Of a DNA stretch of 64,000 bases, positions 1 through 64,000 are shown piece by piece. The translations under genes were made by a program, and so were the position numbers. The notes below the pieces were generated by a model that was not told the origin of the DNA, did not search any database, and saw nothing but the letters and a program-made list of their open reading frames with translations. The stretch's first letter is position 1. The number at the start of each line of letters is the position of its first letter. The stretch spans positions 1,488,001 to 1,552,000 of the forward strand of contig NZ_FYFA01000001.1 in assembly GCF_900188435.1 (NCBI RefSeq), read 5' to 3'. Source of the stretch: Marinobacter sp. es.048 (lineage in GTDB: Bacteria > Pseudomonadota > Gammaproteobacteria > Pseudomonadales > Oleiphilaceae).

Positions 1-3
1 GCA

Positions 4-514
4 GTGTCAGGCGAGAATCTCGACTGGGGTGCGCTGGTGGTTATTATTGCGCAGTTCGGGGTTTCGCCTGAGGTTCTCAAGGTCATGGCGAGGGCAGGTT
101 TCATGGTGCTCGGTTTCTATGTCGTCTGGGTAGTTTTCCGGCGGCTGATCAAGGACGGCACTTCACGCTATCGAATGGATCCTTCCATCCGGCAACTGGT
201 CCAGAATCTGTTTGCGGTTATCGCCGGTCTGGGCATCGTCGGTATTGCCGTCGGTTTTGCAGGTCGCTGGTATGGAGCCCCGTGTTTTGCTCAAGAGCCT
301 CGGTGATTCGTCGGTGAACCTTGAAGTCAAAGTGTGGATAACGCCCGACAATCTGGATGTGCGGCCCAGAATCATGGCCGATATTCTGGAGCAGATGAAA
401 GAAGCGCTGGATGCAGCCGGTATAGAGATTCCCTTCCCTCATTTGCAGCTGTTCATTGACGATGCAAAGGGACTTAAGCCGGTTCTCGAACCCCTCTACA
501 GCAGGCGGGGATAA
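4..514 (+). pseudogene. Broken MscS-family mechanosensitive channel remnant
   Basis: Two reading frames together resemble the two ends of a small MscS channel. The first (GTG at 4, through about 260) encodes two hydrophobic segments, the second ending GIVGIAVGFA as in the pore-lining region of MscS. The second frame (from ATG 272 to the stop at 514) encodes a typical MscS C-terminal domain, with KSLGDSSVNLEVKVW and AGIEIPFP. The pore end and the beta domain, roughly 100-130 residues by comparison with the 286-residue E. coli MscS, are absent, and the two halves are out of frame. The true start may lie upstream of the window. An intact MscS-family gene lies at 60608-61657, so loss may be tolerated. 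A sequencing or assembly error could explain a frameshift but not the missing segment. Confidence 0.75.
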
Positions 515-564
515 AACTGACTATCCCCGCAGGTTGACTTGGTGTCGCGCTTATTTTGGCGTAT

Positions 565-2055
565 TTACGCTTCGGCCAGCTTCTTGAACCACTCCACGCC
601 GAACCGAACCCCGAACCCTTGCACGTCCGTCGGGATGTGGGCCAGGCCGCCCTTGTGGGTGCCGGAGGACGCCATATCGACGTGTATCCACCCGATGTCT
701 TTGTCCACGAAGCGCCCAAGCAGGCGTGCTGCGTATATGTGATCGCCAGGGCCTGCTGTTCGGCACTGCAGGGTGTCGGCAACTTTTGACTCCAGGTCTT
801 CGTCGTAATCGTCTTCATAGGGGAACGGCCAGACTCGCTCACCGCATTTTTCTCCGGCCTCGATTATGGGCCCCACCCATTCACGGCGATTGGTCAGGGC
901 ACCGGCCATCCGTTGCCCCAGAGCGGCTACAACCGCGCCCGTCAGCGTTGCATAGTCAATGATTGCCCGAGGTTTACCCCGGGACACCAGTGCCAGAGTA
1001 TCGGAAAGAACCATTCGTCCCTCCGCATCGGTGTTTATCAGTTCAATGGTCGTGCCATCGAGGGCCGTGATGACATCGTTGCACTTAACGGCGCGAGGCC
1101 CGATGTGGTTTTCGGCAAGCGCGAGCCAGCAATCTACCGGTTGCGACAGCTTGAGGCGGGTAATGGCCACAAAAGCGCCAAGCGCAACCGCGCTGCCCTG
1201 CATATCACCGTGCATGCCAAGCATGCTGCCACCGACCTTCAGGTTGCTTCCACCGGTGTCAAAACAGATCCCTTTGCCCACCAGGGCGAGAGGTTTGCCC
1301 TCGGCACCGTCGGGACGGTATTTCAGGTGTAGTATGCCTGCGTCCCTCACCGGGCTTGCTTCGACAACGGAGAGAAATGCCCCGGCTCCAAGCTTTTCCA
1401 GTTCGTCCCGGTCGTAAAAATGGTGCTCCCAGCCTTCCTTTTTTGCCAGGGACTCGGCCAACTCCCGATAAATGCCGGGAGTCAGGTAGTTGCCTGGTAA
1501 ATGGGTCAGCCACCGGGCCAGGTTATTGCCTTCAGCTGTTGCTTCAACGTGCCCGAAGTCTGCATGTTGAAATCCAGTGCCGTAAAAGCGGATAGCCCCA
1601 AGCGTTTTCGGTGTCGGTGGGGTGCCCGAAATGCGAGGCAACTGGAACAGAGCTGCATGGACAGCCGCCAGTAGCGCCTCTGCCATAGTCCGAGCGGACG
1701 AATCATCATTTAAAAAAGAAATAACCGTGAGTTCTGAGGGTCGTTCTGCCAGTAATGGTCCAATCACTTTGCGGGCCAGAGTCAGGGCTTTGAAAGTCTG
1801 AATAGCTTCGGGCACAGAGACCGCCGCGGCGCGACCACCATGGGGTGTGGAGACATGCACCGGGTTTTCGGTTTCCGGGTACCTTGACAGCGTCTGGGTA
1901 AGAAAATCACCCCAGGGTGTCGATTCGATTGCGTCTCGATCAGCGTCGGGAAGCAGAATGACAATGCCCGTCGTGGGCTCAAAATCCCAGGATGCGGGGT
2001 TGCCTTCCGCGCTACTTATCAATATCTCTTGTAACTCCGGGAGTTCAGGCGTCAT
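565..2055 (-). CDS. M17 leucyl aminopeptidase family protein
   Basis: 496-residue cytosolic metallo-aminopeptidase of the leucine aminopeptidase (PepA/PepB) family, removing N-terminal residues from peptides. The signature NTDAEGR lies at 341-347. The known metal and catalytic positions of the family are all visible: K261, D266 in FDTGG, K273, D284 in GDM, D343, E345 and R347. Length is normal for the family. The start is ATG at 2055; a divergent gene begins 181 bases away at 2237. The usual lysine-tyrosine pair before GDM is Met-His here, a subgroup variation. It stands alone on its strand; substrate preference cannot be read from sequence. Confidence 0.93.
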   Translation of the reverse strand: MTPELPELQEILISSAEGNPASWDFEPTTGIVILLPDADRDAIESTPWGDFLTQTLSRYPETENPVHVSTPHGGRAAAVSVPEAIQTFKALTLARKVIGPLLAERPSELTVISFLNDDSSARTMAEALLAAVHAALFQLPRISGTPPTPKTLGAIRFYGTGFQHADFGHVEATAEGNNLARWLTHLPGNYLTPGIYRELAESLAKKEGWEHHFYDRDELEKLGAGAFLSVVEASPVRDAGILHLKYRPDGAEGKPLALVGKGICFDTGGSNLKVGGSMLGMHGDMQGSAVALGAFVAITRLKLSQPVDCWLALAENHIGPRAVKCNDVITALDGTTIELINTDAEGRMVLSDTLALVSRGKPRAIIDYATLTGAVVAALGQRMAGALTNRREWVGPIIEAGEKCGERVWPFPYEDDYDEDLESKVADTLQCRTAGPGDHIYAARLLGRFVDKDIGWIHVDMASSGTHKGGLAHIPTDVQGFGVRFGVEWFKKLAEA

Positions 2056-2236
2056 AGGAAGATTCCTTGAGAAGTTTTCGTACTCGTGGGCGGAGTATAG
2101 CTAGTTAAATAGCCTTTAAGGGTCTAGGTTAATCAGTATGGAAACTGAATTCCGCGTTTGGCTGGGACACTCCAGTCTGACGCATCGGGTTGTTGCCAAT
2201 GCCCTGTGCGTTATTTTGAATACAAAGGTTTAACTT

Positions 2237-3544
2237 ATGGCGATCACACCGGAATCCAAAATGTCGCAGGAAGTGCTGGCCTGGCGCGACCCTTCCATGG
2301 ACTCGGTTCTCGGAACGGAAACACCCAAGGATCCAAGCAAGGGCTATATTGCCCTTCTTGGCTGGAGTATTAATGCGATCAAGGCGGCTCAGAAGTTTGA
2401 TCGCCGCTATATCGTGGTGGCCCCGGATTGGGCTGCGGATTTTTGTACCGCCAACAATATACCTTTCATCGCCTGGGATTTTGTTCGCCTGAACGATCGC
2501 TCCATGGAAATCGCTGAAAAGCTGAAAGCCGAAGGCGTGGATGTCGCCGTCCCGCTGTTCGAGGAGACAGTTGAATGGTCCGGGGCGATCAATTCCGTGC
2601 TGCTCGACAATCCCCGTATGTATGGCCAGTCGATTCTGTTCCGGGACAAGGCGCTGATGAAGCGTCGCGCGCAGCTTGGCGGGATTCGTGTCGGGATCTT
2701 CGAAGAAGCTCATGAAAAAGAGGACATCATCCGATTCATGAAGCGGGTTAACCAGACGTTGCTCAAGCTTGACGGTGATCCTGACGACCCGATTCACGTG
2801 AAGGCATTCGACAAAGCGGGCTGCCTTGGCCACCGCATGATCCGGACACTGGAAGAGATCGAAATGATTCCGGATGAGGAATACCCGCTTCTCATGGAGA
2901 GTCACCTGGATGGCTGGGAGTTTGCGGTTGAAGCCTGGATCCACAATGGAAAGATCCAGTTCCTGAATATTTCAGAGTACGTCACCCTGGGCTATTCAGT
3001 ATTTGTGCCCGCAACCAAGGAACTCGAAAGCTGGCGGGACGCGATTACCAAGCAGATCGAGTTGCTGATCAAGACATTTGATATCCAGTTTGGGCTGATT
3101 CATCCGGAGTACTTCGTGACCAGCGACGGTACCATGTACTTCGGTGAGGTTGCCTACCGTCCACCGGGGTTCAAGGCATTTGAACTGATTGAACGGGCTT
3201 ATGGATTCAATGCCTACCAGGCCTCCATGCTTGTGTTTGACCCCAAGAGCACCAAAGAAGAGGTCGATGCCTTCTTCCCTCGCGAAGTGGTCGATGCCAA
3301 GGGCTATGCAGGCTGTTTTGGTGTCTATCCGAGACGTCGAGTGGTCAGCAGGCTGGAAATGCCCAAAGAGTGCATTGAACATCCTTACTTTGAGTCGCAC
3401 GAATTGATGGAGCCGACAGAGGAGATGGTACCGGACCGATCTGCTTTCGGCACTCATTGGGGGCTTGTGTTCTTCTTCGGGGATGACCCGATCAAGATGC
3501 GAGACTTGCTGAAAGCCCAGGAAGATCTGGATTTCTACGTTTAA
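2237..3544 (+). CDS. ATP-grasp domain protein, substrate unknown
   Basis: 435-residue protein of the ATP-grasp fold, which couples ATP cleavage to joining a carboxylate to an amine or thiol through an acyl-phosphate. The N-terminal third looks like a preATP-grasp domain (KGYIALLGWS, then DVAVPLFEETVEWSGAI). The central and C-terminal parts carry the grasp and metal-binding strands (LLMESHLDGWEFAVEAWIHNG; YFGEVAYRPPG at about 300, where the glutamate is the expected metal ligand). A C-terminal extension of about 100 residues follows. ATG at 2237 is preceded by AAAGG. It is monocistronic and divergent from the aminopeptidase. I do not recognise a specific product; a peptide or amino-acid ligase is the natural guess. 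Confidence 0.8.
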   Translation: MAITPESKMSQEVLAWRDPSMDSVLGTETPKDPSKGYIALLGWSINAIKAAQKFDRRYIVVAPDWAADFCTANNIPFIAWDFVRLNDRSMEIAEKLKAEGVDVAVPLFEETVEWSGAINSVLLDNPRMYGQSILFRDKALMKRRAQLGGIRVGIFEEAHEKEDIIRFMKRVNQTLLKLDGDPDDPIHVKAFDKAGCLGHRMIRTLEEIEMIPDEEYPLLMESHLDGWEFAVEAWIHNGKIQFLNISEYVTLGYSVFVPATKELESWRDAITKQIELLIKTFDIQFGLIHPEYFVTSDGTMYFGEVAYRPPGFKAFELIERAYGFNAYQASMLVFDPKSTKEEVDAFFPREVVDAKGYAGCFGVYPRRRVVSRLEMPKECIEHPYFESHELMEPTEEMVPDRSAFGTHWGLVFFFGDDPIKMRDLLKAQEDLDFYV

Positions 3545-3566
3545 AGGCCAATCGGTTAGTCGGTAG

Positions 3567-4039
3567 CTACCAACTCTCTGAGAAAGGCCGCGCATCCAGC
3601 TCGAAAGTCCAGGCTGAGCGTGGCTGGTTGTGTAGCTGCCAATAGATTTCCGCGAGGTCGTCGGGCTCGATAATACCGTCTTCGCCTTTGCTCGCATAAA
3701 GCTCTGGCAAAAATTCTGCAGTGGCCTCATTGCGGATGAGGCCATCCACGACCACGGAATCCCTTGCGGGCCCAGTTCCCTCGCCATGCTTTGCGCCAGG
3801 GCGCGCAGCGCATGTTTACCGCCGGCAAAGGCTGCAAAGCCGCGCCCGCCGCGCAGGCTGGCGGAGGCGCCGGTGAAGAGGATTGTGCCTTCATTGCGTT
3901 GCAGCATTTTCTTTGCGACCCCGCGCCTGCGGGTGACCACAAGGTGGAACCCTTCTCGTGCGAAGCGCCGGGCGATGGCAGAACCGAGGTGGTCTCCAGC
4001 CCCGATGATTAGAGCAACTGGTTTGTCTGTTGTTGTCAT
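3567..4039 (-). pseudogene. Broken short-chain dehydrogenase/reductase
   Basis: The remnant starts at ATG 4039 with an SDR nucleotide-binding strand (ALIIGAGDHLGSAIARRFAREG). After residue 40, near 3920, it jumps directly to VAKKMLQRNEGTILFTGAS, normally about 80 residues further on. Near 3757 the frame breaks again, apparently by loss of about 10 bases, and the authentic C-terminal end (VVDGLIRNEATAEF to ARPFSESW) continues in another frame to 3567. Helices and strands between the cofactor fold and the active site are missing, so the product should not function. The family member also has Phe instead of the usual Tyr before Gly-Gly-Lys. It lies 22 bases downstream of the GMC oxidoreductase, with which it probably formed an operon. 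Confidence 0.85.
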
Positions 4040-4061
4040 TTTGCCACCTGCGGTGAGACCG

Positions 4062-5675
4062 TTATCTTTTGGTTTGAATAATATCGGCGATCTTTTCAGC
4101 AATCATGATCGTCGGGGCGTTGGTGTTTCCACCAATCAAAGTCGGCATGATCGAAGCGTCGACCACTCGCAAACCCTCAAGCCCGTGAACCTTGAGGCTC
4201 GGGTCAACCACGGCCAGATCATCTATGCCCATCTTGCAGGTGCCTACCGGGTGATAGATCGTATCCGCCCGGTCGCGGATGTGGCGTGTCCATTCCTCAT
4301 CACTCATGCCGTCGTGAACGCCGAACATTTCGGATTGGCGGTACGGCGAGAGTGCAGGCCCTTCCAGAATCTCCCGGGTGATTTTTGCGCCTTTGATGAT
4401 TAAGTCCAGGTCGTCTGGATCGGACAGATAATTGGGGTCGATGCCGGGATCCGCCATTGGATCGTCGCTGAGCAGAAAAACGCGTCCCCGGGATTTTGGC
4501 CGCAGGTTGCAGACGTGGCAACTGAAGCCGTGCCCCCAATGCAGTTTACGGGCGTGATCCTCTACGATGGAAACTACGAAGTGCAGCTGCAGGTCCGGTT
4601 TTTCCTCTCGCGGGTCAGATTTCAGGAATGCCGCCCCCTCTGCAAACGGTGAGGCAATCATACCCGTTCCATCCGTTCGCCATTGCAGGGAATGGCGGAG
4701 CATGTTTTTCATGCCCGTTAAACTGAAACCAAAGTTATCGGTATCCGCGGACTTGTAGGCGAGAATGAAGTCCAGATGATCCTGCAGATTGCGCCCGACG
4801 CCCGGCAGCTCGTGGACCATGGGAATACCATGAGGGAGGATGTCGTCGGGGTTTCCCACTCCGGATAGCTGGAGTAACTGCGGGGAGCCGAAGGCGCCCG
4901 CGGAGAGGATCACCTCACGGTTCGCTGAGACTGTATGGGTTTGTCCCTTGAGGCAATACTCAACGCCTGAAGCACGTTTTCCGGTAAACAGAATTCGGGT
5001 CGCACGAGCTCCGGTCACAACCTTGAGGTTGTTGCGCTGTTCCATAATCGGATACAAATACGCCGCAGAGGTAGAGCAGCGTTCACCATTGCGTTCGGTG
5101 TCATGAAACTGAGTAACCTCATAGAGGCCAACGCCCTCATTGTCGCCGGTATTGAAATCGTCGCTTGCGGGATAGCCTCGCTCTTTAGCCGCTTCGATAA
5201 AGGCTTCGGAAATGGGCCTTGGTGATCGCTGTTTGCAAACATGCAGTGGGCCATCGGCCCCGTGATGTTCATTGGACCCGCCTTCATGGCACTCCGCTTT
5301 GCGGAAGTAGGGCAAAACCTCGTCCCATCCCCAGCCGTCGCAACCCAGCTCGGCCCATCTATCATAATCCGCCCTGTGTCCACGCACATACAGCATCGCG
5401 TTGATCAGGCTGGAACCGCCCAGCCCCCTGCCTCTGGGCTGGAATCCGCGACGTCCAGCCAGCTCCCGCTGCTGCTCTGTATTGAACGCCCAGTTATTGA
5501 TCTTGCCATGGCCGGGCATGATCGCGACTACACCAGCTGGTGCGCGGGTCAACAAGTGATCGCCCTTGCCGCCTGCCTCCAGGAGACAGGCGCTGACATC
5601 AGGGTTCTCACTCAATCGCGCCGCCATCACAGCGCCAGCCGATCCGCCACCTACAATGATGTAATCGAAAATCAT
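4062..5675 (-). CDS. GMC-family FAD alcohol dehydrogenase (choline dehydrogenase-like)
   Basis: 537-residue glucose-methanol-choline oxidoreductase using FAD to oxidise an alcohol. The N-terminus has the Rossmann motif VGGGSAGAVMAARLSE; GMC signature 1 (GRGLGGSSLINAMLYVRG) and signature 2 (SAGAFGSPQLLQLSGVG) are clear. The active-site His-Asn pair is visible near the C-terminus (YHPVGTCKMG and GGNTNAPTIMIAEK). ATG 5675 was chosen because it immediately precedes the FAD motif, with GGGGA just upstream; a longer frame reaches 5741. Length fits BetA/AlkJ relatives, but the substrate (choline or an aliphatic alcohol) cannot be decided. The SDR remnant follows in the same direction. Confidence 0.9.
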   Translation of the reverse strand: MIFDYIIVGGGSAGAVMAARLSENPDVSACLLEAGGKGDHLLTRAPAGVVAIMPGHGKINNWAFNTEQQRELAGRRGFQPRGRGLGGSSLINAMLYVRGHRADYDRWAELGCDGWGWDEVLPYFRKAECHEGGSNEHHGADGPLHVCKQRSPRPISEAFIEAAKERGYPASDDFNTGDNEGVGLYEVTQFHDTERNGERCSTSAAYLYPIMEQRNNLKVVTGARATRILFTGKRASGVEYCLKGQTHTVSANREVILSAGAFGSPQLLQLSGVGNPDDILPHGIPMVHELPGVGRNLQDHLDFILAYKSADTDNFGFSLTGMKNMLRHSLQWRTDGTGMIASPFAEGAAFLKSDPREEKPDLQLHFVVSIVEDHARKLHWGHGFSCHVCNLRPKSRGRVFLLSDDPMADPGIDPNYLSDPDDLDLIIKGAKITREILEGPALSPYRQSEMFGVHDGMSDEEWTRHIRDRADTIYHPVGTCKMGIDDLAVVDPSLKVHGLEGLRVVDASIMPTLIGGNTNAPTIMIAEKIADIIQTKR

Positions 5676-5861
5676 ACGGTCCCCAGTTCCTGTTTTTGTT
5701 TTGGCTGTACGCTTTTCTGAGCCAGAAAAGGCAGCAGTCAACGAGATGCAGGATCAAGGTTAGACCATTGCTTGGCGGAGTGCCTCTCAGGGGATGGACA
5801 GACTGCTGAAAGCATAGGATGCTATGCTGATCCGAGAATAAACAACAAAAGAGGATGTGCA

Positions 5862-6659
5862 ATGGCTTTCGCTGAGGTAGATGGTCAACGGCTTTACTAC
5901 GAGGACACTGGCGGGACTGGACCGGTTGTGGTGTTCTCGCACGGTCTGCTGATGGACCACGAAATGTTTGCTCCGCAGGTGTCGGCGTTTCGCGACCGTT
6001 TTCGTTGCATCACATGGGATGAGCGGGGGCATGGGCACACCGCCGTTGCCCAGCCAGAGCCCTTCAGTTACTACGATTCCGCAGATGACCTTGCCGCACT
6101 ACTTACGCACCTGGGTATAGAAAAAGCCGTTCTGGTGGGGATGTCTCAAGGTGGCTTCCTGTCACTCCGGTGCGCTCTGACTCATCCGGAGCGGGTGATC
6201 GGCCTGGTGATGCTTGATAGCCAGGCAGGTACTGAGCAGGAAGAAAAGCTACCCCTGTACCAGCAACTGATAAGCTCTTTCATGGAGCAGGGGCTGACCC
6301 CGGAAGTCGGTACCACCATTGCCAACATCATCCTGGGAAGTGATTACCCTGACAGTGACCATTGGAAGGAAAAGTGGAAAATGATGTCGGCGGCTAACAT
6401 CGGCAACAACTTCCAGACGCTGGCAAGCCGCGATGACCTGACAGAACGTCTCTCAGACGTTTCCCAGCCCACGCTCATTATCCATGGTGATGCTGACATA
6501 GCGATTCCGATGGAGCGGGCACAGATGATGGCGGACAAAATCCCGGATGCCGAACTGGTCGCGATTCCCGGTGCCGGGCATGCTGCAAATCTGTCGCACC
6601 CGGATCCGGTTAATCAGGCATTGGATAATTTTCTGGCGCGTTTATTTTCCGAAGGGTAA
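5862..6659 (+). CDS. Alpha/beta-fold hydrolase
   Basis: 265-residue soluble hydrolase. The oxyanion-hole motif SHGLLMD, the nucleophile elbow GMSQG (Ser in GxSxG), an acid in HGDADIAIP and the final His in GAGHAANLSHP form a complete catalytic set. ATG 5862 follows GAGG at 5851-5854; the open frame extends upstream, but that part looks non-coding. Architecture resembles 3-oxoadipate enol-lactonase and esterase relatives, though no pathway neighbours are present. It is divergent from the GMC oxidoreductase. Confidence 0.88.
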   Translation: MAFAEVDGQRLYYEDTGGTGPVVVFSHGLLMDHEMFAPQVSAFRDRFRCITWDERGHGHTAVAQPEPFSYYDSADDLAALLTHLGIEKAVLVGMSQGGFLSLRCALTHPERVIGLVMLDSQAGTEQEEKLPLYQQLISSFMEQGLTPEVGTTIANIILGSDYPDSDHWKEKWKMMSAANIGNNFQTLASRDDLTERLSDVSQPTLIIHGDADIAIPMERAQMMADKIPDAELVAIPGAGHAANLSHPDPVNQALDNFLARLFSEG

Positions 6660-6717
6660 TAGCCCAGAGCCTCAGAGGCCCGGGGCAGGGTGTTGAGCAC
6701 TAACAGATTGCCGGACT

Positions 6718-7386
6718 TCAGGCGAAGTCGTAATCACCGCCTTTCTCGAGCGCCTTCTGGTAAGCCGGCCGGGCATGAACGCGTTTGACCCACCCGGTGA
6801 TGTGAGGCCGGTTCCTGCCGACGATGCCTCTGGCTACGGAGGCCTCAAGCGGGAAGCTCATCTGAATATCCGCCGCGCTCAGGTTGTCACCCAGAAACCA
6901 GGTGTTTTTCGCCAGATGGCTTTCCACGAAATCCAGGTGGGCCTTGATCATGGGGCCGATAAACATTTCGTTGGTTTTGTCCGAAATGCCTTTGGCGACG
7001 GGCTTGACGAAGAACGGCATTGGGCTGGTCTTTACCTTTTCGAAGACAAGGCGCAACACCAGTGGCGGCATTAATGAGCCTTCGGCGTAATGCAGCCAGT
7101 AGGTGTAGTCGAGCCAGGCCTGACCGCCGCTCTCCGGCAGCATGGTGTCTTTGCCGTAGGTATGGGCCAGATATTCAATAATGGCGCCGGATTCGGCCAC
7201 CACCAGATCACCGTCGGTGATCACTGGAGATTTTCCCAGCGGGTGTACCTTTTTGAGGCTTTCAGGAGCCAGCATGGTCTTGGGATCACGCTGGTAGTGC
7301 TTGATCTCGTAGGGAACACCCAGTTCTTCCAGCATCCAGAGAACACGCTGTGAGCGGGAATTGTTGAGGTGGTGGACTGTAATCAT
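6718..7386 (-). CDS. Glutathione S-transferase family protein
   Basis: 222-residue cytosolic GST. The thioredoxin-like N-terminal domain begins HHLNNSRSQRVLWMLEELG, with the SRS segment at the usual catalytic serine position. PVITDGDLVVAESGAIIEYL is the gamma-glutamyl binding region with the typical Glu-Ser pair. The C-terminal all-helical domain contains LSAADIQMSF, the conserved N-capping box. ATG 7386 is preferred to the in-frame TTG at 7392. The gene stands alone; glutathione-dependent detoxification or a haloacid/isomerase-type role is equally possible. Confidence 0.9.
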   Translation of the reverse strand: MITVHHLNNSRSQRVLWMLEELGVPYEIKHYQRDPKTMLAPESLKKVHPLGKSPVITDGDLVVAESGAIIEYLAHTYGKDTMLPESGGQAWLDYTYWLHYAEGSLMPPLVLRLVFEKVKTSPMPFFVKPVAKGISDKTNEMFIGPMIKAHLDFVESHLAKNTWFLGDNLSAADIQMSFPLEASVARGIVGRNRPHITGWVKRVHARPAYQKALEKGGDYDFA

Positions 7387-7476
7387 GCGCAAGCTCCGTT
7401 CGCATTGAAAAATGGTCGGGTGTGAAGAGTAGTCTTCAAAGAGCGTTTTGGTTCACCGCTCAAGGCGATTGAGTGG

Positions 7477-8370
7477 CTAATGTCGATGGCGCAGCGCAAA
7501 GCCGTGGCGTTTGAGCTCTTTGAGAATCTCGGGCACCTTGAAGGGCATTAACGTCCGGGTTGTTTTTAGAAGGCTGATGGCGAGATGCATTCGCTTGTAC
7601 CAGAGTAACTGGCGAATCTTTTTCTTCATGGGGTGATAGCCTTCCAGGTAAAGCTCGTCAACACGGTCTGCGTTGTTGGTGAGGCTGTAGTCGCTCAGGT
7701 CCAGCGGTACTGATATATCGGCGTTTTTCAGCTGCTTGCGGGTGTTGAAGTCGATGCCGATGTTGATGGCGTTGGTGATGACATCGAAGGTGTTGTCCGG
7801 TTTCGGGTACCGGCTAACATGGCTGAGATCAACCGCTACTGTAATCCCGGCGCCCATTTTCGCTAAAGGCGAAATGGGGACGTTTTCAACCAGCCCGCCG
7901 TCGACCAGGGTTCGGCCATCAATCTCAACCGGTACAAACAGGCCGGGTACCGCCATGGAGGCGCAAACGACATCCGCCAGGTTGCCTTCCCGGAAGATCA
8001 ACTGTTCGCCGGTTTCGATATCCGTTGCACAGATTGCCAGTGGGATCTCGGCGTCTTCGATCCGGACATCCCCGAGATCCCGGTGGATCATCTCCCGAAT
8101 GGCGTGGGTGCTGAACAGGCCGCCACGCTCAAAGGTAAAGTTGATGATTTTCGAGAGGTTCAGCGTCGAGCAGATGGAAAGGATGGATTCCGCCGGGCGA
8201 CCGAAGGCGTAGTAGCTTGCGATCAGTGCGCCTGCACTGGTGCCGGCAATGCAGTGAATCTTGATTTGCTCTTCTTCAAACGCTTTCAGCACACCAATGT
8301 GCGCAATGCCCTTTGCCGCGCCGCCCCCCAGGGCCAGGCCGATTCGGGTATTAAATGGGTTGAGTTTCAT
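7477..8370 (-). CDS. Patatin-like phospholipase (RssA-type)
   Basis: 297-residue patatin-family serine hydrolase. Visible are the glycine-rich oxyanion loop LALGGGAAKGIAHIG, the nucleophile motif GTSAG at about 43-47 and the catalytic Asp in VDGGLVENVPIS, giving the Ser-Asp dyad expected of the family. There is no signal peptide, so a cytoplasmic or inner-membrane-associated lipase is likely. The C-terminal 80 residues are basic and rich in Arg/Lys/His. It is divergent from the BCCT transporter at 8614. Confidence 0.88.
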   Translation of the reverse strand: MKLNPFNTRIGLALGGGAAKGIAHIGVLKAFEEEQIKIHCIAGTSAGALIASYYAFGRPAESILSICSTLNLSKIINFTFERGGLFSTHAIREMIHRDLGDVRIEDAEIPLAICATDIETGEQLIFREGNLADVVCASMAVPGLFVPVEIDGRTLVDGGLVENVPISPLAKMGAGITVAVDLSHVSRYPKPDNTFDVITNAINIGIDFNTRKQLKNADISVPLDLSDYSLTNNADRVDELYLEGYHPMKKKIRQLLWYKRMHLAISLLKTTRTLMPFKVPEILKELKRHGFALRHRH

Positions 8371-8511
8371 GGTCGTAGGCCTGTTAACGTTTTCGCGGAG
8401 GTAAGCGTTTGAACAAGTCTACCAGAGTAACTGGCGTGATTAATTCAGCAGGATGCCAACGAGCGCGGATCTGCGTTTATCGGGGTAAATTTCGTGGGCT
8501 TTTGAGAACAA

Positions 8512-8605
8512 GTTGGAAATTTTAATTCTTAGAGTTCAAAATATTGGTGTAGCACTTAAGGAGGTAAATTTTCCAACCGACTGCCGGGTTACGCAGTCAA
8601 AGGAG
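8512..8605 (+). promoter_or_regulatory. Structured leader of the BCCT transporter gene
   Basis: Two stems can be drawn before the TTG start at 8614. GTTGGAAATTT (8512-8522) pairs with AAATTTTCCAAC (8566-8577) with one bulged base, enclosing a loop with an unused Shine-Dalgarno-like AAGGAGG (8558-8564). GACTGC (8579-8584) pairs with GCAGTC (8593-8598), ending just before the working site AAAGGAG (8599-8605). The region is AT-rich relative to its surroundings. It matches no riboswitch class that I recognise. Confidence 0.4.
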
Positions 8606-8613
8606 TCCTCACA

Positions 8614-10206
8614 TTGGGTGACATCATCAAAGATGATTATCAGACCGACTACGTGGCGGGTCAGGATAATATCGAGAAATTCGGGTTTGATATCCACAAC
8701 ATTGTTTTCCCGTTAACCGCTATCCTGATCGTTGCTTTTGTTGTCGGAACACTCATTTTTCCTTCGGGTGCAAAGGAATTGCTCGATAGCGCCAAGAATG
8801 GTGCGATCGCTATCTTCGACTGGGGCTTTCTTCTCAGTGCAAATCTGTTTGTTCTGTTCTGCCTGGCCCTGATTTTCATGCCGGTGGGCAAGATCCGGAT
8901 TGGCGGTATTGATGCCAAGCCGGAATTCTCCATGCTTTCCTGGTTTGCCATGCTGTTTGCGGCAGGCATGGGCACAGGGCTGATGTTCTGGTCGGTCGCT
9001 GAGCCAGTTGCCTATTACACCGACTGGTATGGAACGCCTCTTGGCGTTGAGCCTAACACCGCAGAAGGTGCGCGCCTGGCGATGGGTGCAACCATGTATC
9101 ACTGGGGTCTGCATCCCTGGGCTATTTACGCGATTGTCGGACTTTCGCTGTCTTTCTTTGCCTTTAACAAGGGCCTGCCGTTAACCATTCGCTCTGCATT
9201 CTTCCCGATTCTCGGGGATAAGGTCTGGGGCTGGCCCGGTCATGTGATCGATACTGTGTCTGTTCTGGCGACGATTTTTGGTCTTGCGACCTCGCTCGGC
9301 TTTGGCGCCCAGCAGGCCGCATCGGGTATTTCCTATCTGTTTGGTATCGAAGGTGGCCTGAATATTCAGGTGGGTGTGATTGCAGGTGTCACGGCTGTCG
9401 CAACCTTATCGGTAATTCGCGGCATTCACGGCGGTGTCCGGATTTTGAGTAACGCCAACATGGTGATGGCGGGGTTGCTGCTCGTGTTTGTGATGTTTGC
9501 CGGACCCACGCTGGCGGTGTTCCAGTGGCTCTGGGATACGTCGGTGTCCTACGCATCCAACATGTTTGCTCTCAGCAACCCGTTCGGTCGGGAGGAAGAC
9601 ACGACCTGGTTCCATGGCTGGACAGTATTCTACTGGGCCTGGTGGATTTCCTGGTCACCGTTCGTGGGCATGTTTATCGCGCGGGTGTCCCATGGTCGCA
9701 CGGTGCGCGAATTTGTCACCGCCGTGCTGATTATCCCCACGATTATCACACTGTTCTGGATGAGCGCTTTCGGCGGCGGTGCCCTCCACCAGGTTCAGAA
9801 CGACATTGGCGTTTTGGCGTCTGAGGGGCTTACCGAGGTATCGCTGGCGATGTTCCAGGCGCTTGAGAACATTTCATTGTCGGGGATTACATCGTTCATC
9901 GGGATCACTCTGGTGTTGACCTTCTTCGTGACCTCCTCGGATTCCGGTTCACTGGTGATCGATAGCATCACCTCAGGTGGTAAGACTGACGCCCCGAAGG
10001 CACAGCGGATTTTCTGGGCGGTTATTGAAGGTTCGATTGCCGGGGTGCTGCTGTTTGTAGGCGGTAAAGAAGCGCTGGGCGCGCTGCAGGCCGGCGCCCT
10101 GAGTGTTGGGCTGCCCTTTACTCTGGTGCTGTTGGTGATGATGTACAGTCTGTTCAAAGGCCTTCATCACGAGCGCCGCTTGCTGATTGCCGAGGGCAAG
10201 ATGTGA
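8614..10206 (+). CDS. BCCT-family glycine betaine/choline-type transporter
   Basis: 530-residue inner-membrane transporter of the betaine/carnitine/choline family with about 12 membrane segments. It has the glycine stretch AAGMGTGLMFWSVAEP and the intact aromatic substrate box FYWAWWISWSPFVGMF, which in BetP and relatives cages the trimethylammonium group. Import is probably Na+- or H+-coupled. The start is TTG at 8614, eight bases after AAAGGAG; no closer ATG fits. Long regulatory cytoplasmic tails are absent, so direct osmosensing of the BetP kind is not indicated. A strong terminator follows at 10235. Confidence 0.93.
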   Translation: MGDIIKDDYQTDYVAGQDNIEKFGFDIHNIVFPLTAILIVAFVVGTLIFPSGAKELLDSAKNGAIAIFDWGFLLSANLFVLFCLALIFMPVGKIRIGGIDAKPEFSMLSWFAMLFAAGMGTGLMFWSVAEPVAYYTDWYGTPLGVEPNTAEGARLAMGATMYHWGLHPWAIYAIVGLSLSFFAFNKGLPLTIRSAFFPILGDKVWGWPGHVIDTVSVLATIFGLATSLGFGAQQAASGISYLFGIEGGLNIQVGVIAGVTAVATLSVIRGIHGGVRILSNANMVMAGLLLVFVMFAGPTLAVFQWLWDTSVSYASNMFALSNPFGREEDTTWFHGWTVFYWAWWISWSPFVGMFIARVSHGRTVREFVTAVLIIPTIITLFWMSAFGGGALHQVQNDIGVLASEGLTEVSLAMFQALENISLSGITSFIGITLVLTFFVTSSDSGSLVIDSITSGGKTDAPKAQRIFWAVIEGSIAGVLLFVGGKEALGALQAGALSVGLPFTLVLLVMMYSLFKGLHHERRLLIAEGKM

Positions 10207-10234
10207 CCGGCAGATCCATTACAACCTGAAGCGT

Positions 10235-10268
10235 CAACAAAGCCCCTCATCGAGGGGCTTTGTTGTTT
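10235..10268. terminator. Rho-independent terminator, possibly bidirectional
   Basis: A perfect 14-base inverted repeat (CAACAAAGCCCCTC at 10235-10248, GAGGGGCTTTGTTG at 10252-10265) with a three-base loop is followed by TTT. It lies between the convergent BCCT and threonine aldolase genes and could serve both. Confidence 0.88.
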
Positions 10269-10280
10269 CAGGGAGGGTGA

Positions 10281-11291
10281 TCAAGAGGGATAGAATTGCT
10301 GTATGGCGCTCAGCAAGGTGTCTACATCCTGTCGGCTGACATCCCGGTGAGTGACAAAACGGATAGGGTTGCCGGCGGTAATCAGGATGCCTTGTTCCGC
10401 CAGGAAGTCTTTTAGTTGTGACGATTTGCCTGCCTTGCATCGCGCGTAGACGATGTTGGTCTGGGTAATGGCCGGGTTGATCTCCAGTTCCGGAATCTTG
10501 GCCAGCCCGGTACTCAGGTATTCAGCATTGTCATGGTCCTCAAACAGCCTGAGCGGCCCATCGTCCAGGGCGATGCGCGCGGCAGCGGCCAATATACCTG
10601 CCTGGCGCATGCCGCCACCCACCATTTTGCGTAGCCGGGTTGCCCGTTCGATAAAGGCCCGGGAACCCAGCAGTAACGACCCAACCGGTGCGCCCAGGCC
10701 TTTGGACAGGCACACGCTGACGGAATCGTAGTGCCTGGTTATCTCGGTGACATCGCAATTGGATTTTACTGCGGCATTAAAAACCCGGGCGCCGTCCAGG
10801 TGCAGAAGCAGTCCGTGCTCGTCACAGAACGCACGGGCTTGCCCCTGGTAGTCCAGGTGCAGCACTCTGCCACCGATGGTGTTCTCCAGGGAGAGCAGTC
10901 GGGTAATGGCAAAATGGAAATCGTCAGCCTTGATGGCCGCCTTGGCCTTGTCGAGATCAATGCTGCCGTCTGGCTCGTTCTCGATCGGTTGAGGTTGCAC
11001 GCTGCCCAGCACGGCGGCGCCGCCGCCTTCATACCGGTAATTGTGGGCAGACTGGCCGCAAAGGTACTCATCGCCCCGGCCACAGTGGCTCATGATGGCC
11101 AGAAGATTGGCCTGGGTGCCGGTGGCGGTAAAGAGAGCCGCCTCGAAGCCGAGCCGCTCGGCGGCGTAGGCCTGCAGACTGTTGACGGTAGGGTCGTCGC
11201 CATAGACGTCGTCTCCCACCTCGGCGCTGGCCATGGCCTCGCGCATCTCGGGGGTAGGGCGGGTGACAGTATCGCTGCGGAAATCGATCAT
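10281..11291 (-). CDS. ltaE: Low-specificity L-threonine aldolase
   Basis: 336-residue PLP enzyme splitting L-threonine/L-allo-threonine to glycine and acetaldehyde. The family opening DFRSDTVTRPTPEMREAM, the cofactor-holding LLLHLDGARVFNA and the Schiff-base lysine K197 in SKGLGAPVGSLL are all present. Length is typical. ATG at 11291. It is convergent with the BCCT gene and shares its terminator region; no other glycine-metabolism gene is adjacent. Confidence 0.93.
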   Translation of the reverse strand: MIDFRSDTVTRPTPEMREAMASAEVGDDVYGDDPTVNSLQAYAAERLGFEAALFTATGTQANLLAIMSHCGRGDEYLCGQSAHNYRYEGGGAAVLGSVQPQPIENEPDGSIDLDKAKAAIKADDFHFAITRLLSLENTIGGRVLHLDYQGQARAFCDEHGLLLHLDGARVFNAAVKSNCDVTEITRHYDSVSVCLSKGLGAPVGSLLLGSRAFIERATRLRKMVGGGMRQAGILAAAARIALDDGPLRLFEDHDNAEYLSTGLAKIPELEINPAITQTNIVYARCKAGKSSQLKDFLAEQGILITAGNPIRFVTHRDVSRQDVDTLLSAIQQFYPS

Positions 11292-11426
11292 TGCTCTTGG
11301 CGCCTTTTTCTTTCCTGGGATGTCTGCATTCTACAGTGCAGCATGAATCATGGGGTTCCCACCCTTTGTATTATTCCCGATTCGTCCCCATAAACCAGAG
11401 TAAAGCCAAACAACAGGAGATCAGCA

Positions 11427-11882
11427 ATGACGGCACCAACCCTTAAGGAACAACTGAACAACGCGGTAAAAGAAGCAATGCGTAACAAGGACAAAACCCG
11501 TCTGGTTACTTTGCGCATGGCCCAGTCTGCCGTGAAGCAGATTGAGATTGATGAACGCCGCGAGCTCAACGACGAGGACGTCCTTAAGGTGCTGGACAAG
11601 ATGCTCAAGCAGCGCCGCGATGCCGCCAGTCAGTACGATGACGCAGGTCGTGAGGAACTGGGAGACAAAGAGCGTGCCGAAATGGTGATCATTGAGGAAT
11701 TCATGCCTGCGGCCCTGAACGAGGATGACCTGGACGGTTTGATCCGAATGGCCATCAGTGCAACCGACGCCCAGGGGATTCAGGACATGGGTAAAGTGAT
11801 GAGCGAGCTCAAGCCCCAGGTGCTTGGCCGGGTTGAGATGGGACATCTGAGCAAGAAAGTGAGAGCTGCGCTGGCGGGTTGA
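11427..11882 (+). CDS. GatB/YqeY domain protein
   Basis: 151-residue YqeY-family protein, a single-domain relative of the tRNA-binding tail of the GatB amidotransferase subunit. Typical features are the start LKEQLNNAVKEAMRNKD, the central IEEFMP and the end MGKVMSELKPQVLGRVEM...VRAALAG. In many gammaproteobacteria the gene sits between rpsU and dnaG; here it is alone, between ltaE and an outer membrane protein. ATG 11427 follows AGGAGA. Molecular role is unproven; tRNA or amidotransferase association is inference from the family. Confidence 0.9.
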   Translation: MTAPTLKEQLNNAVKEAMRNKDKTRLVTLRMAQSAVKQIEIDERRELNDEDVLKVLDKMLKQRRDAASQYDDAGREELGDKERAEMVIIEEFMPAALNEDDLDGLIRMAISATDAQGIQDMGKVMSELKPQVLGRVEMGHLSKKVRAALAG

Positions 11883-11923
11883 GCTTCAGCGTTTACGTCC
11901 GCTCTTGGACATGAATGGCCTTT

Positions 11924-12796
11924 TTACCAATCGAGCCTGAGGCTGGCCAGAAGCGCCTCGCCCAGGCTCAGATCCACGGTACCCGTGCCCAGATCCTGGT
12001 ATCGGACACGGGTATCGATACTGGCGCCGATGCCAAGAGCCACTGCCGGCCAGGATCCCTCGCCATCGTGAACCCGGTACGTCAGTTCTGTTCTCCACTC
12101 ACGTAAATAGAGGGCACTTTCGACTTCCCTGGCCTTATCCAGCGTGGCCCATCGATCCCCGATTCGCTCCAAGCGGAACTCCCAAAGCCGACCGGGGCTT
12201 TGCCACTGCACTAAGACCGGCAGGTCTACCAACCACTGGCCACGTTCATTGCTTTGTTTCCAGCGCACCCTTGGAAGCCAGCGGAAAGTTCCGAAGCGAT
12301 GGTCGCCGCCAACGCCGAGGCTGAAGGAGCTGGCTTCATTTATGGCACGGAACAGCGCGATACGGCCGTTCACCACGTCACTGTGGAAGTCCTGATACTT
12401 GAACATGTTGGAGGTTCCGGCAATACCGGCCCGTGCTTCCAGGCGGTAAAGTCGGTATTGCCATTCGCCGCCGAAGGTTAACCGATGCAGATGCCCGTTG
12501 TGGGCCGGCTCGCCGGTGCGGATGCGTAATGGCTGGTAATCGTAATCGATACCGAAGGTGCCGGATGAGCCCTGGTTTTGCCAGCCAAGCCCTCGCTGCG
12601 AGCGGGTCACTTCGTTGGCAGACGGCCGATTCTCAGGCCAATCGTAAGGCTGCCATTGGCGATAGAGCAGATAAGCATTGCTTGATGCCTGCGCCATGCA
12701 TGGCATGGCCAGAGTGACAAAAAGAAACGGGGCCAGAACAGAAAGCCCTAATCTGGCGAAATTCCTGGTTTGATACCAACGCCCTGTGCCCACCAT
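11924..12796 (-). CDS. Predicted outer membrane beta-barrel protein, unknown function
   Basis: 290 residues with an N-terminal signal peptide (arginine-containing start, hydrophobic core, likely cleavage after a CMAQA segment near residue 36). The mature part alternates aromatic and polar residues in short strands, for example HRLTFGGEWQYRLYRLEARAG, and ends SLRLDW with a terminal aromatic residue, as expected of a barrel inserted by the BAM complex. ATG 12796 follows GAGG with seven-base spacing. I do not recognise the family beyond similarity to DUF-type barrels in marine gammaproteobacteria. Divergent from the VWA protein. Confidence 0.7.
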   Translation of the reverse strand: MVGTGRWYQTRNFARLGLSVLAPFLFVTLAMPCMAQASSNAYLLYRQWQPYDWPENRPSANEVTRSQRGLGWQNQGSSGTFGIDYDYQPLRIRTGEPAHNGHLHRLTFGGEWQYRLYRLEARAGIAGTSNMFKYQDFHSDVVNGRIALFRAINEASSFSLGVGGDHRFGTFRWLPRVRWKQSNERGQWLVDLPVLVQWQSPGRLWEFRLERIGDRWATLDKAREVESALYLREWRTELTYRVHDGEGSWPAVALGIGASIDTRVRYQDLGTGTVDLSLGEALLASLRLDW

Positions 12797-12887
12797 GCGT
12801 TGCCTCGTGCAAAGCCTGTGAATTGCGCGATCTATGCCCTACTATTTTAGCGTCAGATTCTTCAGCCGCGGAGATTTTCAGAAGCCT

Positions 12888-13583
12888 ATGTCCGACAAAG
12901 AGCTACGCACCCGATCCGACAAACAGGCCATCGATCAGTTTATCAACGAGGTTCGTACGCTGCCCAAACAGGGCGGTGGACAGGGGCGGCTGATTTTTGC
13001 GCTGGACGCAACCGCCAGCCGTGAGGCTACCTGGGATCAGGCCTGTCATCTGCAGAGTGAACTGTTTATGGCTACCCGGGATCTGGGTGGGCTGGCTATT
13101 CAGCTTTGTTACTACCGTGGCTTCGGTGAGTTCAAGGCCACGGGGTTCGTTACCGAAACCGGACAATTGCTGAACCTGATGAACGGTGTTTCCTGCCTCG
13201 GTGGCCGAACTCAGATCAGCCGGGTATTGGCCCACGCGGTGAAAGAGACCCGCGCGAAGCCCGTCAAGGCGGTGGTGTTTATTGGCGACTGCTGCGAGGA
13301 AGCGGTGGACGAGCTTTGCCATACCGCCGGGGAGTTGGGCATGCTGCGAACGCCGGTGTTTATGTTTCACGAGGGCAACGATGCCCGCGCCCGGGCGGTC
13401 TTCCAGCAGGTGAGCAAACTCTCTGGAGGTGCCTATGCGCCCTTTGACCGCAATAGCCCGCAGGTGCTCAAGGATCTTATGGCGGCCGTTGCGGTCTATG
13501 CTTCCGGGGGAGCCAAGGCCCTGCAGGACTTTTCCAGCCGCAGCTCTCCGGAAGTGAAGCGCTTGACCAAACAGATCCGGTAG
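12888..13583 (+). CDS. VWA-domain protein
   Basis: 231-residue cytoplasmic protein consisting almost entirely of one von Willebrand factor A-like domain. A MIDAS-type metal site is visible: DATASR after the first strand (variant DxTxS), a Thr in GGRTQIS and an Asp in VFIGDCCEE. ATG 12888 was chosen; an earlier ATG at 12834 would add 18 residues without family resemblance. A J-domain membrane protein follows 47 bases downstream and may be co-transcribed, suggesting an assembly or protein-handling role, but no partner is named by the sequence. Confidence 0.75.
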   Translation: MSDKELRTRSDKQAIDQFINEVRTLPKQGGGQGRLIFALDATASREATWDQACHLQSELFMATRDLGGLAIQLCYYRGFGEFKATGFVTETGQLLNLMNGVSCLGGRTQISRVLAHAVKETRAKPVKAVVFIGDCCEEAVDELCHTAGELGMLRTPVFMFHEGNDARARAVFQQVSKLSGGAYAPFDRNSPQVLKDLMAAVAVYASGGAKALQDFSSRSSPEVKRLTKQIR

Positions 13584-13629
13584 CGCCTGTAGACATCCAC
13601 TGAGGGGCCTGTTGGCCCGGAGTAACTGA

Positions 13630-14349
13630 GTGCCATTAACGCTTGTTGTCATCGTTGTCGCGGTTGTTGCCTGGATATGGTTGCGTAACCAGCCGGCCAG
13701 CCAGCGCAATACCGCCATTCTCAAGCTCGCTCTTCTGGCCGGTATCGGGATAGTGGTTTTACTGGCCGCAACCGGCCGTCTGCATTTCCTGTTCGCGGGG
13801 ATGGCGTTTCTTTATCCGCTTTTGCGTCGGTTATTGCCCTCTCTATTGCGAGGAGGCCTGGGCAGCATGGCGAGCGGTGCCAGTGCCAAATCGGGTAACC
13901 AATCGCATGTTTCCAGTGACATCCTGGAAATGACCCTGGATCACGATTCCGGGACCATGAATGGAAAAATCATCAAGGGGCCAATGGAGGGCCGTGAGCT
14001 GGCGGATCTGGGCGAGAGCGAGTTCCTTGAGTTGCTGCGCTATTGCCGGGCGCAGGATGAGGACTCAGCCCGCCTTCTGGAGACCTACCTGGACCGTCGG
14101 TTCGGCGACTCCTGGCGAGCAGACGATGAGACCGCCTCTGAAGACACTCAGTCAGGCGGAACCGGCAATGCTGGCGGTCCTCTGACTGAAAACGAGGCGC
14201 TGGACATCCTGGGGCTGGAGCCCGGCGCGAGTCGGGATGAGATCATCAAGGCTCATCGACGGATGATGCAGAAGCTGCACCCCGACCATGGGGGCAGCAA
14301 TTATCTGGCGGCACGCATCAATGAGGCTAAGGAGTGCCTGCTGGGCTGA
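13630..14349 (+). CDS. Membrane-anchored J-domain protein
   Basis: 239 residues. Two N-terminal hydrophobic segments (about 1-18 and 28-65) anchor the protein; a soluble middle carries a conserved block (LEMTLDHDSGTMNGKIIKGP), and the last 60 residues are a short J domain with the HPD tripeptide (KLHPDHGGSNY) that stimulates DnaK ATPase. Position of the J domain at the C-terminus and the membrane anchor make it a type III (DjlA/TIM14-like) cochaperone. The start is GTG 13630 after GGAG. The 3' end overlaps the convergent phaC gene by 23 bases. Confidence 0.88.
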   Translation: MPLTLVVIVVAVVAWIWLRNQPASQRNTAILKLALLAGIGIVVLLAATGRLHFLFAGMAFLYPLLRRLLPSLLRGGLGSMASGASAKSGNQSHVSSDILEMTLDHDSGTMNGKIIKGPMEGRELADLGESEFLELLRYCRAQDEDSARLLETYLDRRFGDSWRADDETASEDTQSGGTGNAGGPLTENEALDILGLEPGASRDEIIKAHRRMMQKLHPDHGGSNYLAARINEAKECLLG

Positions 14350-16237
14350 CTTTCTCGGTTGATGAAGCCTTCTGCTTATCAGAAGCCGATTTCCTTTTTA
14401 TCGGCTGACGTGGCTTCCGGACGGCCGGGGTCGGAGGCGCCGGCTCATTGCGCAAGTACGCTCCAGGCGCGGGCTCGATCAAAGGCAGATTGCCCTCTCC
14501 CGGAGTCCGGGCCTTCACTTCGCCGCCGCCGAACTGTTCTGCCCAAGCTACCCAGTCGGGCCACCAGGAACCTTCAAACTGCTCGGCACCTTTCAGCCAT
14601 TCTTCTGGGTTGGGTGGGTTCTCTGCATTCAGGCGATACCCGTACTTTTTCTTCTCGGGTGGATTTATGATGCCGGCGATGTGTCCGGAGCCGCCGAGGA
14701 CAAAACGCAATGGGCCGCCAAGGTTCTGTGCACCCTTGTAGCATGAGACCCAGGGCGCTATGTGGTCCTCAATAGCGGAGGCAAAATAGCTGGGTATCTT
14801 CACTTTCCTCAAATCGATTGGCGTTCCTGCCAGTGTTATGCCACCGGGTTCGCGCAGCCGGTTGTTCAGGTACATATTTCGCAGGTAGAAACTGTGCATG
14901 GCCGCCGGCATGCGAGTGGCGTCCGAATTCCAGTACAACAGGTCAAAGGGCGCAGTATCGCGGCCGAGAAGGTAATTGTTGACGAAAAATGACCATATCA
15001 GGCTGTTGGCCCTTAGCATGTTGAAGGCCGTTGCCATGGAAGCACCTTCAAGATAGCCCTGTTTGTTCATGGCCTTTTCGATTTTGGCGATCGAGTCTTC
15101 GTCGATGAAGACTTCCAGATCTCCGACGTCCGAGAAATCCATCATGCTGTTGAGAAACGTCGCGCTTTTAACGCGGTCATCCCCGCGAGCGGCCAGCCAG
15201 GCGAGCGTGCAACCCAGCAGTGTTCCGCCGATGCAATACCCGACGGTGTTGATTTCTCGCTCACCCGTCGCCTGCTCGATCGCATCCATCGCGGCGACCG
15301 GACCTTCGAGCATGTAATCTTCAAAGGTCTTGTGTGCCAGCTCTGGACCGGGATTTACCCAGGAAACCACGAACACGGTGTGCCCCTGTTCCACCCAATA
15401 ACGAATGAAGGATTTCTTCTCTCCAAGATCGAGGATGTAGTACTTATTGATCCAGGGGGGGATCACCAGCAAAGGCCGGCGATGGACGGTGTCGGTGGTC
15501 GGCCGGTATTGGATGAGTTGCATCAGATCGTTCTGGAACACCACGTCGCCCGGTGTGTTGGCCAGATTGTCGCCCACCTCAAAGGCGTCCGGATCAGACA
15601 TGCGGAAGGGCATCGGGCCCTTGCCCTCGTCCAGATCACGAAGCAGGTTTGCCAGGCCTCGCAGCAAATTCCTGCCCCGTGTCTTCACGGTTGTGCGCAG
15701 CACTTCCGGATTGCTCAGGATGAAGTTGCTCGGGGCAAGGGCATCGGTCATCTGGCTGGTGAAAAAACGGACTTTCCGTTTATCGTGCTCGTCCAGATCC
15801 CTGACATCGTCAATGGTGTCCATAACCCAGCGGGTTGACAGCAAATAGGCCTGCTTGAGGGCGTTGAAGGCTATGACGTCGTTCCAGGCCTGGTCCCGGA
15901 ATCGGCCGTCGCCGGGTTCCGGTTCGGCTACGGTCAGTGGTTTCTTGCCAATGCCGCTGGCGAGCATGCCAGACCAGAACAGGCTGGTATCCTTTAACAG
16001 TCGCATCTGCGCGAACAGAAGCGTGTCTGGCTGGGTGGCAAGCTTGCCGGTCAGGGTAACGAAGGGTTTGGTCATGCTCCCCACGCTGGCCGGATTCGGC
16101 GGGCCACCCCGTAAACGACGCATGACAGAGCGCTTGAGCAAACGGCCACCATGAACACCGACTCGCGCCAGTGAGCGGCTTACCACATTGGGTTCGAATT
16201 CAGGCGGTGATTGCTTTTTTATTGGTTTATCAGCCAT
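14327..16237 (-). CDS. phaC: Class I polyhydroxyalkanoate synthase
   Basis: 636-residue enzyme polymerising (R)-3-hydroxyacyl-CoA into PHA on granules. The lipase-like box GYCIGG has the catalytic Cys at about 335, with Asp 491 (IEDHIAPW) and His 519 (GGSGHIAG) completing the triad. No class III/IV partner (PhaE or PhaR) is nearby, supporting class I. The lysine- and proline-rich C-terminal tail of about 45 residues is an extension beyond the fold. It lies 25 bases after phaB on the same strand, in a PHB operon. Confidence 0.95.
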   Translation of the reverse strand: MADKPIKKQSPPEFEPNVVSRSLARVGVHGGRLLKRSVMRRLRGGPPNPASVGSMTKPFVTLTGKLATQPDTLLFAQMRLLKDTSLFWSGMLASGIGKKPLTVAEPEPGDGRFRDQAWNDVIAFNALKQAYLLSTRWVMDTIDDVRDLDEHDKRKVRFFTSQMTDALAPSNFILSNPEVLRTTVKTRGRNLLRGLANLLRDLDEGKGPMPFRMSDPDAFEVGDNLANTPGDVVFQNDLMQLIQYRPTTDTVHRRPLLVIPPWINKYYILDLGEKKSFIRYWVEQGHTVFVVSWVNPGPELAHKTFEDYMLEGPVAAMDAIEQATGEREINTVGYCIGGTLLGCTLAWLAARGDDRVKSATFLNSMMDFSDVGDLEVFIDEDSIAKIEKAMNKQGYLEGASMATAFNMLRANSLIWSFFVNNYLLGRDTAPFDLLYWNSDATRMPAAMHSFYLRNMYLNNRLREPGGITLAGTPIDLRKVKIPSYFASAIEDHIAPWVSCYKGAQNLGGPLRFVLGGSGHIAGIINPPEKKKYGYRLNAENPPNPEEWLKGAEQFEGSWWPDWVAWAEQFGGGEVKARTPGEGNLPLIEPAPGAYLRNEPAPPTPAVRKPRQPIKRKSASDKQKASSTEKVSPAGTP

Positions 16238-16262
16238 TTTTTCGCCTTCTGTCTTTCAAATG

Positions 16263-17006
16263 TTACATGTAAACGCCGCCGTTAACGTTGATCTGCTGGC
16301 CGGTGATGTAATCCCCTTCTGCGGCCAGGAAAACCACGGCGCGGGCGATTTCCTCCGGCTTGCCAAAACGACCCATGGGAACCCGGGCAATGATCTGTTC
16401 CCGGATGTTCTCCGGAACCTGAGCCAGCATTTCGGTTTCGGTAAAGCCGGGGGCGATGGCATTGACCGTGATGTTGTACTTGGCCATTTCGAGCGCCAGG
16501 GTCTTGGTGAAGGCAATAATGCCGCCCTTACTGGCCGCGTAGTTGGCTTGCCCGAAGTTGCCCGCCTGCCCGACGAAAGACGTGATATTGATGATGCGAC
16601 CGTACTTCTGCTCCATCATAATCTTCAATACTTCGGAGCAGGTCGCGTAGACGCTGCCCAGGTTGGTATCGAGGACGTCGTTCCAATCGTCGTCGGTAAG
16701 CTTCTTCATGGACTTGTCTTTGGTGATGCCGGCGTTGTTCACCAGGATATCGATGCGGCCCCACTGATCCTGAACCTGGCGTACCAGGCTCCGTGCTTCC
16801 GGCATTTTTGACAGGTCTGCCTTGAAGGCAAGCGCCCGGACGCCGGTCGCCTCGATTTCCTTGGCAACCTCATCGCCTTCATGCTGACGGGAGCGGTAGT
16901 TGATGGCGACATCGGCGCCACGCTGGGCAAGTTGAAGCGCGATATGGCGACCGATGCCTCGTGAGGCGCCGGTTACGAGGGCGACTTTCCCTTTGAGATC
17001 TTGCAT
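16263..17006 (-). CDS. phaB: Acetoacetyl-CoA reductase
   Basis: 247-residue SDR reducing acetoacetyl-CoA to (R)-3-hydroxybutyryl-CoA with NADPH. It has TGASRGIG for cofactor binding, NNAG, and the active-site Tyr and Lys in NYAASKGG. The segment NITSFVGQAGNFGQANY is typical of PhaB and helps separate it from FabG. ATG 17006 follows GGGAGGA. phaC lies immediately downstream; the thiolase phaA is not in the window. Confidence 0.92.
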   Translation of the reverse strand: MQDLKGKVALVTGASRGIGRHIALQLAQRGADVAINYRSRQHEGDEVAKEIEATGVRALAFKADLSKMPEARSLVRQVQDQWGRIDILVNNAGITKDKSMKKLTDDDWNDVLDTNLGSVYATCSEVLKIMMEQKYGRIINITSFVGQAGNFGQANYAASKGGIIAFTKTLALEMAKYNITVNAIAPGFTETEMLAQVPENIREQIIARVPMGRFGKPEEIARAVVFLAAEGDYITGQQINVNGGVYM

Positions 17007-17114
17007 GAAATCCTCCCTGGAGCGATAGCTCGCTTTGAATGTAATTTTTTATGATTCATAACCTCATTCAAGCTAGCAGAGCTCCTGAAATGCGACAAGA
17101 AAACTTGATGCCTG

Positions 17115-18332
17115 TCACGCTTTGCGGATGAACGTCTTGAGCCGCGGCGCAATGGATTCGCGCCATTGGCTGCCGTTGAAGACACCGTAATGGCCAACTC
17201 CCTTTTGCAGATGGTGCAGACGCCTGGATTCCGGAATATTCACGCACAGGTCGTGGGCGGCCCGGGTCTGTCCGGGACTGGAAATGTCGTCTTTCTCGCC
17301 TTCGATTGTCATCAGTGCTGTCTTTTCGATTGCCGCCGGATTCACTTTTCGGCCGCGATGCATGAAGCAACCCCGGGCAAGGTGAAACTCCTGGAACACA
17401 CGTTGGATAGTGTCCAGGTAGTAAGTGGCCGGTAGGTCCATGACCGCAAGATACTCATCGTAGAACTCACGATGACGCCTGATCTTCTCGACTTCCTTAT
17501 TCCGCATGGACTTGAAAAGTCCCCGGTAGGCGTCAACGTGGCGGTCAAAATTCATGTTCACGAATCCGGTCAGTTGCAGAAAGCCGGGATAAACTTTTCG
17601 CATGGCTCCCGGGTAAGGCGCGGGCACAGGGTGAACCAGGTTGCGTCGGAACCAGGCCAGATTGTGTTTGGTCGCGAGCTCGCATGGTGCGGTGGGGTCG
17701 ACGCGTCCATCTATTGGGCCGCTCATCAGGGCCAGCGAGCGTGGTGTCGCGGGGTTATTGTCCTCGGCCATGATGGCCGTAGCTGCGAGCACCGGCACTA
17801 CGGGTTGGCACACTGCCAATACATGGGTGTCCGGCCCGAGTTCTTCAATAAAATCGATAACGTAGTCGATATAGTCGTCCAGCCCAAAGTCGCCAGCGGA
17901 CAGAGGAACCCTGCAGGCATCGCGCCAGTCGGTGATGTAGACGTCGTGGTCTGGCAGCATTTCCTTCACAGTGCCACGCAGCAGTGAGGCAAAGTGCCCG
18001 GACAAGGGCGCAACGATCAGGAGTTTCGGATCATCGGGGCGCGATACGCTGCGCTGGAAATGCTTGAGCTGGGCAAAGGGTCTGCGTTTGACGATGGCTT
18101 CACTGATGTCGACCTCTTCGCCGTCGCACACCGTTGTGTGCAGATTGAAGGCCGGTTTCGGGTAGCGGCGGGTCAGGTCGCCGAACACGCCATAGGCGGA
18201 GGCAATACTGCGAGCGCCCGGTAAGCGGGACAGGGGGCTGAGAGGATGCCTGAGCAATTTACTCTGTGCGTCTGTCATCATGCGCAAGGGCATCAGCGCA
18301 GCGCGGCTCATTTCATGGGCAAAATACATCAT
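17115..18332 (-). CDS. phaZ: Intracellular polyhydroxybutyrate depolymerase
   Basis: 405-residue intracellular PHB depolymerase mobilising granules. It carries the cysteine nucleophile motif VLAVCQP (C175), which replaces the serine box of extracellular depolymerases and matches the PhaZ1 type of Cupriavidus, plus a C-terminal Asp (EGEKDDISSPGQ) and His (GVGHYGVF). No signal peptide. It precedes phaB by 108 bases. Its ATG overlaps the stop of the upstream oxygenase gene by four bases (ATGA), which suggests translational coupling. Confidence 0.92.
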   Translation of the reverse strand: MMYFAHEMSRAALMPLRMMTDAQSKLLRHPLSPLSRLPGARSIASAYGVFGDLTRRYPKPAFNLHTTVCDGEEVDISEAIVKRRPFAQLKHFQRSVSRPDDPKLLIVAPLSGHFASLLRGTVKEMLPDHDVYITDWRDACRVPLSAGDFGLDDYIDYVIDFIEELGPDTHVLAVCQPVVPVLAATAIMAEDNNPATPRSLALMSGPIDGRVDPTAPCELATKHNLAWFRRNLVHPVPAPYPGAMRKVYPGFLQLTGFVNMNFDRHVDAYRGLFKSMRNKEVEKIRRHREFYDEYLAVMDLPATYYLDTIQRVFQEFHLARGCFMHRGRKVNPAAIEKTALMTIEGEKDDISSPGQTRAAHDLCVNIPESRRLHHLQKGVGHYGVFNGSQWRESIAPRLKTFIRKA

Positions 18333-18724
18333 GACATTGTCCTGCTTGAGTTATGGAGGCCGGAAGTCAATGCAAAGCTTAACAGCCATCGATTTCCGCG
18401 CTCGATCTTTGATACCCGATGCTGATAGAGATCCGGGCGAAACAGATATAATCTTCCAAAAAGGTTGAAAATGTTCTTGTCGCAAATGAATTCGCCACCG
18501 GCTTTGGGTTTGGCCAGAACCCAATTGAGTTTATAGAGCCGGCCCTCGGAAACCATGTCCACGTGCGGCCCTACCTTGTGGCCTTCTGGATATCTGACCA
18601 GGTAGATATTCAGGCGTCTGGAATGAAAGAGAACCCGGGTTTTTACGTTTGCGGGCATAGTAATGGCATTCGCTCTTGAAGAGTCACTCAAAGCAGTTTG
18701 CGCGCTCTGCGGGCGGTAGGTCAA
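18329..18724 (-). CDS. Small 2OG-Fe(II) oxygenase-like protein
   Basis: 131 residues with a compact double-stranded beta-helix signature: HVDMV gives the first His and Asp iron ligands, YQHRV the distal His, and the Arg ten residues later (RGNRWLLSF) would bind 2-oxoglutarate. It belongs near the prolyl-4-hydroxylase-like group, but the protein is short. The start is uncertain: TTG 18724 gives the full frame, ATG 18658 would drop 22 residues. The stop overlaps the phaZ start by four bases, tying it to the PHB operon. Substrate unknown; hydroxylation of a granule or regulatory protein is only speculation. Confidence 0.7.
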   Translation of the reverse strand: MTYRPQSAQTALSDSSRANAITMPANVKTRVLFHSRRLNIYLVRYPEGHKVGPHVDMVSEGRLYKLNWVLAKPKAGGEFICDKNIFNLFGRLYLFRPDLYQHRVSKIERGNRWLLSFALTSGLHNSSRTMS

Positions 18725-18847
18725 TTAATCAGCGCTCGCAGGATCTCTAGTCTGGCCGAGAGGCCGATTTATTGGCGTGACCATTGGCGCGGACTCGTTG
18801 ATACTGTGGGTATTCTAGGACCACTTCTTTTCTAAAGGATCGCAAGA

Positions 18848-19327
18848 ATGTCTCTCTTCCCCGACGACAACGGCGAGAACGACCTGTTCATGTCACGAAC
18901 CGACCCGGAAAACCCGCTGGGCACCCATGCCCCATACAGTTTCGAGTTGGAAGGCAAGATCTGGCCAACCGTGGAACACTATTTCCAGGGGATGAAGTTT
19001 ACTGACGACAACCGCCAGGAAAAGGTGCGCAACGCCGATACGCCCGGCAAGGCAGGAAAGCTTGGGCGCAAGCGTCATAAGAGCCTGCGGCGGGATTGGA
19101 AACAGGTGCGCGAAACCGTTATGACACGAGGGATCTACGTGCGCTGCCGAACCCATCCCGAACTGGCAGAGGCTCTACTGGATACCGGCGACACGAAAAT
19201 CGTTGAGAACAGCAATTTCGATTATTTCTGGGGCTGTGGCCGGGATCGGCGGGGCGAGAACCGTTACGGGAAAGTGTTGATGAACGTACGGACGAAACTG
19301 CGGGAGGAGCAGGCAGAGCGAGGTTGA
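18848..19327 (+). CDS. NADAR (YbiA-like) domain protein
   Basis: 159-residue cytosolic protein of the NADAR/YbiA family, N-glycosidases acting on ADP-ribose-like or riboflavin-pathway intermediates. Family landmarks are the Ser-Phe-Glu start (YSFELEGKIWPTVEHYFQGMKF), the invariant Trp-Glu-His region and the closing FWGCGRDRRGENRYGKVLM. ATG 18848 is preceded by AAAGGA. It is convergent with tenA; that both handle cofactor-damage products is suggestive but not proof of a link. Confidence 0.88.
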   Translation: MSLFPDDNGENDLFMSRTDPENPLGTHAPYSFELEGKIWPTVEHYFQGMKFTDDNRQEKVRNADTPGKAGKLGRKRHKSLRRDWKQVRETVMTRGIYVRCRTHPELAEALLDTGDTKIVENSNFDYFWGCGRDRRGENRYGKVLMNVRTKLREEQAERG

Positions 19328-19368
19328 ATATTAACCGTGGGCTCTACCTGCCACTCCGGTGAGGCCGG

Positions 19369-20037
19369 TCAGTCGCTCTGCTTTAGGCCCATTTCCCAGA
19401 AATCGATTTCAAGCCGGGTGGCGTCGCTGAAAATCCGACTCAGCTCTTTGAAGCGGGCAGGGGAGACTTCGGCCAGTCGCTCATCGAGCCAGCGGATCTC
19501 TGCCTTCATGGCGTCCTGGAACTCGTCGCTCTCGTACATCGCGATCCAGGCGTCGTAGGGGTTGTTCTCACCCCGAATCGTTTCCGCCCGGCTGTTCAGC
19601 CAGTTGGCGATTTCACCGTAACCCACCATGCACGGTGACAGGGCAACGTGCAGGTCCAGCAGATCGCCGCGGTTGCCGGTATCCAGAACATAGCGCGTGT
19701 AGGCGAGTGTGGCGCGGGCTTCCGGCAGGTCGGCCAGTTCTTGTTCGGAAATGCCCCATTCCTTGCAGTAGCTGACGTGCAGATCCAGTTCCACATCCAG
19801 GATGGCCTGCAAACCGTCCTTGGCCTGGCGGAGGTCCGACAGTGTCGGGCTTTTATAGGCGGCCAGCGCAAAGGCACGGGCAAACTGGATCAGAAAAAGG
19901 TAGTCCTGTTTCAGATAATGCTGGAACGCTTCGGGCGCCAGCGACGCATTACCCAATTGCTGCACGAAGTCGTGCTGGATATACGCCTGCCACTCGGACT
20001 GGCAGCTTCGCTTCAGATCGTCAAACTGGTAAGGCAT
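19369..20037 (-). CDS. TenA-family thiaminase II / aminopyrimidine aminohydrolase
   Basis: 222-residue all-helical TenA enzyme salvaging the pyrimidine moiety of degraded thiamin. Expected residues are visible: Asp in FQHYLKQDYLFL, the catalytic Cys in HVALSPCMVGYGEIA, and a C-terminal Glu in RLEIDFWEMGL. ATG 20037 was chosen for GGGAG seven bases upstream; the frame continues to 20124 but overlaps the preceding small gene. That 70-codon gene ends 25 bases upstream and an EamA transporter lies before it, so the three may form one unit. Confidence 0.9.
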   Translation of the reverse strand: MPYQFDDLKRSCQSEWQAYIQHDFVQQLGNASLAPEAFQHYLKQDYLFLIQFARAFALAAYKSPTLSDLRQAKDGLQAILDVELDLHVSYCKEWGISEQELADLPEARATLAYTRYVLDTGNRGDLLDLHVALSPCMVGYGEIANWLNSRAETIRGENNPYDAWIAMYESDEFQDAMKAEIRWLDERLAEVSPARFKELSRIFSDATRLEIDFWEMGLKQSD

Positions 20038-20062
20038 GCGTTCTCCCGAAAACACTGTTGGT

Positions 20063-20275
20063 TCAGTAGCAGGAATTGGGGGATGAGTCCGGATTGATTT
20101 CGCCGGCGACTTCTTCCGGGTCAATGCCGTGACTGGTTAGCACTTCCCGCACAAAGTTCACCTGAGCGAGTATTCTGTCAGCGTCATCCCCGTATTCAAA
20201 CCGGTTGATCTCGACCGGCTGGGGCATGAAGGTAAAGGCGGTTTTCAGAGCGGTGAGTGTATCTTCATCGACCAT
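20063..20275 (-). CDS. Small acidic protein of unknown function (70 aa)
   Basis: A 70-residue reading frame from ATG 20275 (AGGAG, seven-base spacing) to 20063. The protein is acidic, predicted mostly helical, and ends PDSSPNSCY. No family recognised. It lies between the EamA transporter and tenA on the same strand, 25 bases from tenA. The ribosome-binding site is inside a long inverted repeat (see 20280-20317). The codon choice and strong ribosome-binding site argue that it is real; it is hidden inside a longer spurious frame that starts upstream. Confidence 0.7.
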   Translation of the reverse strand: MVDEDTLTALKTAFTFMPQPVEINRFEYGDDADRILAQVNFVREVLTSHGIDPEEVAGEINPDSSPNSCY

Positions 20276-20279
20276 TGGC

Positions 20280-20317
20280 ATACTCCTCATGCGGTTTGAG
20301 TGACTCATGAGGAGTAT
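20280..20317 (-). promoter_or_regulatory. Inverted repeat masking a Shine-Dalgarno site
   Basis: On the minus strand ATACTCCTCATG (20317-20306) is followed after 14 bases by CATGAGGAGTAT (20291-20280), a perfect 12-base inverted repeat. The second arm contains the AGGAG ribosome-binding site of the 70-codon gene starting at 20275. In mRNA the two arms would form a hairpin that hides the site. No U-run follows on either strand, so it is not a terminator; a protein operator is the alternative reading. Confidence 0.65.
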
Positions 20318-20382
20318 ACGCAAGTCTTCCAGTAAAGACCGCTGTCCCTGACCAAGCGGGCTTGCCTCACGGTATGGCCTGT

Positions 20383-21285
20383 TCAAGCCTGCCTGCGGCT
20401 TGATGCCACAAGTGAGCCCAGCACCACAAGCACGGCTGCCAGGGGCAGCCGCCAGTCCGGCGCTGCGATTCCGGCCAGCACCAGGAAAAGGGCCGCCAGC
20501 ACTGGTACCGCGTAGGCGAGACTGCCCACCAGGGCCGTGGGCCCCTTCCGGAGAGCCAGGTCCCAGGCCACCATGGCCAGCCCGTATGGCCCCAGACCGA
20601 GGGCGACGCCTGCGGCGAGAGCCGTTCCTGACGGCAGCACGGCGGCAGAGCCGGAAACGGTGTCCGCGGCCGCTGCCCCGGCACCGGCCAGAAGGAACAG
20701 ACCGGGCATGACAGGAGCTATAGCAACAGGCGTGGCCTGGCAGATCCATGAATACAGCGCCCAGCATCCCCCGGCCACAAGAGCTAGCCCGTAACCAGTC
20801 AGATTGCCTGAAAAACCATTATTCAGGGCCTCCGGACCCAGCAGCAAAGCCGCGCCGGAAAAGGCAATCAGTGCCCCCGCAATAACCGGGAGGGCGATCC
20901 CCCGATGGAAAGCCCACTGGCTGATCAAGATGAACATCACCGGCCAGGTATAGGTGATAAGTGACGCCTCTGCGGTGGGTGCCATGCCCAGCCCGGCCAG
21001 ATAGGCGCCGACCGCCCCCAGCACCAGCAAAGGCACAAGACCGAAAATCACCAGTTTCCATTGCCAGGACACTTTCACAGATCTGCGCGCTTCGCGGCCC
21101 CGGAAACTCATGGGTAGCACGGCCAGTGCGCCACTGATCAGGGCGATGGTCGTAAGCTGGAAGGGCGGGATGGACTGCGCTGCATCAGCCAGCAAAGGGG
21201 CAACAGCCCAAAGAACGACGGCAACCAGAGCCGCGCTGATGCTCAGGATGTTGGGCAGACGGATGGTCGCGTTAAGAATCCTCAT
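20383..21285 (-). CDS. EamA-family (DMT) transporter
   Basis: 300-residue inner-membrane protein with about ten hydrophobic segments arranged as two EamA repeats, the drug/metabolite transporter fold. The second half has the typical GYGLALVAGGCWALYSW and ALVGSLAYAVPVLAALFLVLAG. ATG 21285 follows GGAGGA at the right distance; the longer frame to 21384 runs into the promoter region. A LysR gene is divergent, the usual arrangement for a regulated exporter or importer. Substrate unknown; the downstream tenA hints at a thiamin-related compound, weakly. Confidence 0.88.
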   Translation of the reverse strand: MRILNATIRLPNILSISAALVAVVLWAVAPLLADAAQSIPPFQLTTIALISGALAVLPMSFRGREARRSVKVSWQWKLVIFGLVPLLVLGAVGAYLAGLGMAPTAEASLITYTWPVMFILISQWAFHRGIALPVIAGALIAFSGAALLLGPEALNNGFSGNLTGYGLALVAGGCWALYSWICQATPVAIAPVMPGLFLLAGAGAAAADTVSGSAAVLPSGTALAAGVALGLGPYGLAMVAWDLALRKGPTALVGSLAYAVPVLAALFLVLAGIAAPDWRLPLAAVLVVLGSLVASSRRQA

Positions 21286-21367
21286 GGGCAGTCCTCCTTT
21301 AGCTGGTGTGTTGTGATCTGACAGCGGGAGGATATACTCGCTTGAGATATCACAAAAACAACGGTTA

Positions 21368-21384
21368 GTGATAAAAAGCATCAC
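21368..21384. promoter_or_regulatory. Candidate LysR operator (GTGAT-N7-ATCAC)
   Basis: A perfect five-base dyad, GTGAT at 21368-21372 and ATCAC at 21380-21384, lies in the 112-base divergent interval between the EamA transporter and the LysR gene, ending just before the AGGAG of the latter. Such T-N11-A-containing dyads are usual LysR boxes; the position suggests autoregulation. Confidence 0.45.
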
Positions 21385-21397
21385 AGGAGTTGATGAT

Positions 21398-22261
21398 TTG
21401 CGTCCCCGGATTCTTGATCTGAACGTTCTGCAAACGCTCGTGGCTATCGCCGATACCGGAACGGTTACCGCCGCGGCTGAGCGGCTTGCCTATACCCAGT
21501 CAACTGTCAGCATGCAGTTGCATCGCCTGGAAGCCATGTTGGAAGTGCCCCTTCACGAGCGAGAGGGCCGACGTATACGGTTCACCGCTGAGGGCGAACA
21601 GTTGATTGGTTACGCCCGGAAAATGCTGTCCCTGAACAACGAGGCACTGGATTCGCTCCGGCAGCGGCAGGTATCGGGGCAGCTGAGCCTGGGTATCCCC
21701 GAAGACTATGCGTTTTTGCTGACCTCCGTTCTTTCCCATTTCAGTCAGCTTTTTCCGGCAGTCCAGCTTCAGGTTATCTGTGGTTCCAGCGTCAGGCTTT
21801 TGCAGCAGGTGCAGGCCGGTGAGCTGGATCTGGCGGTTGTGACCCGTCAGACCCGCTCTCCCGGGGGTGAAGTGATTCGCCGGGAGCCACTGGTGTGGGC
21901 GGTCGGCGCCGAGAAACAGCCGTCCCTCACAGACCCCATTCCTCTTGCGCTCTACTCTCCGGGCGCTGATGTGTTCAGGGAGGTGGCGGAGCAGGCGCTG
22001 TTTTCTGCGGGTCGGCAATGGCGCCTGGCATACTCAAGTCAGTCGATGACGGGGCTGATGCCCGTTGTTGTGGCCGGATTGGCGGTGGTTCCTGTGACCC
22101 GCGATATGCTCACACCCCAGTTGCGGGTTCTGGACGAACGAAGCGGCATGCCCGCCCTGCAATCCATCGAGATGGCGCTTCATCGCCCGTCTGGCCGACC
22201 AACGGAGCCCGCACGGCAGATGGCGGATTTGATCCGCGAGCATCTGGCGGGAGATGGCTGA
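21398..22261 (+). CDS. LysR-family transcriptional regulator
   Basis: 287-residue regulator. The N-terminal winged helix-turn-helix reads LQTLVAIADTGTVTAAAERLAYTQSTVSMQLHRLE, followed by the linker helix and a periplasmic-binding-like effector domain. The start is most likely TTG 21398, eight bases after AGGAG; an upstream GTG at 21368 would add ten residues and overlap the candidate operator. It is divergent from the EamA transporter, probably its target. The DUF2252 gene follows in the same direction. Confidence 0.92.
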   Translation: MRPRILDLNVLQTLVAIADTGTVTAAAERLAYTQSTVSMQLHRLEAMLEVPLHEREGRRIRFTAEGEQLIGYARKMLSLNNEALDSLRQRQVSGQLSLGIPEDYAFLLTSVLSHFSQLFPAVQLQVICGSSVRLLQQVQAGELDLAVVTRQTRSPGGEVIRREPLVWAVGAEKQPSLTDPIPLALYSPGADVFREVAEQALFSAGRQWRLAYSSQSMTGLMPVVVAGLAVVPVTRDMLTPQLRVLDERSGMPALQSIEMALHRPSGRPTEPARQMADLIREHLAGDG

Positions 22262-22317
22262 CCGGCGTCCATGTTAGGCTGGATTCAGTCTTCGAAAACC
22301 ATCAAAGAGAGCTGGAT

Positions 22318-23631
22318 ATGATCAAGGATCTGACGCTTCACAATCGGGATCAACAGGTCATTCAGGCGATCAACGAGAACAACTCTGAGCTTGATGCGCC
22401 GGCCCGCAAGAAAAAGTTTGCGGCCATGGCTGAGTCCCCCTACCGCTTTTTCCGTGGTACCAGCCATCTGTTCTGGCAGGACATGTACAACGACTGGCGA
22501 TTTGCCCTGTTTGGCGGGGTGGCAGGTACCCAGACCTGGATACAGGGCGATGCCCATGTGTATAACTTCGGCGCCTTCGCCAACCATGATGGCGAGGTGA
22601 TTTATGGGCTGGATGACTTTGATGACGCAGTGGTGTCGGATTACCAGTACGACCTGTGGCGGCTGGCGGTAAGTCTCGTGCTCGATACCCGTGCTAATGG
22701 CAGCTTTGATGATTCGGTCTGTCGCGGGGCGCTGGAAGCCCTGGTGGAGGGCTACCTCAAGACTGCGACCCGATACGGCAAGGGCGACCTGGAGCGGGAA
22801 ATTCACTACACAGCGGATACCGCCGGCAAACCGCTGAAGAAGTTTCTGCAGAAGGTTGGCAAGAAGAAGGGCCGCAAACGCATGCTGAATAAGTGGACGC
22901 GTCTGCAGAAGAGCGGCAAGCGGGTTTTCGACGCCACTAATCCGAAACTCAAACGTTTGTCTCCCGTCGCCCGTAAACGATTCGTGGAGGCGTTCGAGGC
23001 CTATCGTGCGAAAAGAGAGAAAGGTGGCGAACATGACTTCTACCGGCTCAAGGACGTGGTTCGTCGCATCAGTGCGGGCACCGGATCCCTTGGCACCATG
23101 CGGTTTTATGCCCTGATCGAAGGCCAAGATGGCTCCCAGAACGATGACATCATCCTGGATATCAAGGAGCAGGGCGGGCCTTCCTTGCTGCTTGCCATGT
23201 CAAAAGCTGAACTGCAGGCCTACCGGCGGGTTTACCCCAACGAAGGCGTTCGGCACGAAGCGGCATTCCGTGCCCTGGCGGAACACCCGGACCGTTATCT
23301 TGGCTGGCTCGAATTCGAGGACAGGGTTTTCTCGATCAGGGAGAGGTCTCCTTTCAAGGACGATTTTCCCACTGACAAACTGGATAAGAAGAAGCGATTT
23401 CTGAAGATGGCTGCCACCTGGGGCGAAGTTCTGGCAACCGAGCACAAACGGGCAAGCCGTCCGCTTAATCCGGACCAACCGTTTATGTTTGAAGAGTCTG
23501 TGAAGCGCCTGACTAAAGACAGGGAGAGTGAATTTGTTACGTTGGTGGGAGCGATTGCCACCCACTACGCGGAATGTGTGGAACGGGATTTCCAGACCTT
23601 TCTTGATGCCTTTGAACCGTCCACCGATTGA
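22318..23631 (+). CDS. DUF2252 family protein
   Basis: 437-residue protein of DUF2252, a kinase-like-fold family of unknown function. Recognisable blocks are SPYRFFRGTSHLFW, WIQGDAHVYNFGAF (matching the catalytic-loop-like GDxHxxNFG) and YGLDDFDDAVVSDYQYDLWR. The region about 175-245 is very rich in lysine. ATG 22318 was selected; the same frame stays open upstream into the LysR gene but is spurious there. A DsbA-like gene starts 11 bases downstream. Confidence 0.9.
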   Translation: MIKDLTLHNRDQQVIQAINENNSELDAPARKKKFAAMAESPYRFFRGTSHLFWQDMYNDWRFALFGGVAGTQTWIQGDAHVYNFGAFANHDGEVIYGLDDFDDAVVSDYQYDLWRLAVSLVLDTRANGSFDDSVCRGALEALVEGYLKTATRYGKGDLEREIHYTADTAGKPLKKFLQKVGKKKGRKRMLNKWTRLQKSGKRVFDATNPKLKRLSPVARKRFVEAFEAYRAKREKGGEHDFYRLKDVVRRISAGTGSLGTMRFYALIEGQDGSQNDDIILDIKEQGGPSLLLAMSKAELQAYRRVYPNEGVRHEAAFRALAEHPDRYLGWLEFEDRVFSIRERSPFKDDFPTDKLDKKKRFLKMAATWGEVLATEHKRASRPLNPDQPFMFEESVKRLTKDRESEFVTLVGAIATHYAECVERDFQTFLDAFEPSTD

Positions 23632-23642
23632 CAGGAATTTCC

Positions 23643-24290
23643 ATGCAAAAAATCCACATTGACATTGTTTCCGACATCGCCTGCCCCTGGTGCGCGATCG
23701 GCTTTGCCCGCCTCGAAAAGGCCATGGCGCAGTTGGAGCCAGAGTATGAGTTCAGCGTGCAATGGCATGCGTTTGAACTCAACCCGGACCACAGTGGCGC
23801 GGGTGAACCTATCCTCCCGGCTCTGGCCCGGAAATATGGCCGGAGCGAGGATGAGATGCGCGCCGCCCAGGACCAGATGATGACAATTGCGAAAGATCTG
23901 AGCCTCAACTTTGAAAAGATGCAGGAACGATTCACCTGCAACACCTTCGATGCGCATCGGCTGGTGAAGTGGGCCGGCGAGCAGGGCAAGCAGACGGAGA
24001 TGAAGCAGGCGCTTTTTGAGGCGTATTTCGGAAAGGCAGAGGATGTTTCAGACCAGAACGTGTTGCTGGGCTGCGTCGAGAGCCTGGGGCTGGATAGAGC
24101 CAGGGCTGAGCAAATTCTGGATTCTGACGAATTCGCCGACGTGGTTCGACAGGACGAAGCTACCTACCAACAGGCGGGCGTTTCTGCCGTGCCGGCGTTT
24201 ATTGTGAATGGTAAATACCTGATCTCCGGCGCCCAGGAACCGGATACCCTGGTTCAGGCATTCGAGGAAATCGGCGCAAAGCCTGAATGA
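23643..24290 (+). CDS. DsbA-family oxidoreductase (FrnE-like)
   Basis: 215-residue cytosolic protein with a thioredoxin fold and inserted helical domain. It has CPWC near residue 14-17, the cis-Pro segment VSAVPAFIVNGKYLISGAQ and HRLVKWAGEQGK, all typical of FrnE/DsbA-like 2-hydroxychromene isomerase relatives. No signal peptide. ATG 23643 after AGGAA. It is tightly packed between the DUF2252 and DUF4112 genes, so probably an operon member; a redox or thiol-stress role is the family expectation. Confidence 0.9.
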   Translation: MQKIHIDIVSDIACPWCAIGFARLEKAMAQLEPEYEFSVQWHAFELNPDHSGAGEPILPALARKYGRSEDEMRAAQDQMMTIAKDLSLNFEKMQERFTCNTFDAHRLVKWAGEQGKQTEMKQALFEAYFGKAEDVSDQNVLLGCVESLGLDRARAEQILDSDEFADVVRQDEATYQQAGVSAVPAFIVNGKYLISGAQEPDTLVQAFEEIGAKPE

Positions 24291-24310
24291 TCGCTTGAGC
24301 TGGAGAGGAT

Positions 24311-24766
24311 ATGCCGAAACCATCCGAAGCCCGTCGGCGGGCCATTCTCGAGCGGCTGGATAAATTCAGCCGGTTTACGGATAGCAACATTGCTATTCCG
24401 TTTACCAATGTAAGGATTGGTGCAGAGGCTGTAATTGGCTTGCTGCCAGTGGTGGGAGACGCCGTGGGCCTGGTGCTCGCCGGCTACGTGCTGGTGGAGG
24501 CGCAGCGGGCGGGTGCTAGTAAGGCCGTTAAGCTTCGCATGCTGCGCAACATGGGTATTGATTTCCTGGGTGGGCTGCTGCCGGTGGTCGGTGATGCCTT
24601 TGACGCGGTCTATAAAGCCAACACCCGCAACACCCGCCTGCTCAGAAACTACCTTGAAAAAGAGTTGGCGATTGAACCGCCTCCTCCGCCTTTCCCCTGG
24701 AGGACCGTGATCTGGTTATCCATTCTGTTCGCCATCGTTACCGGTGGGTTGACGCTGGTCCTCTAG
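24311..24766 (+). CDS. DUF4112 membrane protein
   Basis: 151-residue protein. Two glycine-rich hydrophobic repeats, IGLLPVVGDAVGLVLAGYVL and GGLLPVVGDAFDAVYKANTRN, identify DUF4112; a C-terminal transmembrane segment follows a proline run (EPPPPPFPW). ATG 24311 follows GAGAGG. It is the last of three same-strand genes (DUF2252, DsbA-like, DUF4112). Function unknown. Confidence 0.88.
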   Translation: MPKPSEARRRAILERLDKFSRFTDSNIAIPFTNVRIGAEAVIGLLPVVGDAVGLVLAGYVLVEAQRAGASKAVKLRMLRNMGIDFLGGLLPVVGDAFDAVYKANTRNTRLLRNYLEKELAIEPPPPPFPWRTVIWLSILFAIVTGGLTLVL

Positions 24767-24882
24767 AGCGACTGCGGGCGCTCTGACGTTTTTAGTCGAC
24801 TGAATGTCGTATTGGTTCCTCCCGGAAACCTGAAAGACGACCACATTAGGGCTATCGACAACCCGGTAAGAGGGAGATAGCA

Positions 24883-26244
24883 ATGGCTGTTAAATTCGAG
24901 CAAGCACTTCTGGATTATCCACAACAAAGGGCGGGTGCTGCGCGCCTGCCCGAGAGCGTCGACCAGTCTGATCGACGCGTTCCGATCAACCTTCGTCAAT
25001 CTGGACCCACGCCGGTGGAGATGCTGATTTCCACACGGGTCCGCAAGTCGCCGTATTGGCATCTGGCCTATGAGGCCGGCTGTTGGCGAGCGACAGTCTA
25101 CAACCGTATGTACCATCCCCGGGGCTATGTCCGCCCTGAAGATGGTGGTGCCATGCTGGAGTATGAGTCGCTGATAAACGACGTCACCATGTGGAACGTG
25201 GCGGTTGAACGCCAGATTCAGGTCAAAGGCCCGGATGCCGAGCGGTTCGTGAATTACGTGATCACCCGGGACGCCACCAAGATCAAGCCCATGCGTGGCA
25301 AATACGTGATCCTGTGCAACGAAGAGGGTGGCATCATCAATGATCCTGTTTTGCTGCGGGTCGCCGAAGATGAATTCTGGTTCTCGCTTTCTGACAGCGA
25401 TCTGGAGCTCTGGATGCGGGGCGTGAACATCGGGATGGGCTTCAATGTCACCATCGCGGAAATCGATGTGGCGCCTCTTCAGATCCAGGGCCCGAAGTCG
25501 GAAGCGCTGATGGCGGATCTTTTTGGCGAGGCGGTTCGTGAGATTCCCTATTACGGGCTGATGGAAGGCCAGGTGGCGGGGCACGACGTGATCGTTTCGC
25601 AGACTGGCTTCACTGGCGAGAAGGGTTATGAAATCTACCTCAAGGATGCCACCAAATACGCTGAAGACCTTTGGTATACCGTGCTGGCCGCTGGCGAAGC
25701 CCACAACCTCAGGGTAATTGCGCCTGCCCACCATCGAAGGATTGCCGCCGGCATTTTGTCCTGGGGCCAGGATGTGGATCAGGAAACCCTTCCGTTCCAG
25801 TGCAACCTGGCCTACCAAGTGCCGCGCAATAAGGAGGTCGATTACATCGGCAAACAAAAGCTTGAGCAGGTCCGGGAGCAGATGGAGGCCGGTCGCCCGC
25901 CGTTCAGCCACATTATGGTGGGTATCCGGTTTGGTGGAGGCAAGGTGACTGATTATGCCAACGATTTCTGGCTGATTAGCGGCCCGGATGGTGGTGACCC
26001 GGAGGGCTACGTGACATCACCGTGGTATTCACCCGAACTTGAGACAAACATTGCGTTGGCCTATGTGCCACTTGATCTTAGCTCTGTTGGCACACGCCTG
26101 ACGGTTCATCTTCCGGTGGAGTACTCCGCTGCGGACGGCTCAACGGCTGTGGAGGCGGAGGTTGTCGAAATACCCTTCCGGCCTTCGGTGAATGCCAACG
26201 CCCGCGAAAGGGCCAGAGCCAAGGGTATCGACTTCGCCGACTGA
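24883..26244 (+). CDS. GcvT-family THF-dependent demethylase (DmdA-like)
   Basis: 453-residue aminomethyltransferase-fold protein. Blocks such as WNVAVERQIQVKGPDAERF, GGIINDPVLLRVAEDEFW, APLQIQGPKSE and SQTGFTGEKGYEIYL resemble DmdA, which moves a methyl from dimethylsulfoniopropionate to tetrahydrofolate, more than glycine-cleavage T protein. It is about 80 residues longer than DmdA, with an N-terminal extension and a longer C-terminal domain, so the substrate is open (DMSP, a betaine or another N/S-methyl compound). ATG 24883 follows AGAGGGAGA. A MetF-like gene starts 59 bases downstream and fhs follows, a set that would oxidise methyl-THF to formate. Confidence 0.82.
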   Translation: MAVKFEQALLDYPQQRAGAARLPESVDQSDRRVPINLRQSGPTPVEMLISTRVRKSPYWHLAYEAGCWRATVYNRMYHPRGYVRPEDGGAMLEYESLINDVTMWNVAVERQIQVKGPDAERFVNYVITRDATKIKPMRGKYVILCNEEGGIINDPVLLRVAEDEFWFSLSDSDLELWMRGVNIGMGFNVTIAEIDVAPLQIQGPKSEALMADLFGEAVREIPYYGLMEGQVAGHDVIVSQTGFTGEKGYEIYLKDATKYAEDLWYTVLAAGEAHNLRVIAPAHHRRIAAGILSWGQDVDQETLPFQCNLAYQVPRNKEVDYIGKQKLEQVREQMEAGRPPFSHIMVGIRFGGGKVTDYANDFWLISGPDGGDPEGYVTSPWYSPELETNIALAYVPLDLSSVGTRLTVHLPVEYSAADGSTAVEAEVVEIPFRPSVNANARERARAKGIDFAD

Positions 26245-26303
26245 CAGGGCCAAGAGAGGCGGCGTTGGCAATGGCCGGGTAAAAACCGTTAAGGGTGGTA
26301 GGC

Positions 26304-27218
26304 ATGACACAGGCAAAGAGAGGTCAGGCAGTCGCCTGGCCCGGGGAAGAGTCAGAAGCCAGGTTTCGAAAACTGGTGCGCTCCGCTTCCATCGAGGCAA
26401 CACCCCGTCAGATCCTGACAACAGAGCATCTGCCAGACATGCTGCCAGCGGGTACCTGCGTGTACGTACCTTTCCTGCCAAAGGGTCATTTTCCCGATAC
26501 GCTGGCAGCCTGTCGTCGCCTGTTGGATCTGGGTATGCAGCCAGTACCCCATGTGCCTGCCCGAATGGCCCAGAGCCGAGGGCAACTGCAGGACTGGCTG
26601 GCTCAACTGGATGAGAGCCAGGTCGACCGTTTTCTGCTGATCGCGGGCGACAGCGATGCGGTTGCCGGTCCTTTTCCCGATACCCTCGCCGTACTCGAAT
26701 CCGGAGTGTTGTCCGAGTTCCAATTCCATGGGATAGGCGTGGCCGCTCACCCGGATGGCCATCCGATGGCGGATCGAGCAACGCTGGCGCAGGCATTAAG
26801 CATCAAGCGTGAGTACGCCCGTACGACAGCGACAAGACTCTGGGTCGTTACCCAGTTTACCTTTGACGCCAACCTGGTCACTGACTGGCTAAGCGGGTTG
26901 GGCGGCATTTTTGAGGAGGTGCCCGTCTACATCGGTGTGGCGGGTCCGACACGGATCAAAACGCTCATCGCTTATGCGGCCATGTGTGGGGTAGGCGCAT
27001 CCGCCCGCATGCTGCTCCGTAGACCCGGCAGCGCGCGCAGGCTGGGCGCCTGGAAACCCGACGATATGGTCCGGGCATTGGCTCAGTATTGCCTGGAAAA
27101 CCCGGAGACCCTGCTGCGGGGCATCCATCTGTTTCCGTTCGGAGGGCTGCGTCAGTCGGCTCAGTGGATTCAGGAACACAGCGGGTCCTTCGAGGACCAG
27201 AGGGAGGCAGTGTCATGA
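26304..27218 (+). CDS. Divergent methylenetetrahydrofolate reductase (MetF-like)
   Basis: 304-residue flavoprotein-fold relative of MetF. Family positions are recognisable although diverged: SIEATP (the catalytic Glu segment), [15 protein letters not shown] (the folate-contacting Asp), [15 protein letters not shown] and [22 protein letters not shown]. Biosynthetic MetF makes 5-methyl-THF; placed after a methyltransferase and before fhs, this copy more plausibly runs in the oxidising direction, as proposed for MetF2 of chloromethane degraders. ATG 26304 follows AAGGGTGG. Its stop overlaps the fhs start by four bases (ATGA). Confidence 0.82.
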
Positions 27219-28951
27219 GTCTTCAGTACAGTCAACTGACATCCGAAGCGCCAGCGTCCTCAGATTTTCCGCCGCCGGGCACGCCGGATATCGAGATCGC
27301 CCGTTCGGTCCAGCCCCAGTCTATTCTTCTGCTGGCACAGCAGCGTTTCGGTTTGCCGGCGGAGAGCCTGGTGCCCTTTGGCCATTACAAAGCAAAGCTG
27401 GACATGGCTTATGTGGATACGTCTGCATCGGCACCCAGAGGCAAACTGGTCCTGGTGACTGCGATTACACCAACCCCTGCAGGGGAAGGAAAGACGACAA
27501 CCAGTGTGGGACTGAACGACGGCTTCAACCGGTTAGGCATGCGCTCTTCCGTTTGTTTGCGAGAGCCTTCCCTGGGTCCCTGCTTCGGTATGAAGGGCGG
27601 GGCAGCTGGCGGAGGCCGGGCTCAGGTGATTCCAATGGAAGATATCAACCTGCATTTCAATGGTGACTTCCATGCCATCACCAGTGCTCATAACCTGCTG
27701 GCGTCACTGATCGATAACCATATTCACTGGGGCAATGAAGCCGGTCTGGATCCGCGTTATATAAGTTGGCGTAGAGTCATGGATATAACCGACCGGTCAC
27801 TGCGAAACATGGTCTGTGGCCTGGGCGGGGCGGCGCACGGCGTGCCCCGTGAGACCGGGTTCGATATCACCGTTTCTTCCGAAATCATGGCGATTCTGTG
27901 CCTGGCAGACGGGCGTGCGGACCTGAAGCAGCGGTTGGGGAATATCATCATTGGACGGCGTCCTGACATGTCACCGGTGACGGTTCGTGACCTTGGCGTG
28001 GAGGGCTCGCTCACTGTTTTATTGAAAGAGGCGCTGCAGCCGAACCTGGTGCAGAGCCTGGAGCACAACCCCGTGTTCATCCATGGCGGGCCCTTTGCCA
28101 ATATCGCTCATGGGTGCAATTCCGTTACGGCGACCCGTGCTGCCTTGGCCCTGAACGACGTGGTGGTGACCGAGGCTGGCTTCGGCGCCGATCTGGGCGC
28201 GGAAAAGTTCATTGATATCAAATGCCGGCACACGGGATTGCGCCCGGATGCGGCCGTGGTGGTCTGCACCATTCGGGCTCTTAAAATGCAGGGTGGTATT
28301 CCCCGCAGCCAACTTGCCATTCCTGACCTGGCTGCGCTGCGCGCAGGGGCTGCCAATCTTGAGCGGCATATCCGTAACCTGCAGCAATTTGGACTGACCC
28401 CGGTGGTGTGCATCAACCGTTTCCCGGAAGACACGGAAGAGGAGATGGCACTGGTCCAGTCCATCAGCGAGGAGTTGGGCGTGCGCGCAGTGCCCGCTGA
28501 TCACTGGGCAAGCGGTGGTGAGGGCGCCACTGAACTGGCCAGGGCTGTGCTTGACCAGATGGATGAGGGCAGACCAGAGGTGGAATTTCTCTATGAAGAC
28601 AGCCTGCCCCTGGCGGACAAGATTCGCACCGTCGCTACCCGCATTTACCATGCCGGAAGCGTGGAGTTTACAACGGTTGCCAAACGGCAGCTGGAGGAAT
28701 ATGAAAGCCTGGGTTTTGGTCACCTTCCCGTGTGCATCGCCAAGACCCAGTACAGCTTCTCGGTGGACTCGTCGGTGAAGGGCGCCCCATCCGGGCATAT
28801 GTTGCCAGTGAGGGAAATGCGCCTGGCGGCCGGAGCCGGCTTCGTGGTGGCGGTCTGTGGCGACATCATGACCATGCCAGGGCTGCCACGGCGGCCTGCC
28901 GCTCTGGACATTGCGCTGGATGAGAATGGCCTTGTAGTGGGGTTAACCTGA
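27215..28951 (+). CDS. fhs: Formate-tetrahydrofolate ligase
   Basis: 578-residue 10-formyl-THF synthetase. The P-loop [12 protein letters not shown] lies at 85-96; [37 protein letters not shown] and the C-terminal [19 protein letters not shown] are family hallmarks. It links formate, ATP and THF reversibly; in this operon reversal would release formate and gain ATP from methyl groups. ATG 27215 is coupled to the MetF-like gene by ATGA. The 3' end overlaps the convergent regulator by nine bases. No folD or purU is in the window, so the methylene-to-formyl step must be supplied elsewhere. Confidence 0.95.
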
Positions 28952-30067
28952 GACGGTGCGCCCGGGGTAATCCTCAAAAGTCCCGTAGGTTGGCTCGGTT
29001 CGCGACCGTTTCAGGGCTTGCAGGGATGCAGACGGCAAGCTGGCCGCGGGGTCTTTGAGGAGACCCTCGGCATCAGTCGGAGCCAAGGCTTCCATCCGTT
29101 CATACTTGGGAGCGCGTCCCATGGTCTTTCTGTAGCAGCGACTGAAGTGGGTTGCGGAAATAAAGCCGCACAGGGAGGCGATTTCCACGATCGAACAGGA
29201 AGTCTGTTTGAGCAGCCGACGCGCCCGGTTTAGCCTTACTCTCAGGTAATAGCGTGACGGCGTACACCCCATATGTTTCAGAAACAGCCGTTCCAGTTGT
29301 CGGCGAGAGATACCAGCCAGCATTGCCAATTCCTGCAGTTCAATCGGCTCTTCGATATTGGCTTCCATCAGTTGCGCCGCTTCCGCCAGTTTGGGTTGTG
29401 CTTTGGCAAGGCCCGGATGCATTGGCATAGGTTGCTGTTCCCGGTCTTCCCGGATCCGATCACAAACAAACATGTGGGAGATCGCATTGCTGAGCTCCTG
29501 GCCATGGCGACGTCCCAGGAAGCTGAGCATCATGTGCATTGGTACGGTGCCACCGGTACAGGTCATACGCTCACGGTCGACCGTAAACAGGTGGTTGTTG
29601 GTCTGAACCCGTGGAAAGTCTTCCTGCATGGCTTCCAGACATTCCCAGTGGGCACTGCAGGCGTAGCCGTCCAGTAACCCTGCACTGGCCAGCACATAGG
29701 CGCCGGTACAGACCGCTCCCATAACGATATGACGCCGCGCCATCTGTTTCAGCCACTGGATTTCATGGCGTGAAAAACTGCGGGTGACATTAATGCCGGC
29801 AACAACAATGACCAGATCGAAGCTGTGTTCTTCCCGGATTCCGGCGTCCGGAACCATGGTGATACCGTCGCTGGCTCGGGCATAGCCGCCATCGGCCGTG
29901 AGTAGCTTCCAGGAATAGAGCTCCGTACCCGCCATTTGGTTGGCTACGCGCAGGGGTTCAACGGCAGTGGCAAGCGCAATCAGGGTAAAGTTGTCGATCA
30001 GAAGAAAGCCAACGCGATAGGGCTGCGCGATGCACCGGTCTGTTTGCGAGCCAATATCAATGGTCAT
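28943..30067 (-). CDS. GlxA/AraC-family regulator, GbdR-like
   Basis: 374-residue regulator with an N-terminal DJ-1/PfpI (class I glutamine amidotransferase-like) domain and a C-terminal AraC-type double helix-turn-helix. The nucleophile-elbow Cys is present (GAVCTGAY, C120). The DNA-binding end reads [28 protein letters not shown] and [14 protein letters not shown]. The overall layout is that of GbdR and CdhR, activators of glycine betaine and carnitine catabolism in Pseudomonas. ATG 30067 follows GGGGG. Position between fhs and the dimethylglycine-dehydrogenase-like gene supports control of this cluster. Confidence 0.9.
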
Positions 30068-30155
30068 AAGCAACCCCCGTTTGCCCTGTCTGGGCAAGTG
30101 GCAACGGCAACTGCCCTTATGACTTGAACCGCCACCACATCATGAACACTAGCTG

Positions 30156-30174
30156 TTGCACTCGGGTCGTGCAA
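30156..30174. promoter_or_regulatory. Candidate operator TTGCAC-N7-GTGCAA
   Basis: A perfect six-base inverted repeat with seven-base spacer (TTGCAC 30156-30161, GTGCAA 30169-30174) lies about 90 bases upstream of the GbdR-like gene, in the 215-base gap after the dehydrogenase-like gene. Spacing of about 13 bases between half-site centres suits a dimeric regulator. The bound protein is unknown. Confidence 0.4.
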
Positions 30175-30282
30175 TAAGTGATCAGTTCCACTCCGATTCC
30201 ATTGTAGGGCGTGCTCAGAATAGCAATGGTCCATAAGCGACATTAAGCATGCCGGAATAGCCCCCACGCGACCTGTCTTCCG

Positions 30283-32853
30283 TCAGGGTTTGACCCGCTC
30301 GTTGTCCGGATCAAACAGTGCCCGGTAACCCACCGCTTCGATTCGGATAGGGTAGTGCTCCTGGAAGTATTCCAGGGTCAGCTCACGCCCTTCCTGGGCG
30401 TACTCGGCGGGGATGTAACCCAGCAGGATGATCTTCCCCACTGAAGGCCCCCACGACACACTGGTGTTGTAAGAGCGGCGACCGAGGCTATCCACCAGCA
30501 CTTCACCGGTTTGTGGGGCCAGAATGGGCCATTGGCCGATCGGGTAGCGCAGAATGCCGTTGGCATCCCGGTGCTCGGTCATGGTCATGGTGCACAGGTA
30601 GGCCGCCTGCCGGGGCCGCTCCCGCTGCTCCAGATACGCGGCCTTGCCATGGAAATCGGCTTCCTTGACCTTGGGCCGTTGCAGTCCGGCTTCGTAGAGA
30701 TTGTATTCCGTTTCCAGGTCCACGTTCTGCAGTCGCAGGCTCTTCTCCAGGCGACGGGTATTGGCGTAGGTTTCGATGCCTACCGGCGTAACGCCGGCAT
30801 CGTAGAGCAGGTCCCAGATTCTCAGGCCATAGCTGAAGGGGAAATAGAGCTCCCAGCCCTGCTCGCCAACGTAGGAAATCCGGAAGGCCCAGACCGGGAC
30901 CCCTCGAATGTTCAGTTCCCGGGCGGTGGCAAACGGGAAACTGTCCGCGGACAACTGGTCCGGGTCGGTAACGAACTGGGCCAATGTCTCCCGGGCCTTT
31001 GGCCCCCAGAGGCCGAGGGTCGCCAGTTCGTCCGTTCGGTCATGCACCTGGATGTTGTCCAGCCCCTTCTCCCGGGCCATGCGGGTGATCCAGCAATAGT
31101 CCCGATGGCCGGTGTCGCCGCCGCAGACAACCCGATAATCTTGCACGCCCCGCCGAATGATGGTCAGGTCGGAACGCACGCCCCCGCGCTCGTCGAGGAA
31201 ATGGGTGTAGACACCTTTGCCGTTGGGCGTGGTACCGCCGACTTTGGCAACCGACAGATATTCCAGCAGCGCCTCCGCGTTGTCACCGGAAATGTCGAAA
31301 ATGGCGAAATGGGAGAGGTTGATCATGCCCACGGATTCGCTCATTTCAAGCTGTTCGGCGCTGGATACCTCCCAGAAGTGTCGGGCGTCCCATTCGTGTT
31401 CCCGCACGGGGATCCGGTCGCGATATTTCGCCAGGAGGGTGGACTCGTTGGCCGCATAACCGTGAGCACGCTCCCAGCCGGCGGCCTCCATGAAGTAAGC
31501 ACCCAGGCCAACTTCCCGCAGGTAAAACGGGCTGGTTCGCATCTTGCGACCGGTAAGGTATGGCTCACGGGGGTGAACCGCCGGGGTGTAGATCTTCTTG
31601 GCGGTCTCGTAGCAGCGGTTGTAGACGAAGTCGGGCGTTTTCTGCAGTGGGTAGTGGCGGGCGATGTCGATACTGTGGGGATCCATCTCCGGTGAGCCGT
31701 GGGTCATCCAGTCGGCCAGCACCTTGCCCGCACCCGGGCCGTCCTTCACCCAGACCGCCTCGCAGAACCACAGATTACGGACTTCCGGGGATTCGCCCAT
31801 GAGTGAACCGCCGTCCGGCGTTACAGAGAGCAGGCCATTGAACGAGTGCTTCTCTTCCCACCCCAGTTCGCCAAGGATCGGCGTCATCTCAATGGCCTTT
31901 TCGTAGGCGTCCATCACCTGGTCCAAGGAAAGATCCCGCATTGATGGCGACATCCGCGCATCACCGGGCTCCGCAATGGCGCCGGGGTAAACGAGCCGTG
32001 GGTTCTCTGCTTCGTAATAGCCCCACTCGATACGACCGCCTTCGGTGGTGGTTGGGTCGCCGGTGTCCCGCACATAGGCGGAATTGCCCTGGTCGCGGAA
32101 CAGCGGATAGACGATCTGCTTGCCGGTGCCATTGAGCTCCTCGTAGGGGCCGAAAAACAGTAAAGGATGCTCCAGCGGCATCAGTGGCAGGGGGGCGTTG
32201 GCAGTGTGAGCCATCAAGGGGCCCCAGATGCCCATCGAAAGCACCACATATTCAGTCTGAATGTATCCCTTTTCGGTCTCAACGCCGCGAACCTGACCGT
32301 CCTGGACATCAATGCGGATGGCAGGTGTATAGGCAAAAGCCTGCAGTTTACCGGTGGCCACAGCTTCTTCCACCAGGTCGCCGGCCACTCTCTGGGAGCG
32401 GGGCACCACCAGTCCGGCATCCGGGTCCCACATGGCGCCCTGGATCTGACTTTCGTCGAGCAGTGGAAACAGTTCCTTTGCCTGTTTGGGCGATATTATG
32501 CTCACGTTGGTACCGAACGCTTTCCCGGACCCCACCTTGCGCCGAAGCTCGTCCATACGTTCGTCGTCATCAGAGCGGGCCACTTCCATTCCACCGCATT
32601 TCACGTAATTGCCGCGCTTTTCATAAAACGCCTGGCTGTATTTGGTGGTGTATATGTTCAACTTGTCGTGGGAAGTGGTGAAGCAGAAATCCGAAGCGTG
32701 GGATGTGGACCCGATATCGGTGGGAATGGCGGACTTTTCCAGGCCCACGATGTCATCCCAGCCTTGTTCGATCAGGTGGTGCGCTACCGACGAGCCAACG
32801 ATACCGCCCTGGCCAATGATTACGACTTTCGCTCGTTTCGGTAGTTGTGCCAT
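30283..32853 (-). CDS. FAD-dependent dimethylglycine dehydrogenase-like enzyme with GcvT domains
   Basis: 856-residue fusion. An N-terminal DAO-type FAD domain has GQGGIVG at 14-20 and a His at 52 in GSTSHAS, the position that holds covalent FAD in dimethylglycine and sarcosine dehydrogenases. A middle FAO_M-type linker (about 390-440) and C-terminal GcvT plus GcvT_C domains (about 450-850; IETYANTRRLEKSLRLQNVD) would capture the released methyl as 5,10-methylene-THF. The actual amine substrate is not determined by sequence. ATG 32853 follows GGGGAAG. The GbdR-like regulator lies downstream on the same strand; the THF operon faces them. Confidence 0.88.
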   Translation of the reverse strand: MAQLPKRAKVVIIGQGGIVGSSVAHHLIEQGWDDIVGLEKSAIPTDIGSTSHASDFCFTTSHDKLNIYTTKYSQAFYEKRGNYVKCGGMEVARSDDDERMDELRRKVGSGKAFGTNVSIISPKQAKELFPLLDESQIQGAMWDPDAGLVVPRSQRVAGDLVEEAVATGKLQAFAYTPAIRIDVQDGQVRGVETEKGYIQTEYVVLSMGIWGPLMAHTANAPLPLMPLEHPLLFFGPYEELNGTGKQIVYPLFRDQGNSAYVRDTGDPTTTEGGRIEWGYYEAENPRLVYPGAIAEPGDARMSPSMRDLSLDQVMDAYEKAIEMTPILGELGWEEKHSFNGLLSVTPDGGSLMGESPEVRNLWFCEAVWVKDGPGAGKVLADWMTHGSPEMDPHSIDIARHYPLQKTPDFVYNRCYETAKKIYTPAVHPREPYLTGRKMRTSPFYLREVGLGAYFMEAAGWERAHGYAANESTLLAKYRDRIPVREHEWDARHFWEVSSAEQLEMSESVGMINLSHFAIFDISGDNAEALLEYLSVAKVGGTTPNGKGVYTHFLDERGGVRSDLTIIRRGVQDYRVVCGGDTGHRDYCWITRMAREKGLDNIQVHDRTDELATLGLWGPKARETLAQFVTDPDQLSADSFPFATARELNIRGVPVWAFRISYVGEQGWELYFPFSYGLRIWDLLYDAGVTPVGIETYANTRRLEKSLRLQNVDLETEYNLYEAGLQRPKVKEADFHGKAAYLEQRERPRQAAYLCTMTMTEHRDANGILRYPIGQWPILAPQTGEVLVDSLGRRSYNTSVSWGPSVGKIILLGYIPAEYAQEGRELTLEYFQEHYPIRIEAVGYRALFDPDNERVKP

Positions 32854-33002
32854 TTTTCTTCCCCTTTGCCTGCAATGAACGTCACTGCGCTGCCGCAACG
32901 GACAGGGCCTTGATTCAATGTGGCTCTAATTGGTCAGGGGAGGTAAATCCAATACGACACCGAGTCGTCCAAAAACGGCAAGGCCGGGAATGTCGGGCTG
33001 CC

Positions 33003-33146
33003 TTAAAAGGAATGCCCGAATAGACCGAGCACACCCAGCGCAATCAGGTAGCCGGCCACAATGTAATTGAGCAATTTGGGGAACACCAGTATGCCGATCC
33101 CGGCGCCAAGGCTGATAAGGGGGGCGAGTTCCAGATGCAGTGTCAT
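33003..33146 (-). CDS. DUF3096 family small membrane protein
   Basis: A 47-residue protein read directly from the minus strand: ATG at 33146, stop TAA at 33003-33005, preceded by GGAGA at normal spacing. It starts MTLHLELAPLISLGAGIGI and contains VFPKLLNYIVAGYLIALG, the pattern of DUF3096 (two short hydrophobic helices around a PxLLNYIVA turn). Function unknown; probably an inner-membrane peptide. It precedes the dehydrogenase-like gene by 149 bases and is divergent from the diguanylate cyclase. Confidence 0.8.
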   Translation of the reverse strand: MTLHLELAPLISLGAGIGILVFPKLLNYIVAGYLIALGVLGLFGHSF

Positions 33147-33254
33147 AGCGCATTCTCCGATGGTTAGGGTAATCAAGAGACTCGGTCATGAGCTTGACAG
33201 TGGTCGTTTCTGATATCAAACCTTGCCGTCCGCAAGGATCTGACAAACTACTGG

Positions 33255-33279
33255 TTGTTTAAACGATAATTTGTTTAGA
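33255..33279 (+). promoter_or_regulatory. Direct repeat upstream of the diguanylate cyclase
   Basis: TTGTTTAAA (33255-33263) and TTGTTTAGA (33271-33279) form a near-perfect nine-base direct repeat with 16-base periodicity, in an AT-rich patch 45 bases before the GGDEF gene. It could be a two-site operator or simply the AT-rich promoter. Confidence 0.3.
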
Positions 33280-33323
33280 TCTTTTGTGTGTCACGGTGAT
33301 TGAGTCTTGCGAGAATTGTTTTT

Positions 33324-34403
33324 ATGCCGAATATCGCGGTTGTCCCAAACACCACATCGTCCCGCGACATACTCTTGCTCCGGCTATCTATTCTGGTTGG
33401 CGGCGTACTGATTGCCCTATTCATGATTGGTGACTTGCAGCTGATCCCCCGGGAACTGGCAGGTGCCTATATCACCAACAGGGTTCTGGTCCAGCTTCCA
33501 ATTCTCGCCAGCCTGCTCGCCGTCACCTTTTTTTCGCAATTCCGAAATTTTGCGCAAACAGCTTTTCTGGGGACAGTTCTTGCCCTCACATACGCTAATT
33601 ACTACGTTATCCATGTTTCCTGGGCGCAGGCGGGGTTCAGTTTTCCTTATGAGGGAACTTTGCTTTACGCTTTTTTCGGTTTTTTCGTGTTCGGAATGAA
33701 ATTCTATTACGCGTTAACCGCGATGCTGCTCAGTTCGCTTGGATTTATTGGCTTGATGCTGCTGGATCCCGTATACGGCGAGCGAACCTGGATGAACGCT
33801 GGATTCGTGGTTGGTTCGCTGTTCATTGGAGTGATTGGCAGGCACAGGATCGATCGGCTATTGGGTCAGCTTGAGGATGCCAATGAGCAGCTGGTTGCAC
33901 TGAGCACCGTTGATGGGCTCACCGATCTGCTCAATCGCCGGGCACTGATGAGTGAATCCGAGCGTTTGTTCGCCCTGCAGCGGCGCTCCAATCAGCGACT
34001 CGCTGTGTTCATGATGGATCTGGATCATTTCAAGCAGTTCAACGACCACTATGGCCACCAGCAGGGTGATCAGGCTATTCGACTGCAGGCTGACATCATG
34101 AGGCAGGTATTCAAACGCCAGACGGATATCCTCGGGCGCTATGGTGGCGAGGAATTCATGGCTGTGATCGAGGGCGAGCATTCCGACCGGTTTGAATTCC
34201 TTGCTGCAGCGGTTCTGAAGCAATGGCAGGAGCGTGCAGTGCCGAACGAGGATAGCCCCGATAGCAAGGTACTCAGCTGTTCCATCGGAATCTGTCAGGG
34301 CCTGGCCAGCGAGTTTGATTCCATCGATGACATGATTCGAAGGGCCGATGAAGCGCTGTACCGCGCGAAAAAGCAGGGCCGTGCCAGATACGTCATCGCC
34401 TAG
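33324..34403 (+). CDS. Membrane-bound diguanylate cyclase
   Basis: 359 residues. About six hydrophobic segments (20-185) form an integral membrane sensor region, followed by a short coiled linker (LLGQLEDANEQLVALS) and a GGDEF domain with active-site GGEEF (LGRYGGEEFMAV), DGLTDLLNRRAL and the Mg-binding MDLDHFKQFND. It should make cyclic di-GMP. No RxxD inhibitory site precedes GGEEF (TDILGR is there instead), so simple product inhibition is not indicated. ATG 33324 is preferred over the TTG at 33300. Its stop overlaps the convergent EutA-like gene by four bases. Confidence 0.92.
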   Translation: MPNIAVVPNTTSSRDILLLRLSILVGGVLIALFMIGDLQLIPRELAGAYITNRVLVQLPILASLLAVTFFSQFRNFAQTAFLGTVLALTYANYYVIHVSWAQAGFSFPYEGTLLYAFFGFFVFGMKFYYALTAMLLSSLGFIGLMLLDPVYGERTWMNAGFVVGSLFIGVIGRHRIDRLLGQLEDANEQLVALSTVDGLTDLLNRRALMSESERLFALQRRSNQRLAVFMMDLDHFKQFNDHYGHQQGDQAIRLQADIMRQVFKRQTDILGRYGGEEFMAVIEGEHSDRFEFLAAAVLKQWQERAVPNEDSPDSKVLSCSIGICQGLASEFDSIDDMIRRADEALYRAKKQGRARYVIA

Positions 34404-35143
34404 TCTTCGGGCATGTGTTCGAACAGACGGCCGAGCTCCGGTTGGGGAGCGAGCTTGCCGCATAGTCGCAAAGCCTCCCAGAAACTGACCTGATTGGCGG
34501 TCAGCGCCGGCTGCCCGATGGCTTGCTCCAGATCGTTGAGCCAGGCCGCAGAGTGGAGCGCAGTGTCTGGAATCAGCAGGGCATCGGCTTCTTTCCTGAC
34601 GTTGGCCAAAGCAAATTCGATAACCGCGCCTTTCTCAAGCAACCCTACTTCCGCCGCTGTGATGATGCCGCGGCTGGCCAGATGCACAACTTCGATATCG
34701 AAATGATTGAGGAACGCCCGGAATCGCTGTGCGACGTCATCGGGGTAGGTGGCAGCGATGGCCACCCGTTTGGCGCCAATGGCTTTCACTGCTCTGGCGA
34801 ATGCCATTGCCGTTGTGGAAGCGGGTACGCCCAGCAGTTTCTCGAGCGTGTCAATCTGCTGGCGAATACCGTCGAGGCCGAGCACAAAGCTCGCACTGGT
34901 CGAGGTCCATATCACCGACTCAATCCCTGAGTTAGCCAGTTTTTCTGCACCTTTTGAGAGACGGCTGATGCTGCCCATCTCACTGAGGGCTTCAACGGAA
35001 TGGGCGTCCTCCAGGAATTCGGTGTGGATGAGAGTTACCTGCGCCGGAGGCTTCACCATGGAACCCATCAGGGGGTAATCATCTTCGGCCGCATGGCCCG
35101 GGTAGAGAAATCCAAGCCTGGCTGGAGGCGGTGTATGGCTCAT
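34400..35143 (-). CDS. Maleate isomerase/EutA-like Asp/Glu racemase-superfamily protein
   Basis: 247-residue protein of the maleate isomerase / arylmalonate decarboxylase group, which includes EutA of ectoine-utilisation clusters. Recognisable parts are the start ARLGFLYPGHAAEDDYP, the first active loop WTSTSASF (79-86) and the C-terminal SFWEALRLCG. Normal enzymes carry one catalytic Cys in each of two loops; here both positions lack Cys (TSTS at 80-83, and PDTA at 192-195), and the only Cys is C228. It therefore may not be a standard isomerase. ATG 35143 follows GGGAG. Confidence 0.75.
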   Translation of the reverse strand: MSHTPPPARLGFLYPGHAAEDDYPLMGSMVKPPAQVTLIHTEFLEDAHSVEALSEMGSISRLSKGAEKLANSGIESVIWTSTSASFVLGLDGIRQQIDTLEKLLGVPASTTAMAFARAVKAIGAKRVAIAATYPDDVAQRFRAFLNHFDIEVVHLASRGIITAAEVGLLEKGAVIEFALANVRKEADALLIPDTALHSAAWLNDLEQAIGQPALTANQVSFWEALRLCGKLAPQPELGRLFEHMPED

Positions 35144-35238
35144 TGATCGCTCCCTCACTGGCAGAGATTGACGTGCCTGTACAATAGACCAAAACTGGCA
35201 ACTCGGCAGTCTTTGGAGATTAGCGATGGAGAGTAGCG

Positions 35239-35631
35239 ATGGACAGTCAATGGTTACTGATCTTTGCTGATGCGCTCCTGATCCTGCACACGATGCTGGT
35301 GGCCTTCGTGATTCTGGGGCTGCTGGCGACGTTCGCTGGCTATTTTCTCCAGTGGCGCTGGGTTCGCAATGTCTGGTTCCGTCTCAGCCACCTGGCTGTG
35401 ATTGTTGTTGTGGTTCTGCAGTCCTGGCTGGGTGTGCTATGCCCGCTTACGACCTGGGAAATGGCGCTTCGGGCAAAGGCCGGGGAGGCAGGCTATGAGG
35501 GATCTTTCATCCAGCACTGGCTGCATTCCATTCTGTATTACAGTGCGCCGGACTGGGTGTTTATTCTGGCGTACACGGTTTTCGGAGCGCTCGTCCTGGC
35601 CAGCTGGTTTGTGGTCAGGCCCGAGCGGTGA
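35239..35631 (+). CDS. DUF2784 membrane protein
   Basis: 130 residues with four hydrophobic segments and the DUF2784 landmarks LHTMLVAFVILG, RLSHLAVIVVVVLQSWLGVLCPLTTWE and FIQHWLHSILYY. Function unknown. ATG 35239; a partial duplication of its upstream sequence (AGCGATGGA at 35221 and 35234) offers a second in-phase-looking start signal. Convergent with the DUF3185 gene. Confidence 0.88.
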   Translation: MDSQWLLIFADALLILHTMLVAFVILGLLATFAGYFLQWRWVRNVWFRLSHLAVIVVVVLQSWLGVLCPLTTWEMALRAKAGEAGYEGSFIQHWLHSILYYSAPDWVFILAYTVFGALVLASWFVVRPER

Positions 35632-35644
35632 AAAGCAGGCAGGC

Positions 35645-35848
35645 TTATTTCTTGAAAAATGCCAGGAAAGCGCCGGCGGCAGCCGCGGCGGCACCGCCAA
35701 TCAGGTACCACATGGTTTCGTCGGTAAAGCGGCCTGTGACGGTTTCGGTCAACTGGTTTCCCAGAGATTGGGTTGATTGGTAGCCGAAATAGAGTAGCCC
35801 AATGCCAACCACCAATAAAACGATACCGACCAGTTTTGAACTTCCCAT
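35645..35848 (-). CDS. DUF3185 small membrane protein
   Basis: 67 residues with two transmembrane helices: LVGIVLLVVGIGLLYFGYQST and an alanine-rich second helix (MWYLIGGAAAAAAGAFLAFF), the DUF3185 pattern. Function unknown. ATG 35848 is preceded by AAGGAG. It converges with DUF2784, 13 bases apart. Confidence 0.85.
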   Translation of the reverse strand: MGSSKLVGIVLLVVGIGLLYFGYQSTQSLGNQLTETVTGRFTDETMWYLIGGAAAAAAGAFLAFFKK

Positions 35849-36066
35849 TGAATTCTCCTTTTAATTGGTTCTGACAGTCAGCTTGCCACGGGCTCAGGAG
35901 CTCCGAAAGCTAATTCTAAAGAGTCTGGCCCTGGCAATATGGCATGGGACGCTGACATCAGTGGCTTGATCCGTTGGCACATGTTCTGAGCGAAACAGGG
36001 GGCAGGGACTACACTTCAATTGGATGTACAGTGGATCATTTTCAGGGGCTAAGCCCGAGTGCAATC

Positions 36067-36886
36067 ATGCGTATCGCCAGTATTGCAGCCTACACCGCAG
36101 ATCTTGAGTACACGGGCAAGGCCTATGCCTTTGCTGGAGGCCGTTCTCATCAGGTTTTCACCAGCACCGTTGTGGTTTTAACGACGGATACCGGGCTGGA
36201 AGGTTGCGGCGAGGTCTGTCCGTGCGGCCCCAACTACATGCCGGCGTTTGCCGAAGGAATTCCATCCTGCCTGTCCTTGCTGGCACCCGCGGTTATCGGT
36301 CAGGACCCCAGGGAAATCTCGTACCTCCATGAGCTGATGAATCAGGCTCTTACCGGCCAGGCCGTTGCCAAAGCGGCTATTGATATCGCCTGCTGGGACA
36401 TTCTGGGAAAGGCCACTGGCCTTCCGGTCTATACCCTGCTTGGTGGCCTGCAGACGCCGTCCATGCCTTTGCACCGGATCGTTCCCCTGGCCGACCCGAT
36501 TGAGATGCAGGTGTCCCTGCGCCAGTACCGCTCGGAGGGATTTCGCCATATCCAGATCAAGCTCGGGCACGATGTTGAAGAAGACATTGAGCTGGTTCGA
36601 GCCTTGAGCAAGCTGAAGCAACCCGATGAGCTCTGGATTGGCGACATCAATGCCGCTTGGCGGCGGGATCAGACCTTGCGATTTTCCCGGGCGGTGGAGG
36701 ATGTGGATCTTTACCTGGAGCAGCCCTGCAAGGGGTATGAGGAATGCCAATCATTGCGGCAGCGGGTGCGGCATCGCAACGGCCGCGCCGGAGGTTTCAA
36801 GGGGGCGAATGACACTCAGCGACCGCCCGGGACTGGGTGTGGTCCCGGACTTCAAGGTGCTGACCTTGCATGATGTCTATGAGTGA
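36067..36886 (+). pseudogene. Broken enolase-superfamily epimerase (HpbD-like)
   Basis: The frame from ATG 36067 encodes about 225 residues of a mandelate racemase / muconate lactonising enzyme family protein: GCGEVCPCGPNYMPAF, AKAAIDIACWDILGKATGLPVYTLLGG, the KxK-like IQIKLG and DINAAW. After LEQPCKGYEECQSLRQRV, near 36770, the frame changes and only the extreme C-terminus remains (MTLSDRPGLGVVPDFKVL to 36886). About 100 residues containing the second metal ligands and the catalytic His/Lys side are missing. The CPCGPNYMPAF and EQPC segments resemble hydroxyproline-betaine epimerase, but this is tentative. Inactive. Confidence 0.85.
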
Positions 36887-36910
36887 CCTCAGCCTGGATG
36901 ACACGATTTC

Positions 36911-37375
36911 TCAAGGGCCAGTCTGGTCTTTGGGAGCCATCTTCAGAAATAATCCCAGGGATGCCAGCAGCAGGGCGGTGCTGATGATGATGGCAACGGG
37001 ATAATAGAGGTTGCCGGCCAGCTCCAACTGGCTGTATTTGATGATCATGATCAGTCCTTCAAGCGACATGGCAACGCAGACCGTGCCTATAAAACGCGGC
37101 AGTGTCCGTCTCATCATGGTTATGACGTCGTGGGATTCTGAGCGCCCGCTGTATTCGGAGCGGATAACCATTGCCAGCTCGTAGACAGCGAGAGCGATGA
37201 TGCTGCCGTTAACGCCCTTGATCAGCGCCTGCATGAGTTGCTGGCCAGATTGAAGGGCGCCGATCACCTCCATAACGGTGGCGCTGACCAAAGTGAACGC
37301 AAGCACGAAAAAAACGAGTGAAAATAGTCGGGCGAATAGTGCCCTGACTGGAATAGCGGCCAGCATGTTGACCAT
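36911..37375 (-). CDS. Predicted inner-membrane protein, unknown function
   Basis: 154 residues with about four transmembrane helices (roughly 12-34, 52-70, 92-113, 121-143) separated by short loops; the Arg/Glu/Ser-rich loop around 71-90 is cytoplasmic by the positive-inside rule. No family recognised. ATG 37375 is used; ATG 37366 is also possible. The following interval to 37509 is divergent. Confidence 0.7.
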   Translation of the reverse strand: MVNMLAAIPVRALFARLFSLVFFVLAFTLVSATVMEVIGALQSGQQLMQALIKGVNGSIIALAVYELAMVIRSEYSGRSESHDVITMMRRTLPRFIGTVCVAMSLEGLIMIIKYSQLELAGNLYYPVAIIISTALLLASLGLFLKMAPKDQTGP

Positions 37376-37508
37376 ATTGGTTAGCCCTCAGCGTTGATCA
37401 AGTCAGGCGCAGGCTACTAACAAGTGAGGTAGATTTCGCTTAAGGATTGCTCATTCTCTGGTAATCTGGCTGAGCAAATATGACAACCCTCGGAGCGACT
37501 CGGCCCCA

Positions 37509-37832
37509 ATGTCTGAAGATCCCCTCAAAACCCTGTCCGACCTTGCCAGCGATGCCCATGCCCGTATCCAGGCCACTCACCAGCACATCAATCCGATAGT
37601 GGAGGTTCGCCGGGGCATGCGTGATGCCGGAATACCGGCGGATGTGATGACCATTGACTGTCTTCGCACCCGCCGAAGGATCACGCTAATACTTCATGAT
37701 GAACAGCCTGGCACTCTTCTGTACCAGTTCGTAACTATTGAAGATGAGGTAGGGAATGACTTCCAGCAGATGGCGCTTGGCGACATGACGGCTACCAGGC
37801 TGTTCGACTGGATTCAGGAGTATTTTGGCTGA
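37509..37832 (+). CDS. Conserved hypothetical protein (107 aa)
   Basis: 107-residue soluble protein with an N-terminal helical part containing several His residues and a C-terminal alpha/beta part (DVMTIDCLRTRRRITLILHDEQPGTLLYQF). I do not recognise a named domain. ATG 37509 is used; no strong ribosome-binding site is visible. It stands 72 bases before the alkylsulfatase gene on the same strand. Confidence 0.65.
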   Translation: MSEDPLKTLSDLASDAHARIQATHQHINPIVEVRRGMRDAGIPADVMTIDCLRTRRRITLILHDEQPGTLLYQFVTIEDEVGNDFQQMALGDMTATRLFDWIQEYFG

Positions 37833-37904
37833 CCCACGCCGGCCATGACGGATACTGGGGTAAACTGTAGGTAACCAATGACAGTAGATCGATAGGTTAG
37901 CCGA

Positions 37905-39935
37905 ATGTCCCTGCCCCTGAAGATCCTCCTTGCCCCTCTGTTTGGTATTTCACTCGCCCTGACCGGTTGCGATTCCGGCCCCGATTCTTCTGCAGCCAAC
38001 AGTGCCGGACACAGTGCGCCGACGGCCACTACAGGGCAAGCCAATCAGGAGGTGCTTGGTCAGCGACCATTCGATAATCGTGACGATTTCGAGAACGCGC
38101 GACGCGGGCTGATTGCCCAGGATCCGGAACTGGTTATTGAACATCTTGACGGCGGCGAGGTCTGGAACATGCCGGCGTACGGATTTATCGATGAGGATGG
38201 AGAAAATGCCCCGGCCTCGGTCAATCCAAGCCTCTGGCGCCAGGCTGCCCTCAACAACATTCACGGGTTGTTCAAGGTCACCGACGGGCTCTACCAGATC
38301 CGGGGTTACGATCTGGCGAATATGTCGATTATCGAAAGCGATACGGGGTGGATTCTGGTGGATCCTCTGACCGCCCGGGAGACTGCCAGCAAAGCTTTCC
38401 TGTTTGCCCGCGAGCATCTGGGCGAAAAGCCGGTACGCGCAATTCTCTTTACTCACAGTCACATTGACCACTTCGGCGGCGTGCAAGGGATTCTCCAGCA
38501 CCTTTCGGACGAGGAAAAAGCCAACCTGCGCATTATTGCGCCGGAGGGCTTTGAGGAAGAGGCGACCAGCGAGAACATTATTGCTGGCCCCGCCATGACC
38601 CGTCGGGCGATGTTTATGTATGGCAAACGCCTGGAGAGAGACGAACGCGGCCATGTTGGCACTGGTCTGGGCAAAGGGCCGGCGTTCGGCACCTTTGGCT
38701 TTGCCCCGGCGACGGATCTGATCAGCGAAACCGGCACGGAGCTGGAGGTGGACGGCGTGCCGATGATTTTCCAGATTGTCTCCGGTTCCGAGGCGCCAGC
38801 AGAGTTCACATTCTATCTTCCCGAGCAGAAGGCCTTCTGCGGTGCCGAGCTGGTCAGCCGCAACATGCACAACATCTACACCCTGAGGGGCGCGAAGGTT
38901 CGCGATGCCCAGCTCTGGAGCAGCTTCATCGACGAGGCAAAGACCCTGTTTGCCGATGCCGATATCTATTTCGGTAGCCACCACTGGCCATTGTGGGGGA
39001 AAGAGAATATCCGGGACTTCCTGGCGGTGCAGCGGGATACCTATAAGTTCATTCACGATCAGACGGTGCGTTTGATGAACCAGGGCGCCACGCCCCGGGA
39101 GATCGCCGACCAGCTCAAGCTGCCCCCGGAACTGAATCAGGCGTTTCACAACCAGGGTTACTACGGCACTGTGTCTCACAACGCGAAAGCGGTGTATCAG
39201 CATTACCTGGGCTGGTTTACCGCCAACCCGGCTCAGCTCGATTCGCTTCCAGAGACCGATTCGGCAAAACGTTATGTACAGATGATGGGTGGCGCGGAAA
39301 AAGTTCTGGAGAAGGCTCGAAAGGATTTCGAAGCGGCATCGGATATGAGCTCGACCGAGGGGCGCGACACCTACCGTTGGCTGGCGGAATTGCTCAATCA
39401 TGTGGTCTTCGCCGAACCCGGGAATTATGAGGCAAAACGGCTTCTGGCCAGCGTCTATGACCAGCTCGGTTATCAGGCGGAAGCCGCCCCGTGGCGGGAC
39501 TTCTATCTGACCGGTGCTTACGAGCTGCGCCACGGCTCGCCGGAAGAGGGCATCAAACCGGCGATGATGAGAGAGATGCTGCTGCACACGCCAGTATCGC
39601 TGTTCTTCGACAGCATGGCGGTGCGGCTCAAGCCTGAGGACGCAGAAGGCGAGAACACCACCATCAAGATCGTGTTCACGGATCTGCAGGAAAGTTATTT
39701 GCTGACTCTGAAACATTCAGTGCTTCACAACCGTCTCATCAGTGAGGATATTCCTGCTGACGCTACATTGCGCCTGACGCGGCCTCTGTTCGTAGACCTT
39801 TTGATTGGACGGGCAGGGCTGAAGGAACTTCTGTTCAGTGACGAGATCAGCTTTGAGGGAAGCAGGCTCGACCTGATAGGCTTCTTCAGCATGCTGGACA
39901 AGCCTCAGGGCCGGTTCAATATCGTGACACCCTGA
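37905..39935 (+). CDS. Alkylsulfatase lipoprotein (SdsA-type metallo-beta-lactamase fold)
   Basis: 676 residues. The signal ends in lipobox LTGC (C22), so it should be lipid-anchored in the envelope, whereas classical SdsA1 is secreted. The metal motif THSHIDHFGG (about 183-192) and downstream metal ligands (FCGAELVSRN, GSHHWPLWG) define the zinc alkylsulfatase family. After it come an alkyl-SCP2-like dimerisation region and a SCP2-like C-terminal domain. It would cleave primary alkyl sulfates such as dodecyl sulfate to alcohol and sulfate. The homocysteine methyltransferase starts ten bases downstream. Confidence 0.9.
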   Translation: MSLPLKILLAPLFGISLALTGCDSGPDSSAANSAGHSAPTATTGQANQEVLGQRPFDNRDDFENARRGLIAQDPELVIEHLDGGEVWNMPAYGFIDEDGENAPASVNPSLWRQAALNNIHGLFKVTDGLYQIRGYDLANMSIIESDTGWILVDPLTARETASKAFLFAREHLGEKPVRAILFTHSHIDHFGGVQGILQHLSDEEKANLRIIAPEGFEEEATSENIIAGPAMTRRAMFMYGKRLERDERGHVGTGLGKGPAFGTFGFAPATDLISETGTELEVDGVPMIFQIVSGSEAPAEFTFYLPEQKAFCGAELVSRNMHNIYTLRGAKVRDAQLWSSFIDEAKTLFADADIYFGSHHWPLWGKENIRDFLAVQRDTYKFIHDQTVRLMNQGATPREIADQLKLPPELNQAFHNQGYYGTVSHNAKAVYQHYLGWFTANPAQLDSLPETDSAKRYVQMMGGAEKVLEKARKDFEAASDMSSTEGRDTYRWLAELLNHVVFAEPGNYEAKRLLASVYDQLGYQAEAAPWRDFYLTGAYELRHGSPEEGIKPAMMREMLLHTPVSLFFDSMAVRLKPEDAEGENTTIKIVFTDLQESYLLTLKHSVLHNRLISEDIPADATLRLTRPLFVDLLIGRAGLKELLFSDEISFEGSRLDLIGFFSMLDKPQGRFNIVTP

Positions 39936-39945
39936 TGAGTACTTT

Positions 39946-40851
39946 ATGAAATCTGTTGCACTTCTCGACGGCGGCCTGGGCCAGGAAATCTATCGCAGGG
40001 CCATGAACGTTACGTCACTGCTCTGGTCAGTGGCGGTAATGCGGGAGCAGCCGGACGTTGTTACCGATGTCCATGCTGATTTTATCCGGGCGGGGGCCCG
40101 TACCCTGACGCTGAACACCTATGCCGCAACGCCCACGCGACTGGCCAGAGAAGGCCTTGGTGACGAGATCGGAGCCATACATCAGCGAGCGTTCGACGTA
40201 CTGGAACGTGCCATCGAGTTAACGGGCGCCGACGTCGATATCGCCGGTTGCCTTCCACCGCTGGTTGGTAGCTATCGAAGCCAGCCTGCCCGGACCTTTG
40301 AGGATTTGAAGTCGGAGTTCGACATCCTCGTTGAACTGCAGGGTGGGGCAGATGTCTTCCTCATCGAAACCATGACGAACTCGCTCGAGGCGAAAGCTGC
40401 CTGTGCCGCCGCCGCTGAATCAGGCAAGCCCTTCGGGGTGGCGTTCCGGCTGGAAACGGATGGCAAGCTTCGGTCCGGGGAAACGCTTGCAGAGGCTGTC
40501 GAAGCGGTTAAGCCGTTCGGGCCAACAGCGGTCATGCTCAATTGCTGTGATCCGGAGGTGATCTCTGAGGCAATGCCTGAGCTGGCCGGGCTGTTCCCAT
40601 GCACTGGCGGTTACGCCAACGCGTTCAAAACCGTTGAGCCTATGGCCAGTGGAGCTCTGGTGGATGAACTGGAAGCGAGGCCGGACGTTTCACCCGGGTT
40701 GTATGCGCTGCAGGTGCAACAGTGGTTGGAAGATGGAGCGGGCGTTGTGGGCGGCTGTTGTGAAATTACGCCCGAGCACATCAGCCATCTGGCCGATGTG
40801 CTGACAGGCGAGTATAACCTGGTACGGTTCTCAGAATTGGCCCACAGTTAG
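39946..40851 (+). CDS. Homocysteine S-methyltransferase family protein
   Basis: 301-residue zinc methyltransferase of the MmuM/BHMT family. LLDGGLGQEI at the start, TLNTYAATP, VMLNCCDPE and GVVGGCCEI carry the expected zinc cysteines (one in LNCC, two in GGCC). It should transfer a methyl from a donor such as S-methylmethionine or a betaine to a thiol acceptor; donor not determinable. It begins ten bases after the alkylsulfatase stop, so is probably co-transcribed. Its end overlaps the convergent DUF1127 gene by four bases. Confidence 0.88.
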   Translation: MKSVALLDGGLGQEIYRRAMNVTSLLWSVAVMREQPDVVTDVHADFIRAGARTLTLNTYAATPTRLAREGLGDEIGAIHQRAFDVLERAIELTGADVDIAGCLPPLVGSYRSQPARTFEDLKSEFDILVELQGGADVFLIETMTNSLEAKAACAAAAESGKPFGVAFRLETDGKLRSGETLAEAVEAVKPFGPTAVMLNCCDPEVISEAMPELAGLFPCTGGYANAFKTVEPMASGALVDELEARPDVSPGLYALQVQQWLEDGAGVVGGCCEITPEHISHLADVLTGEYNLVRFSELAHS

Positions 40852-41192
40852 CCGGCGAGTCGAGGACTTTTTGTCCTGCGCGCTTCCATGGCGCGTCTGG
40901 AACGACGTGCCTCGATATATTGCATCGCATCGTTCCGGAGGGGAAGGTGCAGGGCGCCCTCCAGATCATGGCGGTCATAGCCGAGATCCGACAGTGTGTC
41001 ATCTTTCTCTTTCAACAATGACTGCGCCATACGTCGGAACTGCTGGCGTCTGCTATATCCCTCTATCCAGGATGTAATTGGCTGCATTGCGGAGTTGGAG
41101 TAATGCTCTGTGCTCTTCAACATGTCTACGGCCCCGACGGTTGGTGAATGGCTTGCAGCAGCTCGTTTGGAGACGTCGTTTAACTCGCTCAC
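40848..41192 (-). CDS. DUF1127 domain protein
   Basis: 114 residues as drawn from GTG 41192; ATG 41123 or ATG 41087 are alternative starts. The C-terminal part fits DUF1127: WIEGYSRRQQFRRMAQSLL, then DTLSDLGYDRHDLEGAL. The N-terminal 35 residues are low in conservation. DUF1127 proteins are small, basic and often RNA-binding or regulatory. It is divergent from the LysR gene at 41315, an arrangement suggesting control by it. Confidence 0.75.
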   Translation of the reverse strand: MSELNDVSKRAAASHSPTVGAVDMLKSTEHYSNSAMQPITSWIEGYSRRQQFRRMAQSLLKEKDDTLSDLGYDRHDLEGALHLPLRNDAMQYIEARRSRRAMEARRTKSPRLAG

Positions 41193-41314
41193 GGGTGCCT
41201 ACATCCCGTATTCTGGTACTGTCTCTGCCTTCAATCAAACGAAAAGAATTTAAGATCTCGTTCAGCTATGCTTAAGGCAGTTGCAGGCCAAAAAACTATC
41301 CGTAAGGTCCGTCC

Positions 41315-42175
41315 ATGAATATGCCTCTGCTTGATAACGATGTGCTCCGGAGTTTTGTTGCCATTGCGGAACACGGCACGTTCACCAGTGCTGCCAAAGC
41401 CGTGCATCGCACACCGTCAGCCCTCAGCATGCAGATCAAACAGCTTGAACAGAACCTCGGCAAAACCCTGTTTATCCGGGAGCCCAGGAGAGTCACTCTG
41501 ACTGCAGAAGGTGAGGTTCTCCTTGATTACGGGCGCCGCTTGTTGCGACTGAATGAAGAGGCAGTGCAGCATTTTATCTCGCCGACTCTTGAGGGGAAGG
41601 TGGGTATTGGTACCTCCGACGACGTTGGCACCCGGATTCTGCCCGAAGTGTTGGCAGAATTTGCCCGATCCTATCCGGCAGTGCTCGTGGACGTTGTGGT
41701 CGGCTCCAGCAAGCAGAATCTCGCTCGTCTGGACGCCGGTGAACTGGATATGACCCTGGTGACCGTGGCCGACGAGGGTCGTATTCCCCGCGGTGAGGTG
41801 GTCCACCAAGAACCGCTGGTCTGGGCTGGGCGGGAAGGCTGCTCGGCTTACCAGCGGTCTCCCCTCCCCATTGCCATGGCTCACGAAGGATGCGCCTGGC
41901 GCCGGATGACCCTGCGTGCGCTGGATAAAGCCGGCATATCCTACAGGATCGCCTATACCTGCGAGCATTGTTCAGGGCAGGAAGCTGCCATGCTGGCAGA
42001 CCTTGCCGTAGCTCCGTTTCCGCAGAGCCTGATACGCCCACCCCTCAAAGAGGTGGCCGGTGACAGCCTGCCGGAAATCGGCTTCTATCAGCTGGCGCTG
42101 GTACGGCGGGGTTCAAATCCTCTTAACGATGCGCTTGCCTCCCATGTGAAAGAAGCCTTCCAGGGTCTACGCTAA
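41315..42175 (+). CDS. LysR-family transcriptional regulator
   Basis: 286 residues with a N-terminal LysR helix-turn-helix (LRSFVAIAEHGTFTSAAKAVHRTPSALSMQIKQLE) and substrate-binding domain. The effector region has CEHCSGQEAAML, an unusual Cys-rich segment. ATG 41315. It is divergent from DUF1127 across a 122-base interval containing the likely promoters, and precedes the antiporter gene by 68 bases, so either could be its target. Confidence 0.92.
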   Translation: MNMPLLDNDVLRSFVAIAEHGTFTSAAKAVHRTPSALSMQIKQLEQNLGKTLFIREPRRVTLTAEGEVLLDYGRRLLRLNEEAVQHFISPTLEGKVGIGTSDDVGTRILPEVLAEFARSYPAVLVDVVVGSSKQNLARLDAGELDMTLVTVADEGRIPRGEVVHQEPLVWAGREGCSAYQRSPLPIAMAHEGCAWRRMTLRALDKAGISYRIAYTCEHCSGQEAAMLADLAVAPFPQSLIRPPLKEVAGDSLPEIGFYQLALVRRGSNPLNDALASHVKEAFQGLR

Positions 42176-42243
42176 ACGGAGCTGCCAGGAATGGCCTTTT
42201 GCACACCCTCTAGCCTCCCGACTTTGAATCAAGGACATCATTG

Positions 42244-44127
42244 ATGACAGTTTATTTCGTCCAGGCCTTTATTTACCTGGTCGCAGCAGTGATCGCTGTG
42301 CCACTGGCAAAACGTTTGGGTCTGGGATCCGTCCTTGGCTATCTCGTGGCCGGTGTGGTGATTGGTCCGGTCACGGGGCTGGTGGGGCAGGAAGCTAACA
42401 CCATCCAGCATTTTGCCGAGTTTGGCGTGGTCATGATGTTGTTCCTGGTTGGCATGGAGCTTGATCCCAAGGCGCTCTGGGCCATGCGTGTTCGTCTGGT
42501 TGGTCTTGGTGGACTCCAGGTGGTGCTAACGGCGGCAGCCGGCACGGCTGTGGCGGCATGGATGGGACTGCAGTGGCAGACAGCACTTGCGGTTGGGCTG
42601 ATCTTTGCCCTGTCGTCCACGGCGATCGTCCTGCAAACCCTCAACGAAAAGGGGCTGGTTAAAACCGAAGGCGGGCGCAGTGCTTTCTCCGTTCTGCTCT
42701 TTCAGGACATCGCTGTCATCCCGATGCTTGCGCTGATCCCCTTGCTGGCATTACCGGAACTCATGGACTCTGCCGGTACTTCCAATGGCGACGGCGGCAA
42801 CCTGAGTCTGGTGGACAGTCTTCCTGGCTGGGCCCATGGGCTGGTTGTGGTTGCGGCAGTCGGTGCCGTCATTGTGGGCGGCCACTACCTGAGCCGACCC
42901 CTGTTTCGCTATGTGGTGCAGTCGGGGCTGCGTGAAGTATTCACTGCTACGGCGTTGATGCTGGTCATCGGGATTGCGGCCCTGATGAGCCTGGTGAATC
43001 TGTCCCCGGCGCTCGGGGCCTTCCTGGCTGGCGTGGTGTTGGCCAACAGTGAATTCCGCCATGAGCTCGAAGCGAATATAGAACCTTTCAAAGGGCTGCT
43101 GCTGGGCCTGTTTTTTATCACGGTTGGCGCTGGCATTAATTTTGATGTTTTGTCCGCACAATGGGGCACGGTTGTGTCGCTTGCGGCCGCCGTGATCGCC
43201 GTCAAGGCCGCGATCCTGCTCGGTCTCGCGTTGCTGTTCAAGGTGCATGGCAGCAATGGCTGGCTGTTCACCCTGTCCTTGGCCCAGGCTGGTGAATTTG
43301 GCTTTGTGCTCCTGACCTACAGTGTCCAGAACAGTGTGATTGCCGTGGAAACCTCCCAGGTGCTGTCCTTGGTGGTGGCGTTATCCATGTTCCTGACGCC
43401 TCTGTTGTTTATCGTTTATGACCGCGTGGTGCTCCCGCGTTATCGGCGTTCACAGAACGACGACCGGGAGGCGGATACCATCGATGAGCAGGCGCCGGTT
43501 ATTGTTGCCGGTGTCGGTCGGTTCGGCCAGATTGTCTGCCGGCTGCTGCGGGCCAATAAGGTGCCCATTGTTGCACTGGACCATGAGATCGAGCAGATCG
43601 AAAACCTCCGGCAGATCAACATCAAGAGTTTCTTCGGGGATGCCAGTCGGCCAGACTTGCTGGAAACCGCAGGCATCGAGCAGGCCCGTCTGCTTGTAGT
43701 GGCCATCGACGACCGTGACCGCTCGGTCCAGATGGTTGAGCACGTGAAGCAGTTCTTCCCCGGTGTCTGGGTGCTGGCTCGCGCTTTCGACAGAGGGCAC
43801 GGGTACCGACTGCGAGAAGCAGGGGCCGATGATGTGGTGAGTGAAACCTATCATTCGGCGCTCGAACTTGGCGGTCATGCCCTGACTGCCATGGGCGTTC
43901 ATCCAATGCGTGCCCGTCAGATGACCTGGGCCTTCCTGAATAATGAGAAAGCCCATGAGGATGAGCTGTTCGACGCATGGAAGGAAATTGAGGAGGGTAT
44001 TCGCTTCAGCCCCCGCTACGGGGAACTATTCATGAAGCTCGAAGAAGCCCTGAGCAGCGCCATGCATAGCGACTGGGAAGAACCAAAGCAGGAGGATGTT
44101 CCCATATGGCGACCGCCGGACCGCTGA
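42244..44127 (+). CDS. CPA2-family K+/H+ antiporter (Kef-type)
   Basis: 627-residue protein: about 12 transmembrane segments (to about 390), then a TrkA-N (RCK) domain starting PVIVAGVGRFGQIVCRLLRANKVPIVALDHE, and a regulatory tail. The membrane part has LGYLVAGVVIGP, FALSSTAIVLQTL and the FLAGVVLANSEFRHEL stretch typical of KefB/KefC. No ancillary KefF/KefG gene is nearby, so it may be a constitutive or YbaL-like member. ATG 42244 is the second codon of a frame opening at TTG 42241. Confidence 0.92.
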   Translation: MTVYFVQAFIYLVAAVIAVPLAKRLGLGSVLGYLVAGVVIGPVTGLVGQEANTIQHFAEFGVVMMLFLVGMELDPKALWAMRVRLVGLGGLQVVLTAAAGTAVAAWMGLQWQTALAVGLIFALSSTAIVLQTLNEKGLVKTEGGRSAFSVLLFQDIAVIPMLALIPLLALPELMDSAGTSNGDGGNLSLVDSLPGWAHGLVVVAAVGAVIVGGHYLSRPLFRYVVQSGLREVFTATALMLVIGIAALMSLVNLSPALGAFLAGVVLANSEFRHELEANIEPFKGLLLGLFFITVGAGINFDVLSAQWGTVVSLAAAVIAVKAAILLGLALLFKVHGSNGWLFTLSLAQAGEFGFVLLTYSVQNSVIAVETSQVLSLVVALSMFLTPLLFIVYDRVVLPRYRRSQNDDREADTIDEQAPVIVAGVGRFGQIVCRLLRANKVPIVALDHEIEQIENLRQINIKSFFGDASRPDLLETAGIEQARLLVVAIDDRDRSVQMVEHVKQFFPGVWVLARAFDRGHGYRLREAGADDVVSETYHSALELGGHALTAMGVHPMRARQMTWAFLNNEKAHEDELFDAWKEIEEGIRFSPRYGELFMKLEEALSSAMHSDWEEPKQEDVPIWRPPDR

Positions 44128-44179
44128 CATTGAAGTAACGCTGGGCTAAATTATTGTCTATGCGGCTGTAGAGGTCAGT

Positions 44180-45880
44180 ATGGTTTTCAGGAAAATGCTT
44201 GTTGTATCAGGGCTGCTTTTCGCCGGATCTTGCCTTGCTGCCGAATCGCGCAGGGATGTCTGCGTTACCAGCAGTATCCAGCCGGAAGCCATTGATCTGG
44301 ACACGCCGAGGGATCAGCTCGCCCGCCAGAACGATCTGGTGATTCCGGAGGGCGCGCGTATTGGCAGCATCCGAATTCTTCGCCGCCCCATCTTTGATAC
44401 CACCGACCCTGAGCAGGACAACGCGCTCTATCGAACCCTGAACGCACTCAATACACCTACCTGGGAGTCTGCCTTGCGTGCCCAGTTGGTGTTTGAAGAA
44501 GGGGATGTCTACGAGCCCGAGCTTATTTCTGAATCCGAGCGGGTGCTGCGCCAGCGGGAGTATTTGACCGCTGCATGGGTGGGCGTAACTCGTGTTTGTG
44601 GAGACGAGATTGAGGTAAGCGTTCTGGCGCGCGATACCTGGACACTCTTTCCCAGTGTCGGTGTATCAAGGTCCGGGGGCGAGAACACTACCAACTTCGG
44701 GCTGTCTGATCCCAACTTTGCCGGGTCGGGCAAGAGCCTTGGTGTCGGCTATGCGAAGGACCCGGACCGCACCGAAACCAGTCTGTATTTTGATGATCCC
44801 AACGTCTTTGGTTCGCATTGGCAGGCGGGGTTCTCGTTTGATGAGAGAAGCGACGGCCGGGGCCGCGGCGCCTACCTCGAGAGGCCTTTCTTCAGTGAGA
44901 CCACCGACTGGCGTTTTGGGCTGAGCGCCATCGACGACGAGCGGGAGGAGTCGCGCTACGTCGGAGCGGAGGCTATTGCAGATTATCGGCGCAGCCAGGA
45001 GTTCTTCAGTATCGACGGAGGCTGGCGTCTGGCTGAGAGGAACGACCGGCAACTGAGGTTGCTTGCCGGCTACCGCTACGATGCACTCGTGTTCGACCGT
45101 TTGCCCAACGAACCCAATCTCGACATCCTCCCCGACAACCGGACCCTGAGTTACCCCTGGGTTGGCTTCGATTACCGCCAGAACCGCTTCCGGGAAATGA
45201 CCAACCTGACCCGGCTACAGCGGGTGGAGGACGTGCGCGATGGATTTGTGTGGCGAACCGAGTTGGGCTACTCCGGCAGTGGGCTGGGTGCTACCGAGGA
45301 CCGTGTGGTGCTGAATATGGATTTTCAGGATGTACTGCATGTATCCGAGACAAACTACGCCCGCTATCACCTCAGCCAGAGTGGCACTTACCGTCTCGAC
45401 GAGGACCAGGTGGAAAACCTGCTGGGCACAGTGAGCGTTCGGTACTTCCATGGCGGTTCCGAGCGGTGGAACAGCTGGTACACCAATCTGGCGTTCACCG
45501 CAGCGCACAATCTGACAGCCGATCAGCAGCTGCTGATTGGCGGGGAGAACGGTCTGCGCGGCTATCCCAGTGAATACCAGCAAGGTAACCGCCGGGTATT
45601 ATGGACCCTGGAGCGGCGCTACTTCCCGGATTGGCATCCGTTCAAGCTGTTTCGGGTAGGAGGTGTCCTGTTCACCGACGTAGGCCGCACCTGGTTCACC
45701 GACGACCGGAATAGTGGGCCGGATGAAGGCGTGCTGAAGGATGTTGGCTTCGGCATGCGGCTGGCGTCCAGTCGGATCGAGGTGCAGCGGATGCTGCACC
45801 TCGACTTTGCCTTCCCGCTGGATGGTGATGACAGTATTGATGATTTTCAGATTCTGCTGCGAGGCCGAAGCCAATTCTAG
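44180..45880 (+). CDS. Omp85-family outer membrane protein (BamA/TamA-related barrel)
   Basis: 566 residues with a signal peptide (cleavage near AGSCLA-AE). One POTRA-like region (about 45-150) is followed by a barrel domain. GGENGLRGYPSEYQQGNRRVLWTLERRYF matches the conserved VRGF-type loop and strand of the Omp85 superfamily, and the protein ends with Phe, the BAM recognition position. It is shorter than BamA (5 POTRA) or TamA (3 POTRA). Possibly a surface-antigen or lipid-related barrel. It converges with the acyl-CoA carboxylase, eight bases apart. Confidence 0.87.
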   Translation: MVFRKMLVVSGLLFAGSCLAAESRRDVCVTSSIQPEAIDLDTPRDQLARQNDLVIPEGARIGSIRILRRPIFDTTDPEQDNALYRTLNALNTPTWESALRAQLVFEEGDVYEPELISESERVLRQREYLTAAWVGVTRVCGDEIEVSVLARDTWTLFPSVGVSRSGGENTTNFGLSDPNFAGSGKSLGVGYAKDPDRTETSLYFDDPNVFGSHWQAGFSFDERSDGRGRGAYLERPFFSETTDWRFGLSAIDDEREESRYVGAEAIADYRRSQEFFSIDGGWRLAERNDRQLRLLAGYRYDALVFDRLPNEPNLDILPDNRTLSYPWVGFDYRQNRFREMTNLTRLQRVEDVRDGFVWRTELGYSGSGLGATEDRVVLNMDFQDVLHVSETNYARYHLSQSGTYRLDEDQVENLLGTVSVRYFHGGSERWNSWYTNLAFTAAHNLTADQQLLIGGENGLRGYPSEYQQGNRRVLWTLERRYFPDWHPFKLFRVGGVLFTDVGRTWFTDDRNSGPDEGVLKDVGFGMRLASSRIEVQRMLHLDFAFPLDGDDSIDDFQILLRGRSQF

Positions 45881-45888
45881 AGCCCGGT

Positions 45889-48800
45889 TCACCAGGTATC
45901 GACAAACTTCCCGCCCTCGTCGGTGCGACCACCAGAAGTGGAATTAAGCCCCCTGACCAGCCACGCCCGAGTTTCCTGCGGGTCGATGACCGCATCAATC
46001 TCCAGATAGCTGGCCACGTTCAGCGCTTTGCCCTGCTCGTAGGCTTTGGCCACCAGGACATCGAACATGGTCTTTCGCGATTCCTCGTCGGGCTGGGCGG
46101 CCAGCTCCTTGGCAAAGCCCAGACGGACGGCGCCTTCCCAACCCATGGGCCCGAACTCGCCACTGGGCCAGGCGGCCGTGAAGAAAGGCGTGAGCATGCT
46201 GCCTGCGGCCATCGCCTGCGCGCCAAGGCCGTACGCCTTGCGCAAAATCACGGTGAAGAAAGGCACGTTGAGCTTGGCTGCTGCCACGAACATGCGGGAA
46301 ACGTGGCGAATGGTGGCCTGTTTTTCGGCGTCAGGCCCCACCATAAAGCCCGGTGTGTCACACAGTGACAGGATGGGAAGGTTGTGGGCGTTACACAGCT
46401 GCATGAAGCGGGCAGCCTTGTCGCCAGAGCTGGCATCGACCGCGCCTCCCAGATGGGCCGGGTTGTTGGCGATCAGGCCCATGGGGCGACCTTCAATGCG
46501 GACCAGCGCCGTGATCAGGCCTGGCGCAAACTGGCTTCGGAATTCCAGGACACTGTCCTGATCGGCCAGGGTTTCGATAACCTGGCGGATATCGTAGACC
46601 TGCAGTCGGTTTTCCGGAATCAGGTGGCGTAGCCGTCGTTGATCGTCGCACTGCCAGTCTTCCAACGTGCCCTGAAAGTAGGACAGATATTTCTTCGCCA
46701 CACTAACCGCTTCAGTTTCGTCCTCGACGAGGACATCAATCACACCGTTGGGCCCCATGACGGAAACCGGCCCCACCTGTTCCGGGCTGAACCGCCCAAG
46801 GCCGCCGCCTTCTATCATGGCGGGTCCCGCCATCCCCAGATTGGCGTCTCTGGTGGCAATGATGGTGTCGCAGCAGCCAAGCAGCGCCGCGTTGCCCGCA
46901 TAGCCGCGGCCGGACACAATACCGAGCGTGGGCACGACGCCGGAGAGCCGTGCCATGCTGACAAAGGTATGACAGTCCAGAAATGAAACGCCGTTGGCGT
47001 CGGTGTCGGATGGGCGACCCCCGCCGCCTTCCGCGAATAGAACCAGTGGGATTCGCCATTGCTCCGCCAGAGCCAGTATTCGGTCTGCCTTGCGGTGGTT
47101 GGCCAGCCCCTGGGTGCCAGCAAACACGGTGTAATCGTAGGCCATGGTGGCGCAACGGCCTGCCTCGGGGCCAAACTCCGGGGCGTTCACGGTGCCGATA
47201 GCGGTAATCAGGCCATCCGCCGGGCTCATTTCAATCAGCTTATCCATCGAACGTCGGCGTCGCTGTGCCGCCAGTGCAAGAGCTCCATATTCATTGAAGC
47301 TGTCCGGGTCGAGCAGGTCTTCAACGTTTTCACGAGCGGTTCGCTGATCTGTTTTACGGCGTTTTGCGACCGCGTCCGGGCGGCGCTCGTCACTCAGCAA
47401 GTCAAGACGCTCCAGAGCTTCGGCGAGATCGGCCCGGATGTGCTGCAGGTCAGCCGTTTGTTCGCTTTGAATGCCGCTGGCGTCCACTTCCGCCGGCTCG
47501 AGATAGGCCAGTGCCTGGCCCTCGTTTACCGTTTCTCCGGCTCCTGTGGTAAGTGCGTGGACGATGCCGGACTTGGTTGCCTTGACCACGAGCTCCATTT
47601 TCATGGCCTCAAGCACCGCTATGGGATGGCCGACGGCCACAGCATCCCCCGGATTAACATCGATGCTGACAACCGTGCCGGAGCTGGGCGCTGCGATGCT
47701 GATCGTGCCTGCGGGCGTGGGCGTGGCGCCGGGCCTCTCTGGGTGCTCGGTGGCAACCGTATCTGCAAAGTGCAGGTTCGGATGGGTTGTATCGATCTCT
47801 TGGGGGATCAGGGCTTCCAGGTTGTCTTCGACAAAACGGGTGGTAACAGCCCAGGATTCAACGCCTGGGTGGCGGATCAGGTTCTGGAGCAGGCCAATAT
47901 TGCTGCTTACACCACTGATGCGGAACTCGCAAAGGGCCCGATACAGCCGTCGGAGTGTTGATGGATAATCGCTACCGTGGGCAACCAGCTTGGCAAGCAG
48001 GGAGTCAAACGAAGAGCTGATGCTGTAGCCGGCGTAACCATAGCCATCGACTCGTAAACCGGGGCCCGATGGTGGCTCGTAGGTGTTGAGTGTGCCGGTA
48101 GCCGCGGTAGCATGACCATCAGCGTGCAGAGTCTCGCTGTTGATCCTTGCCTGAATCGCGAATCCTTGTACTGGTGGTGCAGATTCCAGGGCCAGATCAG
48201 CGAGGCTCTGGCCCGCGAGGAGCTTCAGCTGGGTTTGCACCAGATCAACCCCGGTGATCTCTTCGGAGATGGTGTGCTCCACCTGAATGCGGGGATTGGC
48301 CTCCATAAAATAGAAACGGCCCGGCTGGTCCTGGTCCACCAGAAACTCAAAAGTTCCAAGGCCACGGTAGTTAATTGAACTGGCGAGCCTGAGGGCGCAG
48401 TCGATCATGGCATCCCGGATCGAGGCCTCCAGTGAAGGGCTCGGCGCAATCTCGATCAGCTTCTGATTACGCCGCTGGAGGCTGCAGTCGCGCTCCCAGA
48501 GGTGGCTGACGGCTCCGGTACCATCGCCTACTATCTGGATTTCAATGTGTCTCGCCTGACCAATCAGTTGCTCAATGTAGAGCGATCCATTGCCGAATGC
48601 CGCCTGAGCCTCGGACTGGCAGCGCTGGAAAGCCTGCTCAAGCTCCGCTTCGGTGTGAACCGCCCGCATGCCCCGGCCGCCGCCCCCGGCAATCGCCTTG
48701 AGCATAAGAGGTCCATGCTCGTTCAGGAAAGCTCGGGCTTCACTCCGGCTCACCGGCTTGTTGATTCCTTTGATCAGAGGAACGTCGCAGCGCTCGGCCA

Positions 48801-49164
48801 GAGTTCGGGCAGCAGACTTGTCGCCAAACCCCTCCAACACGTCCGGTGACGGGCCAATAAAAACCAGCCCGGCCTGTTCACATTGGCGGGCAAAATCTGC
48901 GTTTTCCGCCAGAAATCCGTAGCCTGGATGGACCGCATCGCAGCCATGGGCCTTTGCCAAATCTACCAGTTGCGGCCCATCAAGGTATGCCGTCACGCCC
49001 CGGCCCGATAAAGCTACTGCCTCATCGGCCATACGGGTATGCAGACTGGTGGAATCGTCTTCAGGGAATACGGTGACTGCCCGCATGCCGAGCTCACTGC
49101 AGGCTCTGGCAATACGGATCGCGATTTCACCGCGATTCGCTATCAATACGGAGCGGAAAGTCAT
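45889..49164 (-). CDS. Single-chain multidomain acyl-CoA carboxylase
   Basis: 1091 residues containing all parts of a biotin-dependent carboxylase: biotin carboxylase (about 1-450; ATP-grasp with GGGGRGMRAVH and EANPRIQVEH), biotin carrier (about 488-560; EAMKM with biotin Lys 522) and a fused carboxyltransferase (about 590-1091; GRGYAGNAAL, LCDTPGFMVGP). This order and length match single-chain long-chain acyl-CoA carboxylases rather than the separate ACC, PCC or MCC subunits. The CoA substrate is not decided by sequence. It stands alone on its strand. ATG 49164. Confidence 0.93.
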   Translation of the reverse strand: MTFRSVLIANRGEIAIRIARACSELGMRAVTVFPEDDSTSLHTRMADEAVALSGRGVTAYLDGPQLVDLAKAHGCDAVHPGYGFLAENADFARQCEQAGLVFIGPSPDVLEGFGDKSAARTLAERCDVPLIKGINKPVSRSEARAFLNEHGPLMLKAIAGGGGRGMRAVHTEAELEQAFQRCQSEAQAAFGNGSLYIEQLIGQARHIEIQIVGDGTGAVSHLWERDCSLQRRNQKLIEIAPSPSLEASIRDAMIDCALRLASSINYRGLGTFEFLVDQDQPGRFYFMEANPRIQVEHTISEEITGVDLVQTQLKLLAGQSLADLALESAPPVQGFAIQARINSETLHADGHATAATGTLNTYEPPSGPGLRVDGYGYAGYSISSSFDSLLAKLVAHGSDYPSTLRRLYRALCEFRISGVSSNIGLLQNLIRHPGVESWAVTTRFVEDNLEALIPQEIDTTHPNLHFADTVATEHPERPGATPTPAGTISIAAPSSGTVVSIDVNPGDAVAVGHPIAVLEAMKMELVVKATKSGIVHALTTGAGETVNEGQALAYLEPAEVDASGIQSEQTADLQHIRADLAEALERLDLLSDERRPDAVAKRRKTDQRTARENVEDLLDPDSFNEYGALALAAQRRRRSMDKLIEMSPADGLITAIGTVNAPEFGPEAGRCATMAYDYTVFAGTQGLANHRKADRILALAEQWRIPLVLFAEGGGGRPSDTDANGVSFLDCHTFVSMARLSGVVPTLGIVSGRGYAGNAALLGCCDTIIATRDANLGMAGPAMIEGGGLGRFSPEQVGPVSVMGPNGVIDVLVEDETEAVSVAKKYLSYFQGTLEDWQCDDQRRLRHLIPENRLQVYDIRQVIETLADQDSVLEFRSQFAPGLITALVRIEGRPMGLIANNPAHLGGAVDASSGDKAARFMQLCNAHNLPILSLCDTPGFMVGPDAEKQATIRHVSRMFVAAAKLNVPFFTVILRKAYGLGAQAMAAGSMLTPFFTAAWPSGEFGPMGWEGAVRLGFAKELAAQPDEESRKTMFDVLVAKAYEQGKALNVASYLEIDAVIDPQETRAWLVRGLNSTSGGRTDEGGKFVDTW

Positions 49165-49398
49165 GGTGCCTGGTTCCCCGGAGTGTGATTCTTGTTTTGG
49201 GCGACAGAAGTCACCATCCTAGAAACGGCATCCGGATGAGGCAAATGAATTTGTTTGAGGGTTGGTTATAGATTTCGATCATGTTTGATCCCTGGTCGCT
49301 TAACGAGATGGCTGGTTTTCCTTTGCCATAGGGTATAGGTTCGGGGGAGCGGCAATTCATTCTCAGGCACGCTGCCGTTCAAAAGGAGCACCAGCTCT

Positions 49399-50364
49399 AT
49401 GAAGGTTTTTTCCAACCCGGTTGGTTCCGGAAATCTGTGGTTCGACAATCTGACCACTGCCCAGGGTACACCAGTCGCGTACGACCCCCAGGCAAGAGCG
49501 TTCGTCCCGATGCCACCGTTTTGTGTGAACCGGGACATTATCGGCTGCAACTGGATTGCGCCCGAAAAGGGGGCCTTCTGTCGCTCCTGCGCGATGACCG
49601 CGCTGGCGCCAGACCCTAATATTTTCAATGCCATGCCGAACTGGGCTGAGACCGAGGCCGCGAAACGCTGGGTGCTGGACAATCTCGGCCGTTGGCACTG
49701 GTTTCGGCCCGAAGATCCCGGCACGCGCCCGGTGTTCCACATGTTGGCAGAGGGGTTGACCCCAGTTGCCATGGGGCACGCAAACGGTGTGGTAACGATC
49801 AGTGTAGCCGAAGCTGACCCCGTGGTTCGTGCTACCCGAAGACAGGCCCTGGACGAACCCTATCGAACCATGGTCGGCCATATGCGCCATGAGATTTCCC
49901 ATATGCTCTGGTGGCGCCTGAGTTTGCGGGAGGATTTTCTGGATGCGTTCCGGGAGATGTTCGGTGATGAACGCGCTGATTATCCTGCGGCGCTTGAGCA
50001 TCACTACCATAACGGTCCGCCGCAAGACTGGCGACTGTTTTACCTGACCAGCTATGCCTCGGCACACCCTCACGAGGACTGGGCCGAGACCGCTGCGCAT
50101 CTGCTGCACCTGACAGACATCACAGACAGTCTTGTGGCATCCGGTCTGACATCGCCCGAGGTGCCACGACATGGCTGGGATCCTTACTCGGAACCCGATA
50201 CGGCAATGCTGATAAACGTTGCTGCATCACTGGCTATTCGGGTTAACCATGTGAACCGCTCCATGGGCCTTTCCGACCTGTATCCTTTTGTCCTCTCGGA
50301 AACGGCGCAACGCAAGCTTGCGTTCGTGCATGACTGGTTGCGCCGTGGGGCCCAGGGGCTTTAA
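49399..50364 (+). CDS. Zinc-binding metallopeptidase family protein with N-terminal zinc-ribbon
   Basis: 321 residues. The N-terminal 65 residues hold a four-cysteine cluster (C42, C50, C61, C64) that looks like a small zinc-ribbon; a central helical region leads to HEISH within RHEISHMLWW, the zincin active-site pattern HExxH; a later Glu/Asp-rich segment (HPHEDWAETAAHLLH) supplies the likely third ligand. Length and layout match the uncharacterised 'putative zinc-binding metallopeptidase' family. No signal peptide. ATG 49399 follows AAGGAG. Natural substrate unknown. Confidence 0.85.
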   Translation: MKVFSNPVGSGNLWFDNLTTAQGTPVAYDPQARAFVPMPPFCVNRDIIGCNWIAPEKGAFCRSCAMTALAPDPNIFNAMPNWAETEAAKRWVLDNLGRWHWFRPEDPGTRPVFHMLAEGLTPVAMGHANGVVTISVAEADPVVRATRRQALDEPYRTMVGHMRHEISHMLWWRLSLREDFLDAFREMFGDERADYPAALEHHYHNGPPQDWRLFYLTSYASAHPHEDWAETAAHLLHLTDITDSLVASGLTSPEVPRHGWDPYSEPDTAMLINVAASLAIRVNHVNRSMGLSDLYPFVLSETAQRKLAFVHDWLRRGAQGL

Positions 50365-50384
50365 TCCGTTTGAGCGCCGGTCGT

Positions 50385-50954
50385 TCAGGCCGGCGCTACG
50401 CCAAATAGCCACTGGTGGGCCCAGACCACCATGATCACATACACCGCAAGGCCACCGATGACGGCAATCACGTCATTGGCTTTGGTGGCTGGCAGCGTTG
50501 GAATGGCCCGCTGGGTTCTGCGCTTCATGGAAATACGGTCGGCCACGGCCCAGGCCAGGAAGGAACCGAACAGCAGAAGATCGTGGAGCATCCCGTTGGC
50601 CAGTAAGTGAGCCAGGGCCCAGAGTTTGACGGCAACCAGCATGGGATGCCCCACTTTGGCCTTGATTTTCCCCGGTAAGTAGGTGGCGAACAGCAACGGG
50701 AATACGGGGACCAGAAGCAGGAAGGACACATGCTTGAGCCAGCCGGGAGGCACGTAGATCACGGTAGGATCCATCCGCGCGGCGCCATAACCCCAGACGA
50801 TCAGAACCAGACCTACAAGGGACACTACGGAGTAGAGTCCTTTGAAGGCTGCCTCGCCCATGGACGCGTTCAGTCGGTTACGTAGCGGCTCGTTAATAAT
50901 AGAAAGCGAGTGCACGCCGAGAAACAGAATGAGACCAACAATCAGTGTGGTCAT
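50385..50954 (-). CDS. NnrU family membrane protein
   Basis: 189 residues with about five transmembrane helices. The NnrU family pattern is visible: LILFLGVHSLSI, ARMDPTVIYVPPGW, KVGHPMLVAVKLWALAHLLANG and FGSFLAWAVADRIS. NnrU was first described in nitric oxide reduction clusters of denitrifiers, but most members, including this one, have no denitrification neighbours; similarity to isoprenoid/steroid methyltransferase-like membrane proteins leaves function open. ATG 50954 follows AAGGAG. Confidence 0.9.
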   Translation of the reverse strand: MTTLIVGLILFLGVHSLSIINEPLRNRLNASMGEAAFKGLYSVVSLVGLVLIVWGYGAARMDPTVIYVPPGWLKHVSFLLLVPVFPLLFATYLPGKIKAKVGHPMLVAVKLWALAHLLANGMLHDLLLFGSFLAWAVADRISMKRRTQRAIPTLPATKANDVIAVIGGLAVYVIMVVWAHQWLFGVAPA

Positions 50955-51118
50955 TTGCAAAACTCCTTTTGGCTTAAGTGACAGGGTTGCTTGATTGGCA
51001 GGGCGCTTTCCATCGAAAGCCCTTTTGTGTGAAATCCTGATTAGTATAGGAAACCGGGACAGCAGATGCCTGAGCGTTTATGATCGGCGATCTGACTCAC
51101 CGGATTGAAAAGGCGCCC

Positions 51119-51493
51119 ATGAAGTTTCCCAAGGTCACTGTTGTATTGGTATCTGCTGCCCTGCTGTTTGTTCTCTGGGACCAGACCCGCGAACAAGCCG
51201 ATCCCATCGATGCAAACCGTCTGACCAATTTGCGGGCCAATCCGGTTGAATTGAGTGCTGCAGTCGATTGGATTTTCGAGCAGATTCCGGAATTCTGTTC
51301 GGATGCTACTGGCGAGGGCAGTGGCGCGAAGGCCTATGAGGATTGCGTCGAAAAAGCCGAGGCACGAACATCCACGTGTCGCCGGACGCTTTACGATCGA
51401 TTCCCGAGTGTTGTTGCCTCGGAGGCCGTATTCCGGGACGTTTCGCTTACAGCGATGGCGTGTCTGGTGCCCCGGTCAGGCCTTGTCGAATGA
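51119..51493 (+). CDS. Small envelope protein with four cysteines, unknown
   Basis: 124 residues from ATG 51119 (AAAAGG upstream; the frame opens earlier at 51080). One N-terminal hydrophobic helix (about 5-20) acts as signal anchor. The rest holds four evenly placed Cys (in FCSDA, DCVEK, TCRRT, ACLVP), compatible with two disulfides in the periplasm. No family recognised. Convergent with the DUF2238 gene. Confidence 0.65.
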   Translation: MKFPKVTVVLVSAALLFVLWDQTREQADPIDANRLTNLRANPVELSAAVDWIFEQIPEFCSDATGEGSGAKAYEDCVEKAEARTSTCRRTLYDRFPSVVASEAVFRDVSLTAMACLVPRSGLVE

Positions 51494-51508
51494 CTGGATG
51501 GCCGATTT

Positions 51509-52168
51509 TCATTTTTTGAAAAATCGTGGGTTGCGGGCAATAAAAGAGTCAATCCAGCGCTCTAAAAAGGAGCGTTTGTCAGGGTTCTTCAGATAGCGCC
51601 AGCCTAATACGGAAATGACCAGTGCCCCGGTCGCATCGACGATCAGGTCCCACATGGTATCCGTCAGCCCGGAAGGATCACCAAGCATGGGCTTTTGCAT
51701 ATTCATGCCGAAAACCGAATCCATGGTGAACTCGAAAATCTCCCATAGTGCGCCCACGCCCAGAGCAAACATGAATGCGAAAAATGCGACGAAGCCGGGT
51801 TTCATGTGCACGTGAATCTTTTCGGTTTCGTTCATTATGTGCACCAGAAGAAAGCCGAGAATGCCCAGCAGGAACCCCGAGGTGGTGTGGAGGGCCATGT
51901 CCCACCACCAGAACCGGGTGTAGTAATCACGGATCTCTCCGAGAAACAGGGACGCAAAGACAAACCCGATGGCGGCCAGTTGCAACTCCGGTGGAATGTG
52001 GATGCGGAATCGGCGCTCAAACAGCAACGGGAAGAAGGTGATGGCGATTATCATTGCCGTCAGAAATGCCGTGAACCATCGTTGGCCCCAGACTGCGAAT
52101 AGTGCTTCACCGAGCAGTATCAATTGCAGAGCAATGGTGATTCTTTGGTGCGTCACGCGAATGCGCAT
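51509..52168 (-). CDS. YjdF-like (DUF2238) membrane protein
   Basis: 219 residues with about six transmembrane helices and the DUF2238 landmarks WWWDMALHTTSGFLLGILG, GVGALWEIFEFTMD and DTMWDLIVDATGALVISVLG, whose acidic and His residues inside membrane segments are conserved. Function unknown in the family. ATG 52168. Its 5' side faces the deaminase operon end. Confidence 0.85.
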   Translation of the reverse strand: MRIRVTHQRITIALQLILLGEALFAVWGQRWFTAFLTAMIIAITFFPLLFERRFRIHIPPELQLAAIGFVFASLFLGEIRDYYTRFWWWDMALHTTSGFLLGILGFLLVHIMNETEKIHVHMKPGFVAFFAFMFALGVGALWEIFEFTMDSVFGMNMQKPMLGDPSGLTDTMWDLIVDATGALVISVLGWRYLKNPDKRSFLERWIDSFIARNPRFFKK

Positions 52169-52293
52169 AGGGCTCCGGGGTCAGTGATTAAAGTGCACTC
52201 CGTCCGGGGCTATTATACGGGCACAGGGTCGCTCCGGACGAGAAACCTTCGCTGGAATCAACGCCATGCTCATCCCCGGCCTATTCTGGAGAA

Positions 52294-52785
52294 TTACGTC
52301 TTGTTCTGATTGGCCAAAGCATAACGCCGGTGTAGCTCACGCAGTGCCTCTGCGAGCGCTGGGAACGGGCCTTCTGTGGGAATACCCGGAACCACCTGGT
52401 TGATTGGCAGGGTTGCCACAGGCGGTGGTGCCACGTGCAGTTCGTTCAGCCAGGCTGAAAGCTGCGCTGACGAGCTTGCGTAGACGATGCGGCCGAGGCC
52501 TACCCAACCATGGGCGGCCGCACACATCGGGCAGTGTTCGCCAGAGGTATAGACCGTTGAAGCCGCTCGCTCATCCGGAGTCATGTTGGCGGCGGCCCAG
52601 CGAGCTATCTCGAACTCGGGGTGGCGGGTTTCATCACCGCCAGCGGTTTCGTTGTGTCCCTCGTACCTGACTGCGCCGGCCTCGTCTACCAGCACAGAGC
52701 CAAACGGGGGGTTCCCGCGATCAACCGCCATCGAAGCCAACTCAACGCAGCGGGCCAGGTGTTTCATTTCTGTTTCGTAGATCAC
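52294..52785 (-). CDS. Nucleoside/base deaminase (CDA fold)
   Basis: 163-residue zinc deaminase of the guanine/tRNA-adenosine deaminase group. The zinc site is HPEFE (H in place of the usual HAE triplet: His-Pro-Glu) and GEHCPMCAAAHGW (PCxxC type). Substrate could be guanine, cytosine or an oxidised base. It is the last gene of a tight four-gene minus-strand run, ten bases after the glycosylase gene. Located in the cytoplasm. Confidence 0.87.
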   Translation of the reverse strand: MIYETEMKHLARCVELASMAVDRGNPPFGSVLVDEAGAVRYEGHNETAGGDETRHPEFEIARWAAANMTPDERAASTVYTSGEHCPMCAAAHGWVGLGRIVYASSSAQLSAWLNELHVAPPPVATLPINQVVPGIPTEGPFPALAEALRELHRRYALANQNKT

Positions 52786-52795
52786 ACCGCCTCCT

Positions 52796-53425
52796 TTACT
52801 GGCCTCGGGCGTCCAGGTAATGCATCCAAAGCATGCGAGCGGCTACGGCTCGCCACGGCGCCCATTGTTCGGCAAAGTCCAGTTGCTCATCCTTTGTCGG
52901 TCGTTTATCCAGACTCTTGATGTCCTGTATCGCAGATGCCAGGGCCAGATCGCCCTGGGGCCATACGTCCGGCCTGCGCAGGGCCATCATGTAATAGATG
53001 TCGACGGTCCAGGGGCCCAAACCGGGTATATCCAAAAGGTGGCTCCGGCCCTCGGCATCGTCAAGTGTTGCCAGTCGGGAGAGGTCCAACTCGCCGTTGG
53101 CTATCCTGGTCGCCAGCCCAACACAGTACCGGGATTTCTGCCGTGTGAGCCCGACTCGCCTCAGCTCAGACTCACCAGCCTTCCGGACTGATTTCGGGGT
53201 TACCGATCCAAGATGTGACGCGAGCCGCTGGAACATAGTAGCTGCGGCTTTGATCGAGACCTGTTGTTCAAGAATGATGTGGATCAACGATGCAAACCCG
53301 GGGTCGCGAGTCCAGGTTGGCGGATATCCAAGCCGGGCTCGCACCTCGTAAAGATCGGGATCTTTCTCAGCAAGGACGTCCACGCCCATCCTCAAGGTTG
53401 CGTCAGTGATCGTCTTTTGTTGCAT
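52796..53425 (-). CDS. AlkA-type DNA glycosylase (HhH-GPD)
   Basis: 209-residue base-excision repair glycosylase. The helix-hairpin-helix reads LLDIPGLGPWTVDIYYMMALRRPD and the catalytic Asp is in WPQGDLAL, the expected spacing of the HhH-GPD family; EQQVSIKAA precedes it. Length fits AlkA-like enzymes lacking the N-terminal domain. ATG 53425 follows AAGGAG; the longer open frame covers the upstream gene. Removes alkylated purines by family expectation. In a tight operon with a deaminase and two others. Confidence 0.9.
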   Translation of the reverse strand: MQQKTITDATLRMGVDVLAEKDPDLYEVRARLGYPPTWTRDPGFASLIHIILEQQVSIKAAATMFQRLASHLGSVTPKSVRKAGESELRRVGLTRQKSRYCVGLATRIANGELDLSRLATLDDAEGRSHLLDIPGLGPWTVDIYYMMALRRPDVWPQGDLALASAIQDIKSLDKRPTKDEQLDFAEQWAPWRAVAARMLWMHYLDARGQ

Positions 53426-53439
53426 AGACTCCTTTTCGC

Positions 53440-53958
53440 CTAATGACGAGCCGATTTCCGGTCTCCGTCCAGGATCTTCTGTTGCACATAGAAGCGAGCT
53501 TGCCCTGGCGGTAGAGACTCCATTGCGAAGGTCAGTGCCGACCAGACCAGAGCCATCATGACGGTCTGGAGTGAAACGCTGCCGTCCGCGGGCAGTATCT
53601 GCTCGTCTGCCAATAAGGTGTTGATGACCTGCAGGAGCTCGGGCGAAGAGCGGCAATCCTCAAGGGTTACTGGACTTGATGATGCATCCGGGGAGACGTC
53701 TTCAAAGCAAAACGTTTGGGCCGCTCGGGCGTACCCTGCACGAAAAGGCTCCTGGTTCGAGCGTTCGATGATGTTTTCCATCGCACTGCAGATGGATGCC
53801 GCGATCACGATGCCCGAGTAGCCGCCGGGTGTGTCGTGACGAAGCTGGCTTTTCGAGCGGAATTGTTCGAGCCGTTTCGAGATGGCGGTACCGTACTGGG
53901 CGATCTCGTCCACCATTTCAACGCCGCTGTCATCAAAGGGTTTGGATATCAGGCTCAT
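53440..53958 (-). CDS. Hypothetical protein (172 aa)
   Basis: 172 residues, mostly helical, soluble, with no membrane segment or known motif. Segments IVIAASICSAMENIIERSNQ and TVMMALVWSALTFAMES are amphipathic. It lies 10 bases after the COQ7-like gene and 14 bases before the glycosylase gene, so it is surely co-transcribed, which is the only clue to its role. Confidence 0.7.
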   Translation of the reverse strand: MSLISKPFDDSGVEMVDEIAQYGTAISKRLEQFRSKSQLRHDTPGGYSGIVIAASICSAMENIIERSNQEPFRAGYARAAQTFCFEDVSPDASSSPVTLEDCRSSPELLQVINTLLADEQILPADGSVSLQTVMMALVWSALTFAMESLPPGQARFYVQQKILDGDRKSARH

Positions 53959-53968
53959 GGAATGACTC

Positions 53969-54544
53969 TCAAATCAGTCGTGCAAACTGGACAGCCGCTT
54001 TGGAGCCGGCCCCCACGAGCACTGTCCATAGCTTCAAAGGACGATTCGCTTCAACGGATCGATTTTTCCCGGCTTCATCACGATGGTGTACTTCGTCGAG
54101 CCGGCATTGCTCGAATCCTGCAAGTATAGCCCGCTCCGATTCGCGCCGTGCATAGGGAGAAAGTGTTTTGATCTGCGCCTGGTAGTGGAGGTCAACAAAG
54201 GTTTCCACAGCTTCAATCGTGGCGAAAACCGCCTGTTTTCCCATTAATGCCGGGATAAAGCCCGTGATAAAGCCGGCCAGGCGCCACAGTGGCAGCAGCA
54301 GGCTCGGACGATAGCAGCACTGAAGCTTGTTAAAGAAGCGTAGATGCTCGCTCTCCGACGCCAGGTGCTCCGTTGCGAAATCCAGCAGCTCTTCTCGGGG
54401 TCGCGTCGCCAGAATTCCCCGGTAAATCCACACGGCACCGGTTTCTCCCGCATGACTGCAACGCAACTCCTGCTCGAACTGCCGGCTTACTCCAACCTGG
54501 GAGAGCTGCTGGTGATGCATGCCGTCGATCTGTAGTTCCGCCAT
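53969..54544 (-). CDS. COQ7-type diiron hydroxylase
   Basis: 191-residue ferritin-like diiron protein of the COQ7 (demethoxyubiquinone hydroxylase) family. All ligand segments are visible: HAGETGAVWIYRG, the SESEHLRFF ExxH pair, EAVETFVDLHY and RLDEVHHRDEAG. The hydrophobic LLPLWRLAGFITGFIPALMG fits membrane association with quinone substrate. Weak ribosome-binding site. It heads a tight operon with an unknown protein, AlkA-like glycosylase and deaminase, which is odd for a quinone enzyme, so another hydroxylation target is possible. Confidence 0.85.
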   Translation of the reverse strand: MAELQIDGMHHQQLSQVGVSRQFEQELRCSHAGETGAVWIYRGILATRPREELLDFATEHLASESEHLRFFNKLQCCYRPSLLLPLWRLAGFITGFIPALMGKQAVFATIEAVETFVDLHYQAQIKTLSPYARRESERAILAGFEQCRLDEVHHRDEAGKNRSVEANRPLKLWTVLVGAGSKAAVQFARLI

Positions 54545-54734
54545 TATTTAATATCCGCCGATACGATGGCAGTTTGTACGAAACAGACCCTCATTGGTTC
54601 TCAGGACCGATCCACGGTGAACCAGGAGTGTCATTCCCATAAGGAGATGCCCTTAGAGTCGAAAGGGATCCTGATGTGGGTAGGGTGCGTAGTACTTAGT
54701 GCTTTCAATGACCAACCAATGAGGTGAAGTCACT

Positions 54735-55181
54735 ATGAAATTAATGCTTAAACACACCGTTGCTTCAGCCGCGCTCGCTCTGATTTCTGGGGTTGCGATG
54801 GCGGCCGAACACGTCGTTGAAATGAAGAACTCCGGCGCTGACGGTGCCATGGTCTTTGAACCGGGATTTGTGAAGGCCGAGCCTGGCGATACGGTCAAAT
54901 TTGTTCTTGTCGATCCAGCACACAACTCAGTGTCTGTGGAAGTGCCCGGGGGTGCTGAAGGCTGGCAGGGCGCCATGAATGAGGGCATTACGGTTACCCT
55001 GAACGAAGAGGGCGTATACGTTTATAAGTGCACGCCCCACGCCGCATTGAACATGGCCGGTGTCATTCAGGTGGGGGACCCGGTCAACTACGACGCTGCC
55101 AAAGCGGCAGTAGACAAGCTGACCGCTGCTGCAGCCACGAATAAGGACCGGCTGACCGGTTACTTCGGGCAAGTTCAGTGA
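54735..55181 (+). CDS. Pseudoazurin (type 1 blue copper protein)
   Basis: 148-residue periplasmic cupredoxin. Signal peptide cleaved near AMA-AEH; the type 1 copper ligands are visible: H63 (PAHNS), C99, H102 and M107 in YKCTPHAALNM. It carries electrons, typically to nitrite or nitrous oxide reductase, though no denitrification gene lies nearby. ATG 54735 follows GAGG. A good terminator follows. Confidence 0.93.
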   Translation: MKLMLKHTVASAALALISGVAMAAEHVVEMKNSGADGAMVFEPGFVKAEPGDTVKFVLVDPAHNSVSVEVPGGAEGWQGAMNEGITVTLNEEGVYVYKCTPHAALNMAGVIQVGDPVNYDAAKAAVDKLTAAAATNKDRLTGYFGQVQ

Positions 55182-55198
55182 TTGGATAGTCCGATAGC

Positions 55199-55227
55199 AA
55201 CCGCGCTCTTCGGGGCGCGGTTTTTTA
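55199..55227 (+). terminator. Rho-independent terminator of the pseudoazurin gene
   Basis: AACCGCGC (55199-55206) and GCGCGGTT (55215-55222) form an eight-base stem with an eight-base loop, followed by a T-run (55221-55226). Confidence 0.85.
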
Positions 55228-55373
55228 TGTGCCTCAGAAAACTGTCTGTAATTGACAGCAACGGGATTATGAGGCGTTTTGTCAGGAGATGATGTGATGA
55301 GCGTTGATTCCAACTATGTATCCCGGGTTTCTCGATCATTTGGTGGATCACGAGGCGATCAGTGGGGAGATTA

Positions 55374-55391
55374 CCGCGCTGATCAGCGCGG
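55374..55391. repeat. Perfect 18-base palindrome at the ovoA stop
   Basis: CCGCGCTGATCAGCGCGG is an uninterrupted palindrome covering the last codons and stop of ovoA. No T-run follows, so it is not a plain terminator; an RNA hairpin stabilising the 3' end or a chance feature is possible. Confidence 0.5.
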
Positions 55392-57536
55392 CAACCGCTC
55401 CCAGATAGTCACTTCCGACAGGGTATGCTGGAACTTGTGTTGGGTTTCGCGGATAACGAAAGGCACCTTTCTCGGCTCACGGACTAACCGGAAATGCTGT
55501 AAAAGGTGTTCTTTCAGGCCATCCAGCGTGGTGTGATTCTCACCATCCTTCTTGAAACCGCCAATCCACTCTTCTTTCGGCGTATGTTCTTCCAGCCAGG
55601 TGTAGGGAGAGGCAATAACCAACAGGCCACCGTTGTTAATGCGCTCGTGAATTCTGTCCAGGAAGCGCCTTGGCCGGTAGAGACGATCAATCAGGTTGGC
55701 CGCCAGAACAAGGTCGTAGCCCGAGTACTGCGGTTTCAGGTTACAGGCATCTCCCTGGTAGAAGCTTACCCGTTCTGAGCATTCCTCAAGGCCCAGCTCT
55801 TTGAGCGTCCGGGTGTGATAACTGACCAGTTCGCCTTCCTCTGCAAGCGCATACCGAATGGAACCCTGCTCGGCCATTTCTGCGCCCAGCCTGATAAAGT
55901 TGGCCGAGAAATCCACGCCTTCCACGTCATTGAATTCTCTTGCCAACTCAAAGCTGGAACGGCCGCAGGCGCAGCCCAGGTCGAGTGCTTTTCCGGTGGG
56001 CTTGCCCTTCCTCGCGTCCAGGGCAAGATCCGCCAGGGTTTTCGGGAAGTTCTCCACACCAAACCAGGTGTCACCGAAGTGGAATTCCGCGTATTCAGTC
56101 AGTAACCGGTCGCTTTCATAGTAAGCATTGGGTTGCACCGCCTCGCTTTCAGAGGCGATGTAGCGGAAGCCTGCGTGCTGGAAGAAGTGCCTCCGGAAGG
56201 CGTAACGGGCCGATAATCGGGCTTCGTTGCCGCAGGAAATCCACGAACCGCCTTTGATGAGGTTGTGTTGCCCGTCAAACGTCGGCGTTGTGAAATCGTC
56301 GTACAGCGGATGCACCTTGAAATTATCGAACGGATAGGTCGGTGTTTCCGTCCACTGCCAGACGTTGCCGACAACGTCGAACCACTGACCATGCCGGAAC
56401 CGGGTAACCGGGCACGACGATGCTCCATGGTCAAGATGCAGGTTGGCGTTGGAGGGATCATGGCCTACTTCTTCGATGCCGGCCTCCGCACACAAGCGGT
56501 ACCACTCGTCTTCTGTAGGCAGGCGGACGGGCTGGCCGGTTTGCTCCCGTTTCCACTCGCAAAAGGCTTTAGCCTCGTGGTAGTTGACTTCCACGGGCCA
56601 ATCCCAGGGCATCTCGACTTCTTCGGTCATCAGGCGCAGATGCCATCCATTCTGCCAGCGCCAGAAGGTAGGATGCCTTGCCTTGGCGAATTGTCGCCAG
56701 GCACAACCCTCCTCATTCCAGAATCGATCTTCCTGGTAACCACCGGCTTCAACAAACTCGAGGAATTCCTGGTTACTAACCAGATACTGACTGGCCCTGA
56801 ACTCATCGACATGGGCCTCATGTTCGCCGTATTCATTGTCCCAGCCGTAGAAGGCGTCGTCGTAGGGTTTTCCGGTGGACACTTTGCCAGCCGGCACGGT
56901 GACCAGTTCGTTTTCCGGTGCTTCCCCGGTCCCACGAATCGGTGCCCATTCTGGCTGCGGGCGTACCTTTGCGAGGTCGTGCTGGCGGATCAGCACGGAC
57001 GACGTCTCAAGATGGATGCGTTCATGCTCAACACCCATAACGATCGGCCACCAGGGGTTCTCCCAGTTGATCGGCAGGCTGAGCGGGAGTGATTCAGTCA
57101 GTTCCAACACGGTGGCCCGGACTTTGGCACGGTAATCCATGACTTCGGCAACGGTGGGCCAGTCGTAATGATCTTCGTCCAGATCGTCCCAGCTCATCTC
57201 ATCAACGCCGACCGCGAAAATCGATTCCATGTGCGGATCGATACGTTCGGGGAGGAGTTTGGCCAGTACCAGTTTGTTGACGAAGAAAGTCGCGGTATGG
57301 CCGAGGTAGAAAATGAGAGGGTGTCTCAGGGGGATCGACTTCTGGAAATAGCCTGAATCATCGGCGAGGCAGTCGAAAAGGCGCGTGTAGGTGTCAAAGG
57401 TGTTGGTGAAGTAGGAAGCGATTTCGGCGCGTTTGTCCTCCTCGGACCCGACGCTGAGATCCGGCGTTCTGAGGAGGCCGGCTCCGGGGTTGAGGGCTCG
57501 GGTGGGGGACTGCGCTTCCGGTATTGGCATTGTCAT
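55383..57536 (-). CDS. ovoA: 5-histidylcysteine sulfoxide synthase / mercaptohistidine methyltransferase (ovothiol synthesis)
   Basis: 717-residue bifunctional iron enzyme. An N-terminal DinB-like domain gives the HX3HXE iron site (H171, H175, E177 in EHERIHLET); a formylglycine-generating-like sulfoxide synthase domain follows (about 205-445; VSNQEFLEFVEAGGYQ, GNVWQWTETP, SGWxx-like GGSWISCGNEAR); the C-terminal part is a SAM methyltransferase (DLGCACGRSSFELA) that N-methylates the imidazole. This order distinguishes OvoA from EgtB. It makes the precursor of ovothiol, a redox thiol; the PLP lyase OvoB is not in the window. ATG 57536. Confidence 0.92.
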   Translation of the reverse strand: MTMPIPEAQSPTRALNPGAGLLRTPDLSVGSEEDKRAEIASYFTNTFDTYTRLFDCLADDSGYFQKSIPLRHPLIFYLGHTATFFVNKLVLAKLLPERIDPHMESIFAVGVDEMSWDDLDEDHYDWPTVAEVMDYRAKVRATVLELTESLPLSLPINWENPWWPIVMGVEHERIHLETSSVLIRQHDLAKVRPQPEWAPIRGTGEAPENELVTVPAGKVSTGKPYDDAFYGWDNEYGEHEAHVDEFRASQYLVSNQEFLEFVEAGGYQEDRFWNEEGCAWRQFAKARHPTFWRWQNGWHLRLMTEEVEMPWDWPVEVNYHEAKAFCEWKREQTGQPVRLPTEDEWYRLCAEAGIEEVGHDPSNANLHLDHGASSCPVTRFRHGQWFDVVGNVWQWTETPTYPFDNFKVHPLYDDFTTPTFDGQHNLIKGGSWISCGNEARLSARYAFRRHFFQHAGFRYIASESEAVQPNAYYESDRLLTEYAEFHFGDTWFGVENFPKTLADLALDARKGKPTGKALDLGCACGRSSFELAREFNDVEGVDFSANFIRLGAEMAEQGSIRYALAEEGELVSYHTRTLKELGLEECSERVSFYQGDACNLKPQYSGYDLVLAANLIDRLYRPRRFLDRIHERINNGGLLVIASPYTWLEEHTPKEEWIGGFKKDGENHTTLDGLKEHLLQHFRLVREPRKVPFVIRETQHKFQHTLSEVTIWERLPR

Positions 57537-57642
57537 TTCTGGACACGTCCTTTGTTGTGTTTGCTAACAGCAATACGTCTTTTGTGTGGGGGATGGTTCA
57601 ATTTTCCCGAAAACTGTTTAGACGATTCCTTTGCTGAAATTG

Positions 57643-58836
57643 TTACAAACCGGATTTTTTCGCCAAAGCTACTGCCCGGGGTGCGCCCAGTGCAAGAAGA
57701 ACGGCACCCGATGAACAGACAAGCATTGAGACTGCGATGGTCAGGAGTGTCTGGTCTCCAGAGACAGAGGACAGTGTGCTGACGGCCCCGGCAATGGTGA
57801 ACTGCGATGCGCCCAGCAGAGCGGCCGCGGTGCCACTTAAGTTCGGGAAGAACTCCATGGCATTGGCCATGTTATTGGGCACTATGCCGCCCTGGCAGCC
57901 GATGGCGACAATGATGCAGCCTGCCACCAGCCAGAGGGGTCCCTGGAACTGAACGCTGGCAACCAGAGCGACAAGAGCCAGGCATTGGGCGATGACCTGG
58001 GCGCGCACCAACTGCACCGAGGTAAATCGCCTCAGCAGCGGACGGTTTATCAGGTTGAGGGCAGCCATGAACGCAATGTTGGCGGCGAACAAGATTGCGA
58101 ACGTGCTGTTAGAGAGGCCGTACCATTCCTGGTAAATGAATGAGGAGTGGGTGATGAACAAGAGCATGGTGCTGAAACACAGTACCTGAATGCCGATAAA
58201 GCGCATGGTGGTTCTGTGCCTGAGCACCAGCAGGTAATTGGTCACCAGCGAGCGAATAGGCGTGGTTGTCGGTGTACGCGGTTGAAGCCTCGGGAAAAGC
58301 GCCATCTGCAGAGTCAGCACAAGAAACGCGGCATAGCCGGCCAGCATCAGAAATATCCACTGCCACTCACCCAGCGCAAGCATCAGCGATCCCAACGAGG
58401 GTGCCGCAGCGGGCGCTATGAACATGATCAGGCCAATGAGCCCAAACAGCCGCGCAGCGTCCTGTCCACTGACTTCATCCCGGACAATGGCAGGAACCGA
58501 CACCGCGCAGAAGGCGCCACCAATACCCTGCGCAATCCGCCAGAACACCATGTCGGACAGGCTATCAGCCAGCGATACCATGACCGCGCCGGCGATAAAG
58601 ATCAGCAGCCCCCCGAAAAGCACCGGTTTGCGACCGTATCGATCGGACAAAGGTCCACCTACCAGTTGGGCAAGACCCAATGTGGTGACATAGGCACTAA
58701 GCGTGAGCCCCACGTGCCCGTGGTCAATGCCGAGCCCGTCAGCAATGTCCGGGAAAGCGGGCAGGTAGGCATCAAGCGCCAATGGCCCGAGTGCCACGGT
58801 CATGCCCAGCAGTATGGCCAAGTGCAGATGGGACAA
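57643..58836 (-). CDS. Bcr/CflA-family multidrug efflux transporter
   Basis: 397-residue MFS exporter with 12 transmembrane helices. The motif A region LVGGPLSDRYGRKPVLFGGL after helix 2, LALDAYLPAFPDIADGLG in helix 1 and the motif C-like GLIMFIAPAAAPSLGSLM are Bcr/CflA hallmarks. The start is TTG 58836, seven bases after GAGGAG. It precedes ovoA on the same strand by 106 bases, but a shared function is not evident. Confidence 0.9.
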   Translation of the reverse strand: MSHLHLAILLGMTVALGPLALDAYLPAFPDIADGLGIDHGHVGLTLSAYVTTLGLAQLVGGPLSDRYGRKPVLFGGLLIFIAGAVMVSLADSLSDMVFWRIAQGIGGAFCAVSVPAIVRDEVSGQDAARLFGLIGLIMFIAPAAAPSLGSLMLALGEWQWIFLMLAGYAAFLVLTLQMALFPRLQPRTPTTTPIRSLVTNYLLVLRHRTTMRFIGIQVLCFSTMLLFITHSSFIYQEWYGLSNSTFAILFAANIAFMAALNLINRPLLRRFTSVQLVRAQVIAQCLALVALVASVQFQGPLWLVAGCIIVAIGCQGGIVPNNMANAMEFFPNLSGTAAALLGASQFTIAGAVSTLSSVSGDQTLLTIAVSMLVCSSGAVLLALGAPRAVALAKKSGL

Positions 58837-58974
58837 GAGTTATCTCCTCAAAAGATAGAAGCCTAACAATGCGGTGGCATATTTCATCAGGCCATGCGTA
58901 TTTTCAGAAATCTCCGTGCATGATCCATTCACTTCCTGTAGCCTGCGCGGCTTTTTCTTCCGGAGGCAGACCTT

Positions 58975-60531
58975 ATGACCGTGAAATCCCAACCCGCTCC
59001 GAGAGCCAGAAGTGGACCGCTGACCGATAGCGATCCCGTTGTTCTGGTGCTCACTATCGGCTTCATACTTCTGTTCGTGGGTGCCTCAATCGTCGACAGC
59101 GGATACGTTGCTGACCTGATCGGAGTCGGCTTTGCGTGGACCGCAACCTATCTGGGCTCTTTTTTCCAGCTGCTGCTACTACTCACGTTTTTCATAGCTA
59201 TAGGAACAGCCCTGAGCCGGGCTGGTGCCGCGCGTATCGGCGGAATGGACCGACCTGAAATCGGCCGTTTCCGGTGGCTTTCTATGATCATGTGTACCTT
59301 GCTGGCCGGAGGCGGGGTGTTTTTTGCCGCTGGTGAACCAGTTTATCATTTCGTTGTTACGCCGCCGGCTTTTGATACCGAAGCTGGTTCGGCCGCAGCG
59401 GTCGCGCCCGGCATGGCCCAATCGTTCACCCACTGGGGGTTCCTGGCCTGGGCCGTGCTCGGCTCCCTCACAGCTCTGGTCCTGACCCGGGCCCATTATG
59501 GCCAGGGCAAACCTCTACAGCCGAGAACCCTGCTATATCCGGTTTTTGGTGAGAAGGTGATTCAGGGCCGCCTCGGCGGTGTCATTGATGCCTTTTGTGT
59601 GATTGCCGTGGTGGCTGGAACCGTTGGCCCCATCGGCTTTCTGGCCACCCAGATGAGCTTTGGGTTGCATGAGCTGTTTGGGGTATCTGACGGCTATAGC
59701 ACCCAGTTGACTGTGTTGGTGGTGCTGGCTGGCGTCTACATGACCTCTGCCATGACCGGTCTGCACAAGGGCATTCAGTTGCTGAGCCGTTTCAACGTCA
59801 TACTGGCGCTGGTTATTGCCGGGGTGATTTTTGTCTTCGGGCCAACGCTGTTCCTGGCCAACACCTACACCCAGTCGATGGGAGAATATGTTACCTCGTT
59901 CTTTGCCATGGCGACCATGACCGCCGAAACGGCGCCGGCCTGGTGGATGAAGTGGTGGACGGTGTTTTTCTTCGCCTGGTTCATCGGTTACACGCCTCTG
60001 ATGGCGGTCTTCGTCGCCAGAATTTCCCGGGGCCGGACTGTTCGCGAAATGGTTCTGGCGGTGGCTGTTTTGGCGCCAATTGCGACCACCATCTGGTTCA
60101 CCCTCCTGGGTGGCTCTGGCATCTATCATCAGCTTGCAGGGACCTTCGACCTGACCGAGGCACTGAATAACTTCCGTTTTGATGTGGCGACACTGACGGT
60201 CGCCCAGGCATTGCCAGGTGGCACCTGGATGGCGGCTGCAATCTTGCTGCTGACGACCATTTTCGTAGCCACCACCGGCGATTCCATGAGCTATTCCATT
60301 GCCATGGTCGGGGCTGGCCACGACGAACCGAGCCCTTGGATTCGTGTGTTCTGGGGGGGTGCCATGGCATTGATGGCGGCCATCCTTCTGTATATGGGCG
60401 CCGGCCAGATTGGTGTGCTCCAGCAGTTCATTGTGCTGACGGCGATTCCGGTTTCACTGATCATCCTTCCATCGCTCTGGACCGGGCCGAAAGCGGCTAT
60501 GGCAATGGCGCGTGAGCAGGGGCTGGTCTAG
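58975..60531 (+). CDS. Divergent BCCT-family transporter
   Basis: 518-residue inner-membrane protein with the BCCT fold (about 12 helices; THWGFLAWAVLGSLTALVL, ISRGRTVREMVLAVAVLAP). The family aromatic box reads FFFAWFIGYTPLMAVF here, so three of four Trp positions in the first transporter's box (FYWAWWISWSPFVGMF) are changed to other residues, and the glycine stretch is LLAGGGVFFAAGEP. It therefore probably moves something other than a trimethylammonium compound, or binds it differently. ATG 58975 follows GGAGG. A MscS-family gene follows 76 bases on. Confidence 0.88.
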   Translation: MTVKSQPAPRARSGPLTDSDPVVLVLTIGFILLFVGASIVDSGYVADLIGVGFAWTATYLGSFFQLLLLLTFFIAIGTALSRAGAARIGGMDRPEIGRFRWLSMIMCTLLAGGGVFFAAGEPVYHFVVTPPAFDTEAGSAAAVAPGMAQSFTHWGFLAWAVLGSLTALVLTRAHYGQGKPLQPRTLLYPVFGEKVIQGRLGGVIDAFCVIAVVAGTVGPIGFLATQMSFGLHELFGVSDGYSTQLTVLVVLAGVYMTSAMTGLHKGIQLLSRFNVILALVIAGVIFVFGPTLFLANTYTQSMGEYVTSFFAMATMTAETAPAWWMKWWTVFFFAWFIGYTPLMAVFVARISRGRTVREMVLAVAVLAPIATTIWFTLLGGSGIYHQLAGTFDLTEALNNFRFDVATLTVAQALPGGTWMAAAILLLTTIFVATTGDSMSYSIAMVGAGHDEPSPWIRVFWGGAMALMAAILLYMGAGQIGVLQQFIVLTAIPVSLIILPSLWTGPKAAMAMAREQGLV

Positions 60532-60607
60532 GCTTTTAAGGAGCCGAGCAGAATACAGAGATGTGTTCGCCGGCTGACTTCTGTGATTGAAAGCTCCGGG
60601 AGGGCTG

Positions 60608-61657
60608 ATGCTGGAATCGTTTGAAGCCGGTTTCAAGGCGTGGTTGTGGCCGGGGTTTTCGGCGATTCTTGTGGTTGCGGCGACCTATATCCTTTACCGG
60701 CTGGCTCTGGCGGTGTTTCGGCGTTTCTCAGAGTCCAGAACGGTCATCCGGCTGTTCCTGGATGCCGCTGCCCGGGCTCTCGGTGTGGTTTTTTGCCTGC
60801 TTGCCCTGGCAGGTTCTCTGGAGACCGCCCCATCTGATCTACCCTTGATGGCAGCGATTCAGCACGTCACAGCCCTTTTGCTGGTGCTTGCAATCACGTG
60901 GGCGGCGGTTCGACTGACCTCGGCCATCGGCGAGGTCATTGTTGCGCTTAATCCGGTCCTGGAAGGACAGTGGAAGCGGGCACGGAAGGTCGAAACCCAG
61001 ACCCGTTTTCTGGTCCGGGCACTTAACATACTCATTGTGATCATTGGTTTGGGGGCTGCCCTGATGACCTTTGAGTCTGTTCGACACATGGGTGCCAGCC
61101 TGCTCGCTTCAGCGGGTGTTGGCGGCCTGATTCTGGGGTTCGCGGCCCGCCCTGTGCTCAGCAATCTGCTGGCCGGTATGCAGATTGCCCTGACTCAACC
61201 TTTTCGCATAGACGATGTGCTGCATGTACAGGGGGAATGGTGCTGGGTGGAGGAAGTGACAGCCACCTATGTGGTCTTGCGGGTCTGGGATTTGCGCCGC
61301 CTCGTTGTCCCTCTGCAATGGTTTATCGAGAACCCGTTCCAGAACTGGTCCAGAAATTCCTCCGATCTGTTGGGAACCGTGTTCATTTGGGTAGACTACA
61401 CCATGCCGGTTGAGCCACTCAGGCAGGAGTTCAAACGTTTGCTGGATGAGTCAGGTCTGTGGGATCGTGATTTTGCATCTGTACAGGTTACGGATGCCAG
61501 CGATCAGGCCCTGCAAGTGCGCTTTCTGATGAGTACTCCTGATTCCAGCGTTGGCTGGGATCTTCGATGTGCCATCCGTGAGGGGCTCGTAACCTTTATT
61601 CAGGAATATTATCCCGCTCAGCTGCCACGGCTCAGAGCCCGTGTGGTTGAAAACTGA
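60608..61657 (+). CDS. MscS-family mechanosensitive channel
   Basis: 349 residues. Four N-terminal hydrophobic segments lead to the pore helix and beta domain signature: GVGGLILGFAARPVLSNLLAGMQIALTQPFRIDDVL, then TYVVLRVWDLRRLVVPLQWFIENPFQNWSR. ATG 60608 is close behind GGGAGGG; a longer frame opens at 60587. It follows a BCCT gene, so both could be part of the osmotic response. In contrast to the remnant at 4-514 it looks intact. Confidence 0.9.
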   Translation: MLESFEAGFKAWLWPGFSAILVVAATYILYRLALAVFRRFSESRTVIRLFLDAAARALGVVFCLLALAGSLETAPSDLPLMAAIQHVTALLLVLAITWAAVRLTSAIGEVIVALNPVLEGQWKRARKVETQTRFLVRALNILIVIIGLGAALMTFESVRHMGASLLASAGVGGLILGFAARPVLSNLLAGMQIALTQPFRIDDVLHVQGEWCWVEEVTATYVVLRVWDLRRLVVPLQWFIENPFQNWSRNSSDLLGTVFIWVDYTMPVEPLRQEFKRLLDESGLWDRDFASVQVTDASDQALQVRFLMSTPDSSVGWDLRCAIREGLVTFIQEYYPAQLPRLRARVVEN

Positions 61658-61676
61658 GAACTTTCGAGGATATTTC

Positions 61677-62465
61677 ATGTCTCCCCAAACCGTCTGGATA
61701 ACCGGTGCTTCCTCTGGTATCGGCGAGGCACTTGCCTTGCAGTTTGCACAGGATGGCGCTCGCCTGGTTCTTTCCGCTCGTCGGGAAGCTGAGTTGGAAC
61801 GTGTTGCCGAGCGTTGCCGGGAGGCAGGAGTGGCAACGGATCATGTGCTGGTGCTGCCGCTAGATGTTACCGACTGGGATTCATTGCCCGGTAAAGTTCA
61901 AACGGTGCTTGATACCTTTGGTTCTATCGACCTTTTGGTGAACAACGCGGGTGTTTCACAGCGCTCTCTGTGCAAGGACACGGATATGTCGGTTTACCAG
62001 AAACTGATGGATGTCGATGTTATGGGCCAGATTGCGCTGACCAAAGCAGTATTGCCCCACATGCTTGAGCGTGGTGACGGGCACCTTGCGGTGACTTCAA
62101 GTGTCGCCGGCAAGGTTGGTGCTCCCATGCGAACGGGTTACTGTGCTGCCAAGCATGCGGTAATGGGTTTCTTCGATGCATTGCGCGCCGAAGTTGAAGG
62201 CCAGGGCGTGTGCGTCTCAACAATAACGCCCGGTTTCATTCGTACCGATATTTCCCGAAATGCCCTCTCCGGCGATGGTTCAGCCTACGGCAAAGAGGAC
62301 GACGATATTGCTGGCGGCATGGATGTAACCGAATGCGCCGAAGTGGTATTCAAAGCCCTCAAAGCCAAGAAACGGGAGATCCCGGTCGGAAAGGGTAAGG
62401 AAATGGCTGCGCTCTGGGTCAAACGGATCTGGCCCGAAGCCCTGTTTCGTCTTGCCAAAGCGTGA
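61677..62465 (+). CDS. Short-chain dehydrogenase/reductase
   Basis: 262-residue SDR: TGASSGIGEALALQFA for cofactor binding, NNAGVSQRSL, catalytic TSSVAGK plus YCAAKHAV (Tyr and Lys), then a membrane-associated-looking C-terminus. It resembles the DHRS7/ sorbitol-type SDRs with a C-terminal extension. ATG 61677 follows GAGGA, 19 bases after the MscS stop. Substrate unknown. Confidence 0.9.
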   Translation: MSPQTVWITGASSGIGEALALQFAQDGARLVLSARREAELERVAERCREAGVATDHVLVLPLDVTDWDSLPGKVQTVLDTFGSIDLLVNNAGVSQRSLCKDTDMSVYQKLMDVDVMGQIALTKAVLPHMLERGDGHLAVTSSVAGKVGAPMRTGYCAAKHAVMGFFDALRAEVEGQGVCVSTITPGFIRTDISRNALSGDGSAYGKEDDDIAGGMDVTECAEVVFKALKAKKREIPVGKGKEMAALWVKRIWPEALFRLAKA

Positions 62466-62501
62466 CTCTCCGGCTTATCAGCCTGTTGCTATCATTGGCG
62501 A

Positions 62502-63455
62502 TCAGAACTTGTAGTTCAGACCAACCGCAAACAGGTATGAGGATTCATCAAAAAAGGTCAGGTTGGATTGTGTGTTGCCATAACCTGCAAAAGAAATAAA
62601 CGACCAATCCTTCCATCCCATGAATTCCGGGTACTCGTAGGCTGCAAACAGGCTGAGCTCATCATCCGAACGCTTTCTGTTGAACAGCGCGCTGGCGCTG
62701 TCATAATCCCGCTTTGTGAAACCTGCGGTCAGTACCAGGCTGTGCCTGCCCAGAATGTTGAACCAGCTCACCTCCGCGCCATAGGCGTCAAAACTGCTGG
62801 CACTGCCATCGGCATCATGTTGGATGTAAATGGCAGAGGGTGAGACAAAGCTGGTCGGCGAGACGGTGAAACGGTAACTGCCCTTTACGTAGTAGCTGTC
62901 GGCATCGCGAGCCAGATCCGTTCCGGCGGTCAGGTCATCTTCAACATCCGTCGTTGCGAAGGCAAGATCGAGACTGAAACCGGAGCCGGAAATACTGTTA
63001 AGTTGCAGGCGATAGGCGTTGCCCGAGACGTCCGTTTCTTTTCTTGGTGTGTTGAGCTGATAAGGGTTTTGCCAGGTTTCTCCCGAAATCACCGTCGGCA
63101 AAAAGGAAATATCTACAACTGTGCCGGAGCTGAGTTTGTGTTTATATCCAAGCTGCACGGCCAGCGTCCCGACGGCAATGTCTTCCCGTGTGGTGCCAAA
63201 ATAGACCTGCTGACCCAATGCCTCGCCAAAGGTATAGGCAACGTTGCCAAGCGGCGCAATCAGGCCCTCTGACTCACTGTCTGCCTTGTTCTCCAGGGAA
63301 CTGATGGTCGCATCGCCATCGACGTTAAAGTTGGACGTTGAAGAGATGATCCCCGCATTTAGCGAGACTTCACCACTGAACCCCTTCTGAGGCGCCGGTT
63401 GCGCGAAGACAGGCATCGCGATGCACAAAATCGGGAGGGCGAGGTATTTTTTCAT
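62502..63455 (-). CDS. DUF2860 family outer membrane protein
   Basis: 317 residues with a signal peptide (MKKYLALPILCIAMPVFAQ, cleavage near VFA-QP). The mature protein is a run of amphipathic strands ending LFAVGLNYKF, a terminal aromatic BAM signal, and matches the DUF2860 pattern (GFSGEVSLNAGIISSTSNFN at the start). Barrel function unknown. ATG 63455 is preceded by GGAGC. Confidence 0.85.
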   Translation of the reverse strand: MKKYLALPILCIAMPVFAQPAPQKGFSGEVSLNAGIISSTSNFNVDGDATISSLENKADSESEGLIAPLGNVAYTFGEALGQQVYFGTTREDIAVGTLAVQLGYKHKLSSGTVVDISFLPTVISGETWQNPYQLNTPRKETDVSGNAYRLQLNSISGSGFSLDLAFATTDVEDDLTAGTDLARDADSYYVKGSYRFTVSPTSFVSPSAIYIQHDADGSASSFDAYGAEVSWFNILGRHSLVLTAGFTKRDYDSASALFNRKRSDDELSLFAAYEYPEFMGWKDWSFISFAGYGNTQSNLTFFDESSYLFAVGLNYKF

Positions 63456-63495
63456 TTTTCAGCTCCGGGTTAGCGACTAGTAGGGGGCGATGTGC

Positions 63496-64000
63496 TCAGG
63501 GTACACAGTCGGTCTTTTCACCACTCGATATGACTACGCGGGCCAGGCATAGTTCGATTTCAGAGAGGCTTTGGTGAGATATCCGATCACTATTTACCTG
63601 AAAGGCAATGGTAATCCCGCTTTCGGCGTAGTGACGGAGACTTGAGCTGTAGCCAGGGATCCAGCCACCATGACCGAAAACAGGTGAAAGCGGACCCGAT
63701 CGGAAAATGGAGATGCCAAGACCATAATAGGTTCCAGGCATATCGTCGCCAATCGGAACAGACTGGAGCATTGTGTTCAGGATCTCCTCTGACACTCCTT
63801 GTCCCCCAAAAATTGCAGCTCCCCATTTTGCCAGGTCACGGGAGGTGCTGATGAGTCCGCCGCCGGTCCACTCCAGCGCTGGATTCCAAAACATAACGCC
63901 GTTCTCATCTGTTGTTTTTACCGGGAAATCAAAGGGATTGTCGGCAGCGGCGTACCCGGCAGCAAGGCCCGAAAGCCTGCGTTTGTTCGATGCTGATGTC
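63496..64000 (-). CDS. Serine hydrolase, beta-lactamase class C family (partial, 5' end outside window)
   Basis: The frame runs from the stop at 63496 through the window end at 64000 with no stop, so only about the last 168 residues are visible. They show WTGGGLISTSRDLAKWG and VFGHGGWIPGYSSSLRHY, the HGG/KTG-like third motif of serine beta-lactamase/esterase relatives. The catalytic SxxK and YxN lie upstream of the window. The internal ATG 63894 is not the start. Function within this hydrolase family is not decidable. Confidence 0.8.
   Translation of the reverse strand, partial: TSASNKRRLSGLAAGYAAADNPFDFPVKTTDENGVMFWNPALEWTGGGLISTSRDLAKWGAAIFGGQGVSEEILNTMLQSVPIGDDMPGTYYGLGISIFRSGPLSPVFGHGGWIPGYSSSLRHYAESGITIAFQVNSDRISHQSLSEIELCLARVVISSGEKTDCVP

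Follow-up and report, generated by a model that had tools for sequence, protein, structure and literature searches.

A five-gene block in the genome of Marinobacter sp. es.048 brings together a relative of the DMSP demethylase DmdA, further genes for THF-linked enzymes and a regulator, and raises the question of which methylated compound it serves. The window, i.e. the whole stretch of DNA analyzed here, comprises 64,000 nucleotides. Frames, gaps and domain matches confirm the five genes where a first-pass annotation had placed them, and two copies of a predicted operator are added here:

24784 to 24815, plus strand: operator copy 1, 32 bp, 67 bases upstream of the O1 ATG; TGACGT and TGTCGT with 15-bp spacing
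24883 to 26244, plus strand: O1, 453 aa; Pfam GCV_T (141 bits) and GCV_T_C
26304 to 27218, plus strand: MetF-like gene, ATG at 26304, after a 59-base gap from O1
27215 to 28951, plus strand: fhs, formate-THF ligase, overlapping the MetF-like gene by ATGA
28943 to 30097, minus strand: GbdR homologue, AraC regulator; Pfam DJ-1/PfpI and HTH_18
30283 to 32853, minus strand: FAD+GcvT fusion gene, ATG at 32853; DAO, FAO_M, GCV_T and GCV_T_C
32949 to 32980, minus strand: operator copy 2, 32 bp, 95 bases upstream of the FAD+GcvT ATG; TGCCGT and TGTCGT with 15-bp spacing

O1, the MetF-like gene and fhs form a single operon opposite the gbdR-type gene and the FAD+GcvT gene, and the arrangement that marks a LigM-type module, i.e. 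demethylase, MetF and Fhs in one operon, is present in the window. The GbdR homologue is listed with a TTG start, and its true start may lie slightly further inside.

O1 forms a separate clade in the DmdA lineage

The tree places O1 with the DmdA lineage and apart from GcvT, and the O1 proteins form a separate clade (29/29 rows, support 0.958). The best solved relative of O1, by sequence and by fold, is the DmdA structure 3tfh, and the folate-binding Glu/Tyr and the NDP-motif Asp are common to O1 and DmdA. Against the NCBIfam DmdA model NF009133, O1 reaches 269.5 bits and stays below the cut-off of 410, whereas above-cut-off matches, taken from 274 genomes of the class, reach 430-542 bits. Because the curated cut-offs for LigM (31.5 bits, cut-off 580), DesA (45.4 bits, cut-off 800) and GcvT (160.9 bits, cut-off 300) are likewise missed, we discarded DmdA, LigM/DesA and GcvT as identities of O1; for a GcvT of glycine cleavage, a GcvP match is also lacking in the same genome. 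The initial label "DmdA-like" therefore holds as a statement of kinship, but O1 is not DmdA.

At the position of the DMSP site O1 has Phe243, and Phe is found there in all 29 O1 rows (29/29); the 11 tested DmdAs above the cut-off have Trp (9/11) or Tyr (2/11), so that Trp is not strict even in DmdA. The accessible part of PMC7487153 describes this Trp as key for DMSP, with its residue numbering equated to that of 3tfh by our own matching. The AlphaFold model of O1 (pLDDT 69.5, low in residues 1-62 and 292-312) served solely to find the nearest fold, 3tfh, and is too middling for reading the pocket. No characterized member of the O1 family was found in the literature searched, the scope of which excluded most subscription papers and bioRxiv. 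We propose that O1 is a DmdA-like THF-dependent methyltransferase and, more specifically, a glycine betaine:THF methyltransferase.

The partner enzymes of O1

The MetF-like protein has no Pfam match at 0.001, scores 28.6 bits against the NCBIfam MetF model (cut-off 293.7) and is 24% identical over 224 columns to an ordinary MetF encoded elsewhere in the genome. Its best solved relative in a PDB search is the methylene-THF reductase 7xg9 (E 1.8e-47), which we take to be the SYK-6 enzyme S6MTHFR. Fhs exceeds its NCBIfam cut-off (841.5 bits, cut-off 652) and matches PDB 7c11 (E 2.7e-214). Based on protein family and the SYK-6 precedent, we infer that the MetF-like enzyme would run in reverse, as a methyl-THF oxidase, and that Fhs would run toward formate and ATP.

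For the FAD+GcvT enzyme, the best PDB match is the dimethylglycine oxidase 1pj5 (E 5.7e-111). In an alignment read by eye, H48, the FAD-linking His, and H225, Y259 and D552 of 1pj5 correspond to H67, H244, Y275 and D577 of the 871-aa ORF; a D552A variant is named in the title of PDB 3gsi. With these four catalytic residues kept, the enzyme appears to be dimethylglycine oxidase/dehydrogenase-like.

A GbdR-type operator lies before both transcription units

The regulator scores above the curated cut-off for GbdR (NCBIfam NF052371, 497.5 bits, cut-off 480). The 32-bp operator occurs in exactly two copies in the window, one per transcription unit and with 0 mismatches, where 0.00 are expected by chance (100 shuffles). 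It is found at both promoters in 12/12 fetched Marinobacter loci: upstream of O1, a strict regular expression detects the window copy and the sites in 10/12 of these loci, and a weight matrix detects those in the other two with scores of 30.9 and 22.9, the latter (locus L019) in a whole-locus scan. This shared operator is a new result of this analysis, and its presence at both promoters in the window and in all 12 loci argues that the two units form one regulon. In PMC5806209, CdhR sites are described as having a 6-15-6 half-site layout with a CG core, and GbdR sites as very similar, with their CG required for binding; the operator fits the 6-15-6 layout with CG, the spacer figure being the one published for CdhR. 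The GbdR homologue is the probable protein acting at this predicted operator.

The neighborhood of O1 is conserved across phyla

In the genus, 38 of 120 genomes carry O1, and every one of these 38 has the FAD+GcvT gene as well; the association of the two genes is more than chance. A 39th genome, which has the FAD+GcvT gene and lacks O1, is 82% complete and consists of 250 contigs. Of 80 O1 loci from outside the window, 71 have a MetF homologue within 3 kb or a FAD+GcvT gene within 10 kb, and in six of the nine with neither the contig extends less than 3.5 kb on one side. The MetF homologue is present within 3 kb in 59/80 loci, which together with the position of O1 in the DmdA lineage suggests methyl-THF as the O1 product; in the 21/80 loci without it, 12 have the FAD gene near. 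Fhs lies within 6 kb in 27/80 loci (Marinobacter 12/12, HIMB59-type 0/18, Actinobacteria 1/10, others 14/40; the HIMB59-type and Actinobacteria groups are our own, from record labels and gene order). Neighbor labels denote phmmer similarity to one reference per label, and "SoxB" denotes a DAO protein adjoining SoxA (Pfam).

In 7/12 fetched Marinobacter loci an inserted serine dehydratase gene separates gbdR from the FAD gene, and in 28/80 loci, 18 of them HIMB59-type, a SoxA homologue is found no more than 10 kb from O1. On haloarchaeal plasmids, metF and a threonine ammonia-lyase gene are near O1 in three of the four regions read; two of these (L087 and L089) also have a FAD oxidoreductase gene, and glyA is found in L089 and BCCT, folD and fhs in region L088. 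In Arthrobacter H14, glyA-folD precede O1. In two 1.2-1.3 Mb genomes O1 (64-65% identical) overlaps metF and is adjoined by Rieske oxygenase genes, which are also near O1 in Haloarcula marismortui. Many neighbors are unrelated genes by Pfam, and the recurrent or telling ones are noted here; for three neighbor proteins without an assigned identity, a PDB search gave no match.

The first-pass annotation had proposed a module for THF-linked demethylation that has a dedicated regulator, and had named a lack of conserved co-occurrence in other genomes as grounds for refuting it. The operator, the 38/38 co-occurrence in the genus and the cross-phylum neighborhoods support the proposal and withstand this test.

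Glycine betaine as the favored substrate

Combining these data, we consider it somewhat probable that the block is a glycine betaine regulon, making use of the methyl groups as well as of the glycine skeleton, in which the five proteins act as follows: (i) O1 would transfer one methyl group from the quaternary nitrogen of glycine betaine to THF, giving dimethylglycine and 5-methyl-THF without oxygen and without cobalamin, (ii) the dedicated MetF-like enzyme would convert methyl-THF to methylene-THF, (iii) FolD, which has no gene in the operon, would convert methylene-THF to formyl-THF, (iv) Fhs would convert formyl-THF to formate and ATP, with steps (ii) and (iv) modeled on family and SYK-6, (v) the FAD+GcvT enzyme, judging from its catalytic residues, would oxidize dimethylglycine, and perhaps sarcosine, giving methylene-THF, and (vi) the GbdR homologue would activate both transcription units via the shared operator.

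The glycine betaine series is suggested as substrate by the GbdR score, given that GbdR responds to glycine betaine and dimethylglycine according to the available part of PMC12093977, by the dimethylglycine oxidase residues, by serine dehydratase, SoxA and glyA near O1, and by the neighbors on the haloarchaeal plasmids and in Arthrobacter H14. It is also favored because few other known glycine betaine routes are found in O1 genomes: GbcA above the cut-off is absent from 34/38 O1 genomes of the genus, no MTTB-family gene is found in the es.048 genome, and the O1-bearing Rhodospira and Arthrobacter H14 have no GbcA above the cut-off, MTTB or stand-alone homocysteine methyltransferase. The class "methylated osmolyte" in the original proposal is thus kept and narrowed toward the series from glycine betaine to glycine, away from DMSP.

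Several observations count against glycine betaine. GbcA above the cut-off is present in 8/35 O1 genomes, and mutual exclusion of O1 and GbcA fails here and within the genus (4/38 genomes with O1, 5/82 without). In seven of these eight (three Halomonas-group, two Enterovibrio, Grimontia and one Oceanospirillaceae MAG) there is no FAD+GcvT gene within 10 kb of O1, so that O1 is not the sole glycine betaine route in them. Six actinobacterial O1 genomes encode GbcA-like proteins at 385-414 bits, MTTB is present in 3/36 O1 genomes, and two frames for stand-alone homocysteine methyltransferases are present in the es.048 genome, one of them inside the window. The loci without a near MetF, the Rieske genes near O1 and the unreadable pocket weigh in the same direction.

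Alternatively, O1 demethylates another onium compound, e.g. proline betaine, a carnitine-type betaine, homarine or another sulfonium, and the nearby glycine betaine genes serve a different branch. This would fit the GbcA-bearing Halomonas-group and Vibrionaceae genomes, in which O1-MetF occurs with or without Fhs and without a near FAD+GcvT gene, and a small alphaproteobacterial genome in which Rieske, enoyl-CoA hydratase and other genes adjoin O1. We regard it as rather unlikely, given that the O1 operon and the dimethylglycine oxidase-like gene have a GbdR-type operator in common, that the serine dehydratase, glyA and SoxA neighbors indicate a glycine skeleton, and that O1 proteins from haloarchaea to Marinobacter are 53 to 96% identical, suggesting a single substrate.

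A mainly anabolic module, which would supply methyl-THF for methionine and C1 units via MetF and Fhs in a cell without glycine cleavage, appears improbable. GcvP has no match in the es.048 genome and only five partial matches (19-26 bits, one barely over the cut-off) in the 120 genus genomes, and the LigM-S6MTHFR pair of SYK-6 reportedly replaces glycine cleavage (PMC12585457). However, genus genomes without O1 also lack GcvP, so O1 is not needed to offset its loss, and serine dehydratase, GbdR and the FAD enzyme tie the module to catabolism; an anabolic role may be a side benefit of the module. That O1 acts on DMSP, as DmdA or in a later breakdown step as speculated for SAR11_1265, is very improbable despite the kinship and common residues described above, considering the DmdA score, the Phe in place of Trp, that no acyl-CoA gene was seen within the window block and that some genomes (G023, G067, G121, G730, G734 and others) hold both O1 and a separate DmdA-like protein.

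Relation to known systems

The first impression that this combination is not a characterized system has to be revised for its three-gene core, because ligM-metF-ligH of Sphingobium lignivorans SYK-6 (PMC6888825, in the part available; PMC12585457) has the same gene order and logic: a GcvT-fold THF demethylase, a methyl-THF-oxidizing MetF and a formyl-THF synthetase in one operon. SYK-6 likewise lacks glycine cleavage, and 7xg9 is the nearest relative of the window MetF. The systems differ in that LigM acts on aromatic O-methyl substrates under the regulator DesR, and in the low score of O1 against the LigM model.

DmdA, the nearest enzyme to O1, transfers an onium methyl group to THF, as proposed for O1; O1 differs by a conserved N-terminal stretch, its own clade, Phe for Trp and different neighbors. 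As far as the accessible text of PMC3160333 goes, SAR11_1265 of Ca. Pelagibacter ubique was noted in 2011 as an AMT of unknown substrate, close to DmdA and beside metF (SAR11_1264), with the second DMSP methyl group as the guessed substrate; this adjacency resembles that in O1 loci, a likeness by description only.

GbcAB-DgcAB-SoxBDAG of Pseudomonas and Vibrio, in the excerpt of PMC12093977, leads from glycine betaine via glycine and serine to pyruvate, under GbdR control in Pseudomonas, and resembles the O1 block in both control and logic; it differs in that a Rieske oxygenase carries out the initial reaction, with formaldehyde, and in having DgcAB in place of the FAD+GcvT enzyme. MtgBCD of Ruegeria pomeroyi, as outlined in the available part of PMC12478193, transfers a glycine betaine methyl group to THF, followed by MetF2 and THF-linked oxidation, as in the proposed O1 route, but is cobalamin-dependent with an MTTB-family subunit. 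The same 2025 paper notes in its discussion that molecular markers for glycine betaine use are still poorly resolved, and itself closes part of this gap with the cobalamin enzyme.

As a solute, glycine betaine is abundant in the sea. If our proposal is true, a GcvT-fold step free of B12 and oxygen would change which genomes count as betaine users, O1 would become a gene marker for them, and betaine would be tied directly to methyl-THF and ATP. It is about as likely as not that O1 represents an additional pathway for degrading glycine betaine, next to GbcAB, BHMT and MtgBCD, i.e. a single-protein glycine betaine:THF methyltransferase working without oxygen, cobalamin or homocysteine and spread horizontally among Proteobacteria (HIMB59-type ocean bacteria among them), Actinobacteria, Gemmatimonadota, Nitrospinae and haloarchaea.

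The gene block and the nature of O1

The first-pass annotation described a five-gene block in which an O1 operon faces a regulator and a FAD enzyme, and this layout is borne out in the window by ORF coordinates and domain and family matches:

24883-26244, +, O1, DmdA-like GcvT-fold gene (product of 453 aa)
from ATG 26304, +, MetF-like gene, 59 bases after O1
sharing an ATGA overlap with the MetF-like gene, +, fhs
28943-30097, -, GbdR homologue
30283-32853, -, FAD+GcvT fusion (FAD gene), dimethylglycine-oxidase-like, start ATG 32853

O1 and the FAD gene are the only GcvT-domain places in the host genome (4.06 Mb), for which O1 comparison gives Marinobacter as the closest named relatives. GcvP has no match in this genome; likewise, no full-length GcvP was found in 120 genus genomes, where five partial matches reach 19-26 bits, one just above the cut-off. 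An ordinary MetF gene is present elsewhere in the host genome, and the window MetF-like protein is 24% identical to it over 224 columns.

Assignments of O1 as DmdA (269.5 bits, curated cut-off 410), GcvT (160.9, cut-off 300), DesA (45.4, cut-off 800) and LigM (31.5, cut-off 580) were rejected. Its nearest solved relative, by sequence and by fold (the latter from a middling model, pLDDT 69.5), is DmdA 3tfh. In a FastTree analysis of 53 sequences, O1 proteins form a single clade of 29 rows (support 0.958) that adjoins DmdA and DmdA-like proteins and lies apart from GcvT. All 29 O1 rows carry Phe243, a position occupied by Trp in 9 and Tyr in 2 of the 11 tested over-cut-off DmdAs; this Trp, whose alignment number we equated with the 3tfh position, is described as key for DMSP in passages of PMC7487153. 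Glu250, Tyr252 and Asp154 are retained in 30/30 aligned rows. A second DmdA-like family occurs in the genus genome G121 (L098 1824-4041; identity to O1 41%, DmdA model score 377 bits); it adjoins purU (formyl-THF deformylase) and retains the Trp missing from O1, and similar proteins are present in genomes G023 and G067.

Distribution and neighbourhoods of O1

A protein search scoring the 7,994 candidates that share most words gave 4,645 relatives, a total that covers close and distant ones alike and includes GcvT-type proteins. A genome scan confirmed at least 588 relatives, of which the best 80 (the 80 loci) are 68-96% identical to O1 and bear titles from Gamma- and Alphaproteobacteria, Actinobacteria, Gemmatimonadota, Nitrospinae and Latescibacterota. 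Plasmid records hold 16 haloarchaeal relatives (53-63%) and a further 7 bacterial, DmdA-like ones (38-42%). Of the 120 genus genomes, 38 have O1 and 39 have the FAD+GcvT gene; every genome with O1 also has the FAD+GcvT gene. In 385 genomes from the class of a HIMB59-type locus there are 36 matches at 1e-70, 18 with at least 64% identity, one with 55% and the remainder with 37-43%.

With neighbours labelled by phmmer similarity to one reference each, a MetF homologue lies within 3 kb of O1 in 59 of the 80 loci and a FAD+GcvT gene within 10 kb in 59; both are found in 47, either in 71 and neither in 9. MetF, Fhs, FAD+GcvT and GbdR are all present in 12/12 Marinobacter loci; for the groups that we drew from record titles and gene order, HIMB59-type loci have MetF and FAD+GcvT in 18/18 and Fhs in 0/18, and Actinobacteria have MetF in 7/10 and the FAD gene in 7/10. 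The remaining loci have each in 22/40. SoxA and SoxB homologues each occur within 10 kb in 28/80 loci, and an MTTB gene (the family of the cobalamin-dependent MtgBCD subunit) adjoins the FAD gene in one Pseudomonadales locus. In seven of the 12 Marinobacter loci a serine dehydratase gene separates gbdR from the FAD gene; one was identified via PDB 4rqo (E 6.8e-167) and the other six by similarity to that one.

metF and threonine ammonia-lyase lie near O1 in three of four haloarchaeal plasmid regions examined, accompanied by two FAD oxidoreductases and a ring-hydroxylating oxygenase (L087), by BCCT, folD and fhs with no FAD oxidoreductase in the stretch (L088), or by glyA and one FAD oxidoreductase (L089); the fourth (L090) has none of these genes. 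In Arthrobacter H14 glyA and folD lie immediately upstream of O1, and the relative in a Phaeobacter region is DmdA-like. O1 overlaps metF in two 1.2-1.3 Mb genomes, in one of which the stretch examined includes the FAD gene and, after it, an ETF gene. In L133 (5002-18355, a 1.2-Mb genome) the genes flanking O1-metF are those for an M19 dipeptidase, a DUF3726 protein, a Rieske oxygenase, an APS-kinase-like protein, an enoyl-CoA hydratase, FAD+GcvT and an ETF. A protein of 276-284 aa lies between fhs and FAD+GcvT in a Geminicoccaceae locus (L039 13966-14820) and a Pseudomonadales locus (L026 13912-14742); at the limits used, NCBIfam was blank for both, PDB for the former and Pfam for the latter.

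A shared predicted operator

In an alignment of the window and 12 Marinobacter loci, the upstream regions of O1 and the FAD gene share a 32-bp block, TGcCGtTTTTgG-N9-TGTCGTATTGG. The window holds exactly two copies at up to 2 mismatches, 67 bases upstream of O1 and 95 upstream of the FAD gene, and 100 shuffles gave 0 matches. A strict regex finds the block at the FAD promoter in 13/13 and at the O1 promoter in 11/13 sequences. A weight matrix trained on these 24 sites, and hence without independence when scoring the training loci, recovers the remaining two O1 sites (30.9 and 22.9, whereas 10 mononucleotide shuffles did not exceed 11.0), and weak sites lie upstream of O1 in L017 (19.2) and L035 (12.5). 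The half-sites recur at 21 bp (6 + 15) with CG as core. Sections of PMC5806209 describe CdhR sites as GGTCGC half-sites separated by a 15-bp spacer, term GbdR sites very similar, and report that the CG of the distal GbdR half-site GCCGC is required. The block is therefore most simply a predicted GbdR-type operator, through which the O1 operon and the FAD gene would form one regulon.

Proposed pathway and alternatives

We propose that O1 would demethylate glycine betaine and that the FAD enzyme would then act on dimethylglycine. DmdA yields 5-methyl-THF according to passages of PMC7487153, and methyl-THF from O1 would need a MetF for oxidation. Because MetF is frequently beside O1, methyl-THF fits better than methylene-THF as its product; the 12 of 80 loci with the FAD gene but without MetF within 3 kb of O1 possibly have a divergent or distant MetF. 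In an alignment judged by eye, the FAD+GcvT protein retains His48, His225, Tyr259 and Asp552 of dimethylglycine oxidase, which we take to be functional residues of that enzyme. Excerpts from PMC12093977 name glycine betaine and dimethylglycine as compounds to which GbdR responds, and assign the last steps of betaine catabolism to GlyA and serine dehydratase. Together, MetF proximity, the retained residues and this background point to glycine betaine as the likely O1 substrate and to dimethylglycine as that of the FAD enzyme.

The window also carries two BCCT transporters, neither with an operator copy upstream, and one choline-dehydrogenase-family gene, besides other genes:

4062-5741, -, GMC oxidoreductase (choline dehydrogenase subfamily 610.9 of 605; BetA equivalog 512.9 of 732.1)
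8614-10206, +, BCCT transporter 1 (Pfam 585.9 bits; 511.8 versus betaine-uptake equivalog cut-off 650)
34400-35158, -, protein resembling AMDase/EutA (112 bits to ectoine utilisation EutA, cut-off 318), adjoining a GGDEF gene and outside the conserved block
39946-40851, +, homocysteine S-methyltransferase, 301 aa (PF02574; NCBIfam without a match at E 1e-40)
55383-57536, -, single protein combining FGE-sulfatase, DinB_2 and methyltransferase domains, presumably resembling joined ergothioneine-type EgtB/EgtD
58975-60531, +, BCCT transporter 2 (Pfam 474.7 bits)

As to other enzymes for the first step, the host genome has no MTTB, and its best match to GbcA (the Rieske oxygenase of a known betaine route) reaches 106 bits against a cut-off of 670.

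Alternatively, O1 may act on an onium compound other than glycine betaine. Among O1 genomes, GbcA is over cut-off in 8/35, six further ones (Actinobacteria) have GbcA-like proteins of 385-414 bits, and MTTB is present in 3/36. In 7 of the 8 GbcA-bearing genomes the 10 kb around O1 on either side hold no FAD gene, and Rieske genes lie close to O1 in Haloarcula and the 1.2-1.3 Mb genomes. This co-presence and these neighbourhoods make a different onium substrate possible. Mutual exclusion of GbcA and O1 was dropped, because in the genus GbcA occurs in 4/38 genomes with O1 and 5/82 without. Betaine methyl groups may alternatively be drawn off by the homocysteine S-methyltransferase of the window; the host genome has two frames of stand-alone homocysteine methyltransferase size.

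Comparison with known systems

Our literature search found no characterised O1. The betaine routes treated in PMC12478193 are GbcAB, BHMT and MtgBCD, and neither GcvT nor DmdA is mentioned in its main text. SAR11_1265, which adjoins metF, is presented in part of PMC3160333 as an AMT of unknown substrate with a guessed role in DMSP breakdown. The architecture of O1-MetF-fhs is the same as that of ligM-metF-ligH of SYK-6, which serves aromatic methoxyl groups (excerpt of PMC6888825) and whose MetF homologue is said to oxidise methyl-THF (PMC12585457).
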